This document shows positions 1 through 64,000 of a stretch of 64,000 nt of DNA, one piece after another (within the stretch, counting starts at the first letter, position 1; the number at the start of each line of letters is the position of its first letter). The notes below the pieces were generated by a model. That model was not told the origin of the DNA and did no database searches. It was given only the letters and a program-made list of their open reading frames with translations. Position numbers and translations under genes: made by a program. The stretch covers positions 149,501 through 213,500 of the forward strand of contig NC_019879.2 of the NCBI RefSeq assembly GCF_002234675.1, written 5' to 3'. Source of the stretch: Oryzias latipes. Its lineage: Eukaryota; Chordata; Actinopteri; Beloniformes; Adrianichthyidae.

Positions 1-124
1 GACCTTCAGATGAAAACGGCCAGGAAGTGGGATGGTTGATGCTGGGATGCACCCCCTCCACACAGAGGGAGGGGGTTCAGCAGCTCACCTTTTCATTTGT
101 TTTGGTGTTTCCCTCCAGACTCAC

Positions 125-2774
125 CTCATACTTGTCAAAGATCTGCCGGTGATGGAAGTACGCGTGAGAGAATATCCTGTAGATGCGGCGACACACCGAG
201 CCCAGCTTGGCCACCGACGACTCCTTGATGCTCACCCTGTGCAGAGAGAGAGAGGGTGTCCAGATGTCTGTGGGCCCCTGAAGGCAGCACGGAAGCAGCA
301 GACCTGCCCCCTGCTGGCCTTTTGGGGGAAACGCTCACCTGCTGGGGAAGTACTTGTTGCTGTTCAGTAAGCAGGCCGCTCCGTCCAGCGTGTGTCTGGT
401 GTAATCGATGGCAGGACACTGCAGCAGCCACACATGAACCGTCACTCAATGTCACACGCCCACACTGAGGCCACACCCCCTGCTCACCTCTTTGGGCGTC
501 TTGTGGGCGGCGCACAGGAAGATCCACTGCTCCGTGGCAGTCATCTGGGTGCAGGTGTCAGGGTGGCACTCGCTCTGTGGGGGCACAGCCATCAACACCC
601 CCATCAACCACAAACCCTCCAAAGATCTTTCAGGGTTGATGCCTCAGGTATTGTGGGGAGGCCGTCTCACGGCCGTCAGATCACAGCGTCTCCATCGCGG
701 TTTGTCTCCCAGCCGGTGTCGAGTAATTCATCCAAAATGCTAGCAACCCCCCCCCCCCCCCCCCCCCCCATGTTCTGTGGTTTTGAACTTTTTCTAATTA
801 AACTTTGGTTGTCCGTGGTAGAAATACACACCTATAGGGTATAATCACCTTCAATATAAAATAAAATCTGATAGTTTTATTTTGGAAGTGCAATGGAAGA
901 TTTTATTTTGAAACCCCGACCTGTTTCCTGTTCTCTAGCTTTTTGCTACCTTGGCGTGTCAACAGACTTCATTAGGAGTCCTGCATAAAGCTGGCGCCGT
1001 GGCGTAAGGCTGCACGGCAGACGCAGACATGGCGGCGGCGATGTGGTGACGAACCGCAGACGGCCATCCGGCTTTGGGACATCGGCGTCACTCACCTGCA
1101 GCTTGACGGCCAGACCGTTGAGCTCCAGGCAGAACTGTCTGCAGAAACATCAGACATGGAGACTGAGAGCAGCAGGACTAACCTCTGTCTTAGGATAAAT
1201 GAGGATGCAAGAAGCGTCAAGGGCTTCTAGAAACCCTGTGCGCCCCCTCCTCTTTAAGGGGTAAGGGGGGCTGTCAGTCAACAACAGTCCAAGAGCAGAG
1301 ATGCTACCCATACAAAGACGGTCTGGGTGTTTTCTCCTGGTTGGTTTTAGCTGGATGTAGATTCATGTCTGAATTACAACATTATTCAGAGCTTGCTTGT
1401 GTGTGTGTGTGTGTTTGTGTGTACCTGAGGTGCTCGTACTTCCACACCCCCTCGTCCTGTCCCTCTGGAGGTTCCAGGATCTTGTCGATGTTGGAGCAGT
1501 CTGACCGAATGTTCTGCTGAATGTACTGGTGGACAAACAACAGTTTCTGAGCAGCTGTGGTCACATCATGTCTGTAAGTCAGAACTGGACTGTGGTCACA
1601 TGTCTGTAGGTGAGAACTGGACTGAGCGACTGTGACATCATCCATAGAAACGGTTTCCAACCAAATGAAGCCAATTCAGTCATTTTTTTGCATTACAGAT
1701 GCCCCCATGTTGGAGCCCGACGACGTCAGTAAGCAGTGATTGGCTTGAGTCTCTCTGAATCATCGTTACTATGGCAACCACTCTCACCAATCAGGAGTGA
1801 GCTTATTGAAAGGCCACACCCCTACCACTGCTAAGCATGGGGGGCAGCAGGCTCCAACTACTTCCATTGAGGAATCTGATTGGTCAGTTTAGAACTTGAG
1901 TAACCTGCCATAAAGGAAAGGGTATCAGATCCAGACCGGTTCTGACCCATAGAATGAGAGCAGAAGAACAGAAGTCAACGGGTCAACAGGTACTTCCTGT
2001 TTGAAGGCGCGGGGGGGGTCGTTATACAGTCAGCGAGGAAAACATCACGCAAAGTTCTGGGGGTCCAGGAACCAGAACTCCGTCCTGCTGCTGGACCCCG
2101 CCTGTCGTCGCGAGGGGGGGCATCAGACCACCAGGTGAGCTCACCTGCTGAACGGCCAGGGTGCTGTCCATCTCCTCGAAGGACTCATCCGGCCAGTTGT
2201 AGAAATCCTGAAAGTGAAGCAGAACCCGGAATCAGAGCCGCGCTAACCGGTTCCGCCGCTCGAGCTGACGGACGTCTGCGCTAAACCACGGAGATTCCTC
2301 CGCCGAACACCGCGCGGACACCGACTCCCGTTCTTCGACATGGTCTTCTACGTCAGACTTCTGTCTGTCTGACGTAGTTCTCCTCCTGGAGGCACGTCAG
2401 GCTAAAGCAGCGAGGATACGGCTACTTCCTGCAACACTATAGAAAGACGCCGAGTCACGGCGGGACGTTACGTTTCGATCCCAAACGGTTCAGAACGATC
2501 GGTGCTGAAAATCTACCCGTCATGTCGGTGTCCGAGGAGGGTGGAAGGCGTCGGTCTCCTCCAGCAACTAGACGGAGCGGCGGCTAGCTAACGTCGCCGC
2601 GGTGTTAGCAGCTGCTCAGCGGCACAAACACGAGCTCCACGCAAACACGACCGCCCACGAGCGAAAGCCCCCTGCGGGGACACGAGACGCTTCCTACGCG
2701 GAGGGGGCACCGACCTTAGCCTTGGTTCCAGGCCGATTCCTCCTAAGAACTGCAGCGCCCTCCGCCATGACCAT
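125..2774 (-). CDS. MOB4: MOB4 (phocein), MOB-family STRIPAK subunit, 3' end off the window
   Basis: Coding exons on the minus strand, in transcript order: 2715-2774, 2145-2207, 1425-1525, 1096-1138, 488-574, 339-418, 125-236. All have GT-AG borders and keep one frame, giving 182 residues of a protein that is about 225 aa in vertebrates. The last exon (about 43 residues) lies beyond base 1. The protein starts [20 protein letters not shown] and then has the [10 protein letters not shown] and [20 protein letters not shown] blocks typical of MOB4. The MOB zinc site is visible as Cys92/Cys97 (motif CHPDTC) and His169/His174 (motif HAYFHH). MOB4 is a non-catalytic adaptor of the cytoplasmic STRIPAK phosphatase-kinase complex (family knowledge). 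It lies directly downstream of HSPE1 on the same strand, with its ATG about 490 bp past the HSPE1 stop, the arrangement that gives HSPE1-MOB4 readthrough transcripts in human. The start is the first ATG of the exon 1 frame; a second ATG two codons later is possible. Confidence 0.95.
304..317 (-). promoter_or_regulatory. CTCF consensus match in MOB4 intron
   Basis: On the minus strand CCAGCAGGGGGCAG matches CCASYAGRKGGCRS at 14 of 14 positions. It sits between MOB4 exons 6 and 7. Confidence 0.4.
1555..2010. repeat. Dispersed repeat, copy 1 of 4 (MOB4 intron 2)
   Basis: Recognised by its similarity to 17905-18335 and 31190-31680, with the blocks CCAACCAAATGAAG, TATGGCAACCACTCTC, CCAATCAGG and AAGGCCACACCCCTACCACT. 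Confidence 0.6.
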
Positions 2775-2840
2775 CTCGACAGAATAACCGGAAATACGTC
2801 AGCGGTGACGTTGACTGCGAGAACCGGAAATGAGCAGCTG
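2775..2840 (-). promoter_or_regulatory. MOB4 proximal promoter with ETS and CRE-like motifs
   Basis: Just upstream of the MOB4 ATG are two ETS-type cores (CCGGAA at 2788-2793 and 2824-2829). Between them are CRE-like sequences (ACGTCA near 2796 and TGACGT near 2806). TATA-less ETS/CRE promoters are usual for housekeeping genes. Motif evidence only; no start site can be seen. Confidence 0.45.
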
Positions 2841-3165
2841 CTCGTTTCGGCGCAACACCGCGGGTTCAGAAAAAGAAAAGGTTCAGTGTGTCACTGGATA
2901 AAAACGTTTGTGTTTAACTTCATAACATTTGACTGAATTAAAGTGCGATTTAAAAAACTGAAAAAGTTGACTTTGCTTTGCTTTTGGGGAAAAACCTCAC
3001 GATCTGTGAAGCTGAAATAAATGGTTTTTGGCTGCATTTTATTTGATATTGTCAGAAGTCATATTTCTGGAGCTCTTCCAGGATTCATACAGAGAAAACC
3101 ACAGAGATCTGACAAAGAAGGACGCGTCAAACATGGAACAGATGCATTTCTGAGGGTTTTACTTC

Positions 3166-3171
3166 TTTAAT
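3166..3171 (-). terminator. Probable HSPE1 polyadenylation signal
   Basis: The plus-strand TTTAAT reads ATTAAA on the minus strand, about 93 nt after the HSPE1 stop codon at 3264. A canonical AATAAA (minus strand, 3038-3043) follows as an alternative. Either would end HSPE1 before the MOB4 promoter. Confidence 0.45.
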
Positions 3172-3263
3172 GTCAAAAACAGGACTGGAATTATTTACAA
3201 TTCAACATAAAAAAGGAAACAGACATGGATGAAGATCATTTCTCCTCTGAAAGACCATCAGAT

Positions 3264-5761
3264 TCAGTCCACGTATTTTCCCAGGATGTCTGCGTCACGG
3301 AACAGGAAGTAGTCCTGAGGAGAGAATGGACATTAAAGCAGGAAGACGGTCAGGGAATGAGGTTCTGGTCCAAAGCGGAGCTCACCTTGTCCTCCAGAAC
3401 CACTTTAGTTCCTCCATATTCTGGAAGCAGCACCTTCTCTCCAACCTTCACGCTCATCGGCTGAACCTCACCTTTCTGGAAGACCAAACAGAGGAAGCAG
3501 TGTTCCAGTCGTGTGGAAATGGGTTTTGGACCGGACCTCTGGGGAGTTCTGCTCATTGAGGCACCAGTAACAGTAGGGGGGGACGGGTTTTTAGGATAAG
3601 CAGCAAAAACATGGCTGCGGGGCTGAGCGTGTCTGATCTGGGGCGGCTACGAGACGCAGTTTTTTTACACTGCAGAGCTGCAGTCGATGCTCAGCGGTAT
3701 CCATGGCAACCGTCAGACCACCCCTAACAGGGGGGAACTATTGCTGATAAAATGACAGAAGCTGTGTCCGAATCCCTGCCCTAACTACTAAAAAACTATC
3801 TAGTAATTCAGACGCCAAGCTGACTTTTAGTTTTAAACGGCGGATCATTGATGAGCGTTTATGGATGATCATTGATGAGTCCACTGTCATCTGAAGATAA
3901 AAACGTTGATGGCTTATCCAAAACATACATTAAATTACATTTATTTGGCAAAAATTGCTCTGATGCAATGCATTGTGGTCTATATTCACCAATCTAGTGA
4001 GCATGGATTTCTATGATTCTGGATTGTAGATTCAGACAAACTAGAACATGGAAACCGCCCCGTTAGAGTGATTAGTAAAGGAATTCAGACACAACCTGAG
4101 TCTGTGATGAAAGAAAAGCTGCGTTTGTCTAAAAGTAGCAGAAGAATCTGTGTTAAAGCGAAACCAAGTCAGAGTTCATGAAGTCAGACTGAACTTTCAG
4201 CTGAATGTTGGTTCATGAGTGAGGATGGGGGGGGGGGGGGGTAGCTCTTCTAGCTTCTATCTGCTCTTTCCTTCAGGGAGCAGCTTCACATGTTCTCTTG
4301 TGGCGTGGGGCGTGCGCCGTGGTCCAGCACGTTACCTGGTTCATGGAGCCGGGCCCGACCGCCACCACGGTGGCCTGCAGCACCTTCCCCTGAGACTTCT
4401 CCGGCAGCATGATGCCCCCCTTGGTGACGGTTTCCGCCATGAGACGCTCCACCAGCACGCGGTCGAACAGAGGGAGGAACTTCCTGAAGGCCTGCAGGTG
4501 AGACAGACAGACGTGCACGCTCAGACGGGGTCACAGAGTTCAAACGGAAGACCGGCTCTGAAGAGAGGTCAGACTCTGCCAGAACAGCGGGTCGGCTGAG
4601 ACCCACAGAGCATCACAGACAAAGTTCTGCTTTGGCCTTCTGCACGGCGTGAAGCCATCAGCAGGCAGCTGCCACAGTCCCCGCCCCCTTACTGATGACA
4701 CCACAGAAGGTCGCCTGCAGCATCAGCTGTTCTGTGGAGAACAGCTTAAGGTCTAGAACAGCTGAAGGGGTCCAGGTCAGTGGAAACGCCGTCCTTCAGC
4801 CGGATGCTGCCGTTGGATGAGCCCGTTTACCCTGAGAGCAGGCAGGCCGAGGACACCCCCCCCCCCAGATCCTGAGCAAACAGCCTCTCCGGCTCATTCC
4901 AGTCTCCACAGGCTCCACCCATGCTGCCCGACCCAAACACGGAGGAGCCGGCTCATCAACCGTCCCGCCCCCACAGCAGAACTGCATGAAGACGCAATGA
5001 AACCTTCAAACCCGAGTCTGAATCCGACCTACGTCAGAGGGAAACTCAGAGAGAAGAGGTCCGACTTTAAGACACCCCCCGACCAGACTAAAACTGACCC
5101 GAACCGAGAGGAGAACCGGGCCGAACCACCCAAAAACCACAGCAGGCATCCACGGCATCCAAACCCGACAGCAGGTGGCGCCCTGGAGCAGCACCTGGAC
5201 CCCAGGAAGAGGTCCCACAGGCCGAGGACCCTCCAGAGCAGGGGCCCCAAATCCAGGCCTGGAGGGCCGGTGTCCTACATGTTCTAACCAACCTGCCGCT
5301 CAAGCTCCTTATTGGCTAAACACACCTGACCAGGTGACCAGCAGGACACGTGCACGCACATCCGTGTACACGCACTACTGTCCTTAAGATATTCACGGTG
5401 TTGATCCCGCAGTCTGAAAAAAGAAGCACGTGGGCTGCTGTGGTCTTTGACTCGCTTCTAACCCGATCCACTCCAGGCTAACCCGATGACGCGGTTCAGC
5501 AGCTGGTCGGTGTCTTATGGAAGTGTCCTTGAGCAAGGCACGCCGCGCCGAACGCCGTCCCATAAGCTGAATGGGGCGCAGTGCACGGAGCTGGTTTAAC
5601 GGAACCGGCGGATAGCACACCGGACGCGTGACCTTGCGCGTGGTGGTCATCATCGTTAGCCCAATCACTACCCCCCCCCCCCCCCCCCCGCGCGCTAACA
5701 GAGACAGACGTTAAATGCTGTAAACAACCAGAAATCCCATCATTTTCTCTCTCCTCACCAT
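3264..5761 (-). CDS. HSPE1: HSPE1, 10-kDa mitochondrial chaperonin (Hsp10)
   Basis: Four coding exons on the minus strand: 5759-5761 (only the ATG), 4336-4491, 3386-3475 and 3264-3314, giving 99 residues (human 102). Hsp10 forms the heptameric lid that closes Hsp60 in the mitochondrial matrix. The N-terminus MAFRKFLPLFDRVLVER, the mobile-loop block TVTKGGIMLPEKSQGK and the C-terminus DYFLFRDADILGKYVD identify it. The loop between the two beta-barrel halves reads GPGSMNQKGE and is three residues shorter than in mammals. The start was chosen because exon 2 opens with GCC TTC after a CTGCAG acceptor, and the only upstream ATG sitting directly on a donor is ATG|GTGAGG at 5756-5761. It is divergent from HSPD1 across a 0.6-kb promoter with heat-shock elements, which fits co-induction of the 1:1 chaperonin partners. 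Intron 1 (4492-5758) and intron 2 (3476-4335) hold repeats. Confidence 0.95.
3763..4093. mobile_element. Short non-autonomous DNA transposon (MITE-like) in HSPE1 intron 2
   Basis: Both ends carry the same imperfect inverted sequence. The left end begins TGTGTCCGAATCCCT (near 3763) and the right end reads TGTGTCTGAATTCC in reverse complement (near 4093). The 330-bp interior is AT-rich and has no coding potential. Family not assigned; target-site duplication not resolved. Confidence 0.5.
4492..5758. other. HSPE1 intron 1; no gene, probable SINE fragment near 5510-5600
   Basis: No conserved coding sequence was found. The stretch around 5520-5545 (AAGTGTCCTTGAGCAAGGCA) resembles the tail of fish tRNA-derived SINEs, but no A or B box is clear. 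There is a poly-C run at about 5671-5689. Confidence 0.4.
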
Positions 5762-6310
5762 TTTTGAGCGCTTGCGCAGAGCTGCACGTCTTCACTGAGA
5801 GAGCTTCGGACCGTCTGCACTTTGTCTCCACGTGAGGGAAGCCTCCAGATCGCGCATGCGCAGTAACGAGGCGCTGACAGAAAGCTCCAGAACAGCGGGG
5901 CTGCAGGCAGACCCGTACCTACAGTTCCGGTCTATCTAGGCCGCATTTGTCATTGAAACGGTGATTTCGTTTCAAAGTCACTCTCTACGGGCTCGCGCAA
6001 TGTTGCACAATGTGACCTTTGACCTCTTTTTTTTCCTCCAATGGGGTACGGAAAATTCTGGAATCGTAGCCCAGGAACCAGCATAAGTGTGCGTTGCTGC
6101 GTTTCTCTGTTAGTTGTAACAAAGTTCATGTGAGAATAAATGATCAGAACATTCTGCGCAGGTATGAATAAACGTCTCCATGAAGATTAAAGACGGGGAT
6201 AACAACTTGAACGTAAAAGAGAAGTTTTATTGAAGTAGTTATGCGTCATACAGAGTTCTGGGCGGGGCCGTACATAACCCGGATGTGATTCCCCACGTGC
6301 GGTATTCTCC
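5762..6310. promoter_or_regulatory. Divergent HSPE1/HSPD1 heat-shock promoter
   Basis: The interval separates the HSPE1 start (minus) from HSPD1 exon 1 (plus). It holds a perfect three-unit heat-shock element (GAA-nn-TTC-nn-GAA at 6051-6063), a two-unit element (GAA-nn-TTC, 6147-6154) and a CCAAT box (6038-6042). Shared bidirectional control of HSPD1 and HSPE1 by HSF1 is well established in vertebrates. That it applies here is inference from the motifs and gene order. Confidence 0.85.
6051..6063 (+). promoter_or_regulatory. Heat-shock element, three alternating GAA/TTC units
   Basis: The sequence GAAAATTCTGGAA contains GAA, TTC and GAA at exact 5-bp spacing, the minimum high-affinity HSF trimer site. 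A CCAAT box lies 9 bp upstream. Confidence 0.85.
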
Positions 6311-6361
6311 GTTAGATCACTCGTGCAGCGCGTGCGGCAGATCGCAGCGGTTCCCTGTCAG
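6290..6361 (+). other. HSPD1 non-coding first exon (5' limit approximate)
   Basis: A strong donor, CAG|GTAAGA, ends an exon at 6361. The first coding exon begins after an acceptor at 7950. An untranslated exon 1 is the known vertebrate HSPD1 structure. The upstream end is a guess. Confidence 0.6.
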
Positions 6362-7142
6362 GTAAGAACCGACCGTCCGAACCCGCAGCAGGGATCCGTC
6401 TCTGCGCGCGCGGCACTTTGTCCTGTCGGTGCGTGGAGAACCGAACAGAACCGAGCTCGGGTTTGTCTGAACAGCCGGTTCTGGCGTATGCGGACCGGTT
6501 CGTCCTGATGATTCCGGGACCGCGGCAGGGACGTGTCAAATACTCAGTTACCCCCGTGTAATCCCGTTACTCTGGAGCGGCTGAGGGAATCCGTCCAGGG
6601 AGCCGGCACGAGCTCTAACGTTTGACCTTGTGACGTACGACCGGAGGAGCTCACGTGGGGAACCGGGGGCTGTGAGCAGACTGCGGGGCATGTGGGGCTT
6701 TAATAACCCCTCAGACTGGTTCTCACCAGGCGTTACCCGGTAGGACCAGGTTCTAGTGCCCCCAGGAGGGGTTAAGAATCCTTTATTCATGAAAAGCTTC
6801 ATTTGAATGAAATAAGCTGCAATTATTATTCCGAAAACTGTAACAGCCGCTGTTGTTCTGGAAACTAAAGTTTATCTTTTGGTATTTCGGTCATTTTAAA
6901 AGGCGTGTTTGAGGAAATGGTAGCAGATCTGTCACCGTAGGAATGAATGAGAGGCAGCTTGGAGGGTCCCATCAGTTATACTCCACCAATCAGAAGTTCG
7001 GGCCCGAGGCCGTGTCCTTGACTCCGCCCCCTTACCTCCTCCCGTCTGGACGCATGGAAGCTGCGGGAATGTCGGGCTGGGTTCTGGATGCTCCATTGGA
7101 GCTGATGATGGTGGAGCGTTTCTGGCTTTAACCTGACCGTCT

Positions 7143-7590
7143 ACAGCATGTGTCAACCTCAAGGCCCGGGGGCCAAATGTGGCCCTCCGTGTCATTTTAT
7201 GTGGCCCACGAGAACATAAAGGTGTTTAATTTCTTGGAATAAAAAATAAACATTGGTGTGTATTTATTCATATCTGGGGGGAATTGGATTTAAATGTTGG
7301 ATTGGTCATCTATACATCAGGACTTAAACACTGTCCACATAACCTAACCTGACAGAATCAAATGTAAAAGGATTTGTGTTAGAATAACAAGCAAACATAT
7401 GTTTTCTATGCAGCTGGAATTGTCAATTTAAAAAGTTATAATAAATAAATAATGAGTTATTTATCATTAAGGAGTAGTTGCATTTATTTTCATTACATTT
7501 AGTTACATGTATAAGTTACATCTGGCCCTTTGAGGACAGACACTATGCTGATGTGGCCCTCAGTGAAAATGAGTGTGACCCGCTTGTTAC
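7143..7590. mobile_element. Non-autonomous DNA-transposon-like repeat in HSPD1 intron 1
   Basis: The element starts with GTGTCAACCTCAAGGCCCGG and GGGCCAAATGTGGCCC. It ends with sequence that, in reverse complement, reads GTCACACTCATTTTCACTGA followed by GGGCCACATCAGC. This pair of ends, with an AT-rich middle, matches a dispersed element common in fish and other vertebrates. Family uncertain; hAT-like is a guess. Confidence 0.45.
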
Positions 7591-7634
7591 AGTTTGAAAT
7601 GCTGCTGAACCAAGATCAGGCCGACTGAGGAGAA

Positions 7635-7725
7635 ACAAGTCAAAGTCAGCTTTGTTGTCAAATATGCTGCAGACACAAGACAGACATGCAGCACAGATGA
7701 AGTTACTTTCCTCTCCCCCCACAAT
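7635..7725. repeat. Dispersed repeat fragment, related to 35213-35295
   Basis: It shares AAGTCAGCTTT, ACAGATGAA and CTTTCCTCTC blocks in the same order with 35213-35295. This looks like the 3' end of a fish retroelement. No coding part remains. Confidence 0.4.
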
Positions 7726-7889
7726 TTAAGCAGGATGTTCTGAACTTGGTCACAAATTCCCAGTTTCAGATGATGTTTCTGGTAAAAATTAACTGCTTGC
7801 TTGTGCTCAGTCTGCATCTTAAGGATGCTTAGATGCTGCGTGTCACGTGGGTTTGCTTAAGTTCCCGCTCACTGTAATTCCACTGGTGA

Positions 7890-10693
<2,804 letters not shown>

Positions 10694-11107
10694 GGCCGCC
10701 CTCCTGAGTTTGTACAGACTGAATCGCTGGGGGGGGGTCCTCTTCCAACAAACTCATCAGTCTCAGAGGACCGAGAACTGACACCCCACCCCCCACCCCC
10801 ACAGAAAGGATGGACCCAAACGGGGTAGTCTCAAGATACAGGTTTGTCTCGGGGGAGGGGGGTAAGTGGACAGATGTCCCCCCAGCATATGTGAAGGGGG
10901 GATTTGGGAAGTCGGGGTCCTTGGGATGTGATCCTGAGTCTGGGATGATCCTTGGAGCCGGGGGTGGGGGGTGGGGGGGTGTTTGTTGTAGGTTTCCGTC
11001 TTTAATGATTTAAGTAAAGCTTTTTTTTACCAAGCATTTCCTGTCATTTCTGATCTGTGATGTTCAGCAGAAGCTTGAATGTTTGAATACTCATCAGTAT
11101 ATGTACT

Positions 11108-11113
11108 AATAAA
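11108..11113 (+). terminator. Probable HSPD1 polyadenylation signal AATAAA
   Basis: This is the first canonical AATAAA after the HSPD1 stop at 10691-10693, giving a 3' UTR of about 430 nt. Confidence 0.5.
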
Positions 11114-11121
11114 GCGAGCAG

Positions 11122-11135
11122 CCAGCAGGTGGCGC
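11122..11135 (+). promoter_or_regulatory. CTCF consensus match, HSPD1/COQ10B intergenic
   Basis: CCAGCAGGTGGCGC matches all 14 positions of the core consensus CCASYAGRKGGCRS. Motif only; occupancy unknown. Confidence 0.4.
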
Positions 11136-12273
11136 TGTTGTTCCTAGCTCATTCTTTCCTTTGTAGTTTGAATTCCTTCTCCATAAAGGACACCTATGGG
11201 GCCATTTTCTAGAGTTGCATGAATCTGCAATTCCTAAAGAAGACTTGGGTCTCCCAAGTCTGTCAGACTCCTTCACCGCCAGCAAATCCAACTCACCACC
11301 AGGTAGTGATCGGCGGACAGCTCTGGTTCTCTCTTTACCCGAGTGTCCAAGGCCAAAGGTCGCCTGAATCTCCTGCCTGGGGTGTCCTGGTTCCACGTGT
11401 ATTGATGGACAGCCTTGTGCTAGAACCTGGTGTTGGTTCTGGACAAACTATGATGAGCACAGAAGTCCATCAACAAGACGAGGCCCAGGTTCAGATCAGG
11501 GGGGCCATTCCTACTAATTGCTGTTGCCCACGTGGACATTGAAGTCCCATTTTGGGGCACTTGCCCAGTAACCCATGTTCTATCCTAGACACTTGGGAGT
11601 TGGGTCATCTAGACCCACTAGACAGTGCTCTGAACCTTTTTTCTTCAATGATTTGTGATCTTCACTGGTGTCCATGGATTACATGAAATCTTTCCACCTT
11701 TATCCACCTTTGTCACGGTAGGGGGAACACCTCAATGGAAGGGGGGGTCATAGGGTAGCACAAGGGTTAAAGAGACGCCAAGAAGGCCGGGTTCTCCACA
11801 CTGCTGCTCGTCCAGGAGGCCAAATCCATTAGACCTGTCCTCCACCCTAAGGTCAAAGGTAACGCGACCTTCTGGTCCACTGGGGGGGAACTCCACACCC
11901 CAGAGAAGATTTAGATTTTATGTACCGTAGATGTTTTTTTATAAACCCTAGAATGTGCTAAGAAACCGTCTCAAACCAAAACTCTTTTCCAAAAGCAGAA
12001 TCTCAGACTCTGGGGTTTCTTTGTCCTCAGAGGAAGACGTCTCCAAATAACTTCAGATGTTTTTTCTTCATTCTCACTTTGGACTTTGTGTTTAGTCAAG
12101 AATTTGTTTCATTAATTTGTTTTCTTTGTCGATCATGAAGGTGTCAAAAAGAGGAGGCTGGACTCTTGCAGCTGTCCATCAAACTTATTGAAACCTTTCC
12201 AGGTGTCAGAGCATCATCATCATCTAAACTACTGGTTTGTGGGGTTAAACACTGCTGTCTGTCTGGAAGATGG

Positions 12274-13458
12274 CTGCTCTTCACCTGCCCCTCACCTGTT
12301 CCTAACCTGCCCCTCACCTGTTCCTAACCTGCTCTTCACCTGTTCCTCACCTGCACTTCACCTGCCCCTCGCCTGCCCCTCACCTGCCCCTCACCTGCCC
12401 TTCACCTGCCCCTCACCTGCTCTTCACCTGCCCCTCACCTGCCCTTCACCTGCTCTTCACCTGCTCCTTACCTGCCCTTCACCTGTTCCTAACCTGCTCT
12501 TCACCTGCCCCTCACCTGCCCCTCACCTGCTCTTCACCTGCTCCTCACCTGCCCTTCACCTGCCCCTCACCTGTTCCTAACCTGCTCTTCACCTGTTCCT
12601 CACCTGCACTTCACCTGCCCCTCACCTGCCCTTCACCTGCCCCTCACCTGTTCCTAACCTGCTCTTCACCTGTTCCTCACCTGCACTTCACCTGCCCCTC
12701 ACCTGCTCTTCACCTGCCCCTCACCTGCCCCTCACCTGCTCTTCACCTGCCCATCGCCTGCCCTTCACCTGCCCTTCACCTGCCCCTCACCTGCCCCTCA
12801 CCTGCCCTTCACCTGCTCTTCACCTGCTCCTTACCTGCCCTTCACCTGCCCCTCACCTGTTCCTAACCTGCTCTTCACCTGCCCCTCGCCTGCACTTCAC
12901 CTGCCCCTCGCCTGCCCCTCACCTGCCCTTCACCTGCTCTTCACATGCCCCTCACCTGCCCCTCGCCTGCCCCTCACCTGCCCTTCACCTGCTCTTCACC
13001 TGCTCTTCACATGCCCCTCACCTGCCCCTCGCCTGCCCTTCACCTGCCCCTCACCTGCTCTTCACCTGCCCCTCGCCTGCACTTCACCTGCCCCTCACCT
13101 GCCCTTCACCTGCTCTTCACCTGCCCCTCACCTGCTCTTCACCTGCCCCTCGCCTGCCCCTCACCTGCCCTTCACCTGCCCCTCACCTGTTCCTCACCTG
13201 CACTTCACCTGCCCCTCACCTGCCCTTCACCTGCCCTTCACCTGCCCCTCACCTGTTCCTCACCTGCACTTCACCTGCCCCTCACCTGCCCTTCACCTGC
13301 CCTTCACCTGCTCTTCACCTGCTCTTCACCTGCTCCTTACCTGCTCCTTACCTGCCCTTCACCTGCCCTTCACCTGCTCTTCACCTGCCCCTCACCTGCC
13401 CTTCACCTGCCCTTCACCTGCTCCTTACCTGCCCTTCACCTGCCCTTCACCTGCTCCT
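12274..13458. repeat. Minisatellite, 11-bp unit CACCTGCCCCT, about 108 copies
   Basis: Tandem 11-mers with variants CACCTGCCCTT, CACCTGCTCTT and CACCTGTTCCT. Every unit has the E-box CACCTG. On the minus strand this reads CAGGTGAGG or CAGGTGAAG, close to a 5' splice site. The array lies between the converging 3' ends of HSPD1 and COQ10B. Open frames across it (for example 12945-13460) repeat an 11-residue peptide and are an effect of the 33-bp frame period. Confidence 0.95.
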
Positions 13459-14353
13459 GAACAGACCAAAGAACCACATTTCTTAGAAAAAAAAATACTT
13501 TTATACATGATGCAGTCAGTACATGTGTTACTGCAGACATCTTCCACATCTCACACACACACAAAAACACACAGACACACACACACACACAGCAGCCTAC
13601 AGTGAAGCGTCTGCAGCTTCTTCAGCCTCTGGACCTTCATGCTGCCACAAACAGAGAAACTAGTGCTGGGGGTGGGGTGGGGTGGGGGTGTAGACTCAAT
13701 AAATACAGACGCCGTGTTTCTGTAAAACGACATAAATACGCTGCCAGGAGGCCTGGAGGCACTTTGGGCTCAGAAGAAGGTCCTCAGGAACCGGCGCTCC
13801 TCGTTTGGACACTAAGTGCCGGGAAGGCCGGTTCTGATTGGGTTTGTGGTTCTGGATGCTTATTATGACTTGGCTCAGGATTATCCCCGCCCCCACTGAC
13901 CAAACATCAGGGGTGTCTGAGCAGCTGCCGTCTCCCTCCCTCCCATGGGATGCATCTCTGGGTCGTCAGCATCTAGAACATGTGTTTCCATGTGGGGGGG
14001 CAGGGTGAGGGTTCTACACTTATTGGGAAGTATTTGATGACATGAAAAATACCCTCCTCGTTTCCCACAATGCACTGCAGCCTCTCTAAAGAACTGATTG
14101 TCCCTGAACCATGACACAGTGTCTGGACCCCCCAGTCAGACGAGCTGGAAGCAGAAGATGGTTGCTGATTGTCAAACATCTGCTGCTTCCAGCCACACAG
14201 CTGCATCTGTGGGGGGCCATGTTTCCAGAACCAGGGGCCCAGAACCGGTGCTGGGTTCAGCATAGAGGACCTGCTGCTCTCAGGGGGGGAAGGCACTGCG
14301 ATATGGGAGGAGCCCGCTCTTTGGCGCAGCGTTTGGGGGCCCGCAGGTGGTTG
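13459..14353. other. Region 3' of COQ10B; probable 3' UTR, CA microsatellite at 13550-13590
   Basis: This interval follows the COQ10B stop on the minus strand. It contains a CA-rich microsatellite and a GT/GGGGT stretch near 13665-13690. No canonical poly(A) signal is visible on the minus strand; a TATAAA-type variant near 13500 is possible. No other gene seen. Confidence 0.5.
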
Positions 14354-17300
14354 CTACGTGTGGTGGACCTCGTGGAACATGAGTTCTCGCGGGATGGCCG
14401 TCTCGGCGCCGTGGATCTTGGAGGCGCGGCGCTCGAACGCAGAAACCATCTGCTTCACCACCTCATCGAAGAAAACGTGCGCCAGCTGGGAATGCAGGAG
14501 CGAACGAAACTCGAAGGAGATCTGTGGGAGGAGTTCCAACGTTAGCATAGATACAACGCCGCACAGGAGCAGAGCGGGGCGGCGCCGCCTGGTGTACTCA
14601 CTGAGAAATCCACCGTGCAGGTTCTGGGGTAACCAGGAAGGCCCGGGCTAAAGCGCCAAACCGTCTCCAAGTGGTTGAAGAGCTTCCCCTCCGAACAGGA
14701 AGCCTGAGCAGAAACGCACACGTGATTTCACACAGACACACACCGCCCTGTAGGTGTTCACACAGACACACACATAGAACTCTAGAGGCCCAGAATACAT
14801 GCTGGCACCTACCTTCACCAGGTGGGGGCGCACAGTCGTGACAAGGGAGGTGTAGTTCTCCACCACGGGGGGGAAGCCCACCGTCAGTTTGGCCTTGCAG
14901 AACCCGGAGCGACTGAACACCACCTCGGACTTTGTGCACCAGGGGACAAAGAGGCGGTAGTTTTCCACGCCGGCCACCACCTCATAAATCTCCTGCATGG
15001 AATACCTGCGGATATTTGACGCAGAGGATAAGCGAGGGAACTACCCCCCCCTGAAACGTGGGGCTCCTACCCAATGATGCGTCTCTCAGAGTACTCCCTC
15101 CTCTTGGAAAAGGAGTCCGTCAGGTTGAAGAAGCTGCGTGTCGGCAGAACCGTGGCCCGACCCGGCACAGCTACACCCAGCAGGGGGGGGGTGCGGGTCA
15201 TCAGGATCCCACAGGACGTCAGGTATCTGATCACAGAACAAACAGCCATGAAAACCTGCCTGAACCGGCTCCAGGCTGGGGGGCAGTGAATGATGGTCTG
15301 GGATTAAGACACAGAAGATCAAGGAGACAGGAGTCCAGAGGTTCTTCAAGAACCGGATCTGTGCTTAGGTTCTGTTCCAGAAGGTATCTGTGGATGGAGG
15401 AGTCTCTGCAGAGTCAGAGGACGCCGTGTGGTTGAAAGAACCTGCAGACTGAAAGATCTGCATCGTCTGTTAGTCCTGGACTCACACACAAGTCGGCATG
15501 TTGACCCAGAGTGTGCACGTTTCGTGCACGTTCCCACCATGGGTCACCAGATTCACCTCATGAGGAAGTGATCTCTGACACCGGATCACCTTCAAAGCAG
15601 ATGATCCCATCAAAGTTAAGCTGATCTGTTTGTTTTTCTGCAGAGAACTACAAACATGGTGGACTGTAGTCCTCCTCTGGACTCTAACCTCGTTTGGATG
15701 ACGGAGACGCCAAGAAACCGTCATCTGACCACGGCTCTCTGTTCCTGCTGGACTGAAAACAAGTCAACAGGTTTAACCATATTGATGCCAGAAGGCTTCT
15801 GGGTTTTCCTGCTAGAGAACATTAGAAAGTCACATTCAGCTGCCAGCTCATCATCACAAAATGAAGACGGCCTCCGTTTAAAGTTCAGAATGAAAACTTA
15901 ATTGTACAAGTTTCCTACAATATTTGAAAACAAACATCCTCTGAACCTAAAGTGGATCCAGATCCTCTGACCTAAAGTGGATCCAGATCCTCTGAACCTA
16001 AAGTGGATCCGGATCCTCTGAACCTAAAGTGGATCTGGATCCTCTGAACCTAAAGTGGATCCAGATCATCCTCTGAACCTAAAGTGGATCCGGATCCTCT
16101 GAACCTAAAGTGGATCCAGATCCTCTGACCTAAAGTGGATCCAGATCCTCTGTCCTAAAGTGGATCCAGATCCTCTGACCTAAAATGGATCCGGATCCTC
16201 TGTCCTAAAGTGGATCCAGATCCTCTGTCCTAAAGTGGATCCGGATCCTCTGAACCTAAAGTGGATCCGGATCCTCTGAACCTAAAGTGGATCCGGATCC
16301 TCTGAACCTAAAGTGGATCCGGATCCTCTGAACCTAAAGTGGATCCGGATCCTCTGACCTAAAGTGGATCCGGATCCTCTGAACCTAAAGTGGATCCAAA
16401 TCCTCTGACCTAAAGTGGATCCAGATCCTCTGAACCTAAAGTGGATCCGGATCCTCTGAACCTAAAGTGGATCCGGATCCTCTGAACCTAAAGTGGATCT
16501 GGATCCTCTGAACCTAAAGTGGATCTGGATCCTCTGAACCTAAAGTGGATCCGGATCCTCTGAACCTAAAGTGGATCCAGATCCTCTGACCTAAAGTGGA
16601 TCCAGATCCTCTGTCCTAAAGTGGATCCAGATCCTCTGACCTAAAATGGATCCGGATCCTCTGTCCTAAAGTGGATCCAGATCCTCTGTCCTAAAGTGGA
16701 TCCGGATCCTCTGAACCTAAAGTGGATCCGGATCCTCTGAACCTAAAGTGGATCTGGATCCTCTGAACCTAAAGTGGATCCAGATCCTCTGACCTAAAGT
16801 GGATCCGGATCCTCTGAACCTAAAGTGGATCCAGATCCTCTGACCTAAAGTGGATCCAGATCCTCTGTCCTAAAGTGGATCCAGATCCTCTGACCTAAAG
16901 TGGATACAGATCTTCTGACCTAAAGTGGATCCGGATCCTCTGACCTAAAGTGGATCCGGATCCTCTGTCCTGAAGTGGATCCAGATCCTCTGTCCTGAAG
17001 TGGATCCAGATCCTCTGACCTAAAGTGGATCCAGATCCTCTGACCTAAAGTGGATCCAGATCCTCTTCATCCAAACTTCCAGACAGACATTCCTGCTACT
17101 GAACAGTTTTCCAGATTCTTGGATTTCTTCCAGATCATCAAGTTAATGAAATCTGTGTCCAAACCAACAAGTAAACTAGAATGAATGTCAAATCCATTCA
17201 CATGTTAGTTTCCTAAAGTTCACCACTGTTGTTTTTCCACATCCAGAGAATCCAAAGGGAACATTCTTAGAACATTCTAGACACTGGATGGTCACATGAC

Positions 17301-18336
17301 TTTATTCACAGTCTGTCCACACATTGGACTGTTGATGACATCACATGTGTGTTGTCCGCTGTGATTGGTCGGTTTGACCTTATAGTAACATAAACCTGCT
17401 GTACCTCAGTCCAGATGGTCTTTCCCAGTTTTTATTTGATTATTAATTTATCTAATTAGAGAAATGTTTTATAACGGTTTAGGTCGATTTGATTCTGCAG
17501 GTCGATCCGATCCTAGGAATAGAAATCAATGAACTGATTCATTGTTACACCCTATTAAATCCCTTCTTTTTAACCACAAACGTTTTTACAGTGAAAGTGC
17601 TGCGTTCTACACTCTAAAAAGTACTTTTTGAAGTTTTCTGAGTGACTCCGTGGTGGAAACACCACGAACATTGGACTGAATAGGACTCCCCGTCCTTACC
17701 GGTCTCAGAGGATCCAGAAAGTCCTCTGGAGCAGTTTCAGCAGAAGCTCATTCACTAACAAGTCAAACGTCCTAAAAAGCTCAGGACAGTGGCAGCGACA
17801 CCCCCACCAACAGCCCCACAGGGGCTTAGAGAGGGGGTTTCTGTCCCTGATCAGGTTCATGTGGCGCCAGAGACGACAGAAAGGAAGCAGACGCTATGAA
17901 ACCCTGAGAACTGGACTGACTGAGCCACATCAGGGTTTACTTCTGTTCCAACCACAGAAACTCCATTCCGCCGCCATTTGGAGCCAGACGGCGGTAAGCA
18001 GTGACTGGTCAGAGTCAAATGCATAGATGTTTACCAATCTCTTAAAATTCACATGTAAACGTTTCTATGGCAACCCCTCCCACCGTTAAGGAGTGGGCTT
18101 GCTTGAAGGCCACACCCCCTACGCCATGAAAGCGGCCTCATGAAATCTGTCACGAACATTGGAGTGGGGGCCAGCAGGCTCCTCCTACTTTTATTGAGGC
18201 ATCCAATTGGTCAGTTTATTCAGAACATGTTACCAGAGGGTATCAGGTCCAGAACGGTCCAGAACCAATACAATGACAGTCACCGCTGTTTACTTCTCTA
18301 TAGAAGTCTATAGGATTTGGGTTCCTGAAGCCACTT

Positions 18337-18372
<36 letters not shown>

Positions 18373-19528
18373 GGGGGGGGGTCACTCAGTCCAGTTGACA
18401 GATACAGTCAGTGCATGAAGCCTGCAGAAAGCAGACTCACAACACACAACTCTTTAATCAATGACCCACAATCCTGTGAGGCTAGGATTCTCGGCTGAAC
18501 GCGGGATCAGACTAGTTCAGGAGCCGGGTCACTTGGACCCAACTCACTCTGAAACTGGTGCAGGTGTGCAACATGACTGATGAGCAGGTATCACTGGGGA
18601 GGGAACTGGACTGAAAGCTCCTTCCAGAAGTTCTGGAGAACCGCCTCCATGAACCCTCCTACCACCACCAGCTAAGGCCGTTCAGACAAATGCTGCAGCT
18701 CATGCACATCTGCACAGTTCTGTCTCCATGCTCCACAGGAAGTGGTAACGACACACGCCGCCAGACTTCCTGCTCTGTGACTCTTCCTGCTGAGGCTAAA
18801 CGCCATTTCCCTCCAAGTCACCCGAGATCCAGTTTCCCCTCCAGCTGACTGGACCCAGAGAGGCGACTGGGCTCAGAGAGGCGCACCTGCAGTGTTTGCA
18901 CCTAGACAGCAGCAGGGTAGACTGCTCCTGCCTCTGTGTGACCACTGGGGGCGCTACAGACTCTCCATCAGAGGATCCATGACTCCTCTGAACTGTACAG
19001 AACACAGATGTACATCCTACTGGTTCCTAGATGACCCGCCAGCAGCTGCAGGTGCGTCACTGCCTCACTGACACCATCAATGACGTCACAGTAAAGGCTA
19101 TTTAGACCGCTTTGAAAACCCGGGTACTGAGTTTACATTGGATTCAAATGACCCCCCCCCCCCGGCAGCATTCTGTCCCGGTACGGCCCTGCTCTTACTT
19201 TTTACTTCTGACACGGATTGTTTGTGGAGTTGAACGGACGGTCAGAGGAACCCAGACCCGGTCTCTGACCCGGTCTGGGACCCAGCTCCGGCGCTCCGAG
19301 GAACCAGAGAGCAGTTCGTCAGTTACCGAAGTAAGTTCGGTTTTCCTCGGAAAGGTTCCGCCGCGCGGGGCACCGGCCGCGAGCCACCGCCCGTCAGCTC
19401 TACAGCAGAATGTGGAAAGCGGTTAGTTACCGGGCGCCGCTCCCGCTCCGTTCTCTCCGGCTGGCCGGTGACGGCAGCTGCCTGAAGAACTCCGCCACCC
19501 TCCGTAGACCGCGGCCTCCCCTCGCCAT
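14354..19528 (-). CDS. COQ10B: COQ10B, mitochondrial coenzyme Q-binding START-domain protein
   Basis: Five coding exons on the minus strand: 19431-19528, 15071-15226, 14813-15005, 14602-14703, 14354-14521. The sum is 717 nt, or 238 residues, the same length as the human protein. COQ10 proteins bind coenzyme Q at the mitochondrial inner membrane through a START-like fold and support its synthesis and use in respiration. The Arg-rich N-terminus ([17 protein letters not shown]) fits a mitochondrial presequence. The family blocks [43 protein letters not shown] and the C-terminus [12 protein letters not shown] are all present. The START-like region covers roughly residue 78 to the end. Exon 1 is separated by a 4.2-kb intron holding a 26-bp minisatellite and a dispersed repeat. 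The start is the only ATG in frame with exon 2 upstream of the GTAACT donor. COQ10B rather than COQ10A is chosen from neighbours and length. Confidence 0.93.
15938..17066. repeat. Minisatellite, 25/26-bp unit with GGATCC, about 43 copies, in COQ10B intron 1
   Basis: Each unit joins CCTCTGAACCTAAAGTGGATC to CGGAT or CAGAT. Variants lack one A (GACCT for GAACCT) or read GTCCT. Many unit junctions make GGATCCGGATCC, a string of short palindromes. Variant order is locally repeated (15960-16250 resembles 16560-16870), so multi-unit blocks have been copied. Confidence 0.95.
17067..17900. other. COQ10B intron 1, unique sequence
   Basis: Nothing recognisable: no coding blocks, structured RNA or clear transposon ends. 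Confidence 0.4.
17905..18335. repeat. Dispersed repeat, copy 2 of 4 in this window
   Basis: It shares ordered blocks with 1555-2010 and 31190-31680: ACTGGACTGACTGAG, TATGGCAACC, AAGGCCACACCCC, GGCAGCAGGCTCC (here GGCCAGCAGGCTCC) and TTGGTCAGTTT. It ends in a TG microsatellite (18340-18370) followed by poly-G. Probably an old transposon family. No coding capacity seen. Confidence 0.6.
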
Positions 19529-19850
19529 CTTCCAATGTCGCTTTCGTCTGGGGGCTACAAGTTCATGGCGATGACGTATGCCGGGCCCCGCCCACCTCAC
19601 TCACCATTGGTCAACTCGTTTACAAGCAACGCGCTCATTGGTCGGTTTGGTTGCTCTGTAGCGAGACTTCGTGTATGCGCACGTACACGCGCGGAGAGTC
19701 ACGAGATGCCGGTTCGGATTACGCGACTGCGCGAGCAGGTACACAGAGCGCGCGTATCGCGGACGCGCGTACGCTGAATTTGGTAACTCGTAACGTAAAG
19801 GTGTTTCCTCTGCTGTCACGTGCCTCAAGCCCCCAGCCTCAGTAAGTACC
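19529..19850 (-). promoter_or_regulatory. COQ10B CpG-rich promoter with two inverted CCAAT boxes
   Basis: Upstream of the COQ10B ATG on the minus strand are a GC box (CCCCGCCC, about 19587) and two ATTGG motifs (19606-19610 and 19637-19641), about 31 bp apart. This is the usual NF-Y arrangement of housekeeping promoters. CpG density is high to about 19800. Motif evidence only. Confidence 0.55.
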
Positions 19851-20504
19851 GAGTGTCACGTGAACGCCACATTGCAGGACATGCGCACAACTTTAGCATC
19901 TTTAAATCAAGATAACCACAAAGGTTTTCTTCATCCTGAAGCAACATCCGAGTCTTCCTCCACACAGTCCCCTTCAGAGATCCGGTTCTGGTTCGGCAGA
20001 GCTTCCAACCATTCTAGTTCCAACCAGCAGAGTAGTTTGTCCTGTTGGTTCGGTTCTCTATGGGTTTTGACATTCCATGTCATTTCTGATCCAGTTTTAA
20101 TGGAGATCTTGGCAGAATTTCTGGAATTGCAGTTTTCTTTAAGAAGCAGAGACTGTTCAGACATTGACAAACTATTGCCCTCAGATATTTAGGGGTCAAT
20201 ACCCCTTTAGGTGTCCGGGGATAACTTGTCCAAGATCTCAGGTGAGACCTGAGAGCAGCAGGTCCAGAGTCCTGCTGAAGTTCTGCAGCCTCAGACACCA
20301 GTCTTCTAAAGACCCCCAACTCAAAAGTTCAGCAGATGTTTTCTTCACACCTCTGGTCTTGGATGAAGCAGCTCTGACGGTCCAACTCCTGTGATCAGCT
20401 GGCCCAGAACTTCTGATGGACAAAACCCAAGCACTAACCGTTGTTCATGTGTCAACTGTTAGAGCGCTGCCAGACCAAAGCTTTAGACCCGGGGATGTGG
20501 GTTC

Positions 20505-22518
20505 CATAAGCACGGTACCTCGTCTACAGTCTGATGGTGGAGTCCACCAACACGGTACCCTGTCTAGTCTGTGATGGTAGAGTCCACCAGCACTGTACCC
20601 CTTTTAGTCTGTGATGCTGGAGTCCACCAGCACTGTACCCCTTTTAGTCTGTGACAGGTGAGTCCACCGGCACGGTACCTCGTCTACAGTCTGATGGTGG
20701 AGTCCACCAACACGGTACCCTGTCTAGTCTGTGATGGTAGAGTCCACCAGCACTGTACCCCTTTTAGTCTGTGACGGAGTCCACCGGCACGGTACCCCGT
20801 CTAGTCTGTGACGGAGTCCACCGGCACGGTACCCCGTCTAGTCTGTGACGGAGTCCACCAGCACTGTACCCCTTTTAGTCTGTGACGGGTGAGTCCACCG
20901 GCACGGTATTCCGTCTAGTCTGTGACGGAGTCCACCAGCACTGTACCCCTTTTAGTCTGTGACGGGTGAGTCCACCGGCACGGTACCCTGTCTAGTCTGT
21001 GACGGAGTCCACCAGCACTGTACCCCTTTTAGTCTGTGACGGGTGAGTCCACCGGCACGGTATTCCGTCTAGTCTGTGACGGAGTCCACCAGCACGGTCC
21101 CCTGTCTAGTCTGTGACGGTGGAGTCCACCAGCACTGTACCCTGTCTAGTCTGTGACGGTGGAGTCCACCAGCACGGTACCCCGTCTAGTCTGTGATGCT
21201 GGAGTCCACCAGCACTGTACCCTGTCTAGTCTGTGACGGTGGAGTCCACCAGCACGGTACCCCGTCTAGTCTGTGATGCTGGAGTCCACCAGCACTGTAC
21301 CCCGTTTAGTCTGTGACGGTGGAGTCCACCAGCACGGTACCCCGTCTAGTCTGTGATGCTGGAGTCCACCAGCACGGTACCCCGTTTAGTCTGTGACGGT
21401 GGAGTCCACCAGCACGGTACCCCGTCTAGTCTGTGATGCTGGAGTCCACCAGCACTGTACCCCTTTTAGTCTGTGACGGTGGAGTCCACCAGCACGGTAC
21501 CCCGTTTAGTCTGTGACGGTGGAGTCCACCAGCACGGTACCCCGTCTAGTCTGTGATGCTGGAGTCCACCAGCACTGTACCCTGTCTAGTCTGTGACGGT
21601 GGAGTCCACCAGCACGGTACCCCGTCTAGTCTGTGACGGTGGAGTCCACCAGCACTGTACCCCGTCTAGTCTGTGACGGTGGAGTCCACCAGCACGGTAC
21701 CCCGTTTAGTCTGTGACGGTGGAGTCCACCAGCACTGTACCCCTTTTAGTCTGTGACGGGTGAGTCCACCGGCACGGTATTCCGTCTAGTCTGTGACGGA
21801 GTCCACCAGCACGGTCCCCTGTCTAGTCTGTGACGGTGGAGTCCACCAGCACTGTACCCTGTCTAGTCTGTGACGGTGGAGTCCACCAGCACGGTACCCC
21901 GTCTAGTCTGTGATGCTGGAGTCCACCAGCACTGTACCCTGTCTAGTCTGTGACGGTGGAGTCCACCAGCACGGTACCCCGTCTAGTCTGTGATGCTGGA
22001 GTCCACCAGCACTGTACCCCGTTTAGTCTGTGACGGTGGAGTCCACCAGCACGGTACCCCGTCTAGTCTGTGATGCTGGAGTCCACCAGCACGGTACCCC
22101 GTTTAGTCTGTGACGGTGGAGTCCACCAGCACGGTACCCCGTCTAGTCTGTGATGCTGGAGTCCACCAGCACTGTACCCCTTTTAGTCTGTGACGGTGGA
22201 GTCCACCAGCACGGTACCCCGTTTAGTCTGTGACGGTGGAGTCCACCAGCACGGTACCCCGTCTAGTCTGTGATGCTGGAGTCCACCAGCACTGTACCCT
22301 GTCTAGTCTGTGACGGTGGAGTCCACCAGCACGGTACCCCGTCTAGTCTGTGACGGTGGAGTCCACCAGCACTGTACCCCGTCTAGTCTGTGACGGTGGA
22401 GTCCACCAGCACGGTACCCCGTTTAGTCTGTGACGGTGGAGTCCACCAGCACTGTACCCCGTCTAGTCTGTGACGGTGGAGTCCACCAGCACGGTACCCC
22501 GTCTAGTCTGTGATGGTG
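20505..22518. repeat. Minisatellite, 40-bp unit, about 50 copies, 3' of SF3B1
   Basis: The unit contains AGTCTGTGACGGTGGAGTCC followed by ACCAGCACGGTACCCCGTCT. Each full unit has a perfect 13-bp dyad, GGTGGAGTCCACC, and usually a GGTACC palindrome. Shorter variants lack the GGT of the dyad. Positions 21005-21740 recur at 21722-22457 with a 717-bp offset and no difference that I could find. The array stops about 40 bp past the likely SF3B1 poly(A) signal. Confidence 0.95.
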
Positions 22519-22557
22519 GAGGCAGAAACACAGAACACAGTTTTTATACACAAATGT

Positions 22558-22563
22558 TTTATT
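22558..22563 (-). terminator. SF3B1 polyadenylation signal
   Basis: The plus-strand TTTATT reads AATAAA on the minus strand, 285 nt after the SF3B1 stop. It is the first canonical signal, and the 40-bp minisatellite begins just beyond it. Confidence 0.65.
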
Positions 22564-22847
22564 TGATTAAATAAATCCTTGATCTAAGAACAGAGGTGGT
22601 TTGAAAAATGAGGGAGGTGTTTGAATAATCAACAAGGACAGAGAAAGCAGACACTTAAAGAGGAGTCCACCCCTACTGACCCCCCTTCTTACAGCAAACA
22701 CTTCAAAAAGACCAAAGTAAAAAAACAAAACCTTACAGACTACCTTCTGCTCCGTCTGGGATTTCTGGCCTGAACAGAGAGGCTGACACTAAAAATAAAA
22801 ACGGGCCTAGAGTCATGGCAGACCCTAAGGGAGGGGGGCAGCTATAT

Positions 22848-25800
22848 TTACAGGACGTACTCTAGCTCGTAGCGCACATACACGTTCTTGTCGTCGTTGT
22901 AGACCTGCGGGTACTGCGCGATCAGGGCGTCCTGGGAGCCGATGTAGATGGAGTTGTAGATCTTCCAGTAGACATCTCGAACCTTTCTAGCTGGATGGAA
23001 CAGACCCTGTAGAGACGAGAACCGGACTTTAGCAAAACACCACAACCAGGAGCACCAGTGTGGTCGAGGTTAGAGGCTGGGCCTCACCTGTAAGCAGTAC
23101 TGCAGCATGCGACAGGGGCCGAGGGCCACCCGGAGACCCTCCAGGGCCCCCATCACCGCCTGGATGACATGTGGCGAGGTCTCAAAGACGTTGGGCCACA
23201 CATAATTCAGCAGGTGGTTGAGGGAGTCCTCGCAGCCAAAGCCGTACACGCCCAGAGACATGTGCTGCACCACCGCGCTGGCCGTCTGTCTGTGGACCAG
23301 GTCCCTGTGAAGCACAGCAAACGGGTCAGAACCACAGAGAGCCAATGCGTTCTGAGCAGCAGATCCGTTTGTGGTTAAAGTGGTTCTTGCTCCATGTAGA
23401 GGAGGCAGCACCAGATCTGGCATGGATGTACCATAGAATCCGCTCTTTCAGAAAAGCCTTTAAGCCACTAGAAGATCCACAATTTATAATATATATAGTA
23501 TTCTGTAGGTACCCCTCAAGTTTAAGAACTGCATTTTGTGCAGGAACGACCCATAGTGACTCAAATTGGGGCAATAAGACAACTCAACTCAACTTTATTT
23601 ATAAAGCACTTTAAACAGAACAAGGTTCACCAAAGTGCTGAACAACACAAAAATTAATAAAAGCACATGAAAATATAAAGCATAAAACACATAAAATAGG
23701 TCCGGACTCCAACTCAGTTAAAAGCCAAAGTGAAAAAATATGTTTTAAGAGCAGATTTAAAAATACTAAGTGAGTCTATCTGTCTGAGGTACAGGGGCAA
23801 TTCCTTCCAGATTTTTGGTCCGAAGGCCGAGAAGGCTCGGTCACCTCTCCGTTTTCTCCTGGTCTTCGAGACGACCAGCTGTGTCTGATTGGTTGACCTA
23901 AGGGAGCGGGGGGGAGTGTACACCTGAATCAGGTCAGACAGATATTTTGGAGCGAGTCCACGGAGACATTTAAAAACAAATAGGAGAATTTTAAAATCAA
24001 TGCGTAAGCGAACTGGGAGCCAATGAAGAGATGCTAAAATGGGAGTGATATGTTCTTGTTTCCGTGTACCAGTTAGAAGACGGGCAGCAGCATTACAGTA
24101 GTCCAAACGTGTTGAAATAAAAGCATGGATTAAAATCTCAAAGTCATGGTGAGAGAGGAGAGGTTTAACCTCGGCCAGTTGTCTCAGGTGAAAAAAACTG
24201 GATTTCACCACTGAGTTGATATGAGCATTAAAAGTTAAATTGCTATCCAATAAGACAACTGGGTGTCGCCATCCTCACAAACATTTTTCCCACGGCAAAG
24301 AGGAGATCCTAAAGCACATCCATGCTGCTGAACGGGGGGAGAATAACAAACGGCCCCACCTGTCCATCAGCGCGTCCTCCAGCAGCGGCGTGACGGCGTA
24401 GATGTAGTCTTTGCCCATCTCTCCGATGTACTCAAACAGGAAGGAGAGAGATTTGAGGACGCCGTTCTGCACGTTCAGCTCGGGGACTCGGTACTCGTTC
24501 ATGAGCGCCGGCAGCACGGTGAAAGGCGAACACGTCTCTGCCACGATGGCAATGGCCACGGTGGTGCAGACCCGGTTCTGCCGCTCCTGGACCTTCAGGT
24601 TGTTGAGCAGTGTGGCCAGAACGTCGTGAGGGCTGCGAGACAGAACCGGAACATTTGAGAGCAGGTCCGCCTGCGGACGGCGGGTGGTGGTGGATGAGCA
24701 CTCACCCGATGGCTTTGGCGATGTAACCGAAGGTGTTGACTGTGGCTCTGCGGATGGCCTTTTTGTGAGCCTTGAGGAGCTCCAGCAGCTCAAAGCAGAT
24801 CCTCATCCACTCCCTGGCAGACACGTACTCGGCCCCCCTGACAAGAAAAGGAAACATGGTTTAAAGGACAGCTGCTGAAACGGCAGCAAAACCTCCAGAA
24901 CCAACAGACCTGTCAGCGATCCGGCCCACCAGGTCGATGCAGTTCTCCTGGACCTTCTCATGCCGGTTCTTCAGGATGGGGGTCAAGCGAGGAAGCAGGT
25001 CTTTGATAGGAGGGGTCATCTTGTGCATTCCTGCAACAAGAACCAGTCAGGATTTTCTCTGTAATACCAAATCTTGGGCAGGTCGTGCATGAGGGGAGGC
25101 GGCGCACCAATGACGTTTACGATGGCCTTGAGTGCGCCCAGGATACTGCCCAGAACCTCGGGGTACTCCTCTCCCAGGTACTCGTACAGCACCACCCCCA
25201 GATGGCCCATCAGCTTCTCCTGCAGAGGGACAGCAGAGCGGGTGAGGCCTCAGGCCTGAGCTGCAGGTTTACGGGGGCGGGGTCACCTACCTCCTGACAG
25301 GTCTTCATGACCACCGCTGTGCGTGAGATCAGGTCCGCCGCCTGCTGACGCACTTTGGCGGACTTGTTGTTGAGGCGCCACAGCACTGTACCGCAGATCT
25401 GAGGCAGGTACGGTTTCACGCGTTTGCCCAGCGCGTTCACCACCGTGCCAAAACCGTTCAGCATCACAGAGTCCTGCACACGGACAGAAGGTTAACCAAA
25501 GCCCCCCATAAAGCAGGAATCCATGCCTGCCCGCCCCCTACCTCTGTGGTCTGCTCCTGGAAGGCGTACAGGATGCCATCGATCAGCTGCTCCTCCAGCT
25601 TGTGGTCGATGTCAGCTGCCCCCAGGTTCCCCATGATCTTCTCGATGGTCTCCATCACCATCTTCCTGTACTGCTCCGCCTCGTCCTTCAGATCATCCAC
25701 GATGCGCGAGATGATCTCTGCCGCCCCCACTTTGTTGGCCAGCTCCACGGTGGTGTCCACCAGCTGGAACCAGAGACAACAGAACAGTTAGTGCCCCCTA

Positions 25801-28800
25801 CTGGCTGCAGCTGGAACTGTTACTAGTTTTGAACAAAAATACAGGAATCAGTTTCTTCAGAAACATGTTGCCGTGTCATGAGGACCCTTCATGCTGAGCG
25901 TCTCCATGCATCATGACCTTTGTCTGCATGGCACCCAGCTGCTCGCCGTCTGCTCACCTGTCTGTAGTTGCGTCTGTCCAGAGCCATCCTGTGCTGCCAG
26001 AAGTGCTTGAAGAACGGCGGCAAAATCTCGGTCTTGATGTAATTTGCTTCCACGCCGTCCGTGCCACAGCACTGCTTCACCACCTAAGAGGCGGGAAACA
26101 AGAGCCTGCTCAGGTTCTGTTCGCCATCAGAGCGTGATGAAAGCACCCAGCGCTGCACCCCCACCTACCTTCAGTACGATCTTCTTCATTTCCTCATCGG
26201 GGGACTGGAACTCCCTGATGAGGATCAGCATCACCTCTCTGGTGTAGTAGTTGGCATACTCCGCATCCATCAGCGGGATCAGATACCCGATGGCTTTGAG
26301 GAACGCGGCCAGACCCTGTGGAGCGAGGAGAGTTAGAACGCGTCTGGAGGCGGTGCTTCTGTCCTCTGCTTCCAGCAGACACTGGCCCTGCAGTGGACCT
26401 CAGCTGGCAGCAGAAGCTCCTTCAGAGTCACTATAGCAAGCAAACATTCACACTGCGGCCACGCTCAGGCCCAGTGCTGGGTGTGATCTTGCCGACAGGA
26501 TGTTCCCTCTCCACGCAGAAGCGCTCACCTTTCCTCTGTGCTGCCTGATGCCCTTCCACAGCGGCTTCAGCACCGAGTCGAAGGACTCAATCCCATAGGG
26601 GGTGGCGGCTTCAGCGAGGGCAGCAATAGCCAGGGCACTGATGGTCCTCACCTTCTGCTGCTCGTCCACCAGACCTGCAGCAGAAACGGGTCACAGGCGG
26701 GTGAGTGGAGGCTCCACGCTGCCTTCCTATCAGACACGCTCTGCATCTGCCAGAACAGGGGAGGCCCCTCTGAAGGTCTGCGCGGTATCAGAACACTCCT
26801 CTTCTGAAGGGGGAATCCCACTTCTCTTCCACTTCTTCAGACCAAACTGTTCTGTTTGCTGAAGTGGGACTGACTGTAACTTTTGCCCAGCCTTCTAAAA
26901 GTGGAACCGTAGAGATGTTCACCAAAGGGAACCAGCAGTCTGTGTTCTGAACACAGCAGCAGCTGCAGCGTCACCAAAATGTAGCCGTGGAACAGCAGGG
27001 AGGGTGGACTTTCATCATTTACCAGCACAGCTGAGGAAAGTTTCACCATTTCACAGCAAAACCTGGAAGCATGTGAAGTGGACTCCACCCAGATGCTGAG
27101 ACCGACGCTAGAAAGGTTTTTAGCAGAAATGCTTCCACCCTGAAAACGTGCAGCTTTGGTTAAAGCTCCTGTTGAAACAGATGAACAATTTTTCCACCAA
27201 AAGCTTCTGTTCCAGAGAGAAAAAGAGGCACCGTGTCCCTGCAAAGGGGGCGGGGCTTGAGTTGGATTTAAGGCAGCTACATTGGGGTGTTGACAGCTGC
27301 CGTGCAGGACTGACCGTGCTCGATGATCTCCACCAGGCTGCGCAGGTGAGGCAGGATGGCGCAGCCCATGAGAATGGCGATCTGCTGCACGATCTTGATG
27401 CCGGTGTGCCGGGCCTGCCAGGACTTCTTGCTTTTGCAGACAGCTTTGAGGAAGGGCAGGAGGGAGGGGATCCCCAGTGCTGAGGCCACCACGGCGAAGG
27501 CTCGGGCCGTGGTGTTTCTCACGTACTCGTCCATGTTGTCGATGTCAGGTCTCATGGTGGAGATCATTGTGGCCAAACCTGCAGCCTAAAGGCATCAGAG
27601 AAGTTGAAGCTCATGCATGTAAACACAGAGGTGGGTGTGACCAGCGGGTGCAGGGTGAGAACAGGCGGGGCATCCACGCCCTGCCTGCACGCTCTCATGC
27701 TGGTGTCACTCTGGCGAACGCCTAGCCCTGTCCTGACCACGGACCGGTCAAACAGGCGAGAAAAGTTCGCCATCAGAGCACTGACAGGAAGGGCCTTACC
27801 TTTGCCAGGTTGGAGATGATCTCTCGCCCTTCCACTCTGGCGTAGTAATCTTCATCGATGAGCAGGGGCTCGATCACCACCAGGATCTGAGTGGACAGAA
27901 GACTTTCAGTTCACTGCTGAAGACGCGGCAGACAAACCTTCAACCGGACCCACCTTATGAACGTACGGCCGCACCAGGTCGTCCAGCTTGTACAGGATGC
28001 GATCGATGACTTTGACCAGCAGGTGGCGCTCCTGGTCCTCCAGTGTGGGGGACATGAGCAGCGGCAGAATCTGGTTAAAGAGTGGCCCTGCTCCAAATTC
28101 CCGAGCTTTGTCTGTGATCTGACGCAGAGCCGCCTGAAAGAGCCAACGAGAAGCTGGAGGTTCAACCTCTATCAAGACAGCAGATGAGGATCAGAGGTTC
28201 CTCTGCGGTGCCAGAGAAACCCAGCAGAGGAAATAGTTAGAGGACAAACGTCCATCATTCTACCAAAACTGCATGTGATCATTTTACACAAAACCAGCTC
28301 GTCAGAGGAAAGCAGCCCAGGATCGGACCTGCCAGCCTTTTTACCCTGAAAACTCCTCAGCTGAACTGAAGTGACAGTCAGGATGGAGGCTGCAGGTCTG
28401 CAGCAGAAGGTTCCTCTCGTCACCGCCCCCCCCAAACACAAACACCAACCTTTCTCATGGGCGGAGTTCCGTTTTTGATCTTCAGCAGCAGCTTCATGAT
28501 CTTCCTTTCCTTCTGCTCTTCGGGGCTCAGCGTCGACTCGTCCACCTCCACCTAACATCGACACAGACCGTTACCTCCACAGAAAAGACCCCCACCCACC
28601 GCAGCCCCCCCGTCCTGCCAGACTCACCAGGAGTTTGTCAAAGTATTGGATGTCATCGGGTTTGAGGAAGGGCAGGTTCCCCGAGGGCTGGTCGTTCATC
28701 TGTTTGGTGGTGCGGTCCTCCACCTGCATGTGAAAGCCCGTCATCCCGCCGATGGGGGTGGGCGTGGCCGACAGCTTCCGAGCCGGAGTGCGGATTGGCA

Positions 28801-31800
28801 CATACCCTGCTGGGGGGGGCAACACCTGCAGAAAGAAACGGTTGGTAAGACCGCTCACACCATCAGATTGTAAAGTCATGTAACAATGATCTGGTCATGC
28901 AGCATGCAGGCTGCGTGGCCTAAACTCCACACCGAACAGAAATGATGTTACGGTGCGTGGAACAGAACTGCGCTAACCGCCATAAATGATTAAAGTCCAT
29001 GTCTGGTTTCTGTCTGTAGACCTGGAGCAGACGTTTACATGTTCAGCTCAGTCAGAGACACTGTCAGCCTGTCCCCCAACTCTTATTACACAACAGGGCT
29101 TAGCCCATTACTGTTGGGGGGCGTGACACGCCACACACACCTTGTAGCCCTCGGGAAACATGGCGTCCAGCTCCTCGTCTGTGAGAGGCCGGTTCCTCTC
29201 ATCGATTTCTCTCTCCCACCTCCACGCCTGCAGCTGCTCGGGGGTCATGCTCATCAGGTGTCCTGAGGGACACAGAGGCAGCTCTGTTAAAGCCCAATCT
29301 TCTGCTGCCAGGGGCTGAAATGGGGGGGTTATTGTTTACCTGGGGTTGGCGTTGCCATGTTCATGGCTGGCGTTCCTAACGGGGTTTTTCCAGGGGTCAG
29401 GAGAGGAGTAGAGGACCCCATCTGACTGGCTGGAGTTAGATCCCACCGGGACTTCCTCTTGCTGGCTCCTGGGGTCGGCGTCTCCCCCACAGACTCTTCT
29501 CCTCTGTCTGTTCGGGGGGTTTCCGCCCAGCCGCTCCCGTGACCCGGGGTCTCTCTCTCCGTCTTGGGGGTTTCGTCCCAGCGGTTCTTCCGAACGCTCC
29601 CAGTGGCCCCTCCGTGGCCAGGGGTGGCGTGGCCAGGCGTGTCCCTACCAGGGGTGGCAGCTCCAGCGGGGGTGTGGCTAGGGGTGGGGTCCCACATCCG
29701 TGAGCTGGGGGTGGCCCCCGGGGTCTCGCTGCCTTTAGGACGACCAGGAGTTTCATCCCAGCGGCTGTTTGACGGTGTGTGAGCAGGAGTGTGTCCTGGA
29801 GTCTTGAGGACCAGAAAGATCGGTCAACGGCAAAAGTACTTCACAACCATCAGAGTTCAGGGTGGGGAGGGGGCTCACCTCAGCACCGGCATCAGCCTGG
29901 TCCCAGCTGGACACCTTCTTGGGTGTGGAATTGGAAGGGGTCTGGTCGGCTGTCTGGTCCCAGCGGCGCTTTCGCTTTGTGCTGGCCTGGGAGGCAGCAG
30001 ACCCGTTGACCACTTTCAGGTCCCCCGACTTTGCCTTCTCTGCCAGCTGCTGACGGATCTCCCTCTGCAATCCAACACACAGGAAGTCAGAGCCCATCAC
30101 CAGTTCACAAAGACAAGTCTCCTACAGAGCTTTGGACTGTCTCATTCATGCAGGGCCTGTTCTCACAGGATTCAGCTGGACTTCGAAGGTTCATTTAGAA
30201 AAGATTCCTCTGGTTAGCCTGAAGAACAGAATCCTGTCAGAAGAACTCTAGCTGAGGAGGAAAGTAAACACGTCCCTCTGCTGCATCCATCACGTGTTTT
30301 AAAGCCGCCTTCAGACTGAATGTGATTCACAGCCTCAGACCAATGCACAGACAGGATCTGAGGTCCTGCGGTAGCGTTTGAGCGTCGGGAACAGCATGTC
30401 AGTCCGGCAGCAGCGCGATCTGAACATCATGACACGTCCAGAGTCAAATCTGAACTTTGGCGAGGATAATGCGTCGCGTAAACTTATTAGGAACCCTGCT
30501 TTAGGCATGTGGCGTGTTCAGTGACACGATTGGCGGGTGGAGTAAAAACCAACACAAAGTATCTAATCGTTCCTCTGAACTTCAGATTTTTCTTATTTTC
30601 ATCGAGACAATAGTAAAATGTCCTCTGATCTTATTCCTAGATGTATTTTTCCCTCCTCGGGGGGCAGCAGTCAGACCGCAGAGAAAGCGTCCGTCATTCA
30701 GCTCCGGCAGCAGTGGTGAAGCTCTGTACCGGGAGTCTCTGAAAGATCTCATGGACCCAAACATGGAGGCGTGATGACTTCAAAAGAAATAAATCATCAT
30801 CCGTGTCTTTCATGTATTGTGAATAAGATGAACACAGACACTGCTCCTCGTGGCGATCAGGCTAAAATCATGAGTTGGTAGCTCCTCCCACACGTGTCTG
30901 GGGGGGGTCTAGTTTATGAGCAGACGTTTGGATGAGCGTTGAGCAGAGAATTCGCCGCATGTCCATATAGTGGACGCCAAAGCAAATTTGACAGGAACCT
31001 GGTAATGAAGGCAGCATAAGGACGGTAGAACAGAAAGACATTCTCCTGATTTGAACGTCGTATCTGGAATTTTAGCAGCAGCTCCTCCTCCTGCAGCGTT
31101 TTGGTTAAATAACACACTGAAGCTCACGTTTCTGTGTCAACGTCTGGTTTGAGCGACTGCTAAACGACTGGATCTTAACGCCACTGACTGTCCATGAAAA
31201 CTGGACTGACTGAGTGTGATGTCCTCCATAGAAAATGGTTCTGGTAATGGCGTATACTTATATAGCGCCTTTCTTCCTACAAGGACAAAGCGCTTTACAG
31301 TCACACACACAGTCACACACTGGTGGCGGCTCCGCTGCCAAACACAGGCGCCCGCCTACCACCAGAGGCAAGGTGGGGTTCAGTGTCTTGCCCAAGGACA
31401 CTTCGACTCATGGGCGTGCAAGGCGGGAATCGAACCTGCAATCTTACGATCATGGGTCGACCGCCCTACCACTGCTCCACAGCCGCCCGTTTTCTTCCAG
31501 GTCCAACCAAATGAAGTCAACTCAGTTGGCATACATGGTAAACATGGTTAACATTTCACTGGCAACCACTCTCTCCAATCAGGCCACACCCCTACCACTA
31601 GAAAGCAGACTACATGAAATCTGTCAAATGTCTTGAACGTGGGGGCCAGGAGGCTCCACCCACTTTCGTTGAGGGACTACTCAGTCCAGTTCTCGTATAC
31701 AGTCACCGGTGAGCGCCGTGCAGCAGGACTCTTACCTCCTCTTTGGACAGGTTCTGCTCCAACATGACGTCTACGTACGACCTCACCTGCAGCTTGGGGT

Positions 31801-34800
31801 CTGGCGTTTTGCCCCCTGCGCGAAAGAGCAGCAACAAAACAAAAGGCACTCATCAGGTTAGACTGCAGACACCCACACACAGCACAAACAGCTAACCCTG
31901 ACTAACAGATTAATTTGTGTTGCTGCTCTGTTACAGAATAACAATAACTGAATTACATACAAATATGCTTTTCCTGTTTACATTCTAATGAAAAACAAGA
32001 AGATACATGGAAAGTTGAGGGTGTGTAGTTTCTTTAAGTGGATTAAGAAGTATAGCCATCACTGATGCAGGGCTCCTGGGCTGCGCTCCTCAGAATACGT
32101 ACACTTTCAGTGCCAAGGGTCCTTCTGCAGTCAGACTTCAACCGGCAGAAAAGAAGCCTAGAAAATTTCTCTTTACCATTAGTAACACTTTGGAAAGGGT
32201 TTGAAGTCACACACAACAGTATACCACCTGTGTTGAATGATTCACGACACTCAAAGAACAAAGAAGCTTCTTCAGGTCAAACTACAAACCCAGGCTCCAC
32301 TTTGCAGCTTCACCATTACTCAATGTAGCAGAAAATGAAGTCAAATTTGTTTTCCACTTTAAACACAGACTCCTTACAGCACTGCTCAGTCTGTACTCTC
32401 AGGTCTTTGACTTCTTTTTCAACATCAACATGAAGACATGTAGTCAAAGGCTTTAAATAAATGCTTGGTCTCTGAAGAACCAAATCAAAGAGGCTGCTGG
32501 GGGTGGAGGTTTGCTGTAGCTGCGCTGATTCCCCTCACAGCCCCCCAAACAAGCAGCCCGTGGACCCTGACCAAACTGACAAGTGCACAGTGTCCCCCAT
32601 AACCTACACAGGATGAGTTGCTGCACCCTTAACAGAGTGCAGTACAGGACTGGCAAAGCAGTACTGCTGTAGGAGAGAAATTAAGGACAGTTAGTATGGG
32701 CCTGTGGTATTGGTGTACACAACGTTTCTTGATCACATTTTTCTATTTTACAGACTTGTAAAATAAAAGTATATATTTGCAAAACAACTTTGAACAAAGA
32801 ACTGCCTTCACATGCAGGTTTGACGCGGCCTAAGCACACCTGACGGCCCCGGGCCGGTCGGCGGCAGCGAGGCGTTACCGTGAGCGGCTTACAGCAGCAT
32901 TCACGGGCGCTGCAGAAGCTCACCCTGAAAGCTGGAGCAGTTCAGAACAGACTCTGCTTGTCCAGCTTGAACGCCTGAATTACCACAGGACACCTGGATG
33001 TCCGGAAACGGGGCAAGTCAGACTTTAAAGGGGCAAATTTAAAGCAATGTTTTCTCAAAGCACGTCTTACAAAAGTAAGAAGGTGCTGCTGAGCAAATGC
33101 CCCGTTGAGGGTTCAGACTCAGGAGGGTGGTCGACTGCGCCCCCGTGCACGCCGTTTACCCTCACATGCTGTCCACTGTGGGGTTGTTAACCCTTCGACC
33201 CATGCCTGTTCAAACCCTCTTACACTGACAGTGGGTTTAACAAAGGAAGGTTTCAGTCTACTACACTGTGGTCGAAGGGTTGAACAGAAAATCTACCTGG
33301 ATGAAGCCACTGGCTTTCTTGGAAGAGTCATAAGAACCACGAAAAACACAGAAACAGAACAAAGAAGTGAAACTGAGGCATCGAGGCAGGATAAAAAAGG
33401 GTGACATTTACCGTCTGCAAAGGGGTCAAGGCGCTCAGGCGAAATGATCATCTGTCTGCGACGAGCTTTGTATTCATCTTCCCGATCTGCGATTTTCGGC
33501 GCGCGATGCTCTGCGAATGGGTCGTACTGCAAAATGGAGACAGAAATGAGGCTCTGATCCAAAGTCCTGGAAAGAAGGTGCACCTCCTGTCATGTTAAGG
33601 AACACATACATGTTCATCTGACTGGGGAATGGAGTTGAGCATTGCCACTGGTGCATGGTAGCCTGGCTTCTTCTGTCCCAACAAACTTGTCGATGTGTCA
33701 TCTTCATCATCCTAAAGACAGAAAGAGAAACAAGAGTCTAGTCAAATCTCGCCAAAGCGGCAAGACTCTCCTAGCTCACACAAGACAAGCACGGTGGGAG
33801 CAGACTGAAAACTGCAGGTAAAACATCTTTACTTACATCTTCCTGCTCATTGGCTGCAATGGAAGTGACATATCCCACAAAACGACCGTCGCTGCCTCCA
33901 TAGATCTCCTGGTCGTAAAAGCCAGTGGAGTCCAGGCCCACTCCCTGACCTGCATCCTCTTTCAGGGAGGCCTTCATCCCCTGGATCTCCAGGATCTGCG
34001 CCTCAATATCTAAGCACCCAAGTAAAAATACATGTGGGAATGAATATACATTACATTTTTCAACAATATTTTATTGTTAAAACTGGATTTGTGGCCATGT
34101 GGGTTTTTCGTAAAAATAAAAAACCACAACAAGTTATGGAAAGCTTCAATGTCAACAATTAATGACACTTTTTTTAGTCAACTTCATTAGTTACAAATAG
34201 CAAAGCTGTAGAAAAATGATCTTAAGTCGCATAATAAACGGGGGGGGGGGACTTTTGAGTTTTTTGATTGACTTTTTAATTGAAATCGGCTAAATTTGTA
34301 AATGTAATTTCATGCAACAAGCGCGCTCCTGAACAGTTTTCTCGCTTAATGATGAATCAATCCTGAACAGCAGCTCCAGCCTGGTCTTTTGTTTACACAC
34401 CAAAAGCTGAGCCTGATCGCTCCAGCACGCGCCCATTGCTGATCACACGTTAAACGAAAGATTGGGCTTTTGTTACAAACGCACGTTGCTGACATTCATC
34501 CCGCGGTTCTTCGTGAACTAAACGGCCAGGTTTGCACCCAAAACACCGCAGACTGGTTTCGATAGGATGATCGGTTCTTTGCCACAGAAGAACCACAAAG
34601 ATTCACACAAAACCGTTTTGCACTGCAAAATCGTTCATTTGCACTGCAAAAACATTTTGTGCAAATAGCACGGCGAAGTTGGTCACGCTGCGTGTTCGCG
34701 TTAAATATGCTAATCTACAGGACAAAGAAAACCAAACAACTGCAGATAACAAACTAACAAATAAAATACCAATATACACAGAACTCAACGGCTTAGCGCA

Positions 34801-35080
34801 GTAACGTGAACTATTTCACGGTAGCAAAGGTGCTGTGTGAGGCTTCAGCTCGCTTGCTAGCAACCGGCGCCATTATGTAAAATGTCCGCGTTGCGTCGTC
34901 ACAGGCCGCCTCGTTTTTTATGTTTTTGTCGGCCACAAAGCACAACTTCAAAAAACATTTGACACCACAAAACGCATACATTATTTAAAAAAGCAAAAGA
35001 GCTGAAGAGAGGGCCACACACAACGTATTCACAGGTTTTCGTGATATTTTACCTTCGTGTGTTTTGGCGATCTTCGCCAT
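22848..35080 (-). CDS. SF3B1: SF3B1 (SF3b155), U2 snRNP HEAT-repeat splicing factor
   Basis: Complete gene, 24 coding exons on the minus strand: 35053-35080, 33837-34009, 33610-33711, 33412-33526, 31736-31815, 29879-30064, 29340-29802, 29141-29262, 28628-28825, 28450-28551, 27954-28133, 27800-27886, 27315-27585, 26529-26674, 26169-26315, 25958-26083, 25542-25763, 25291-25473, 25108-25219, 24910-25030, 24706-24837, 24360-24632, 23088-23304, 22848-23006. The sum is 3945 nt, or 1314 residues (human 1304). SF3B1 holds U2 snRNA and the branch-point adenosine in the nuclear spliceosome. The start MAKIAKTHE and the end YELEYVL match the family. The disordered N-terminal half carries repeated U2AF-ligand-type W motifs (RRWDQ, SSWDQ, SRWDE, NRWDE, SRWDL) among TP-rich stretches that are CDK targets in other species. 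HEAT repeats fill roughly residue 500 onward. Residues equal to the human cancer hotspots Glu622, Arg625, His662, Lys666 and Lys700 are all wild type, shifted by ten (Lys710 at 26652-26654). Three donors are non-optimal (GTGCGC, GTTGGT, GTCAGT). One intron carries a recent retrotransposon. Confidence 0.98.
23572..24260 (-). mobile_element. 5'-truncated non-LTR retrotransposon with 13-bp target-site duplication
   Basis: The body at 23585-24247 is flanked by perfect 13-bp copies of CAATAAGACAACT (23572-23584 and 24248-24260). On the minus strand it ends in a short AGTTG repeat tail beside the left copy, as expected for target-primed reverse transcription. An open frame (24250-23714) encodes about 178 residues of the C-terminal reverse-transcriptase and thumb region of an L2/CR1-like LINE. 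Motifs include [47 protein letters not shown] and GPKIWKELP. About twenty residues normally found between LDYCN and AARLLT are missing, so this copy derives from an internally deleted source. It lies in the SF3B1 intron between exons 23 and 22, in the same orientation as the gene. Confidence 0.85.
25791..25804 (-). promoter_or_regulatory. CTCF consensus match in SF3B1 intron
   Basis: On the minus strand CCAGTAGGGGGCAC matches CCASYAGRKGGCRS at 14 of 14 positions. Motif only. Confidence 0.4.
26675..27314. other. SF3B1 intron between the Lys666- and Lys700-type exons
   Basis: A 640-bp intron, unusually long for this half of the gene. I saw no repeat ends and no coding blocks. Confidence 0.4.
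28016..28029 (+). promoter_or_regulatory. CTCF consensus match inside an SF3B1 coding exon
   Basis: CCAGCAGGTGGCGC matches the core consensus fully but overlaps codons for a conserved stretch (HLLVK). It may be coincidental. Confidence 0.25.
30065..31189. other. SF3B1 intron, left part, no gene seen
   Basis: Mostly unique sequence, with no recognisable coding or structural RNA blocks. Confidence 0.4.
31190..31680. repeat. Dispersed repeat, copy 3 of 4, split by a SINE
   Basis: The left part (ACTGGACTGACTGAG, TCCTCCATAGAAA) and right part (CCAACCAAATGAAG, CCAATCAGGCCACACCCCTA) match the order in copy 1. Here they are separated by about 245 bp of inserted SINE at 31244-31489. Confidence 0.65.
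31244..31489 (-). mobile_element. tRNA-derived fish SINE
   Basis: On the minus strand it begins GGGCGGCTGTGGAGCAGTGG. It has a Pol III A box (TGGAGCAGTGG, 31469-31479) and B box (GGTTCGATTCC, 31426-31436), followed by the fish SINE body GAAGTGTCCTTGGGCAAGAC. It ends in GGCGCTATATAAGTATACGC-type sequence. It lies in the SF3B1 intron between exons 6 and 5, in the same orientation as the gene. Confidence 0.8.
31816..33411. other. SF3B1 intron, unique sequence with a 12-bp inverted repeat
   Basis: No gene seen. AACCCTTCGACC (33189-33200) pairs with GGTCGAAGGGTT (33270-33281) across a 69-bp spacer. The spacer also has weaker AAACCC/GGGTTT pairing. It could be a small fold or a decayed transposon. 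Confidence 0.4.
34010..35052. other. SF3B1 intron 1
   Basis: AT-rich, with a poly-G run near 34242 and no coding or transposon blocks recognised. Confidence 0.4.
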
Positions 35081-35161
35081 CTTGACGGTGGTTGTTCGAG
35101 ACTGACACCGGAAGTGCGTCACCTCTTCTTCCGCCTCTTTTAGCCAGCACGACAGAGAAAC

Positions 35162-35162
<1 letters not shown>

Positions 35163-35212
<50 letters not shown>
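35163..35212. repeat. TTA trinucleotide microsatellite
   Basis: About 16 copies of ATT/TTA, between the SF3B1 and ANKRD44 promoters. Confidence 0.95.
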
Positions 35213-35213
<1 letters not shown>

Positions 35214-35461
35214 TAAGTCAGCTTTATTTTTAAATGTACTGAATTTTACAAGATCTACAGCACAGATGAAATTTCTTTCCTCTCAACCCACTGTGCAAAC
35301 AGCCTATAAAAAACAGCAACAATAATAATAAGTATTATAATTATCATTATTCACCTTGTTGAATAATGATTATAAGTATGTATTTTTCTCTATTATTGTA
35401 TATAATTTTTTAACTTAACTTTATTCATGTTTACGCTCACTGCCCCCTCAGCGGCTCATCA

Positions 35462-35578
35462 CGCGTGGCCGCTAGGGGCAGCCGCGAGCGGCGCCCCGCG
35501 CGTGGCCGCTAGGGGCAGCAGCGAGCGGCGCCCCGCGCGTGGCCGCTAGGGGCGGCAGCGAGCGGCAACCCGCGCGGC
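35462..35578. repeat. 37-bp GC-rich tandem repeat, three copies
   Basis: Copies start at 35462, 35499 and 35536, each opening CGCGTGGCCGCTAGGGGC. The core CCGCTAGGGGCAG resembles a CTCF site with one G missing. It lies at the edge of the ANKRD44 CpG island. Confidence 0.8.
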
Positions 35579-36015
35579 CGGTGATGCTGCTGAGGAAGCT
35601 CCACTTCTGAATCTGACAGGCGGACGCTGCCACTTCCTGTGCGCTCTGCCTTCAGCCCGCTGTCTCCCCAGATCCCTTCACTGCACCCAGGGCGGACGGA
35701 GGCTTCCGCGTGCTCCGTAAAGCTCCCAGAGCCGCGCGGCATCTCCGACCAGCGGCAGCCGTAGATGCGGGTTGTTTGCGGCGGCGGCTCAGACCTGTCC
35801 CGCCTCCCTTTGACTCTGCGCGGCCGCCGCGTTCTAGCGGCGCCGCGGATAGCGTCCGTGGAGCAGGGCTGATGGCCGTGGAGCCCGGCACGGCCTTCCT
35901 CACAACAGCAAGCACCGGTTACCCACGAGCCTCGTAGACGCCGCTGCAGCCCCGGTCCAGGCGGACGCTTGCCGCGCAGCATCGCTCCGTGCAGGTCGCA
36001 GCGGCTGACCCAGAG

Positions 36016-39000
36016 ATGGCGGTCCTCAAGCTGGCCGATCAGGTAGGGTGCGCTAGCCACCGTTAGCTTAGCCTCCGAGGCGCCGCTCAGCATCCCGCCC
36101 GGGTCAAAGCGGAGCTCGGTTCCGCCTCTGAGGGGACGGACCGCGGCGCAGACGGAGAAGAAGAACTTCCGCAGAAAAAAGTTCAGCTCGGAAGGTTTTC
36201 ACCGCTCATTTCAAGCGGAACCTTTTCTTCATTGATTCATCTGATAAAAACGGGTCTGTGGGCTAGAACTAAACCAGAACCAGAACCAGAACTGCGGGGG
36301 AAACAGGCAGAAGCAGAAATAGAGGAAAACCTCCAGTGTCTCACTTCAGTGTTTGTGTCATCATCACTACTGATAACCGCAGATGTTACTGACAGCAGGT
36401 CTGAAATGTGAGGAATGCTGCAGGTGACATCCTGGCTCCTCCCCTCACCTGCATCCAGGTGTTGGATCAAAGACGGCAGCTGTCCTCAGAAAAGCTCAGT
36501 GGCACATGAAGGTGCTCTGCTGGGGTACCTGATGACGTCACAGTTCTTCAGGAACAGCTGCCGGTAGGCCCCTCAAAGAGTGTGCTGTCACACCGTCTTC
36601 CCTGGGGGGTCCTCACACTACAAGAGTTTGGAGAGGAGGGTGCAGCTCTCTGATGCCACCAAGGGCCCCCACCTTCAAAGTTCATTACTGTTTTATTGCA
36701 TTGGATTTACATTTGTGTCCCCTGTCAGTGGGGCCAACACGGCCAGGCTCCTATGCAGTTTCTCACATGGTCCATGTATGTTGTACTTTCACACACGGTC
36801 CATGTATGTTGTACTTTAACACACATGGTCCATGTATGTTGTACTTTCACACACGGTCCATGTATGTTGTACTTTCACACACGGTCCATGTATGTTGTAC
36901 TTTAACACACATGGTCCATGTATGTTGTACTTTCACACACGGTCCATGTATGTTGTACTTTCATACACATGGTCCATGTATGTTGTACTTTCACACACGG
37001 TCCATGTATGTTGTACTTTCATACACATGGTCCATGTATGTTGTACTTTCACACACGGTCCATGTATGTTGTACTTTCACACACGGTCCATGTATGTTGT
37101 ACTTTAACACACATGGTCCATGTATGTTGTACTTTAACACACATGGTCCATGTATGTTGTACTTTAACACACATGGTCCATGTATGTTGTACTTTCACAC
37201 ACGGTCCATGTATGTTGTACTTTCATACACATGGTCCATGTATGTTGTACTTTCACACACGGTCCATGTATGTTGTACTTTCACACACGGTCCATGTATG
37301 TTGTACTTTAACACACATGGTCCATGTATGTTGTACTTTCACACACGGTCCATGTATGTTGTACTTTCATACACATGGTCCATGTATGTTGTACTTTCAC
37401 ACACGATCCATGTATGTTGTACTTTAACACACATGGTCCATGTATGTTGTACTTTCACACACGGTCCATGTATGTTGTACTTTCACACACGGTCCATGTA
37501 TGTTGTACTTTAACACACATGGTCCATGTATGTTGTACTTTCACACACGGTCCATGTATGTTGTACTTTCATACACATGGTCCATGTATGTTGTACTTTC
37601 ACACACGGTCCATGTATGTTGTACTTTCATACACGTGGTCCATGTATGTTGTACTTTCACACACGGTCGATGTATGTTGTACTTTAACACACATGGTCCA
37701 CGTATGTTGTACTTTCATACACATGGTCCATGTATGTTGTACTTTCACACATGGTCCATGTATGTTGTAGTTTTACACACGTACCATGTATGTTGTACTT
37801 TCACACACGGTCCATGTATGTTGTACTTTCATACACATGGTCCATGTATGTTGTAGTTTTACACACGGTCCATGTATGTTGTACTTTCACACACGGTCCA
37901 TGTATGTTGTACTTTAACACACATGGTCCATGTATGTTGTACTTTCATACACATGGTCCATGTATGTTGTACTTTCACACATGGTCCATGTATTTTGTAC
38001 TTTAACACACATGGTCCATGTATGTTGTACTTTCACACATGGTCCATGTATTTTGTACTTTCACACATGGTCCATGTATGTTGTACTTTAACACACATGG
38101 TCCATGTATGTTGTACTTTCATACACATGGTCCATGTATGTTGTACTTTAACACACATGGTCCATGTATGTTGTACTTTAACACACATGGTCCATGTATG
38201 TTGTACTTTCACACACGGTCCATGTATGTTGTACTTTCATACACGTGGTCCATGTATGTTGTACTTTCACACACGGTCGATGTATGTTGTACTTTAACAC
38301 ACATGGTCCACGTATGTTGTACTTTCATACACATGGTCCATGTATGTTGTACTTTCACACATGGTCCATGTATGTTGTAGTTTTACACACGGTCCATGTA
38401 TGTTGTACTTTCACACACGGTCCATGTATTTTGTACTTTCATACACATGGTCCATGTATGTTGTACTTTCACACACAGTCCATGTATGTTGTAGTTTTAC
38501 ACACGGTCCATGTATGTTGTACTTTCACACACGGTCCATGTATTTTGTACTTTAACACACATGGTCCATGTATGTTGTACTTTCATACACATGGTCCATG
38601 TATGTTGTACTTTCACACACGGTCCATGTATTTTGGACTTTCACACATGGTCCATGTATTTTGTACTTTAACACACACGGTCCATGTATGTTGTACTTTA
38701 ACACACATGGTCCATGTATGTTGTACTTTCACACACGCTCCATGTATGTTGTACTTTAACACACATGGTCCATGTATGTTGTACTTTCATACACATGGTC
38801 CATGTATGTTGTACTTTAACACACATGGTCCATGTATGTTGTACTTTAACACACATGGTCCATGTATGTTGTACTTTAACACACATGGTCCATGTATGTT
38901 GTACTTTAACACACATGGTCCATGTATGTTGTACTTTCATACACATGGTCCATGTATGTTGTACTTTCACACACGGTCCATGTATGTTGTACTTTAACAC

Positions 39001-42000
39001 ACATGGTCCATGTATGTTGTACTTTCATACACATGGTCCATGTATGTTGTACTTTCACACACGGTCCATGTATGTTGTACTTTAACACACATGGTCCATG
39101 TATGTTGTACTTTCATACACATGGTCCATGTATGTTGTACTTTAACACACATGGTCTATGTATGTTGTACTTTCACACACGGTCCATGTATGTTGTACTT
39201 TAACACACATGGTCCATGTATGTTGTACTTTCATACACATGGTCCATGTATGTTGTACTTTAACACACATGGTCCATGTATGTTGTACTTTAACACACAT
39301 GGTCCATGTATGTTGTACTTTCATACACATGGTCCATGTATGTTGTACTTTAACACACATGGTCCATGTATGTTGTACTTTCACACACGGTCCATGTATG
39401 TTGTACTTTAACACACATGGTCCATGTATGTTGTACTTTCACACACATGGTCCATGTATGTTGTACTTTCATACACATGGTCCATGTATGTTGTACTTTA
39501 ACACACATGGTCCATGTATGTTGTACTTTAACACACATGGTCCATGTATGTTGTACTTTAACACACATGGTCCATGTATGTTGTACTTTAACACACATGG
39601 TCCATGTATGTTGTACTTTCATACACATGGTCCATGTATGTTGTACTTTAACACACATGGTCCATGTATGTTGTACTTTAACACACATGGTCCATGTATG
39701 TTGTACTTTAACACACATGGTCCATGTATGTTGTACTTTCATACACATGGTCCATGTATGTTGTACTTTCACACACGGTCCATGTATGTTGTACTTTAAC
39801 ACACATGGTCCATGTATGTTGTACTTTCATACACATGGTCCATGTATGTTGTACTTTCACACACGGTCCATGTATGTTGTACTTACACACACATCGTCCA
39901 TGTATGTTGTACTTTAACACACATGGTCCATGTATGTTGTACTTTAACACACATGGTCCATGTATGTTATACTTTCACACACGGTCCATGTATGTTCTGA
40001 GTTCTGCTGTTTCTGCAGATTGAAAAACCGTTTTCATAATTACTCAGACTGAAGGAAGGTGAACTTTCTTGCAGGGCGCCGCTCTGAACGCGGCCAGGCT
40101 AGAGAAACGTGCGTGGAAGGCAGAGCGGGTCAGAAGCAGGCTGCAAGGGAGAAACTTCATGTTGGTTTAATTCACGTCGTTTACCGCCTGAAACCTTCCC
40201 CTGAATCAGGAAGGAAGAGCTTTTTGTGTGTAAGACCCGAAACGGCAGGACTTCCTGTTACCCTCTGATGAAGATGAAGATAAGCATAAGCTGAAGCCGC
40301 TTGTGTGATTCAGAGGTTCTGCTCAGCGGTTGGAGCAGAACTGAGGATCTTTGGTCCTGAGACCACGCAGGAGGGCTTTTCCTGCATAACCACTGCCGTT
40401 TTTGTGATAGCGGCTGTCGTTCAGGTGGAAGCCAGAAGGCGTGGAGACGTGTCGGAGCTGCTGTGGAATGAAAACAGCGTTCCTCTGATGTGGGACGCTG
40501 AGGGGGGTAAAAAGGACGGCCGAGATGTTTATCTGTGGCTCCTGTCTGGGTATGACAGCCCCATTTCCTTCAGTCCTGCTCCGGGATTTGACCATGAACA
40601 ACTAGAGAGGGTGTTGGTTGTAACTAGTTAAAACGTAAAAGCAGGAGGCGGGGCTTCATGGGACCTCTTAGCAGGAGCTCATCACAGGGACCTTCAGATT
40701 CTCATCCTGACAGAAACTCTAGGAGGAAAAACCAAAACACCTGCAGAGATTCTGTAGCTCAGTTGGGAAAAAAGCAGGAAGATGAACAGCAGCATGTCCT
40801 GCTGTCCTCTGATGATCATCTATAAAGGACCCCCTGGAGCTCCTTTACCCAGCATGCATTTCCAACTTCATGGTTCCTGCTGCTTCAGATTCACACGAAC
40901 ACACGGCGCTTACAGCATCTGCTCCCTTTGGTTCTCCTCCTCTCTGTGGAAAGTCTGTCTGCATTCACACTGAAGAGAACCGCACCAGAGTTCATCTGCA
41001 AGTGAATGCAGACCGTGCTGCAGGCTTAGCCTCTAGAATCCGTCTGTGTGAACCCTGAAGGGAGGAGAACCTGCTGGGATGATTCTGGATGCAGATTTCA
41101 GAAGCTGCTGGAGTTCACGGAGGTGTGTGTGTGTGTGGGGGGGGGGGGGCGGTCAAAGCAACCGGTTTAGCTGCAGACAAAGAGTGCTGTCAACAGAGAC
41201 ACAGAGCAAGTGGATGTTTGCAGAGACAACTGGGGCAGATACGGTAAAGGACGGAGCCTTGGGGGCACCTGGGGCGATGGGCTGGGGCGGGGCGGGAAGG
41301 CTTTGAGCTGAGAGGGACCTGAAGGAGATGAATGAGGGGTTTAAGAGCTGAAGCCGAATGGAGGTCGGATCATTTCAGCTTAGAAAGACTCAGATGTTTG
41401 TGAAACTGCAGCATCTGCTGATGTCCTTTCTTGGAACAGCTGAGAAAAACTAGAATCATCAAAGTAAACATCTTTGCTCTGAATGAAGCTCTGCATTTAA
41501 AAAACCGTCAAACCAAATGAAAGACGAGCCAGAGGATGAAAGCAGCTGCTTAAACGTGACAGAAGCTCTGGGAAGAAAAAAGACTGTTAATAGTTACCGT
41601 GTCGATGTGGAGGGCTGCGGTCTCACCTGGGCCTTCAGGTCTGTCTGAAGAAGGATTCTGTGGACAAACACAAACAACATTCTTGACATTTTCCCCTGCA
41701 GTCGTTCCTGTTTTTCAGGAGGAGCTGACCCTGTTTCAGAATGAGAACAATCTGCTGTTGTCTGCGTTCCTGGGATGTTGCAATGTGTGTTTCAGGGACT
41801 GCCTGTGGCTGCAGAGATGCTGGGAAGACCAGAGTTAGGGTCTTCCTGCAGCTGACGTCTGTGCTGCTGGGGGTTTAGTTCTGCAATCAGGAGGTTCTCT
41901 TCATCCAGACAACGTTGTCTTGAAGTCGAACGGCAAAATGTTTCAAAGAAGAAGATTTGAAGTCCAGTTTCCACGACTCAACTTGAAGACGGTCTTTTCA

Positions 42001-45000
42001 GTCGTGTGGTTTTGGTTGCTGCTGAAACGCCTGACTTCCTGTTTCAGTTCATTTGCCCTGAAGCTTTGCTGGCGGCGGGCGGCTCTGTGTGCTGGAATCC
42101 CAGGAAGGAAGAAGCGACTTCTGCTGAATCAGAGATAGTTACAGATGCTTCTGCAAATGTCAGGTCTGTGATGCGTTCAGGGACCAGCATGTCCCTGAAC
42201 GCATCACAGACAAACAAGCTCCTCACCTGGCATTACATGTATGACGTTCTAACCATTCCGTCTTGGAGTTGAGTGTCTGAACGAGCTTTGCAGCAGAACC
42301 GGAAGCTTCTCCATCTGAGAGGACAGACATAGAGTCCAGCAGAACTGGGGCAGAACTTTGGACCTCTGCAAAGACGGACCCCCCCGTGGAGGTTCACAGA
42401 TGAAAAGGAAGAGAAGTTTAGTCCAGGTAGCTGGAACCGTTTTTGGATTCTTGAATCCAGTCCAGGTTAAATAACTGCGGTGGAAATCTACTTTAAGCTG
42501 TCGGTTCCCTCACAAATCCCCGACTTAGGCCAGGGCTACAGATAATTGTAAGAGAAATCCTTCTCTGACCCCCACATCAGAGTCAGACCAGGATCACAGT
42601 AAGGCATGGGGGGAGGAGTATCATGCCGTGGGCCTCAGCAGGCCTGAATGGAAACGTGTTCAGTTTCTCATGCAGAATGGCGGCGGATGCTCCTCTGAGT
42701 TTAAGGCCGTGTTCCCGCCGTCTCACAGAACCCAAGAGAACACGCCTGCGTCATATGTGGGGAGCGTTCACGAGTCCTAGCTGCTGCCGCTGCTCAGTCA
42801 GCCTCAGTAAAAAGCTTCTTGAATGTCACTTGTAGTGAACGGGCTTTGAAGGATGAATCTGCAGCGGCTCCTCAAACAGGAAGAGGCTTGTTGGTTGTGT
42901 TAAACAGAAGTGAGATGCTCTGCTGCACTTTGTTCCTCTTTGCTTCTGAGAAAAGTGTGCAACAGGAAGTGATGCAAGTGGTGGTATAGAGGCAGAGGAC
43001 ATAAAGCTGTTCATGTAGTTTCATCAGAAACATCTCTGATGTCCTGCATGCCTCATGCGTAGGACTCTGTTCATAAAGCAGCTGATGCAGACGTTTGGGG
43101 AAGATCTGGACCTTCACCCTTCACTGCAGGAGCCAGGCAGTTTGCAGCGGCTCGCTCCCCGTCTTCTGTCAGCTTCCACCTGTCTGCACGTGCTTCTCTG
43201 GTGGAGCTGCTGACCCAAGCAGGAGGCATGATGGGAGAAGAAAGATCAGCAGAAAGTTCATTAGTTAGGACGGACGCCGTCCACGTCAATGACTCCATTG
43301 TGTGAGGCGTTATAGATGGAGGCGTGAGGCTCAGGTCTGGAGGTCAGGAGAACGTTATCTCAGCCACAGCCCACATTTACTCTCAGTCTGCTCTGAACAG
43401 CAAAATAGAGGCTCCTGAGGCCCCGCCTCCTGAGGCTCCGCCTCCACTGTCTTTCTGTTCTGATCTTGTCTCTGCAGCAGAGTGAGAAGCATCTGTTTGG
43501 CAGCAGTCAGCATGTGCTTACCGTCACACTCTCGGTGCTTGCTCATCACGTGGGTCATGTGACTGTCCTTGTTCTCTCCTCCGCCAGCCGGCTCTGATCC
43601 AGGCCATCTTCAGCGGGGATCCTGAGGAGATCCGAATGCTCATCTACAAATCTGAGGACATCAACGTTCTGGTGAGGAGACGCCCCCCAGCATGTCTTCA
43701 CAGGAGTGTTCTGCATTTTCCAAAAGGGAGGGGTTATTTGGCACCACAGTTTCAGACGCGTGATGGCGAGGATCCCCTGCTGATCCCCTGCTGATCCCCT
43801 GCTGATCCCCTGCTGATCACCTGCTGATCCCCTGCTGATCCCCTGCTGATCACCTGCTGATCCCCTGCTGATCACCTGCTGATCCCCTGCTGATCCCCTG
43901 CTGATCACCTGCTGATCCCCTGCTGATCACCTGCTGATCCCCTGCTGGTCCCCTGCTGATCACCAAATGATCCCCTGATGATCCACTGCTGATCCCCTGC
44001 TGGTCCCCTGCTGATCACCAAATGATCCCCTGATGATCCCCTGATGATCCACTGCTGATCATCAAATGATCCCCTGATGATCCCCTGATGATCCACTGCT
44101 GATCCCCTGCTGGTCCCCTGCTGATCCCCTGATGATCCACTGCTGATCCCCTGCTGATCCCCTGCTGATCCCCTGCACACATCATGCTGACGTTGTCACT
44201 GTACAATAAAAATGAGGACATGCAGAAACACGACTGAACACATGACAGACAGATGACGCCAAAGGAAAACTAAATAAAGTTTGGATAACTTCCACATTAG
44301 CACGTCTGTCTCTGGGAAATAAAACTGCAGTAAAATGGGTATTTTCAGATTAAAAGTCCTCAATGGTTAATGCTGAAAACAGATCCTTTTAGTGTGAGGC
44401 CTTTCGGGTTTCAGTGCTTGTGTCCGTGCACGCCGGGATCTGCTGTCCTGCCTCTCCACTCAAAGCGTCTTTTCAGAGAAATTAGATCTGAAAGATAGAA
44501 TCTTTGCCTCGTTCAGCTCTCACTTCCTGTTTGGAGAAGTGGGCCGGGGAGGGGAGGTCAGGGGTCAGCGACGCGCGTACACGTGGGTTTAGATCAGGGG
44601 TTCTCAAAGTGCGGCCCGGGGGCCAATGGCGGCCTGCAGGAAGATTTTTTTCTGTGGCCCTCAATAAAAGCAGGAGCAGAAGAAAAGGCGCTAAGTGGAC
44701 AAATGTTTACTTTGTTTTACCTCATGGATAAAGTCCTGTGTCTGAATTAGGTAAATTCAATGCTCAAAGAATTCAATATAAAGCATCACTATGTTACAAA
44801 TCATAGAAACTATGACAAATGTACAGTTGAGGACAACAATGAGCTCCAACAGCTACAAGGAAGCTGCTGCACAGCAGATGTTCACAGAAACGACTCCATC
44901 CAGTGAAGCTGGACACCTAAGCTGTGGTTCTGAAGGTTCTGGAAGCGGCCCGGTGTAGGAAGACCTTCAGTGATGGGGAGTTTGTAAAAGAACGTCTGCT

Positions 45001-48000
45001 GAAAGGAGCTGACACTGTTTGTCCAGAGAGAAAGAGAAAGTTTGAAGACATAAGTCTGTCAAATGACACGATTACTGCAGTAGAAGATCTGGACAGAAAC
45101 CTCTGGACACATCTGGAGGTTCTGGTTAACTGTACCGATGACACTTGAAGTAATTAAAAGCAACCTTTTCTGTTTATCCATTATTTCTTCACCAAAATTG
45201 GCCCCCAGTCTAACGTAGAGTTCCTTATTTGGCCGTCTGCTACGAAAACTTTGAGAACCTCTGCTTCAGATGCACAAGCAGCTGACGGTCCTCCCAGACC
45301 CAGACCAGAGGATCCAGCACCGTCAAGCCAGAACCGAACATCCATCAACCAAACACCTCCTCCTATTTAACTAAACTATGAAAAACTCAGCTTCCCCTTG
45401 GCTCTGACCCCGCCCACCTCACCTGTCGGCCGTCTGTCAGTACAGAGCTCAGGTCTTTTCTTGGGTGGGGGGCATTGTCCTGTTGTTGCTTTTTAAAGAA
45501 ATCTCCGGGACGGGACGTGCTGTAGACTCCTTTTATTCAGTCCTGAACTGTCGCTACTGCGCCACCTAGTGGGCCCGCCCCTCATGACGTCCCCCTATCT
45601 AGGGTTTAACCCCCGACATGTATCATACCACAGGCATGTTTGTGTTCTGGGGTTTGGGTCACGGAGAGCGTAAGCAAACTCATGTATTGTTGTGTACTTG
45701 TGGCCCCCCCAGGATGCAGAGAAGCGCACCCCCCTGCACGCCGCCGCCTTCCTGGGTGATGCAGAAATCACTGAACTCCTCATCCTCTCTGGTGAGACCT
45801 GTGATGAAGATCAAAGCAGAAGTTTGACTTTCTGAAAGCTTCATACTGGGGGGGGTCAGCTTTCAGGCTGTGGAAGCAGAAGCCGATCTTTTGTAAATGT
45901 CCTCACCGTCCCGTTTGCGCCTGCAGGTGCCCGGGTCAACGCCAAAGACAACATGTGGTTCACCCCCCTGCACCGGGCAGTGGCATCCCGGAGCCAGGTG
46001 TGCACACACTCACGTGCACACGCATGCAATCCAGTAGGTTTGGGCGGCTTCAGGCGGTCCGACTGAACCCCTGCAGATTTCTCCACATGCCAACACGTGT
46101 TTCTACAAGCAGTCCTCCCCAACACAGGAAGTTCAGGAAACATCAGAGGATGAATTCATATCAGCCCCTGGGGGGGGGTAAAGAAGCAGCTGGAGCGTGG
46201 AGCGTCTCACGCCCCGACTTCTGGGGAAAACTCCAAGTATTTTAGATGAGGTCAGGGGTCAGCCGTTCGGGTCAACGTCTGACTGACAAGAACCCAGCTA
46301 GAGCCGCTAAGTCGGACTTCACCCTTTAGAGAAACACTGACCTGTATGGATGTTGTTGTTGATGATATGATAAACATAAATAAAATAAGGGTTTTCGCAT
46401 AAGAGAAAATCCAAATATGAACTAGTTGATAACTTTTGTTCACAAGACATCCTTTCAAAATAAAAGACACCTTGTGTCACAGTCAGAAATGGAACCAAAG
46501 TTAAATACGGGGGAAAATCACTTCCGTGTTTTTCCATCCATAAAATCCTTGAATTAGTTCAAAAATAGAAAATCTGCCTCATCATCTGGTACAGCGGCTG
46601 GACGGCTCAGTTGGCTGCATGTAGGAGTCTGCTTCATCCAGTGTGGGCCTTTAGGCAAGACCCTTCATGCTACTGCCTAACAATGTAGCCACAGGGGGGC
46701 TTAAGTCTGGCCCCCTGTGCCGGTCCCCAGCCCGGTAAAGTACAGCTTCAGGTTGCAGACCTGCGGATTAGATCATGTCAGACAGATAGCCCCGCCCCCT
46801 CAGGCTTCTTCAACATCCCTGCAGCCTTGAGTCTGTCTGGCTCAGTGCAGACACGAAGGTTAGGAGAAAAAATGCACCTTCAGGCGGATTAGGTGTTTTA
46901 ATCAGTCTCTGAGTGCAGAAGGACTTTCCTCTCCACACGCAACCCCCCCTCACCTGCGGTCACATGACGTACTGCACCTCTGCTCTTCTTCCTCAGGATG
47001 CTGTGCAAGTCCTGATCCGTCACTCTGCAGACGTGAACGCTCGGGACAAGAACTGGCAGACGCCGCTGCATGTGGCTGCAGCCAACAACGCTCTGCGCTG
47101 CGCCGAGGTCATCATCCCCCTGCTGACCAGCGTCAACGTGTCCGACCGCGGGGGCCGCACCGCCTTGCACCACGCCGCTCTCAACGGCCACACGGAGGTA
47201 CGGCGGGCGGAACCGGCTGAGTCGGGTTAACCCTTTAAGACCGGAGCTGCAGCTCCAGCGTTGATGCTCTTCAAACGTTGACACAATGAACGCAACTGCA
47301 TCGGATTGTGGCGCGGAGGGAAGCTGACGTTTGGCCTAAAGACGCTTTTCTCCACGTCAGAATCTGCTGGAGTTACGGGCATTTTGTAAACGGTTGAAAA
47401 CTTCGGAAGGTCAAAGGTGACATCTCTGGTTTGATAGGGTTAACAGGGTTTTGGGTTTAAATCCAAGTGTTGCATTCAAAGCCTCTTCTTGTGTTGGTCA
47501 TGATACTTTTTAGCTCTGCAGCCCATGTTCAGCCAGCAAATCAGTCCAGGAATCATGAATGCAGCTCCATGTTGATGGGTCCAGTGGCCACGCCCACTCA
47601 TTCATGAATGACCAATAGAATGACTGAGGAACAGCTGTTTATTTCTCTGTAAAAGTCTATGGGATTTTGGCTCCTTGGAACCAGAAGGTACTTCCTGTTT
47701 AGAACGCCAGGAGGCGGGGTCATTAGGTCCAGGTCTCAGATACGGTCCGTGACAGCGGCTCATCCACACGGGGGTGAAGGCAGCAGCCTGTGAGCTGCTG
47801 CCTCGGCGGGTCATCGGAGGTCATGGTCATCTCAGACACAGTCCCAAAAGCCCAACATGAGGGCCACTCCACCACAGCGTTCAGCTGCCAGCAGAGTTCC
47901 TGCTGCAAACACGACTCTCCTCTGCTTCCTGCAGATGGTGAACCTTCTGCTGGCCAAAGGGGCAAACATCAACGCCTTTGATAAGAAGGACGGCCGCGCC

Positions 48001-51000
48001 CTGCACTGGGCCGCCTTCATGGGTAAGACTGGGATGAACCGCCTTCAAATCCAGTGTTGCAGCTGTGCTTGTGTGTTCTTCTTCATCCTACATGTGTAAA
48101 GCGTGTTCATTTGTGTCATGAACTGCTGCTGCTGTGGGTCTGAACATCAGATGATCCCTAAAGGCTTCTTCCAGTCTGAGCTCCACCTGTCGGTGCTTTC
48201 AGTCTGACACACATCAGTGTGAACCCTCATCTTCCTCCTCGCTCAGCTGCTTCATCACTTTACCGTCTTCACCGATCGGACAAACAGTCTTTTGGTTTGA
48301 ACTCTGTGGACTTGCTCTGCCCCCTGCAGGTCACCTGGATGTCGTGTCTGTGCTGGTGAGTCATGGCGCTGAGGTCAGCTGTAAGGACAAGCGAGGGTAC
48401 ACGCCGCTCCACGCAGCGGCCTCCAGCGGACAGATCGCCGTGGTCAAACACCTGCTCAGCCTGTCAGTGGAGGTCAGCATGCATGACCGCAGGCATCAAC
48501 ACTGTGCAGCGCCGTGTGTTAAAAAGATTCAATGTTTATCCCAACATGTGTAAAAAACTCATCCTCCACCACACGACAGCCCTTGGCTGTAGCTCCTGAT
48601 GCTGACCGTCTGCTGTCTGTCCCTGACGGTCACGCGTGTCACATAGCACATGGGAGAGTAACTGACGGTCACACGTGTCACGTCACACATGGGAGAGTAA
48701 CTGACGGTCACACGTGTCACGTCACACATGGGAGAGTAACTGACGGTCACGCGTGTCACGTCACACATGGGGGAGTAACTGACGGTCACGCGTGTCACGT
48801 CACATATGGGAGAGTAACTGCCGGTCACGCGTGTCACGTCACTCATGGGAAAGTAACTGCCGGTCACGCGTGTCACGTCACTCATGGGAAAGTAACTGGC
48901 GGTCACACGTGTCACGTCACATATGGGAGAGTAACTGACGGTCACGCGTGTCATGTCACTCATGGGAAAGTAACTGGCGGTCACACGTGTCACGTCACTC
49001 ATGGGGGAGTAACTGACGGTCACGCGTGTCACGTCACTCATGGGAAAGTAACTGGCGGTCACACGTGTCACGTCACTCATGGGAGAGTAACTGACGGTCA
49101 CACGTGTCACGTCACACATGGGAGAGTAACTGACGGTCACGCGTGTCACGTCACACATGGGGGAGTAACTGACGGTCACGCGTGTCACGTCACATATGGG
49201 AGAGTAACTGCCGGTCACGCGTGTCACGTCACTCATGGGAAAGTAACTGCCGGTCACGCGTGTCACGTCACTCATGGGAAAGTAACTGGCGGTCACAAGT
49301 GTCACGTCACATATGGGAGAGTAACTGACGGTCACGCGTGTCATGTCACTCATGGGAAAGTAACTGGCGGTCACACGTGTCACGTCACATATGGGAGAGT
49401 AACTGACGGTCATGCGTATCACGTCACTCATGGGGGAGTAACTGGCGGTCACGCGTGTCACGTCACAGATGGGGGAATAACTGCCGGTCACACATGTCAC
49501 GTCACTCATGGGGGAGTAACTGACGGTCACACGTGTCACGTCACTCATGGGCGAGTAACTGACGGTCACGCGTGTCACGTCACTCATGGGAAAGTAACTG
49601 GCGGTCACACGTGTCACGTCACATATGGGAGAGTAACTGACGGTCATGCGTATCACGTCACTCATGGGGGAGTAACTGACGGTCACGCGTATCACGTCAC
49701 TCATGGGGGAGTAACTGACGGTCACACGTGTCACGTCACTCATGGGGGAGTAACTGACGGTCACACGTGTCACGTCACTCATGGGCGAGTAACTGACGGT
49801 CACGCGTATCACGTCACTCATGGGCGAGTAACTGACGGTCACGCGTATCACGTCAATCATGGGGGAGTAACTGACGGTCACGCGTATCACGTCACTCATG
49901 GGGGAGTAGCTGACGGTCACGCGTATCACGTCACTTATGGGCGAGTAACTGACGGTCACGCATATCACGTCACTTATGGGCGAGTAACTGACGGTCATGC
50001 GTATCACGTCACTCATGGGGGAGTAACTGACGGTCACGAGTGTCACGTCACTCATGGGCGAGTAACTGACGGTCACGCGTATCACGTCACTCATGGGGGA
50101 GTAACTGACGGTCACGCGTATCACGTCACTCATGGGGGAGTGACTGACGGTCACGCGTATCACGTCAATCATGGGGGAGTAACTGACGGTCACGCGTATC
50201 ACGTCACTAATGGGGGAGTAGCTGACGGTCACGCGTATCACGTCACTTATGGGCGAGTAACTGACGGTCACGCGTATCACGTCACTCATGGGGGAGTAAC
50301 TGACGGTCACGCGTGTCACGTCACACACGGGGGAGTAACTGACGGTCACACGTGTCACGTCACACATGGGAGAGTAACTGACGGTCACGCGTATCACGTC
50401 ACTCATGGGGGAGTAACTGACGGTCACGCGTGTCACGTCACACATGGGGGAGTAACTGGCGGTCACGCGTGTCAAGTCACACATGGGGGACTAACTGGCG
50501 GTCACGCGTATCACGTCAATCATGGGGGAGTAACTGACGGTCACGACTGTCACGTCATTCATGGGGGAGTAACTGACGGTCACGAGTGTCACGTCACTCA
50601 TGGGCGAGTAACTGACGGTCACGCGTATCACGTCACTCATGGGGGAGTAACTGACGGTCACGCGTATTACGTCACTCATGGGGGAGTAACTGACGGTCAC
50701 ACGTATCACGTCAATCATGGGGGAGTAACTGACGGTCACGCGTATCACGTCACTCATGGGGGAGTAGCTGACGGACACGCGTATCACGTCACTTATGGGC
50801 GAGTAACTGACGGTCACGCGTATCACGTCACTCATGGGGGAGTAACTGACGGTCACGCGTGTCACGTCACACATGGGGGAGTAACTGGCGGTCACGCGTA
50901 TCACGTCAATCATGGGGGAGTAACTGACGGTCACGACTGTCACGTCACTCATGGGCGAGTAACTGGCGGTCACGCGTATCACGTCACTCATGGGGGAGTA

Positions 51001-54000
51001 ACTGACGGTCACATGTGTCACGTCACTCATGGGCGAGTAACTGACGGTCACGCGTGTCACGTCACTCATGGGAAAGTAACTGGCGGTCACACGTGTCACG
51101 TCACATATGGGAGAGTAACTGACGGTCATGCGTATCACGTCACTCATGGGGGAGTAACTGACGGTCACGCGTATCACGTCACTTATGGGCGAGTAACTGA
51201 CGGTCATGCGTATCACGTCACTCATGGGGGAGTAACTGACGGTCACACGTGTCACGTCACTCATGGGCGAGTAACTGACGGTCACGCGTATCACGTCACT
51301 CATGGGCGAGTAACTGACGGTCACGCGTATCACGTCACTCATGGGGGAGTAACTGACGGTCACGCGTATTACGTCAATCATGGGGGAGTAACTGACGGTC
51401 ACGCGTATCACGTCACTCACGGGGGAGTAGCTGACGGTCACGCGTATCACGTCACTTATGGGCGAGTAACTGACGGTCATGCGTATCACGTCACTCATGG
51501 GGGAGTAACTGACGGTCACGAGTGTCACGTCACTCATGGGCGAGTAACTGACGGTCACGCGTATCACGTCACTCATGGGGGAGTAACTGACGGTCACGCG
51601 TATCACGTCACTCATGGGGGAGTAACTGACGGTCACGCGTATCACGTCAATCATGGGGGAGTAGCTGACGGTCACGCGTATCACGTCACTTATGGGCGAG
51701 TAACTGACGGTCACGCGTATCACGTCACTCATGGGGGAGTAACTGACGGTCACGACTGTCACGTCACTCATGGGCGAGTAACTGGCGGTCACGCGTATCA
51801 CGTCACTCATGGGGGAGTAACTGACGGTCACATGTGTCACGTCACTCATGGGCGAGTAACTGACGGTCACGCGTATCACGTCACTCATGGGGGAGTAACT
51901 GACGGTCACGAGTGTCACGTCACTCATGGGCGAGTAACTGACGGTCACGCGTATCACGTCACTCATGGGGGAGTAACTGACGGTCACGCGTATCACGTCA
52001 ATCATGGGGGAGTAACTGACGGTCACGCGTATCACGTCACTCATGGGCGAGTAACTGACGGTCACGCATATCACGTCACTCATGGGGGAGTAACTGACGG
52101 TCACGCGTATCACGTCACAGATGGGGGAGTAACTGACGGTCACGCGTGTCACGTCACTCATGGGCAAGTAACTGACGGTCACACGTGTCACGTCACTCAT
52201 GGGGGAGTAACTGACGGTCACGCGTGTCACGTCACTCATGGGCGAGTAACTGACGGTCACACGTGTCACGTCACTCATGGGGGAGTAACTGACGGTCACG
52301 CGTGTCACGTCACTCATGGGCAAGTAACTGACGGTCACGTGTGTCACGTCACACATGGGGGAGTAACTGACGATCACGCGTGTCACGTCACACATGGGGG
52401 AGTAACTGACGGTCACACGTATCACGTCACTCATGGGGGAGTAACTGACGGTCACGCGTGTCACGTCACTCATGGGCGAGTAACTGACGGTCACACGTGT
52501 CACGTCACTCATGGGCGAGTAGCTGACGGTCAAGCGTGTCACGTCACACATGGGGAGTAACTGACGGTCACGCGTGTCACGTCACTCATGGGGGAGTAAC
52601 TGACGGTCACGCGTGTCACGTCACACATGGGGGAGTAACTGACGGTCACGCGTGTCACGTCAAACATGGGGGAGTTACTGACGGTCACGCGTGTCACGTC
52701 ACACATGGGGGAGTAACTGACGGTCACACGTGTCACGTCACACATGGGGGAGTAACTGACGGTCACGTCATCCATGGGGGAGTAACTGACGGTCACGCGT
52801 GTCACGTCACACACGGGGGAGTAACTGACGGTCACACGTGTCACGTCACACATAGAGGAGTAACTGACGGTCACGCGTATCACGTCACTCATGGGGGAGT
52901 AACTGACGGTCACGCGTATCACGTCACTCATGGGGGAGTAACTGACGGTCACGCGTATCACGTCAATCATGGGGGAGTAACTGACGGTCACGCGTATCAC
53001 GTCACTCATGGGGGAGTAGCTGACGGTCACGCGTATCATGTCACTTATGGGCGAGTAACTGACGGTCACGCGTATCACGTCACTCATGGGCGAGTAACTG
53101 GCGGTCACGCGTATCACGTCACTCATGGGGGAGTAACTGACGGTCACACGTGTCACGTCACTCATGGGCGAGTAACTGACGGTCACGCGTATCACGTCAC
53201 TCATGGGGGAGTAACTGACGGTCACGAGTGTCACGTCACTCATGGGCGAGTAACTGACGGTCACGCGTATCACGTCACTCATGGGGGAGTAACTGACGGT
53301 CACGCGTATCACGTCAATCATGGGGGAGTAACTGACGGTCACGCGTATCACGTCACTCATGGGGGAGTAACTGACGGTCACACGTGTCACGTCACTCATG
53401 GGCGAGTAACTGACGGTCACGCGTATCACGTCACAGATGGGGGAGTAACTGCTGGTCACGCGTGTCACGTCACACATGGGGAGTAACTGACGGTCACGCG
53501 TATCACGTCACAGATGGGGGATTAACTGCCGGTCACGCGTGTCACGTCACAGATGGGGGAGGAACTGACGGTCACACGTGTCACGTCACTCATGGGCAAG
53601 TAACTGACGGTCACACGTGTCACGTCACTCATGGGCGAGTAGCTGACGGTCACGCGTATCACGTCACTCATGGGCGAGTAACTGACGGTCACACGTGTCA
53701 CGTCACTCATGGGGGAGTAACTGACGGTCACGCGTATCACGTCACTCATGGGGGAGTAACTGACGGTCACGCGTATCACGTCAATCATGGGGGAGTAACT
53801 GACGGTCACGCGTATCACGTCACTCATGGGGGAGCAGCTGACGGTCACGCGTATCACGTCACTCATGGGCGAGTAACTGACGGTCACACGTGTCACGTCA
53901 CTCATGGGCGAGTAACTGACGGTCACGCATATCACGTCACACATGGGGGAGTAACTGACGGTCACGAGTGTCACGTCACTCATGGGCGAGTAACTGACGG

Positions 54001-57000
54001 TCACGCGTGTCACGTCACAGATGGGGGAGTAACTGCCGGTCACGCGTGTCACGTCACAGATGGGGGAGTAACTGACGGTCACACGTGTCACATCACTCAT
54101 GGGCAAGTAACTGACGGTCACGTGTGTCACGTCACTCATGGGGGAGTAACTGACGGTCACGCGTGTCACGTCACACATGGGGGAGTAACTGACGGTCACA
54201 CGTATCACGTCACTCATGGGGGAGTAACTGACGGTCACGCGTGTCTTGTCACTCATGGGCGAGTAACTGACGGTCAAGCGTGTCACGTCACACATGGGGA
54301 GTAACTGACGGTCACGCGTGTCACGTCACTCATGGGGGAGTAACTGACGGTCACGCGTTTCACGTCACACATGGGGGAGTAACTGACGGTCACGCGTGTC
54401 ACGTCACACATGGGGGAGTAACTGACGGTCACGTCATCCATGGGGGAGTAACTGACGGTCACGCGTGTCACGTCACACACGGGGGAGTAACTGACGGTCA
54501 AACGTGTCACGTCACACATAGAGGAGTAACTGACGGTAACGCGTGTCACGTCACTCATGGGGGAGTAAATAAAGGTCACGTGTGTCACGTCACTCATGGG
54601 AAAGTAACTGACGGTCACGCGTGTCACGTCACACATGGGGGAGTAACTGACGGTCACGCGTGTCACGTCAAACATGGGGGAGTTACTGACGGTCACGCGT
54701 GTCACGTCACACATGGGGGAGTAACTGACGGTCACGTCATCCATGGGGGATTAACTGACGGTCACGCGTGTCACGTCACACACGGGGGAGTAACTGACGG
54801 TCACACGTGTCACGTCACACATAGAGGAGTAACTGACGGTCACGCGTGTCACGTCACTCATGGGGGAGTAAATAAAGGTCACGTGTGTCACGTCACTCAT
54901 GGGAAAGTAACTGACGGTCACACGTGTCACGTCACTCATGGGCGAGTAACTGACGGTCACACGTGTCACGTCACTCATGGGCGAGTAACTGACGGTCACG
55001 CATATCACGTCACACATGGGCGAGTAACTGACGGTCACGCGTGTCACGTCACAGATGGGGGAGTAACTGACGGTCACACGTGTCACGTCACTCATGGGCA
55101 AGTAACTGACGGTCACGTGTGTCACGTCACACATGGGGGAGTAACTGACGGTCACGCGTGTCACGTCACACATGGGGGAGTAACTGACGGTCACACGTAT
55201 CACGTCACTCATGGGGGAGTAACTGACGGTCACGCGTGTCACGTCACTCATGGGCGAGTAACTGACGGTCACACGTGTCACGTCACTCATGGGCGAGTAG
55301 CTGACGGTCAAGCGTGTCACGTCACACATGGGGAGTAACTGACGGTCACGCGTGTCACGTCACTCATGGGGGAGTAACTGACGGTCACGCGTGTCACGTC
55401 ACACATGGGGGAGTAACTGACGGTCACGCGTGTCACGTCAAACATGGGGGAGTAACTGACGGTCACACGTGTCACGTCACACATGGGGGAGTAACTGACG
55501 GTCACGTCATCCATGGGGGAGTAACTGACGGTCACGTGTTTCACGTCACACACGGGGGAGTAACTGACGGTCACACGTGTCACGTCACACATGGGGGAGT
55601 AACTGACGGTCACGCGTGTCACGTCACACACGGGGGAGTAACTGACGGTCATGCGTATCACGTCACACATAGAGGAGTAACTGACGGTCACGCGTATCAC
55701 GTCACTCATGGGGGAGTAACTGACGGTCACGAGTGTCACGTCACTCATGGGCGAGTAACTGACGGTCACGCGTATCACGTCACTCATGGGGGAGTAACTG
55801 ACGGTCACGCGTATCACGTCACTCATGGGGGAGTAACTGACGGTCACGCGTATCACGTCAATCATGGGGGAGTAACTGACGGTCACGCGTATCACGTCAC
55901 TCATGGGGGAGTAGCTGACGGTCACGCGTATCACGTCACTTATGTGCGAGTAACTGACGGTCACGCGTATCACGTCAATCATGGGAGAGTAACTGACGGT
56001 CACACGTGTCACGTCACTCATGGGCGAGTAACTGACGGTCACGCGTATCACGTCACTCATGGGGGAGTAACTGGCGGTCACGCGTATCACGTCACTCATG
56101 GGAGAGTAACTGACGGTCACACGTGTCACGTCACTCATGGGCGAGTAACTGGCGGTCACGCGTATCACGTCACTCATGGGAGAGTAACTGACGGTCACAC
56201 GTGTCACGTCACTCATGGGCGAGTAACTGACGGTCACGCGTATCACGTCACTCATGGGCGAGTAACTGGCGGTCACGCGTATCACGTCACTCATGGGAGA
56301 GTAACTGACGGTCACACGTGTCACGTCACTCATGGGCGAGTAACTGACGGTCACGCGTATCACGTCACTCATGGGGGAGTAACTGCCGGTCACGCGTGTC
56401 ACGTCACACATGGGGAGTAACTGACGGTCACGCGTATCACGTCACTCATGGGGGAGTAACTGACGGTCACGCGTATCACGTCACAGATGGGGGAGTAACT
56501 GACGGTCACGAGTGTCACGTCACTCATGGGCGAGTAACTGACGGTCACGCGTATCACGTCACTCATGGGGGAGTAACTGACGGTCACGAGTGTCACGTCA
56601 CTCATGGGCGAGTAACTGACGGTCACGCGTATCACGTCACAGATGGGGGAGTAACTGCCGGTCACACGTGTCACGTCACTCATGGGGGAGTAACTGACGG
56701 TCACGAGTGTCACGTCACTCATGGGCGAGTAACTGACGGTCACGCGTATCACGTCACTCATGGGGGAGTAACTGACGGTCACGCGTATCACGTCACTCAT
56801 GGGGGAGTAACTGACGGTCACGCGTATCACGTCAATCATGGGGGAGTAACTGACGGTCACGCGTATCACGTCACTCATGGGGGAGTAGCTGACGGTCACG
56901 CGTATCACGTCACTTATGTGCGAGTAACTGACGGTCACGCGTGTCACGTTACTCATGGGCGAGTAACTGGCGGTCACGCGTATCACGTCACTCATGGGAG

Positions 57001-60000
57001 AGTAACTGACGGTCACGCGTATCACGTCACTCATGGGGGAGTAACTGACGGTCACGAGTGTCACGTCACACATGGGGGAGTAACTGACGGTCACGCGTGT
57101 CACGTCAAACATGGGGGAGTTACTGACGGTCACGCGTGTCACGTCACACATGGGGGAGTAACTGACGGTCACGTCATCCATGGGGGAGTAACTGACGGTC
57201 ACGCGTGTCACGTCACACACGGGGGAGTAACTGACGGTCACACGTGTCACGTCACACATAGAGGAGTAACTGACGGTCACGCGTGTCACGTCACTCATGG
57301 GGGAGTAAATAAAGGTCACGTGTGTCACGTCACTCATGGGAAAGTAACTGACGGTCACGCGTGTCACGTCAAACATGGGGGAGTTACTGACGGTCACGCG
57401 TGTCACGTCACACATGGGGGAGTAACTGACGGTCACGTCATCCATGGGGCAGTAACTGACGGTCACGCGTGTCACGTCACACACGGGGGAGTAACTGACG
57501 GTCACACGTGTCACGTCACACATAGAGGAGTAACTGACGGTCACGCGTGTCACGTTACTCATGGGGGAGTAAATAAAGGTCACGTGTGTCACGTCACTCA
57601 TGGGAAAGTAACTGACGGTCACGCGTGTCACGTCACATATGGGAGAGTAACTGTCACACAGCACATGGGGGAGCAGAAGGATTTACAGTCCAGCAGATCA
57701 CGCTCCCCAACACGGTCTAAAAGCTGATGTGTGACTTCTACAACTGGGCCCTCAGTAGTGTCTAGCCTCACAGTGATTCTAATGTCCTATGTGCAAACAT
57801 GACGATGCATTTAAAGTCGGATGTAAATCAGGAAAATGCAACCTTTATTAGACAGAGACACCCACCAAAGGGGAGTTCAGGTACATTGTTGTTGTTGTGG
57901 AGCCCTTCAGTGTAGCTGCATCCTTCCTAATGTAGGAAGGAACCATCATCCTCCTCATCCTCACATGTTTTACCCAGCTGCCATGCTTCACGTGTGTGAA
58001 TGTGACAGTCCTGAGACCCCCCCCCCTTTGACCACAGATAGATGAGCCCAACGCCTTCGGGAACACGGCTCTCCACTTGGCGTGCTTCAACGGCCAGGAC
58101 GCCGTCGTAAGCGAGCTGATCGATTATGGCGCCAATGTCAGCCAGCCCAACAACAAGGGCTTCACGCCACTGCACTTTGCTGCCGCGTCCACGCACGGAG
58201 CGCTCTGCCTGGAGTTCCTGGTGAATAATGGCGCCGACATCAACATCCAGGTATGACCTCTGACCTTCACAGGAAAACCAGCGTCATCCGCCGTGGTCTG
58301 GAGGCCCGCAGCTCCAAAGACTTCTGGGAAATCTGAAAACTGTGTGTGCATGTTTGTGTGTGTGCATGTGCACGTTTGTGCATGTACATGTGCATATGTG
58401 TGTGCATGTGTACGTACGTGTGTGTGTGTGTGTGCATTTACATGAGCACGCGTGTGTGTGCATGTGCATGTACATGTGTGTTTGTGTTTGTGCATGCGTT
58501 TGTGCATGTGCACGTGTGTGTGTGTGCATGTACATCTTTGTGTGTGGGTGATGTGCACGTTTGTGCATATGAACGTGTGTGTGCGTGTGCACGTGCATTT
58601 ACATCTTTGTGTGTGTGCATGTTTGTGTGTGTTTGTGCACGTGTGTGCATGTACATGTGCACGTATGTGTGCATATACATGAGCACGTGTTTGTGTGTGT
58701 GCATGCGTTTGTGCATATGCACGTGTGTGTGCGCGTGCAATTGTGTGTTTGAAGAACATCAAACCTGCAGCACATTAACGGGTCCACCTTTTTTCCTCCG
58801 GGGGGGTCAGAGTCGGGATGGGAAGAGTCCTCTCCACATGACGGCCGTTCACGGACGTTTCACGCGCTCGCAGACGCTCATCCAGAACGGTAAGCCCCTC
58901 CCCCCGCCCTGGTGTTGGTTCCGCCTTCACACAGATGCTTTCTTTCAGGGGGGGAAATCAACAGCGTGGACAAGGACGGAAACACCCCCCTCCATGTTGC
59001 TGCACGCTACGGACACGAGCTCCTCATCAACACGCTCATCACCAGCGGAGCCGACTGCGCCAGGTCGTGCCCCCCACCCCGCCGGAAGGCCTGAACTGTG
59101 ACCCGACGTGACGTGAGTGTCCTTCTGTGTGCAGGCGGGGGGTCCACGGGATGTTCCCTCTCCACCTGGCCGCCCTGAACGCTCATTCGGACTGCTGCAG
59201 GAAGCTGCTGTCCTCAGGTAACCCCCGAGCCCCCCAGGGGAGATTTGACATCAACAAAGCCAGAATGACAGACAGCTGTCTGCTGCTGTGCGTCCATCAA
59301 ACCTAAATGTATGTTTGATCCAAAGACCCAGTTCTCCGGGTCAGCTGCTGCTTTCTGCACCCCCGGGGGGTGGGGGGTCCAGCTTTGACGCCTCTCTCTC
59401 TGCTCGCCCACTACATAGTGAGCAGCTTTGCTGTTGGGGGGCCGTTTTCTAAATTCACTTAACTTTATCTAGAAACATTAAATTCATAAAGAATTTTCTG
59501 AACCTGCTGGATCCCAGGACCAGAACCAGACCCAGAACCAGAGCTAAAGCTAGAACCAGAGCTATAGCCTGACCCTGACCCAGAACCAAACCCAGAAACA
59601 GAGCTAGACCCTGACCCAGAACCAGAACCAGAACCAGACCCAGAGCTAGACCCTGACCCAGAGCCAGAGCTAGAGCCTGACCCTGACCCTGACCCAGAAC
59701 CAGACCCAGAGCTAGACCCTGACCCAGAACCAGAGCTAGACCCTGACCCAGAACCAGAGCTAGAGCCTGACCCTGACCCAGAACCAAACCCAGACCCAGA
59801 GCTAGACCCTGACCCAGAGCCAGAGCTAGAGCCTGACCCTGACCCAGACCCAGACCCAGAACCAGAGCTAGACCCTGACCCAGAACCAGAGCTAGAGCCT
59901 GACCCAGAACCAGAGCTAGAGCCTGACCCTGACCCTGACCCTGACCCAGAACCAGAACCAGAACCAGAGCTAGAGCCTGACCCTGACCCTGACCCAGAAC

Positions 60001-61847
60001 CAGAACCAGACCCAGAGCTAGACCCTGACCCAGAGCCAGAGCTAGAGCCTGACCCTGACCCTGACCCTGACCCTGACCCTGACCCAGAACCAGACCCAGA
60101 GCTAGACCCTGACCCAGAACCAGAACCAGAGCTAGACCCTGACCCAGAACCAGAGCTAGAGCCTGACCCAGAACCAGACCCAGACCCAGAACCAGAGCTA
60201 GAGCTAGAACCAGAGCTAGAGCCTGACCCTGACCCAGAACCAGACCCTGACCCAGAACCAAACCCAGACCCAGAGCTAGACCCAGACCCAGACCCAGACC
60301 CAGAACCATAACCAGAACCAGAGCAAGAGCCTGACCCAGAACCAGAGCTAGAGCCTGACCCTGACCCTGACCCAGAACCAGACCCAGAGCTAGACCCTGA
60401 CCCTGACCCTGACCCTGACCCAGACCCAGACCCAGAACCAGAGCTAGACCCTGACCCAGAACCAGAGCTAGAGCCTGACCCAGAACCAGAGCTAGAGCCT
60501 GACCCTGACCCTGACCCTGACCCAGAACCAGACCCAGAGCTAGACCCTGACCCTGACCCAGAACCAGAACCAGACCCAGAGCTAGAGCCTGACCCAGAAC
60601 CAGAACCAGAGCTAGAGCCAGAGCTAGACCCTGACCCAGAGCTAGAGCCTGACCCAGAACCAGAGCCAGAACCAGAACCAGACCCAGAGCTAGAGCCTGA
60701 CCCAGAACCAGAGCTAGAGCCTGACCCTGACCCAGAACCAGACCCAGAACCAGAGCTAGAGCTAGAACCAGAGCTAAAGCCTGACCCTGACCCAGAACCA
60801 GACCCTGACCCAGAACCAAACCCTGACCCTGACCCTGACCCAGACCCAGACCCAGACCCAGAACCAGAGCTAGACCCTGACCCAGAACCAGAGCTAGAGC
60901 CTGACCCAGAACCAGACCCAGAGCTTCACTGACCTGCCTCTCTGATTCTCTGATACTTGTGTCACTAACAGCTGTCTGTCTGTCTGTCCCCCGCCACCCC
61001 CCCCCCCCCCCCCCGCTCTCTGCTGCTGCCCCCCCCCCGCGCTGTCCCGGTCAGGTCGGAGGTTTAGTTTGTGTAACGACTCGGTCCTGTTCGCAGGCTT
61101 CCAGATAGACACCCCCGACAGCCTGGGGAGGACGTGTCTGCACGCGGCTGCAGCGGGGGGGTGAGTTTCAAACCTGAGGCAGACGCAGATGCCTGTGACT
61201 GTCAGACATCTGTGCACGAAAGCAGAGCCACGCTAGGATCATGAGATCAGGCATGTTGTCATGACGACTAGAGCATGAGTCTGCAGGTGTCTGCAGACGT
61301 CTGCAGACACCTGCAGACGTCTGCAGACGTCTGCAGACACCTGCAGACGTCTGCAGCTACTTTCTGTTTCCCTGGTTTTCCCTGAACACCAAACACTTCC
61401 AGGATGAACAGCTTTCTTGCTCTTTTATCTGGTTGCACATGTTTGCAGAGTCTCACTCCAGTTTCTCTGGACAACAATTCAACCTGATGAGAAAGGACCA
61501 ATCAAAGGACCCCCAATGAAAATCCCACCTGTTTCCTTGTGTGTGTGTGTTTGCAGAAACGTGGATTGTGTGCAGCTGCTGCTGAAAAGTGGAGGAGAAC
61601 ACAACAGGACAGATAAGTGTGGCAGGTCAGAGACCAGATTATGAGAATATGAAGAATCTCTGATCTCCATGGATTCACGTCTCCCTCGCTCTCCCCCGTC
61701 CGTCAGGACTCCGCTGCATTACGCCGCCGCCAGCCGCCACTATCACTGTCTGGAGACGTTGGTAGTGTGTGGCACCGACATTAATGCCACTGACCAGTGG
61801 GGGCGCTCTGCCTTGCACTATGCTGCTGCCTCAGACCTGGACAGGAG
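36016..61847 (+). CDS. ANKRD44: ANKRD44, PP6 regulatory ankyrin-repeat subunit B, 3' end off the window
   Basis: Fourteen coding exons: 36016-36042, 43588-43671, 45713-45791, 45927-45997, 46997-47197, 47935-48022, 48330-48472, 58038-58250, 58811-58889, 58949-59063, 59135-59217, 61097-61160, 61557-61625, 61707-61847. Phases agree throughout, giving 485 codons plus two bases of a protein near 990 aa in human. It is built of about 33-residue ankyrin repeats ([51 protein letters not shown] and others). ANKRD44 binds the PP6 catalytic and SAPS subunits (family knowledge). The start [20 protein letters not shown], the block [20 protein letters not shown] and the SF3B1 neighbour favour ANKRD44 over ANKRD28 or ANKRD52. 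Introns 1 (7.5 kb) and 7 (9.6 kb) are inflated by minisatellites, and introns 2, 11 and 14 also hold arrays. The intron 10 donor (AG|GTCGTG) is weak. No frameshift or stop was found. Confidence 0.95.
36769..39996. repeat. Minisatellite, 28/30-bp units, about 110 copies, in ANKRD44 intron 1
   Basis: All units share GGTCCATGTATGTTGTACTT. They end as TCACACAC (28 bp), TAACACACAT (30 bp) or TCATACACAT (30 bp). Because 30 is divisible by 3 and the unit lacks stops, overlapping open frames of up to 286 residues arise on both strands. They have no start context, splice link or varied composition, so they are not genes. The right half (38750-39990) is mostly 30-bp units; the left half mixes both lengths. 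Confidence 0.97.
39997..43587. other. ANKRD44 intron 1, right part, no gene seen
   Basis: Mostly unique sequence. It holds a TG/poly-G microsatellite (41121-41150) and a perfect 21-bp hairpin (42164-42211). No conserved coding blocks. Confidence 0.5.
42164..42211. ncRNA. Perfect 21-bp inverted repeat with 6-nt loop
   Basis: The arms at 42164-42184 and 42191-42211 are exact reverse complements, with loop CAGCAT. Arm 1 begins GTCTGTGATGCG. Pairing stops outside the arms (G/A), so the stem is shorter than a typical pri-miRNA. Listed as a possible structured RNA only; a template-switch palindrome is equally likely. Confidence 0.3.
43771..44175. repeat. Minisatellite, 11-bp unit GATCCCCTGCT, about 37 copies, in ANKRD44 intron 2
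   Basis: The units are GATCCCCTGCT, GATCACCTGCT, GATCCCCTGAT, GATCACCAAAT and GGTCCCCTGCT. The array begins about 100 bp after exon 2. Minus-strand frames across it repeat GDQQGISR-type peptides and are artefacts. Confidence 0.95.
44587..45271 (+). mobile_element. Internally deleted hAT transposon with transposase remnant
   Basis: The terminal inverted repeats are CAGGGGTTCTCAAAGT at 44595 and its near-complement ACTTTGAGAACCTCTG ending at 45263. They are flanked by imperfect 8-bp target duplications (GTTTAGAT and CTTCAGAT, two mismatches). The 669-bp body keeps an open frame (44924-45148) whose [20 protein letters not shown] and [11 protein letters not shown] segments match the N-terminal part of hAT transposases of the GTF2IRD2/ZBED-like type. 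The catalytic core is absent, so it is a dead, formerly mobilised element. Confidence 0.75.
45559..45572 (-). promoter_or_regulatory. CTCF consensus match in ANKRD44 intron 2
   Basis: On the minus strand CCACTAGGTGGCGC matches CCASYAGRKGGCRS at 14 of 14 positions. Confidence 0.4.
46590..46765 (+). mobile_element. Degraded tRNA-derived SINE in ANKRD44 intron 4
   Basis: The plus strand has CGGCTGGACGGCTCAGTTGG (tRNA-like 5' end) and the SINE body GTGTGGGCCTTTAGGCAAGA followed by CCCTTCATGC. The B box is weak. Confidence 0.5.
47525..47730. repeat. Dispersed repeat, copy 4 of 4 (partial)
   Basis: It matches the 3' part of copy 2 (CTGTTTATTTCTCTGTAAAA, AGTCTATGGGATTTTGG, ACTTCCTGTT). In ANKRD44 intron 5. 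Confidence 0.5.
48622..57671. repeat. Giant 39-bp minisatellite, about 232 copies, in ANKRD44 intron 7
   Basis: The unit joins GTAACTGACGGTCACGCGTG to TCACGTCACACATGGGGGA, 39 bp or 13 codons. Frequent variants are ACACGTG or ACGCGTA for ACGCGTG, CACTCATGGG for CACACATGGG, and GGCGAG, GGAAAG or GAGAG at the end. A full unit has four CpGs, one TCACGTCA (TGACGTGA on the other strand) and, in ACACGTG variants, an E-box CACGTG. Two indel classes recur: a 38-bp unit (one G fewer) and a 30-bp unit (GTCACGTCATCCATGG). Frames are open for up to 1342 codons (48532-52560) on the plus strand and 686 on the minus strand. They are perfect-period peptides ([13 protein letters not shown] and similar) with no splice link to ANKRD44. 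The first and last units (CACATAGCACATGGG, CACACAGCACATGGG) resemble each other. Confidence 0.98.
58340..58745. repeat. Long alternating purine-pyrimidine tract (TG/CA/TA/CG mix)
   Basis: About 400 bp of near-continuous alternation such as GTGTGCATGTGCACG and GTGTACGTACGTGTG, more complex than a plain TG microsatellite. In ANKRD44 intron 8. Open frames here are Cys/Val or His/Thr repeats and not genes. Confidence 0.85.
59519..60925. repeat. Hexanucleotide-based array (GACCCT/GACCCA/GAACCA/GAGCTA), ANKRD44 intron 11
   Basis: About 235 hexamers in varying order. In one plus-strand frame it would read Asp/Glu-Pro and Glu-Leu dipeptides; the minus strand gives a 454-residue Gly/Gln/Leu/Ala frame. 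The minus strand has long TCAGGG runs (for example 60050-60086), a known variant of the telomeric repeat with G-quadruplex potential. Confidence 0.95.
61281..61356. repeat. Short 12-bp tandem repeat (CTGCAGACGT/CTGCAGACAC) in ANKRD44 intron 12
   Basis: About six copies of CTGCAGACGT or CTGCAGACAC units containing the PstI-type palindrome CTGCAG. Confidence 0.85.
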
Positions 61848-62062
61848 GTGAGCAAGTCCTTCCTGCAGGGGGGGGGGGGGGGGGGGGGGGGGGGGCTGAG
61901 GGGGCTTGAGCACCTGCCCCTTTTACCCAGAAGCCCCAAGTGCCCTTTTTGTCAAAGGTCTTTATGTCCCATTTTCATGTGAAAGCCTGTGAAACACGTT
62001 CATGTGCCAACAGCCTCCATCAGGAAATAATAGAAGACAAAATATGAACACGCCTCTCTCCT

Positions 62063-64000
62063 AGACACACGCTACACACACGCTACAGACACGCTACAGA
62101 CACGCTACAGACACGCTACACACACGCTACACACGCGCTACAAACAAGCTACACACACGCTACACACAAGCTACACACAAGCTACACACATGCTACACAC
62201 ACGCTACACACAAGCTACACACAAGCTACACACACTACAGACACGCTACAGACACGCTACAGACACGCTACACACACGCTACACACGCGCTACAAACAAG
62301 CTACACACACGCTACACACAAGCTACACACAAGCTACACACATGCTACACACACGCTACACACACGCTACACACGCGCTACAAACAAGCTACACACACGC
62401 TACACACAAGCTACACACAAGCTACACACATGCTACACACACGCTACACACAAGATACACACAAGCTACACACACTACAGACACGCTACAGACACGCTAC
62501 ACACACGCTACACACAAGATACACACATGCTACACACACGCTACACACAAGCTACACACGCGCTACACACAAGCTACACACGCGCTACACACATGCTATA
62601 CACACGCTACACACACTCTACACTAAAGCTACACACAAACTACACACGCTACACACAAGCTACACACACGCTACACACAAGCTACACACAAGCTACACAC
62701 ATGCTACACACACGCTACACACAAGCTACACACAAGCTACACACACTACAGACACGCTACAGACACGCTACACACACGCTACACACAAGATACACACATG
62801 CTACACACACGCTACACACAAGCTACACACGCGCTACACACAAGCTACACACAAGCTACACACATGCTACACACACGCTACACACAAGCTACACACAAGC
62901 TACACACACGCTACAGACACGCTACAGACACGCTACAGACACGCTACACACACGCTACACACGCGCTACAAACAAGCTACACACACGCTACACACAAGCT
63001 ACACACAAGCTACACACATGCTACACACACGCTACACACAAGCTACACACAAGCTACACACACTACAGACACGCTACAGACACGCTACACACACGCTACA
63101 CACAAGATACACACATGCTACACACACGCTACACACAAGCTACACACGCGCTACACACAAGCTACACACGCGCTACACACATGCTATACACACGCTACAC
63201 ACACTCTACACTAAAGCTACACACAAACTACACACGCTACACACAAGCTACACACAAGCTACACACAAGCTACACACAGGCTACACACAAGCTACACACG
63301 CGCTACACACATGCTACACACATGCTACACACGCGCTACACACGCGCTACACACAAGCTACACACAAGCTACACACACGCTACACACGCGGTACACACAC
63401 GCTATACACAAGCTACACACATGCTACACACACGCTACACACAAGATACGAACAAGCTACACACACGCTACACACAAGCTACACACACGCTACACACAAG
63501 CTACACACGCGCTACACAGAGGCTACACACAAGCTACACACGCGCTACACACACGCTACACACAAGCTACACACAAGCTACACACAAGCTACACACACGC
63601 TACACACAAGCTACACACACGCTACACAGAGGCTACACACAAGCTACACACGCGCTACACACAAGCTACACACAAGCTACACACACGCTACACACAAGCT
63701 ACACACAAGCTACACACAAGCTACACACACGCTACACACAAGCTACACACAAGCTACACAGAGGCTACACACAAGCTACACACGCGCTACACACAAGCTA
63801 CACACAAGCTACACACACGCTACACACAAGCTACACACAAGTTACACACATGCTACACACACGCTACACACAAGATACGAACAAGCTACACACAAGCTAC
63901 ACACAAGCTACACACGCGCTACACACAAGCTACACACAAGCTACACACACGCTACACACAAGCTACACAGAGGCTACACACAAGCTACACACGCTTTACA
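62063..64000. repeat. Minisatellite, 11-bp unit (GCTACACACAC), at least 175 copies, runs off the window
   Basis: The units are GCTACACACAC, GCTACACACAA, GCTACAGACAC, GCTACACACGC and GCTACACACAT. A distinctive junction (ACTCTACACTAAAGCTACAC) occurs at 62614 and again 588 bp later, showing block duplication. The array fills the visible part of ANKRD44 intron 14, and its right end is outside the window. Open frames here repeat an 11-residue peptide. Confidence 0.97.

Follow-up and report, generated by a model that had tools for sequence, protein, structure and literature searches.

Short reads resolve large minisatellites in introns poorly, and it has seldom been tested what such arrays do to their genes. 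The closest known kind to the array described here is that of the large intronic VNTRs, such as TRACT, a 30-bp VNTR in an intron of human CACNA1C (PMC13131567, a preprint). In the excerpted text of that preprint, TRACT resembles the array in having units of 30–40 bp present in hundreds of copies over several to tens of kb of one intron, with common units one substitution apart, whereas the array has a 39-bp unit of unrelated sequence and lies in a different gene. The same excerpts offer expression data and cite mouse and organoid work for TRACT, whereas the array is known here from sequence alone. With regard to the motif, multimerised TGACGTGG-core sites drive an ATF6-responsive reporter, 5XATF6RE, in zebrafish (excerpts of PMC6994954); reporter and array share tandem TGACGTG-core sites, but the former is an engineered construct in which five TGACGTGGCGATTCC sites were put next to a minimal promoter, whereas the latter is natural and carries TGACGTGA in a 39-bp context. 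G+C-rich minisatellites with units of tens of bp are also abundant in the genome of the fish Nothobranchius furzeri, where, according to excerpts of the report, the 77-, 49- and 24-nucleotide minisatellites map to centromeric regions, in contrast to the intronic position of the array (PMC2688266). A literature search for ANKRD44 together with minisatellite found no paper, and in wider searches the array was named in none of the titles among the matches listed.

The array lies in the 64-kb stretch of Oryzias latipes DNA that was analysed (the window) and makes up most of its intron, as the first-pass annotation had said (Table 1). Six ankyrin-type exons are found between 43.6 kb and 48.5 kb, and the ankyrin repeats of the gene were confirmed by Pfam. 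We take the gene to be presumably ANKRD44 from its likeness to the human sequence and from its neighbours, whose ORF translations we presume to be those of SF3B1 and HSPD1. Of the earlier placement in ANKRD44 intron 7, the ankyrin-repeat gene stands, while the number 7 needs an unseen first exon and the name is presumptive. A search of solved structures with the joined exon translations gave ankyrins, designed ankyrin repeat proteins, TRPA1 and other ankyrin-repeat proteins among the best 60 of 245 matched sequences, none of these 60 being named ANKRD44.

Table 1. Features of the array and of its flanking exons (positions in the window).
Feature	Position	Strand	Details
Ankyrin-repeat exon (GHLDVV...SVE), donor GTCAGC	48329..48472	+	tblastn, Pfam Ank, splice boundary; exon 7 assuming an unseen first exon
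Array-bearing intron, 9,565 bp	48473..58037	+	Splice boundaries read; array makes up 94%
39-bp minisatellite	48623..57653	+	233.1 copies; majority unit CTGACGGTCACGCGTGTCACGTCACTCATGGGGGAGTAA; 222 TCACGTCA, 48 CACGTG, 880 CpG
First unit	48623..48661	+	TCACATAGCACATGG in place of the TCACGTCA core
Degenerate last half unit, 26 bases	57651..57676	+	TCACACAGCACATGG, near-identical to the non-core state of the first unit
Next ankyrin-repeat exon (IDEPNAFGN...ADINIQ)	58038..58250	+	Exon 8 assuming an unseen first exon

Tandem Repeats Finder delimited the array with 90% matches and 1% indels, so that the roughly 232 tandem units noticed earlier at 48622..57671 are real, and the degenerate half unit extends it to about 57676. 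With many head-to-tail units in the range of about 10–100 bp it has the structure of a minisatellite or VNTR, as seen in one haplotype. The 233 full units comprise 222 gapless units, six of 30 bp and five of 38 bp; column and haplotype counts refer to the gapless units alone (the 11 gapped ones of 233 being excluded), core counts cover all 233, and the terminal fragment stands outside every unit count. What was read directly comprises the layout of the array, its motif counts, the state of its edges, the one-step relations among its units and its block duplications, which are exact repeats of 302 bp (lag 2778 bp), 272 bp (lag 974 bp) and 220 bp (lag 390 bp). Neighbouring units are identical in 8 of 232 pairs, against 2.9% in random pairs, and single-unit runs were not seen, whereas some TRACT alleles contain long perfect single-variant tracts (26 units) in the excerpted text of PMC13131567. 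Adjacent units are thus scrambled like random pairs, which speaks against rapid slippage of single units at present, and recent slippage was rejected. The most variable columns of the unit are 12, 16, 26 and 33. No family reached its gathering score in an Rfam search, and viral contigs gave no match to a 26-base pattern of the unit, as expected of animal DNA. Splice-like words were tallied at 201 for CTGAC, 207 for AGTAAC and 4 for AGGT. Four consensus units, a fourfold consensus that differs from the real sequence, folded as RNA at -72.5 kcal/mol (plus strand) and -67.1 kcal/mol (minus strand), with five shuffles, too small a number to build on, giving -47.8 to -61.3.

The first-pass annotation had reported a TGACGTG-type core in most units, and a per-unit count agrees: TCACGTCA, which is TGACGTGA on the other strand, is present in 222 of 233 full units, comprising 211 of the 222 gapless ones and every one of the six 30-bp and five 38-bp units. 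It has a single orientation throughout, all copies being on the plus strand and none on the minus strand of the array, and the rest of the window holds one copy with both strands counted. The first site is at 48678 and the last at 57628, successive sites are 39 bp apart in 200 of 221 intervals, and none lies closer than 206 bp to an exon. Of 5,000 shuffled 39-mers with identical base composition, 0.5% contained TGACGTGR, so that chance and composition do not account for the motif, and the count of 222 is the outcome of copying, not of 222 independent events. The assignment of the core to the ATF6/XBP1 and CREB/ATF types was well founded, since TGACGTGA fits the UPRE consensus printed as TGACGTGG/A in the excerpted text of PMC8301375, where the array has the A form alone (222 TGACGTGA, 0 TGACGTGG). 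The palindromic CRE TGACGTCA and TCACGTGA each have no copy within the array. The unit holds three of 11 candidate cores, and at least three were found in 0.02% of 5,000 shuffled units, for a list drawn up after the unit was known and with two of the three cores (ACGCGT and CACGCG) overlapping.

E-boxes had been credited to a large share of units, and the per-unit count reduces this to about one in five (CACGTG in 48 of the 222 gapless units, or about 21% when all 233 full units are counted), so that the array is not a USF/MYC platform in the sense of CACGTG in most units. The contexts are CACACGTGTCA (40), CACGTGTGTCA (7) and CACGTGTTTCA (1), and 47 of the 48 units are one CpG transition away from CACGCGTGTCA; a single CpG-transition step in CACGCGTG accounts for the E-boxes. 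The TCACGTCA core is the best-kept 8-mer among the 39 windows of the unit, with p = 0.005 for a window named beforehand and p = 0.10 (shuffled substitution frequencies) or 0.21 (shuffled columns) for the best of 39. Among one-step variants, where placement succeeded for 51 of 76 haplotypes, 7 of 51 changes fall in the core against 10.5 expected (p = 0.15). Each core substitution is found in at most 4 units and other substitutions in up to 94, and all 11 deletion-bearing units retain the core. At both edges the array reads TCACAYAGCACATGG, compared with TCACGTCACACATGG or similar in inner units, and AGCACATGG, at 48645 and 57660, is common to the two edges and has no other copy in the window on either strand. 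From this comparison of edge and inner units, the core seems to have arisen within the array.

Besides this array, Tandem Repeats Finder found eight more of over 400 bp in the window, with units of 22/77, 25, 40, 30, 11, about 22 (TG type), 6 and 11 bp. TGACGT is absent from all eight, although TGACG is present 34 times in the 40-bp array. Eleven listed repeat stretches, the 39-bp array among them, account for 32.6% of the window, and with so many repeats a tendency of minisatellites to grow, be it local or shared by the whole genome, would need no selected motif.

A cis-acting stress-responsive enhancer or silencer, in which XBP1s-, ATF6- or CREB3-type bZIP factors would occupy the 222 TGACGTGA sites at a dose set by copy number, is in our estimate unlikely, even though all 222 match the UPRE consensus exactly, the core is the best-kept 8-mer and CpG is retained. 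Putative factor binding at the array is possible, since five tandem TGACGTGG-core sites suffice for the ATF6 reporter in live zebrafish; in the same excerpts, however, that reporter uses a longer ATF6 site and is slightly inhibited by XBP1s (PMC6994954). XBP1s moreover prefers CGTGG in the excerpted text of PMC8301375, whereas the cores of the array are all CGTGA, and with no CCAAT and no CCACG on either strand there is no ERSE in the array (CCAAT-N9-CCACG, as printed in that text). Both edges, too, are without the core. The sequence speaks rather against selection for binding, given the coreless edges, the single-step E-boxes, the non-significant best-of-39 conservation and the eight other arrays, and the regulatory role suggested in the first-pass annotation is not favoured; a candidate effect of copy-number change on site dose and intron length is a reasonable idea. 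Coding for a 13-residue repeat can be given practically no credence. The stop-free frames of 1,345 (plus) and 696 (minus) residues and a Pfam match of the plus frame to Lysostaphin_N (1.5e-60) speak for it, but Lysostaphin_N itself has 13-residue repeats, and 39 is divisible by three, so that one open unit holds the whole frame open and the simultaneous open frames of both strands follow from unit length. In addition, the variable columns correspond to codon positions 1, 2, 3 and 1, the five 38-bp units break the frame, and plausible splice sites flank the region; the coding interpretation was rejected.

The array could also be a germline-unmethylated intragenic CpG island, its 880 CpGs recruiting CxxC-domain proteins and giving it the promoter-like chromatin of an orphan island. 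CpG islands are delimited by GC above 50% and CpG o/e above 0.6 over more than 200 bp, and on sequence the array is one, with GC 0.56 and o/e 1.26 over 9 kb against o/e 0.56 in the rest of the window. Although its non-CpG columns vary more, the array keeps its CpG dinucleotides at 0.98, 0.75, 0.86 and 0.97, and the 40-bp array at 0.56, 0.58 and 0.63 (4 vs 3 sites; p = 0.029 in a one-sided rank test). Counted by cells, CpG transitions exceed the others by a factor of 1.3, against 3.2 to 50 in four other arrays, as derived from transition rates at CpG sites kept in at least 30% of units, with gapless units alone in the comparison arrays (n = 43, 44, 71 and 170). Strong CpG protection on the strength of this ratio (0.0434 vs 0.0330) was nevertheless given up, because among one-step variants CpG transitions are 3.0 times as frequent per site as other transitions (14 vs 19 events); some methylation-type decay thus appears to continue, which speaks against full absence of methylation. 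The event ratios of the four other arrays (5.1, 7.4, 0 and 0, from 4, 8, 11 and 15 events with 1, 1, 0 and 0 CpG transitions) offer no usable contrast. A CpG-rich unit that spread recently accounts for the retention equally well, and predicted CpG islands overlap measured non-methylated islands poorly in cold-blooded vertebrates (PMC3583005, as excerpted), so that an unmethylated island is doubtful here, to about the same degree as the enhancer or silencer. Less probable again is that the 9-kb single-orientation array of 222 UPREs is kept unmethylated as an ER-stress-sensing platform, which would tune the ankyrin gene and soak up XBP1s/ATF6-type factors, the core being held while the rest drifts.

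We consider it probable that the array is an ordinary intronic minisatellite expansion in which spread of the core was incidental, and this fits better than a purpose-built control switch; expansion and homogenisation explain the pattern. From intron sequence, the array would have grown by unequal exchange and by conversion of multi-unit blocks. The 39-bp unit seems simply to happen to hold TGACGTGA, and spread of core-bearing units could have brought it to 222 copies, while CpG transitions in CACGCGTG would have produced E-boxes that were then copied along. It is in this sense that we infer the mechanism of expansion, the direction of change and the absence of a selected function. The best-kept 8-mer, the deletion units that keep the core, the rare core substitutions, the three cores and the kept CpGs are evidence against neutral expansion. 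For the gene, the main consequence of an incidental expansion would be a longer, repeat-filled intron, and any CREB/ATF/XBP1-type binding would be incidental and conditional on an unmethylated, open array.

The array also illustrates how copying by itself can multiply a motif into the hundreds, and caution is due before motif counts in arrays are taken as evidence of function. The array is at the same time a possible natural dose series, with one core in 39-bp steps and one orientation over 94% of an intron, and should individuals of the species vary in copy number, the binding of factors and the output of the gene could be measured against site count.

Tandem Repeats Finder placed the 39-bp array, a tandem minisatellite, at 48623–57653 (period 39, 233.1 copies, 90% matches, 1% indels), and the position and copy number of the first-pass annotation agreed with this to within 20 bases and 2 copies. 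Wraparound alignment delimited 233 full units and a terminal fragment; the full units comprise 222 gapless ones, 6 shortened to 30 bp by a 9-bp deletion and 5 that lack a single base. The majority unit is CTGACGGTCACGCGTGTCACGTCACTCATGGGGGAGTAA. Its 8-mer core TCACGTCA, read as a UPRE/bZIP-type site, occurs 222 times in the array, always on the plus strand, as had been claimed for most units, whereas the E-box CACGTG, credited to a large share of them, was counted only 48 times, in roughly a fifth of the units. The array contains no complete CRE (TGACGTCA). The six 30-bp units look like a single 9-bp deletion between the unit's two GTCACG copies that spread to six places.

The array makes up 94% of a 9,565-bp intron with plausible donor and acceptor, flanked by exons that translate as ankyrin repeats, and more ankyrin-type exons lie up- and downstream. 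By comparison with human sequence, the gene appears to be most like ANKRD44. The upstream ORF translations, presumed to be HSPD1-like (7.9–8.9 kb, plus strand) and SF3B1-like (24.3–24.8 and 29.3–29.8 kb, minus strand), match the vertebrate neighbourhood of ANKRD44. This gene order, the short introns and the repeats present point to ray-finned fish DNA. The first exon of the ankyrin gene was not found, so that the designation intron 7 is likely but not proven. An ORF at 23714–24274 (minus strand), which by eye resembles the terminal part of a reverse-transcriptase protein from a fish LINE, adjoins the SF3B1-like ORF at 24275–24802 (minus strand). A stop-free plus-strand frame over the array (48523–52560, 1,345 aa) matched Pfam Lysostaphin_N at 1.5e-60, a warning that tandem repeats can produce false family matches.

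A non-core state is found at the array edges, TCACATAGCACATGG in the first unit and TCACACAGCACATGG in the degenerate last half unit, at the place where inner units have TCACGTCACACATGG or similar; on both strands of the window, AGCACATGG occurs only at 48645 and 57660. Edge copies of an array are usually the least homogenised, and therefore the state seen at either end is probably ancestral, and the TGACGTGA core would have arisen inside the array and then spread. The E-box units take the forms CACACGTGTCA (40), CACGTGTGTCA (7) and CACGTGTTTCA (1), and 58 units have the state CACGCGTGTCA, from which CACACGTGTCA and CACGTGTGTCA are each one CpG transition away; we infer that change ran from CACGCGTGTCA to the E-box forms. 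Neighbouring units resemble each other no more than randomly paired units do (8/232 identical neighbours versus 2.9% in random pairs), and exact repeats of 302, 272 and 220 bp recur over long lags of 2778, 974 and 390 bp, respectively. These scrambled neighbours and long-lag block copies make a simple assembly artefact built of identical copies less likely, and expansion through the exchange of several units at a time, with mutation afterwards, would fit them better than fresh single-unit slippage.

The core is the best-kept 8-mer window of the 39, intact in 211 of the 222 gapless units and retained in 11/11 deletion-bearing ones. With substitution frequencies shuffled, p was 0.005 for the core as a pre-named window and 0.10 as the best of 39 windows (0.21 with columns shuffled), all of these being rough because array units are not independent. 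Among 76 haplotypes, 51 differ by a single step from one that is commoner, and 7 of these 51 changes hit the core, where 10.5 would be expected (p = 0.15, equally rough), so the core mutation rate is near-normal. None of these mutations has become widespread; selection would account for that, but a few chance amplifications would do so about equally well. The array also holds 880 CpGs (o/e 1.26 versus 0.56 in the remaining window), and an unmethylated CpG island, as read from sequence, is improbable. Retention per CpG dinucleotide is 0.75–0.98, versus 0.56–0.63 in the 40-bp array near 20.5 kb, despite non-CpG columns that vary less in the latter, which hints at a less methylated germline state of the 39-bp array. 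By event count, however, the per-site rate of CpG transitions is 3.0 times that of other transitions, a sign of some decay; the four arrays used for comparison, with 4 to 15 events and 0 or 1 CpG transition each, offer too few for a baseline. According to the available text of one study, CpG islands predicted in cold-blooded vertebrates, zebrafish included, do not reliably mark non-methylated DNA (PMC3583005).

Eight further arrays above 400 bp lie in the 64-kb window (units of 22/77, 25, 40, 30, 11, ~22 [TG type], 6 and 11 bp), and 11 listed repeat stretches, the 39-bp array among them, account for 32.6% of the whole window and for 70% of the part at 45.7–64 kb. TGACGT is absent from all eight; the half site TGACG occurs 34 times in the 40-bp array. 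Minisatellite growth belongs to the locus or genome, not to the TCACGTCA motif. ARAGORN called two tRNA-Pyl genes inside the hexamer array (59865–59956 and 60441–60532, minus strand), very probably repeat artefacts.

Repeat features of the window
Feature	Position	Observation
11-bp-based array	12274–13458	Rows of period 22, 55, 77 bp; strong C-over-G skew
40-bp array	20509–22521	Three unit CpG positions, each retained in 56–63% of 43 gapless units
30-bp array (CACATGGTCCATGTATGTTGTACTTTAACA)	36759–39996	~110 copies; upstream of ankyrin exon at 43.6 kb; contains palindrome-like CATGGTCCATG
Six 30-bp units of 39-bp array	52756, 54422, 54725, 55495, 57162, 57426	All retain TCACGTCA
Hexamer array (CCAGAC)	59520–60922	234 copies
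11-bp array (CTACACACAAG)	62061–63992	177 copies; ends 8 bases short of window end, may extend beyond

By analogy, the array could in principle work as first proposed, as a bZIP/E-box platform, sink, enhancer or silencer. CpG methylation within the core is expected to hinder binding. Genome-wide bZIP sites are many, and 222 sites (444 in an equal-allele diploid) are few beside them, so a local cis effect would be a more plausible form than a trans factor sink. The cores of the array have CGTGA only, and CCACG and CCAAT are absent from it. In the portions available of the respective papers, the UPRE consensus is TGACGTGG/A and XBP1s prefers CGTGG (PMC8301375), and five tandem sites gave ATF6-driven expression in zebrafish, the same reporter being slightly inhibited by XBP1s (PMC6994954). 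Its closest counterpart is TRACT in human CACNA1C, an intronic VNTR with a 30-bp unit that spans 3 to >30 kb; according to the accessible part of a preprint, its long alleles are associated with reduced expression of CACNA1C in fibroblasts and of CACNA1C-IT3 in testis, while disease risk is associated with particular variants of the unit (PMC13131567). The medaka array is of the same kind by size and place, and we regard it as a large but ordinary intronic minisatellite.
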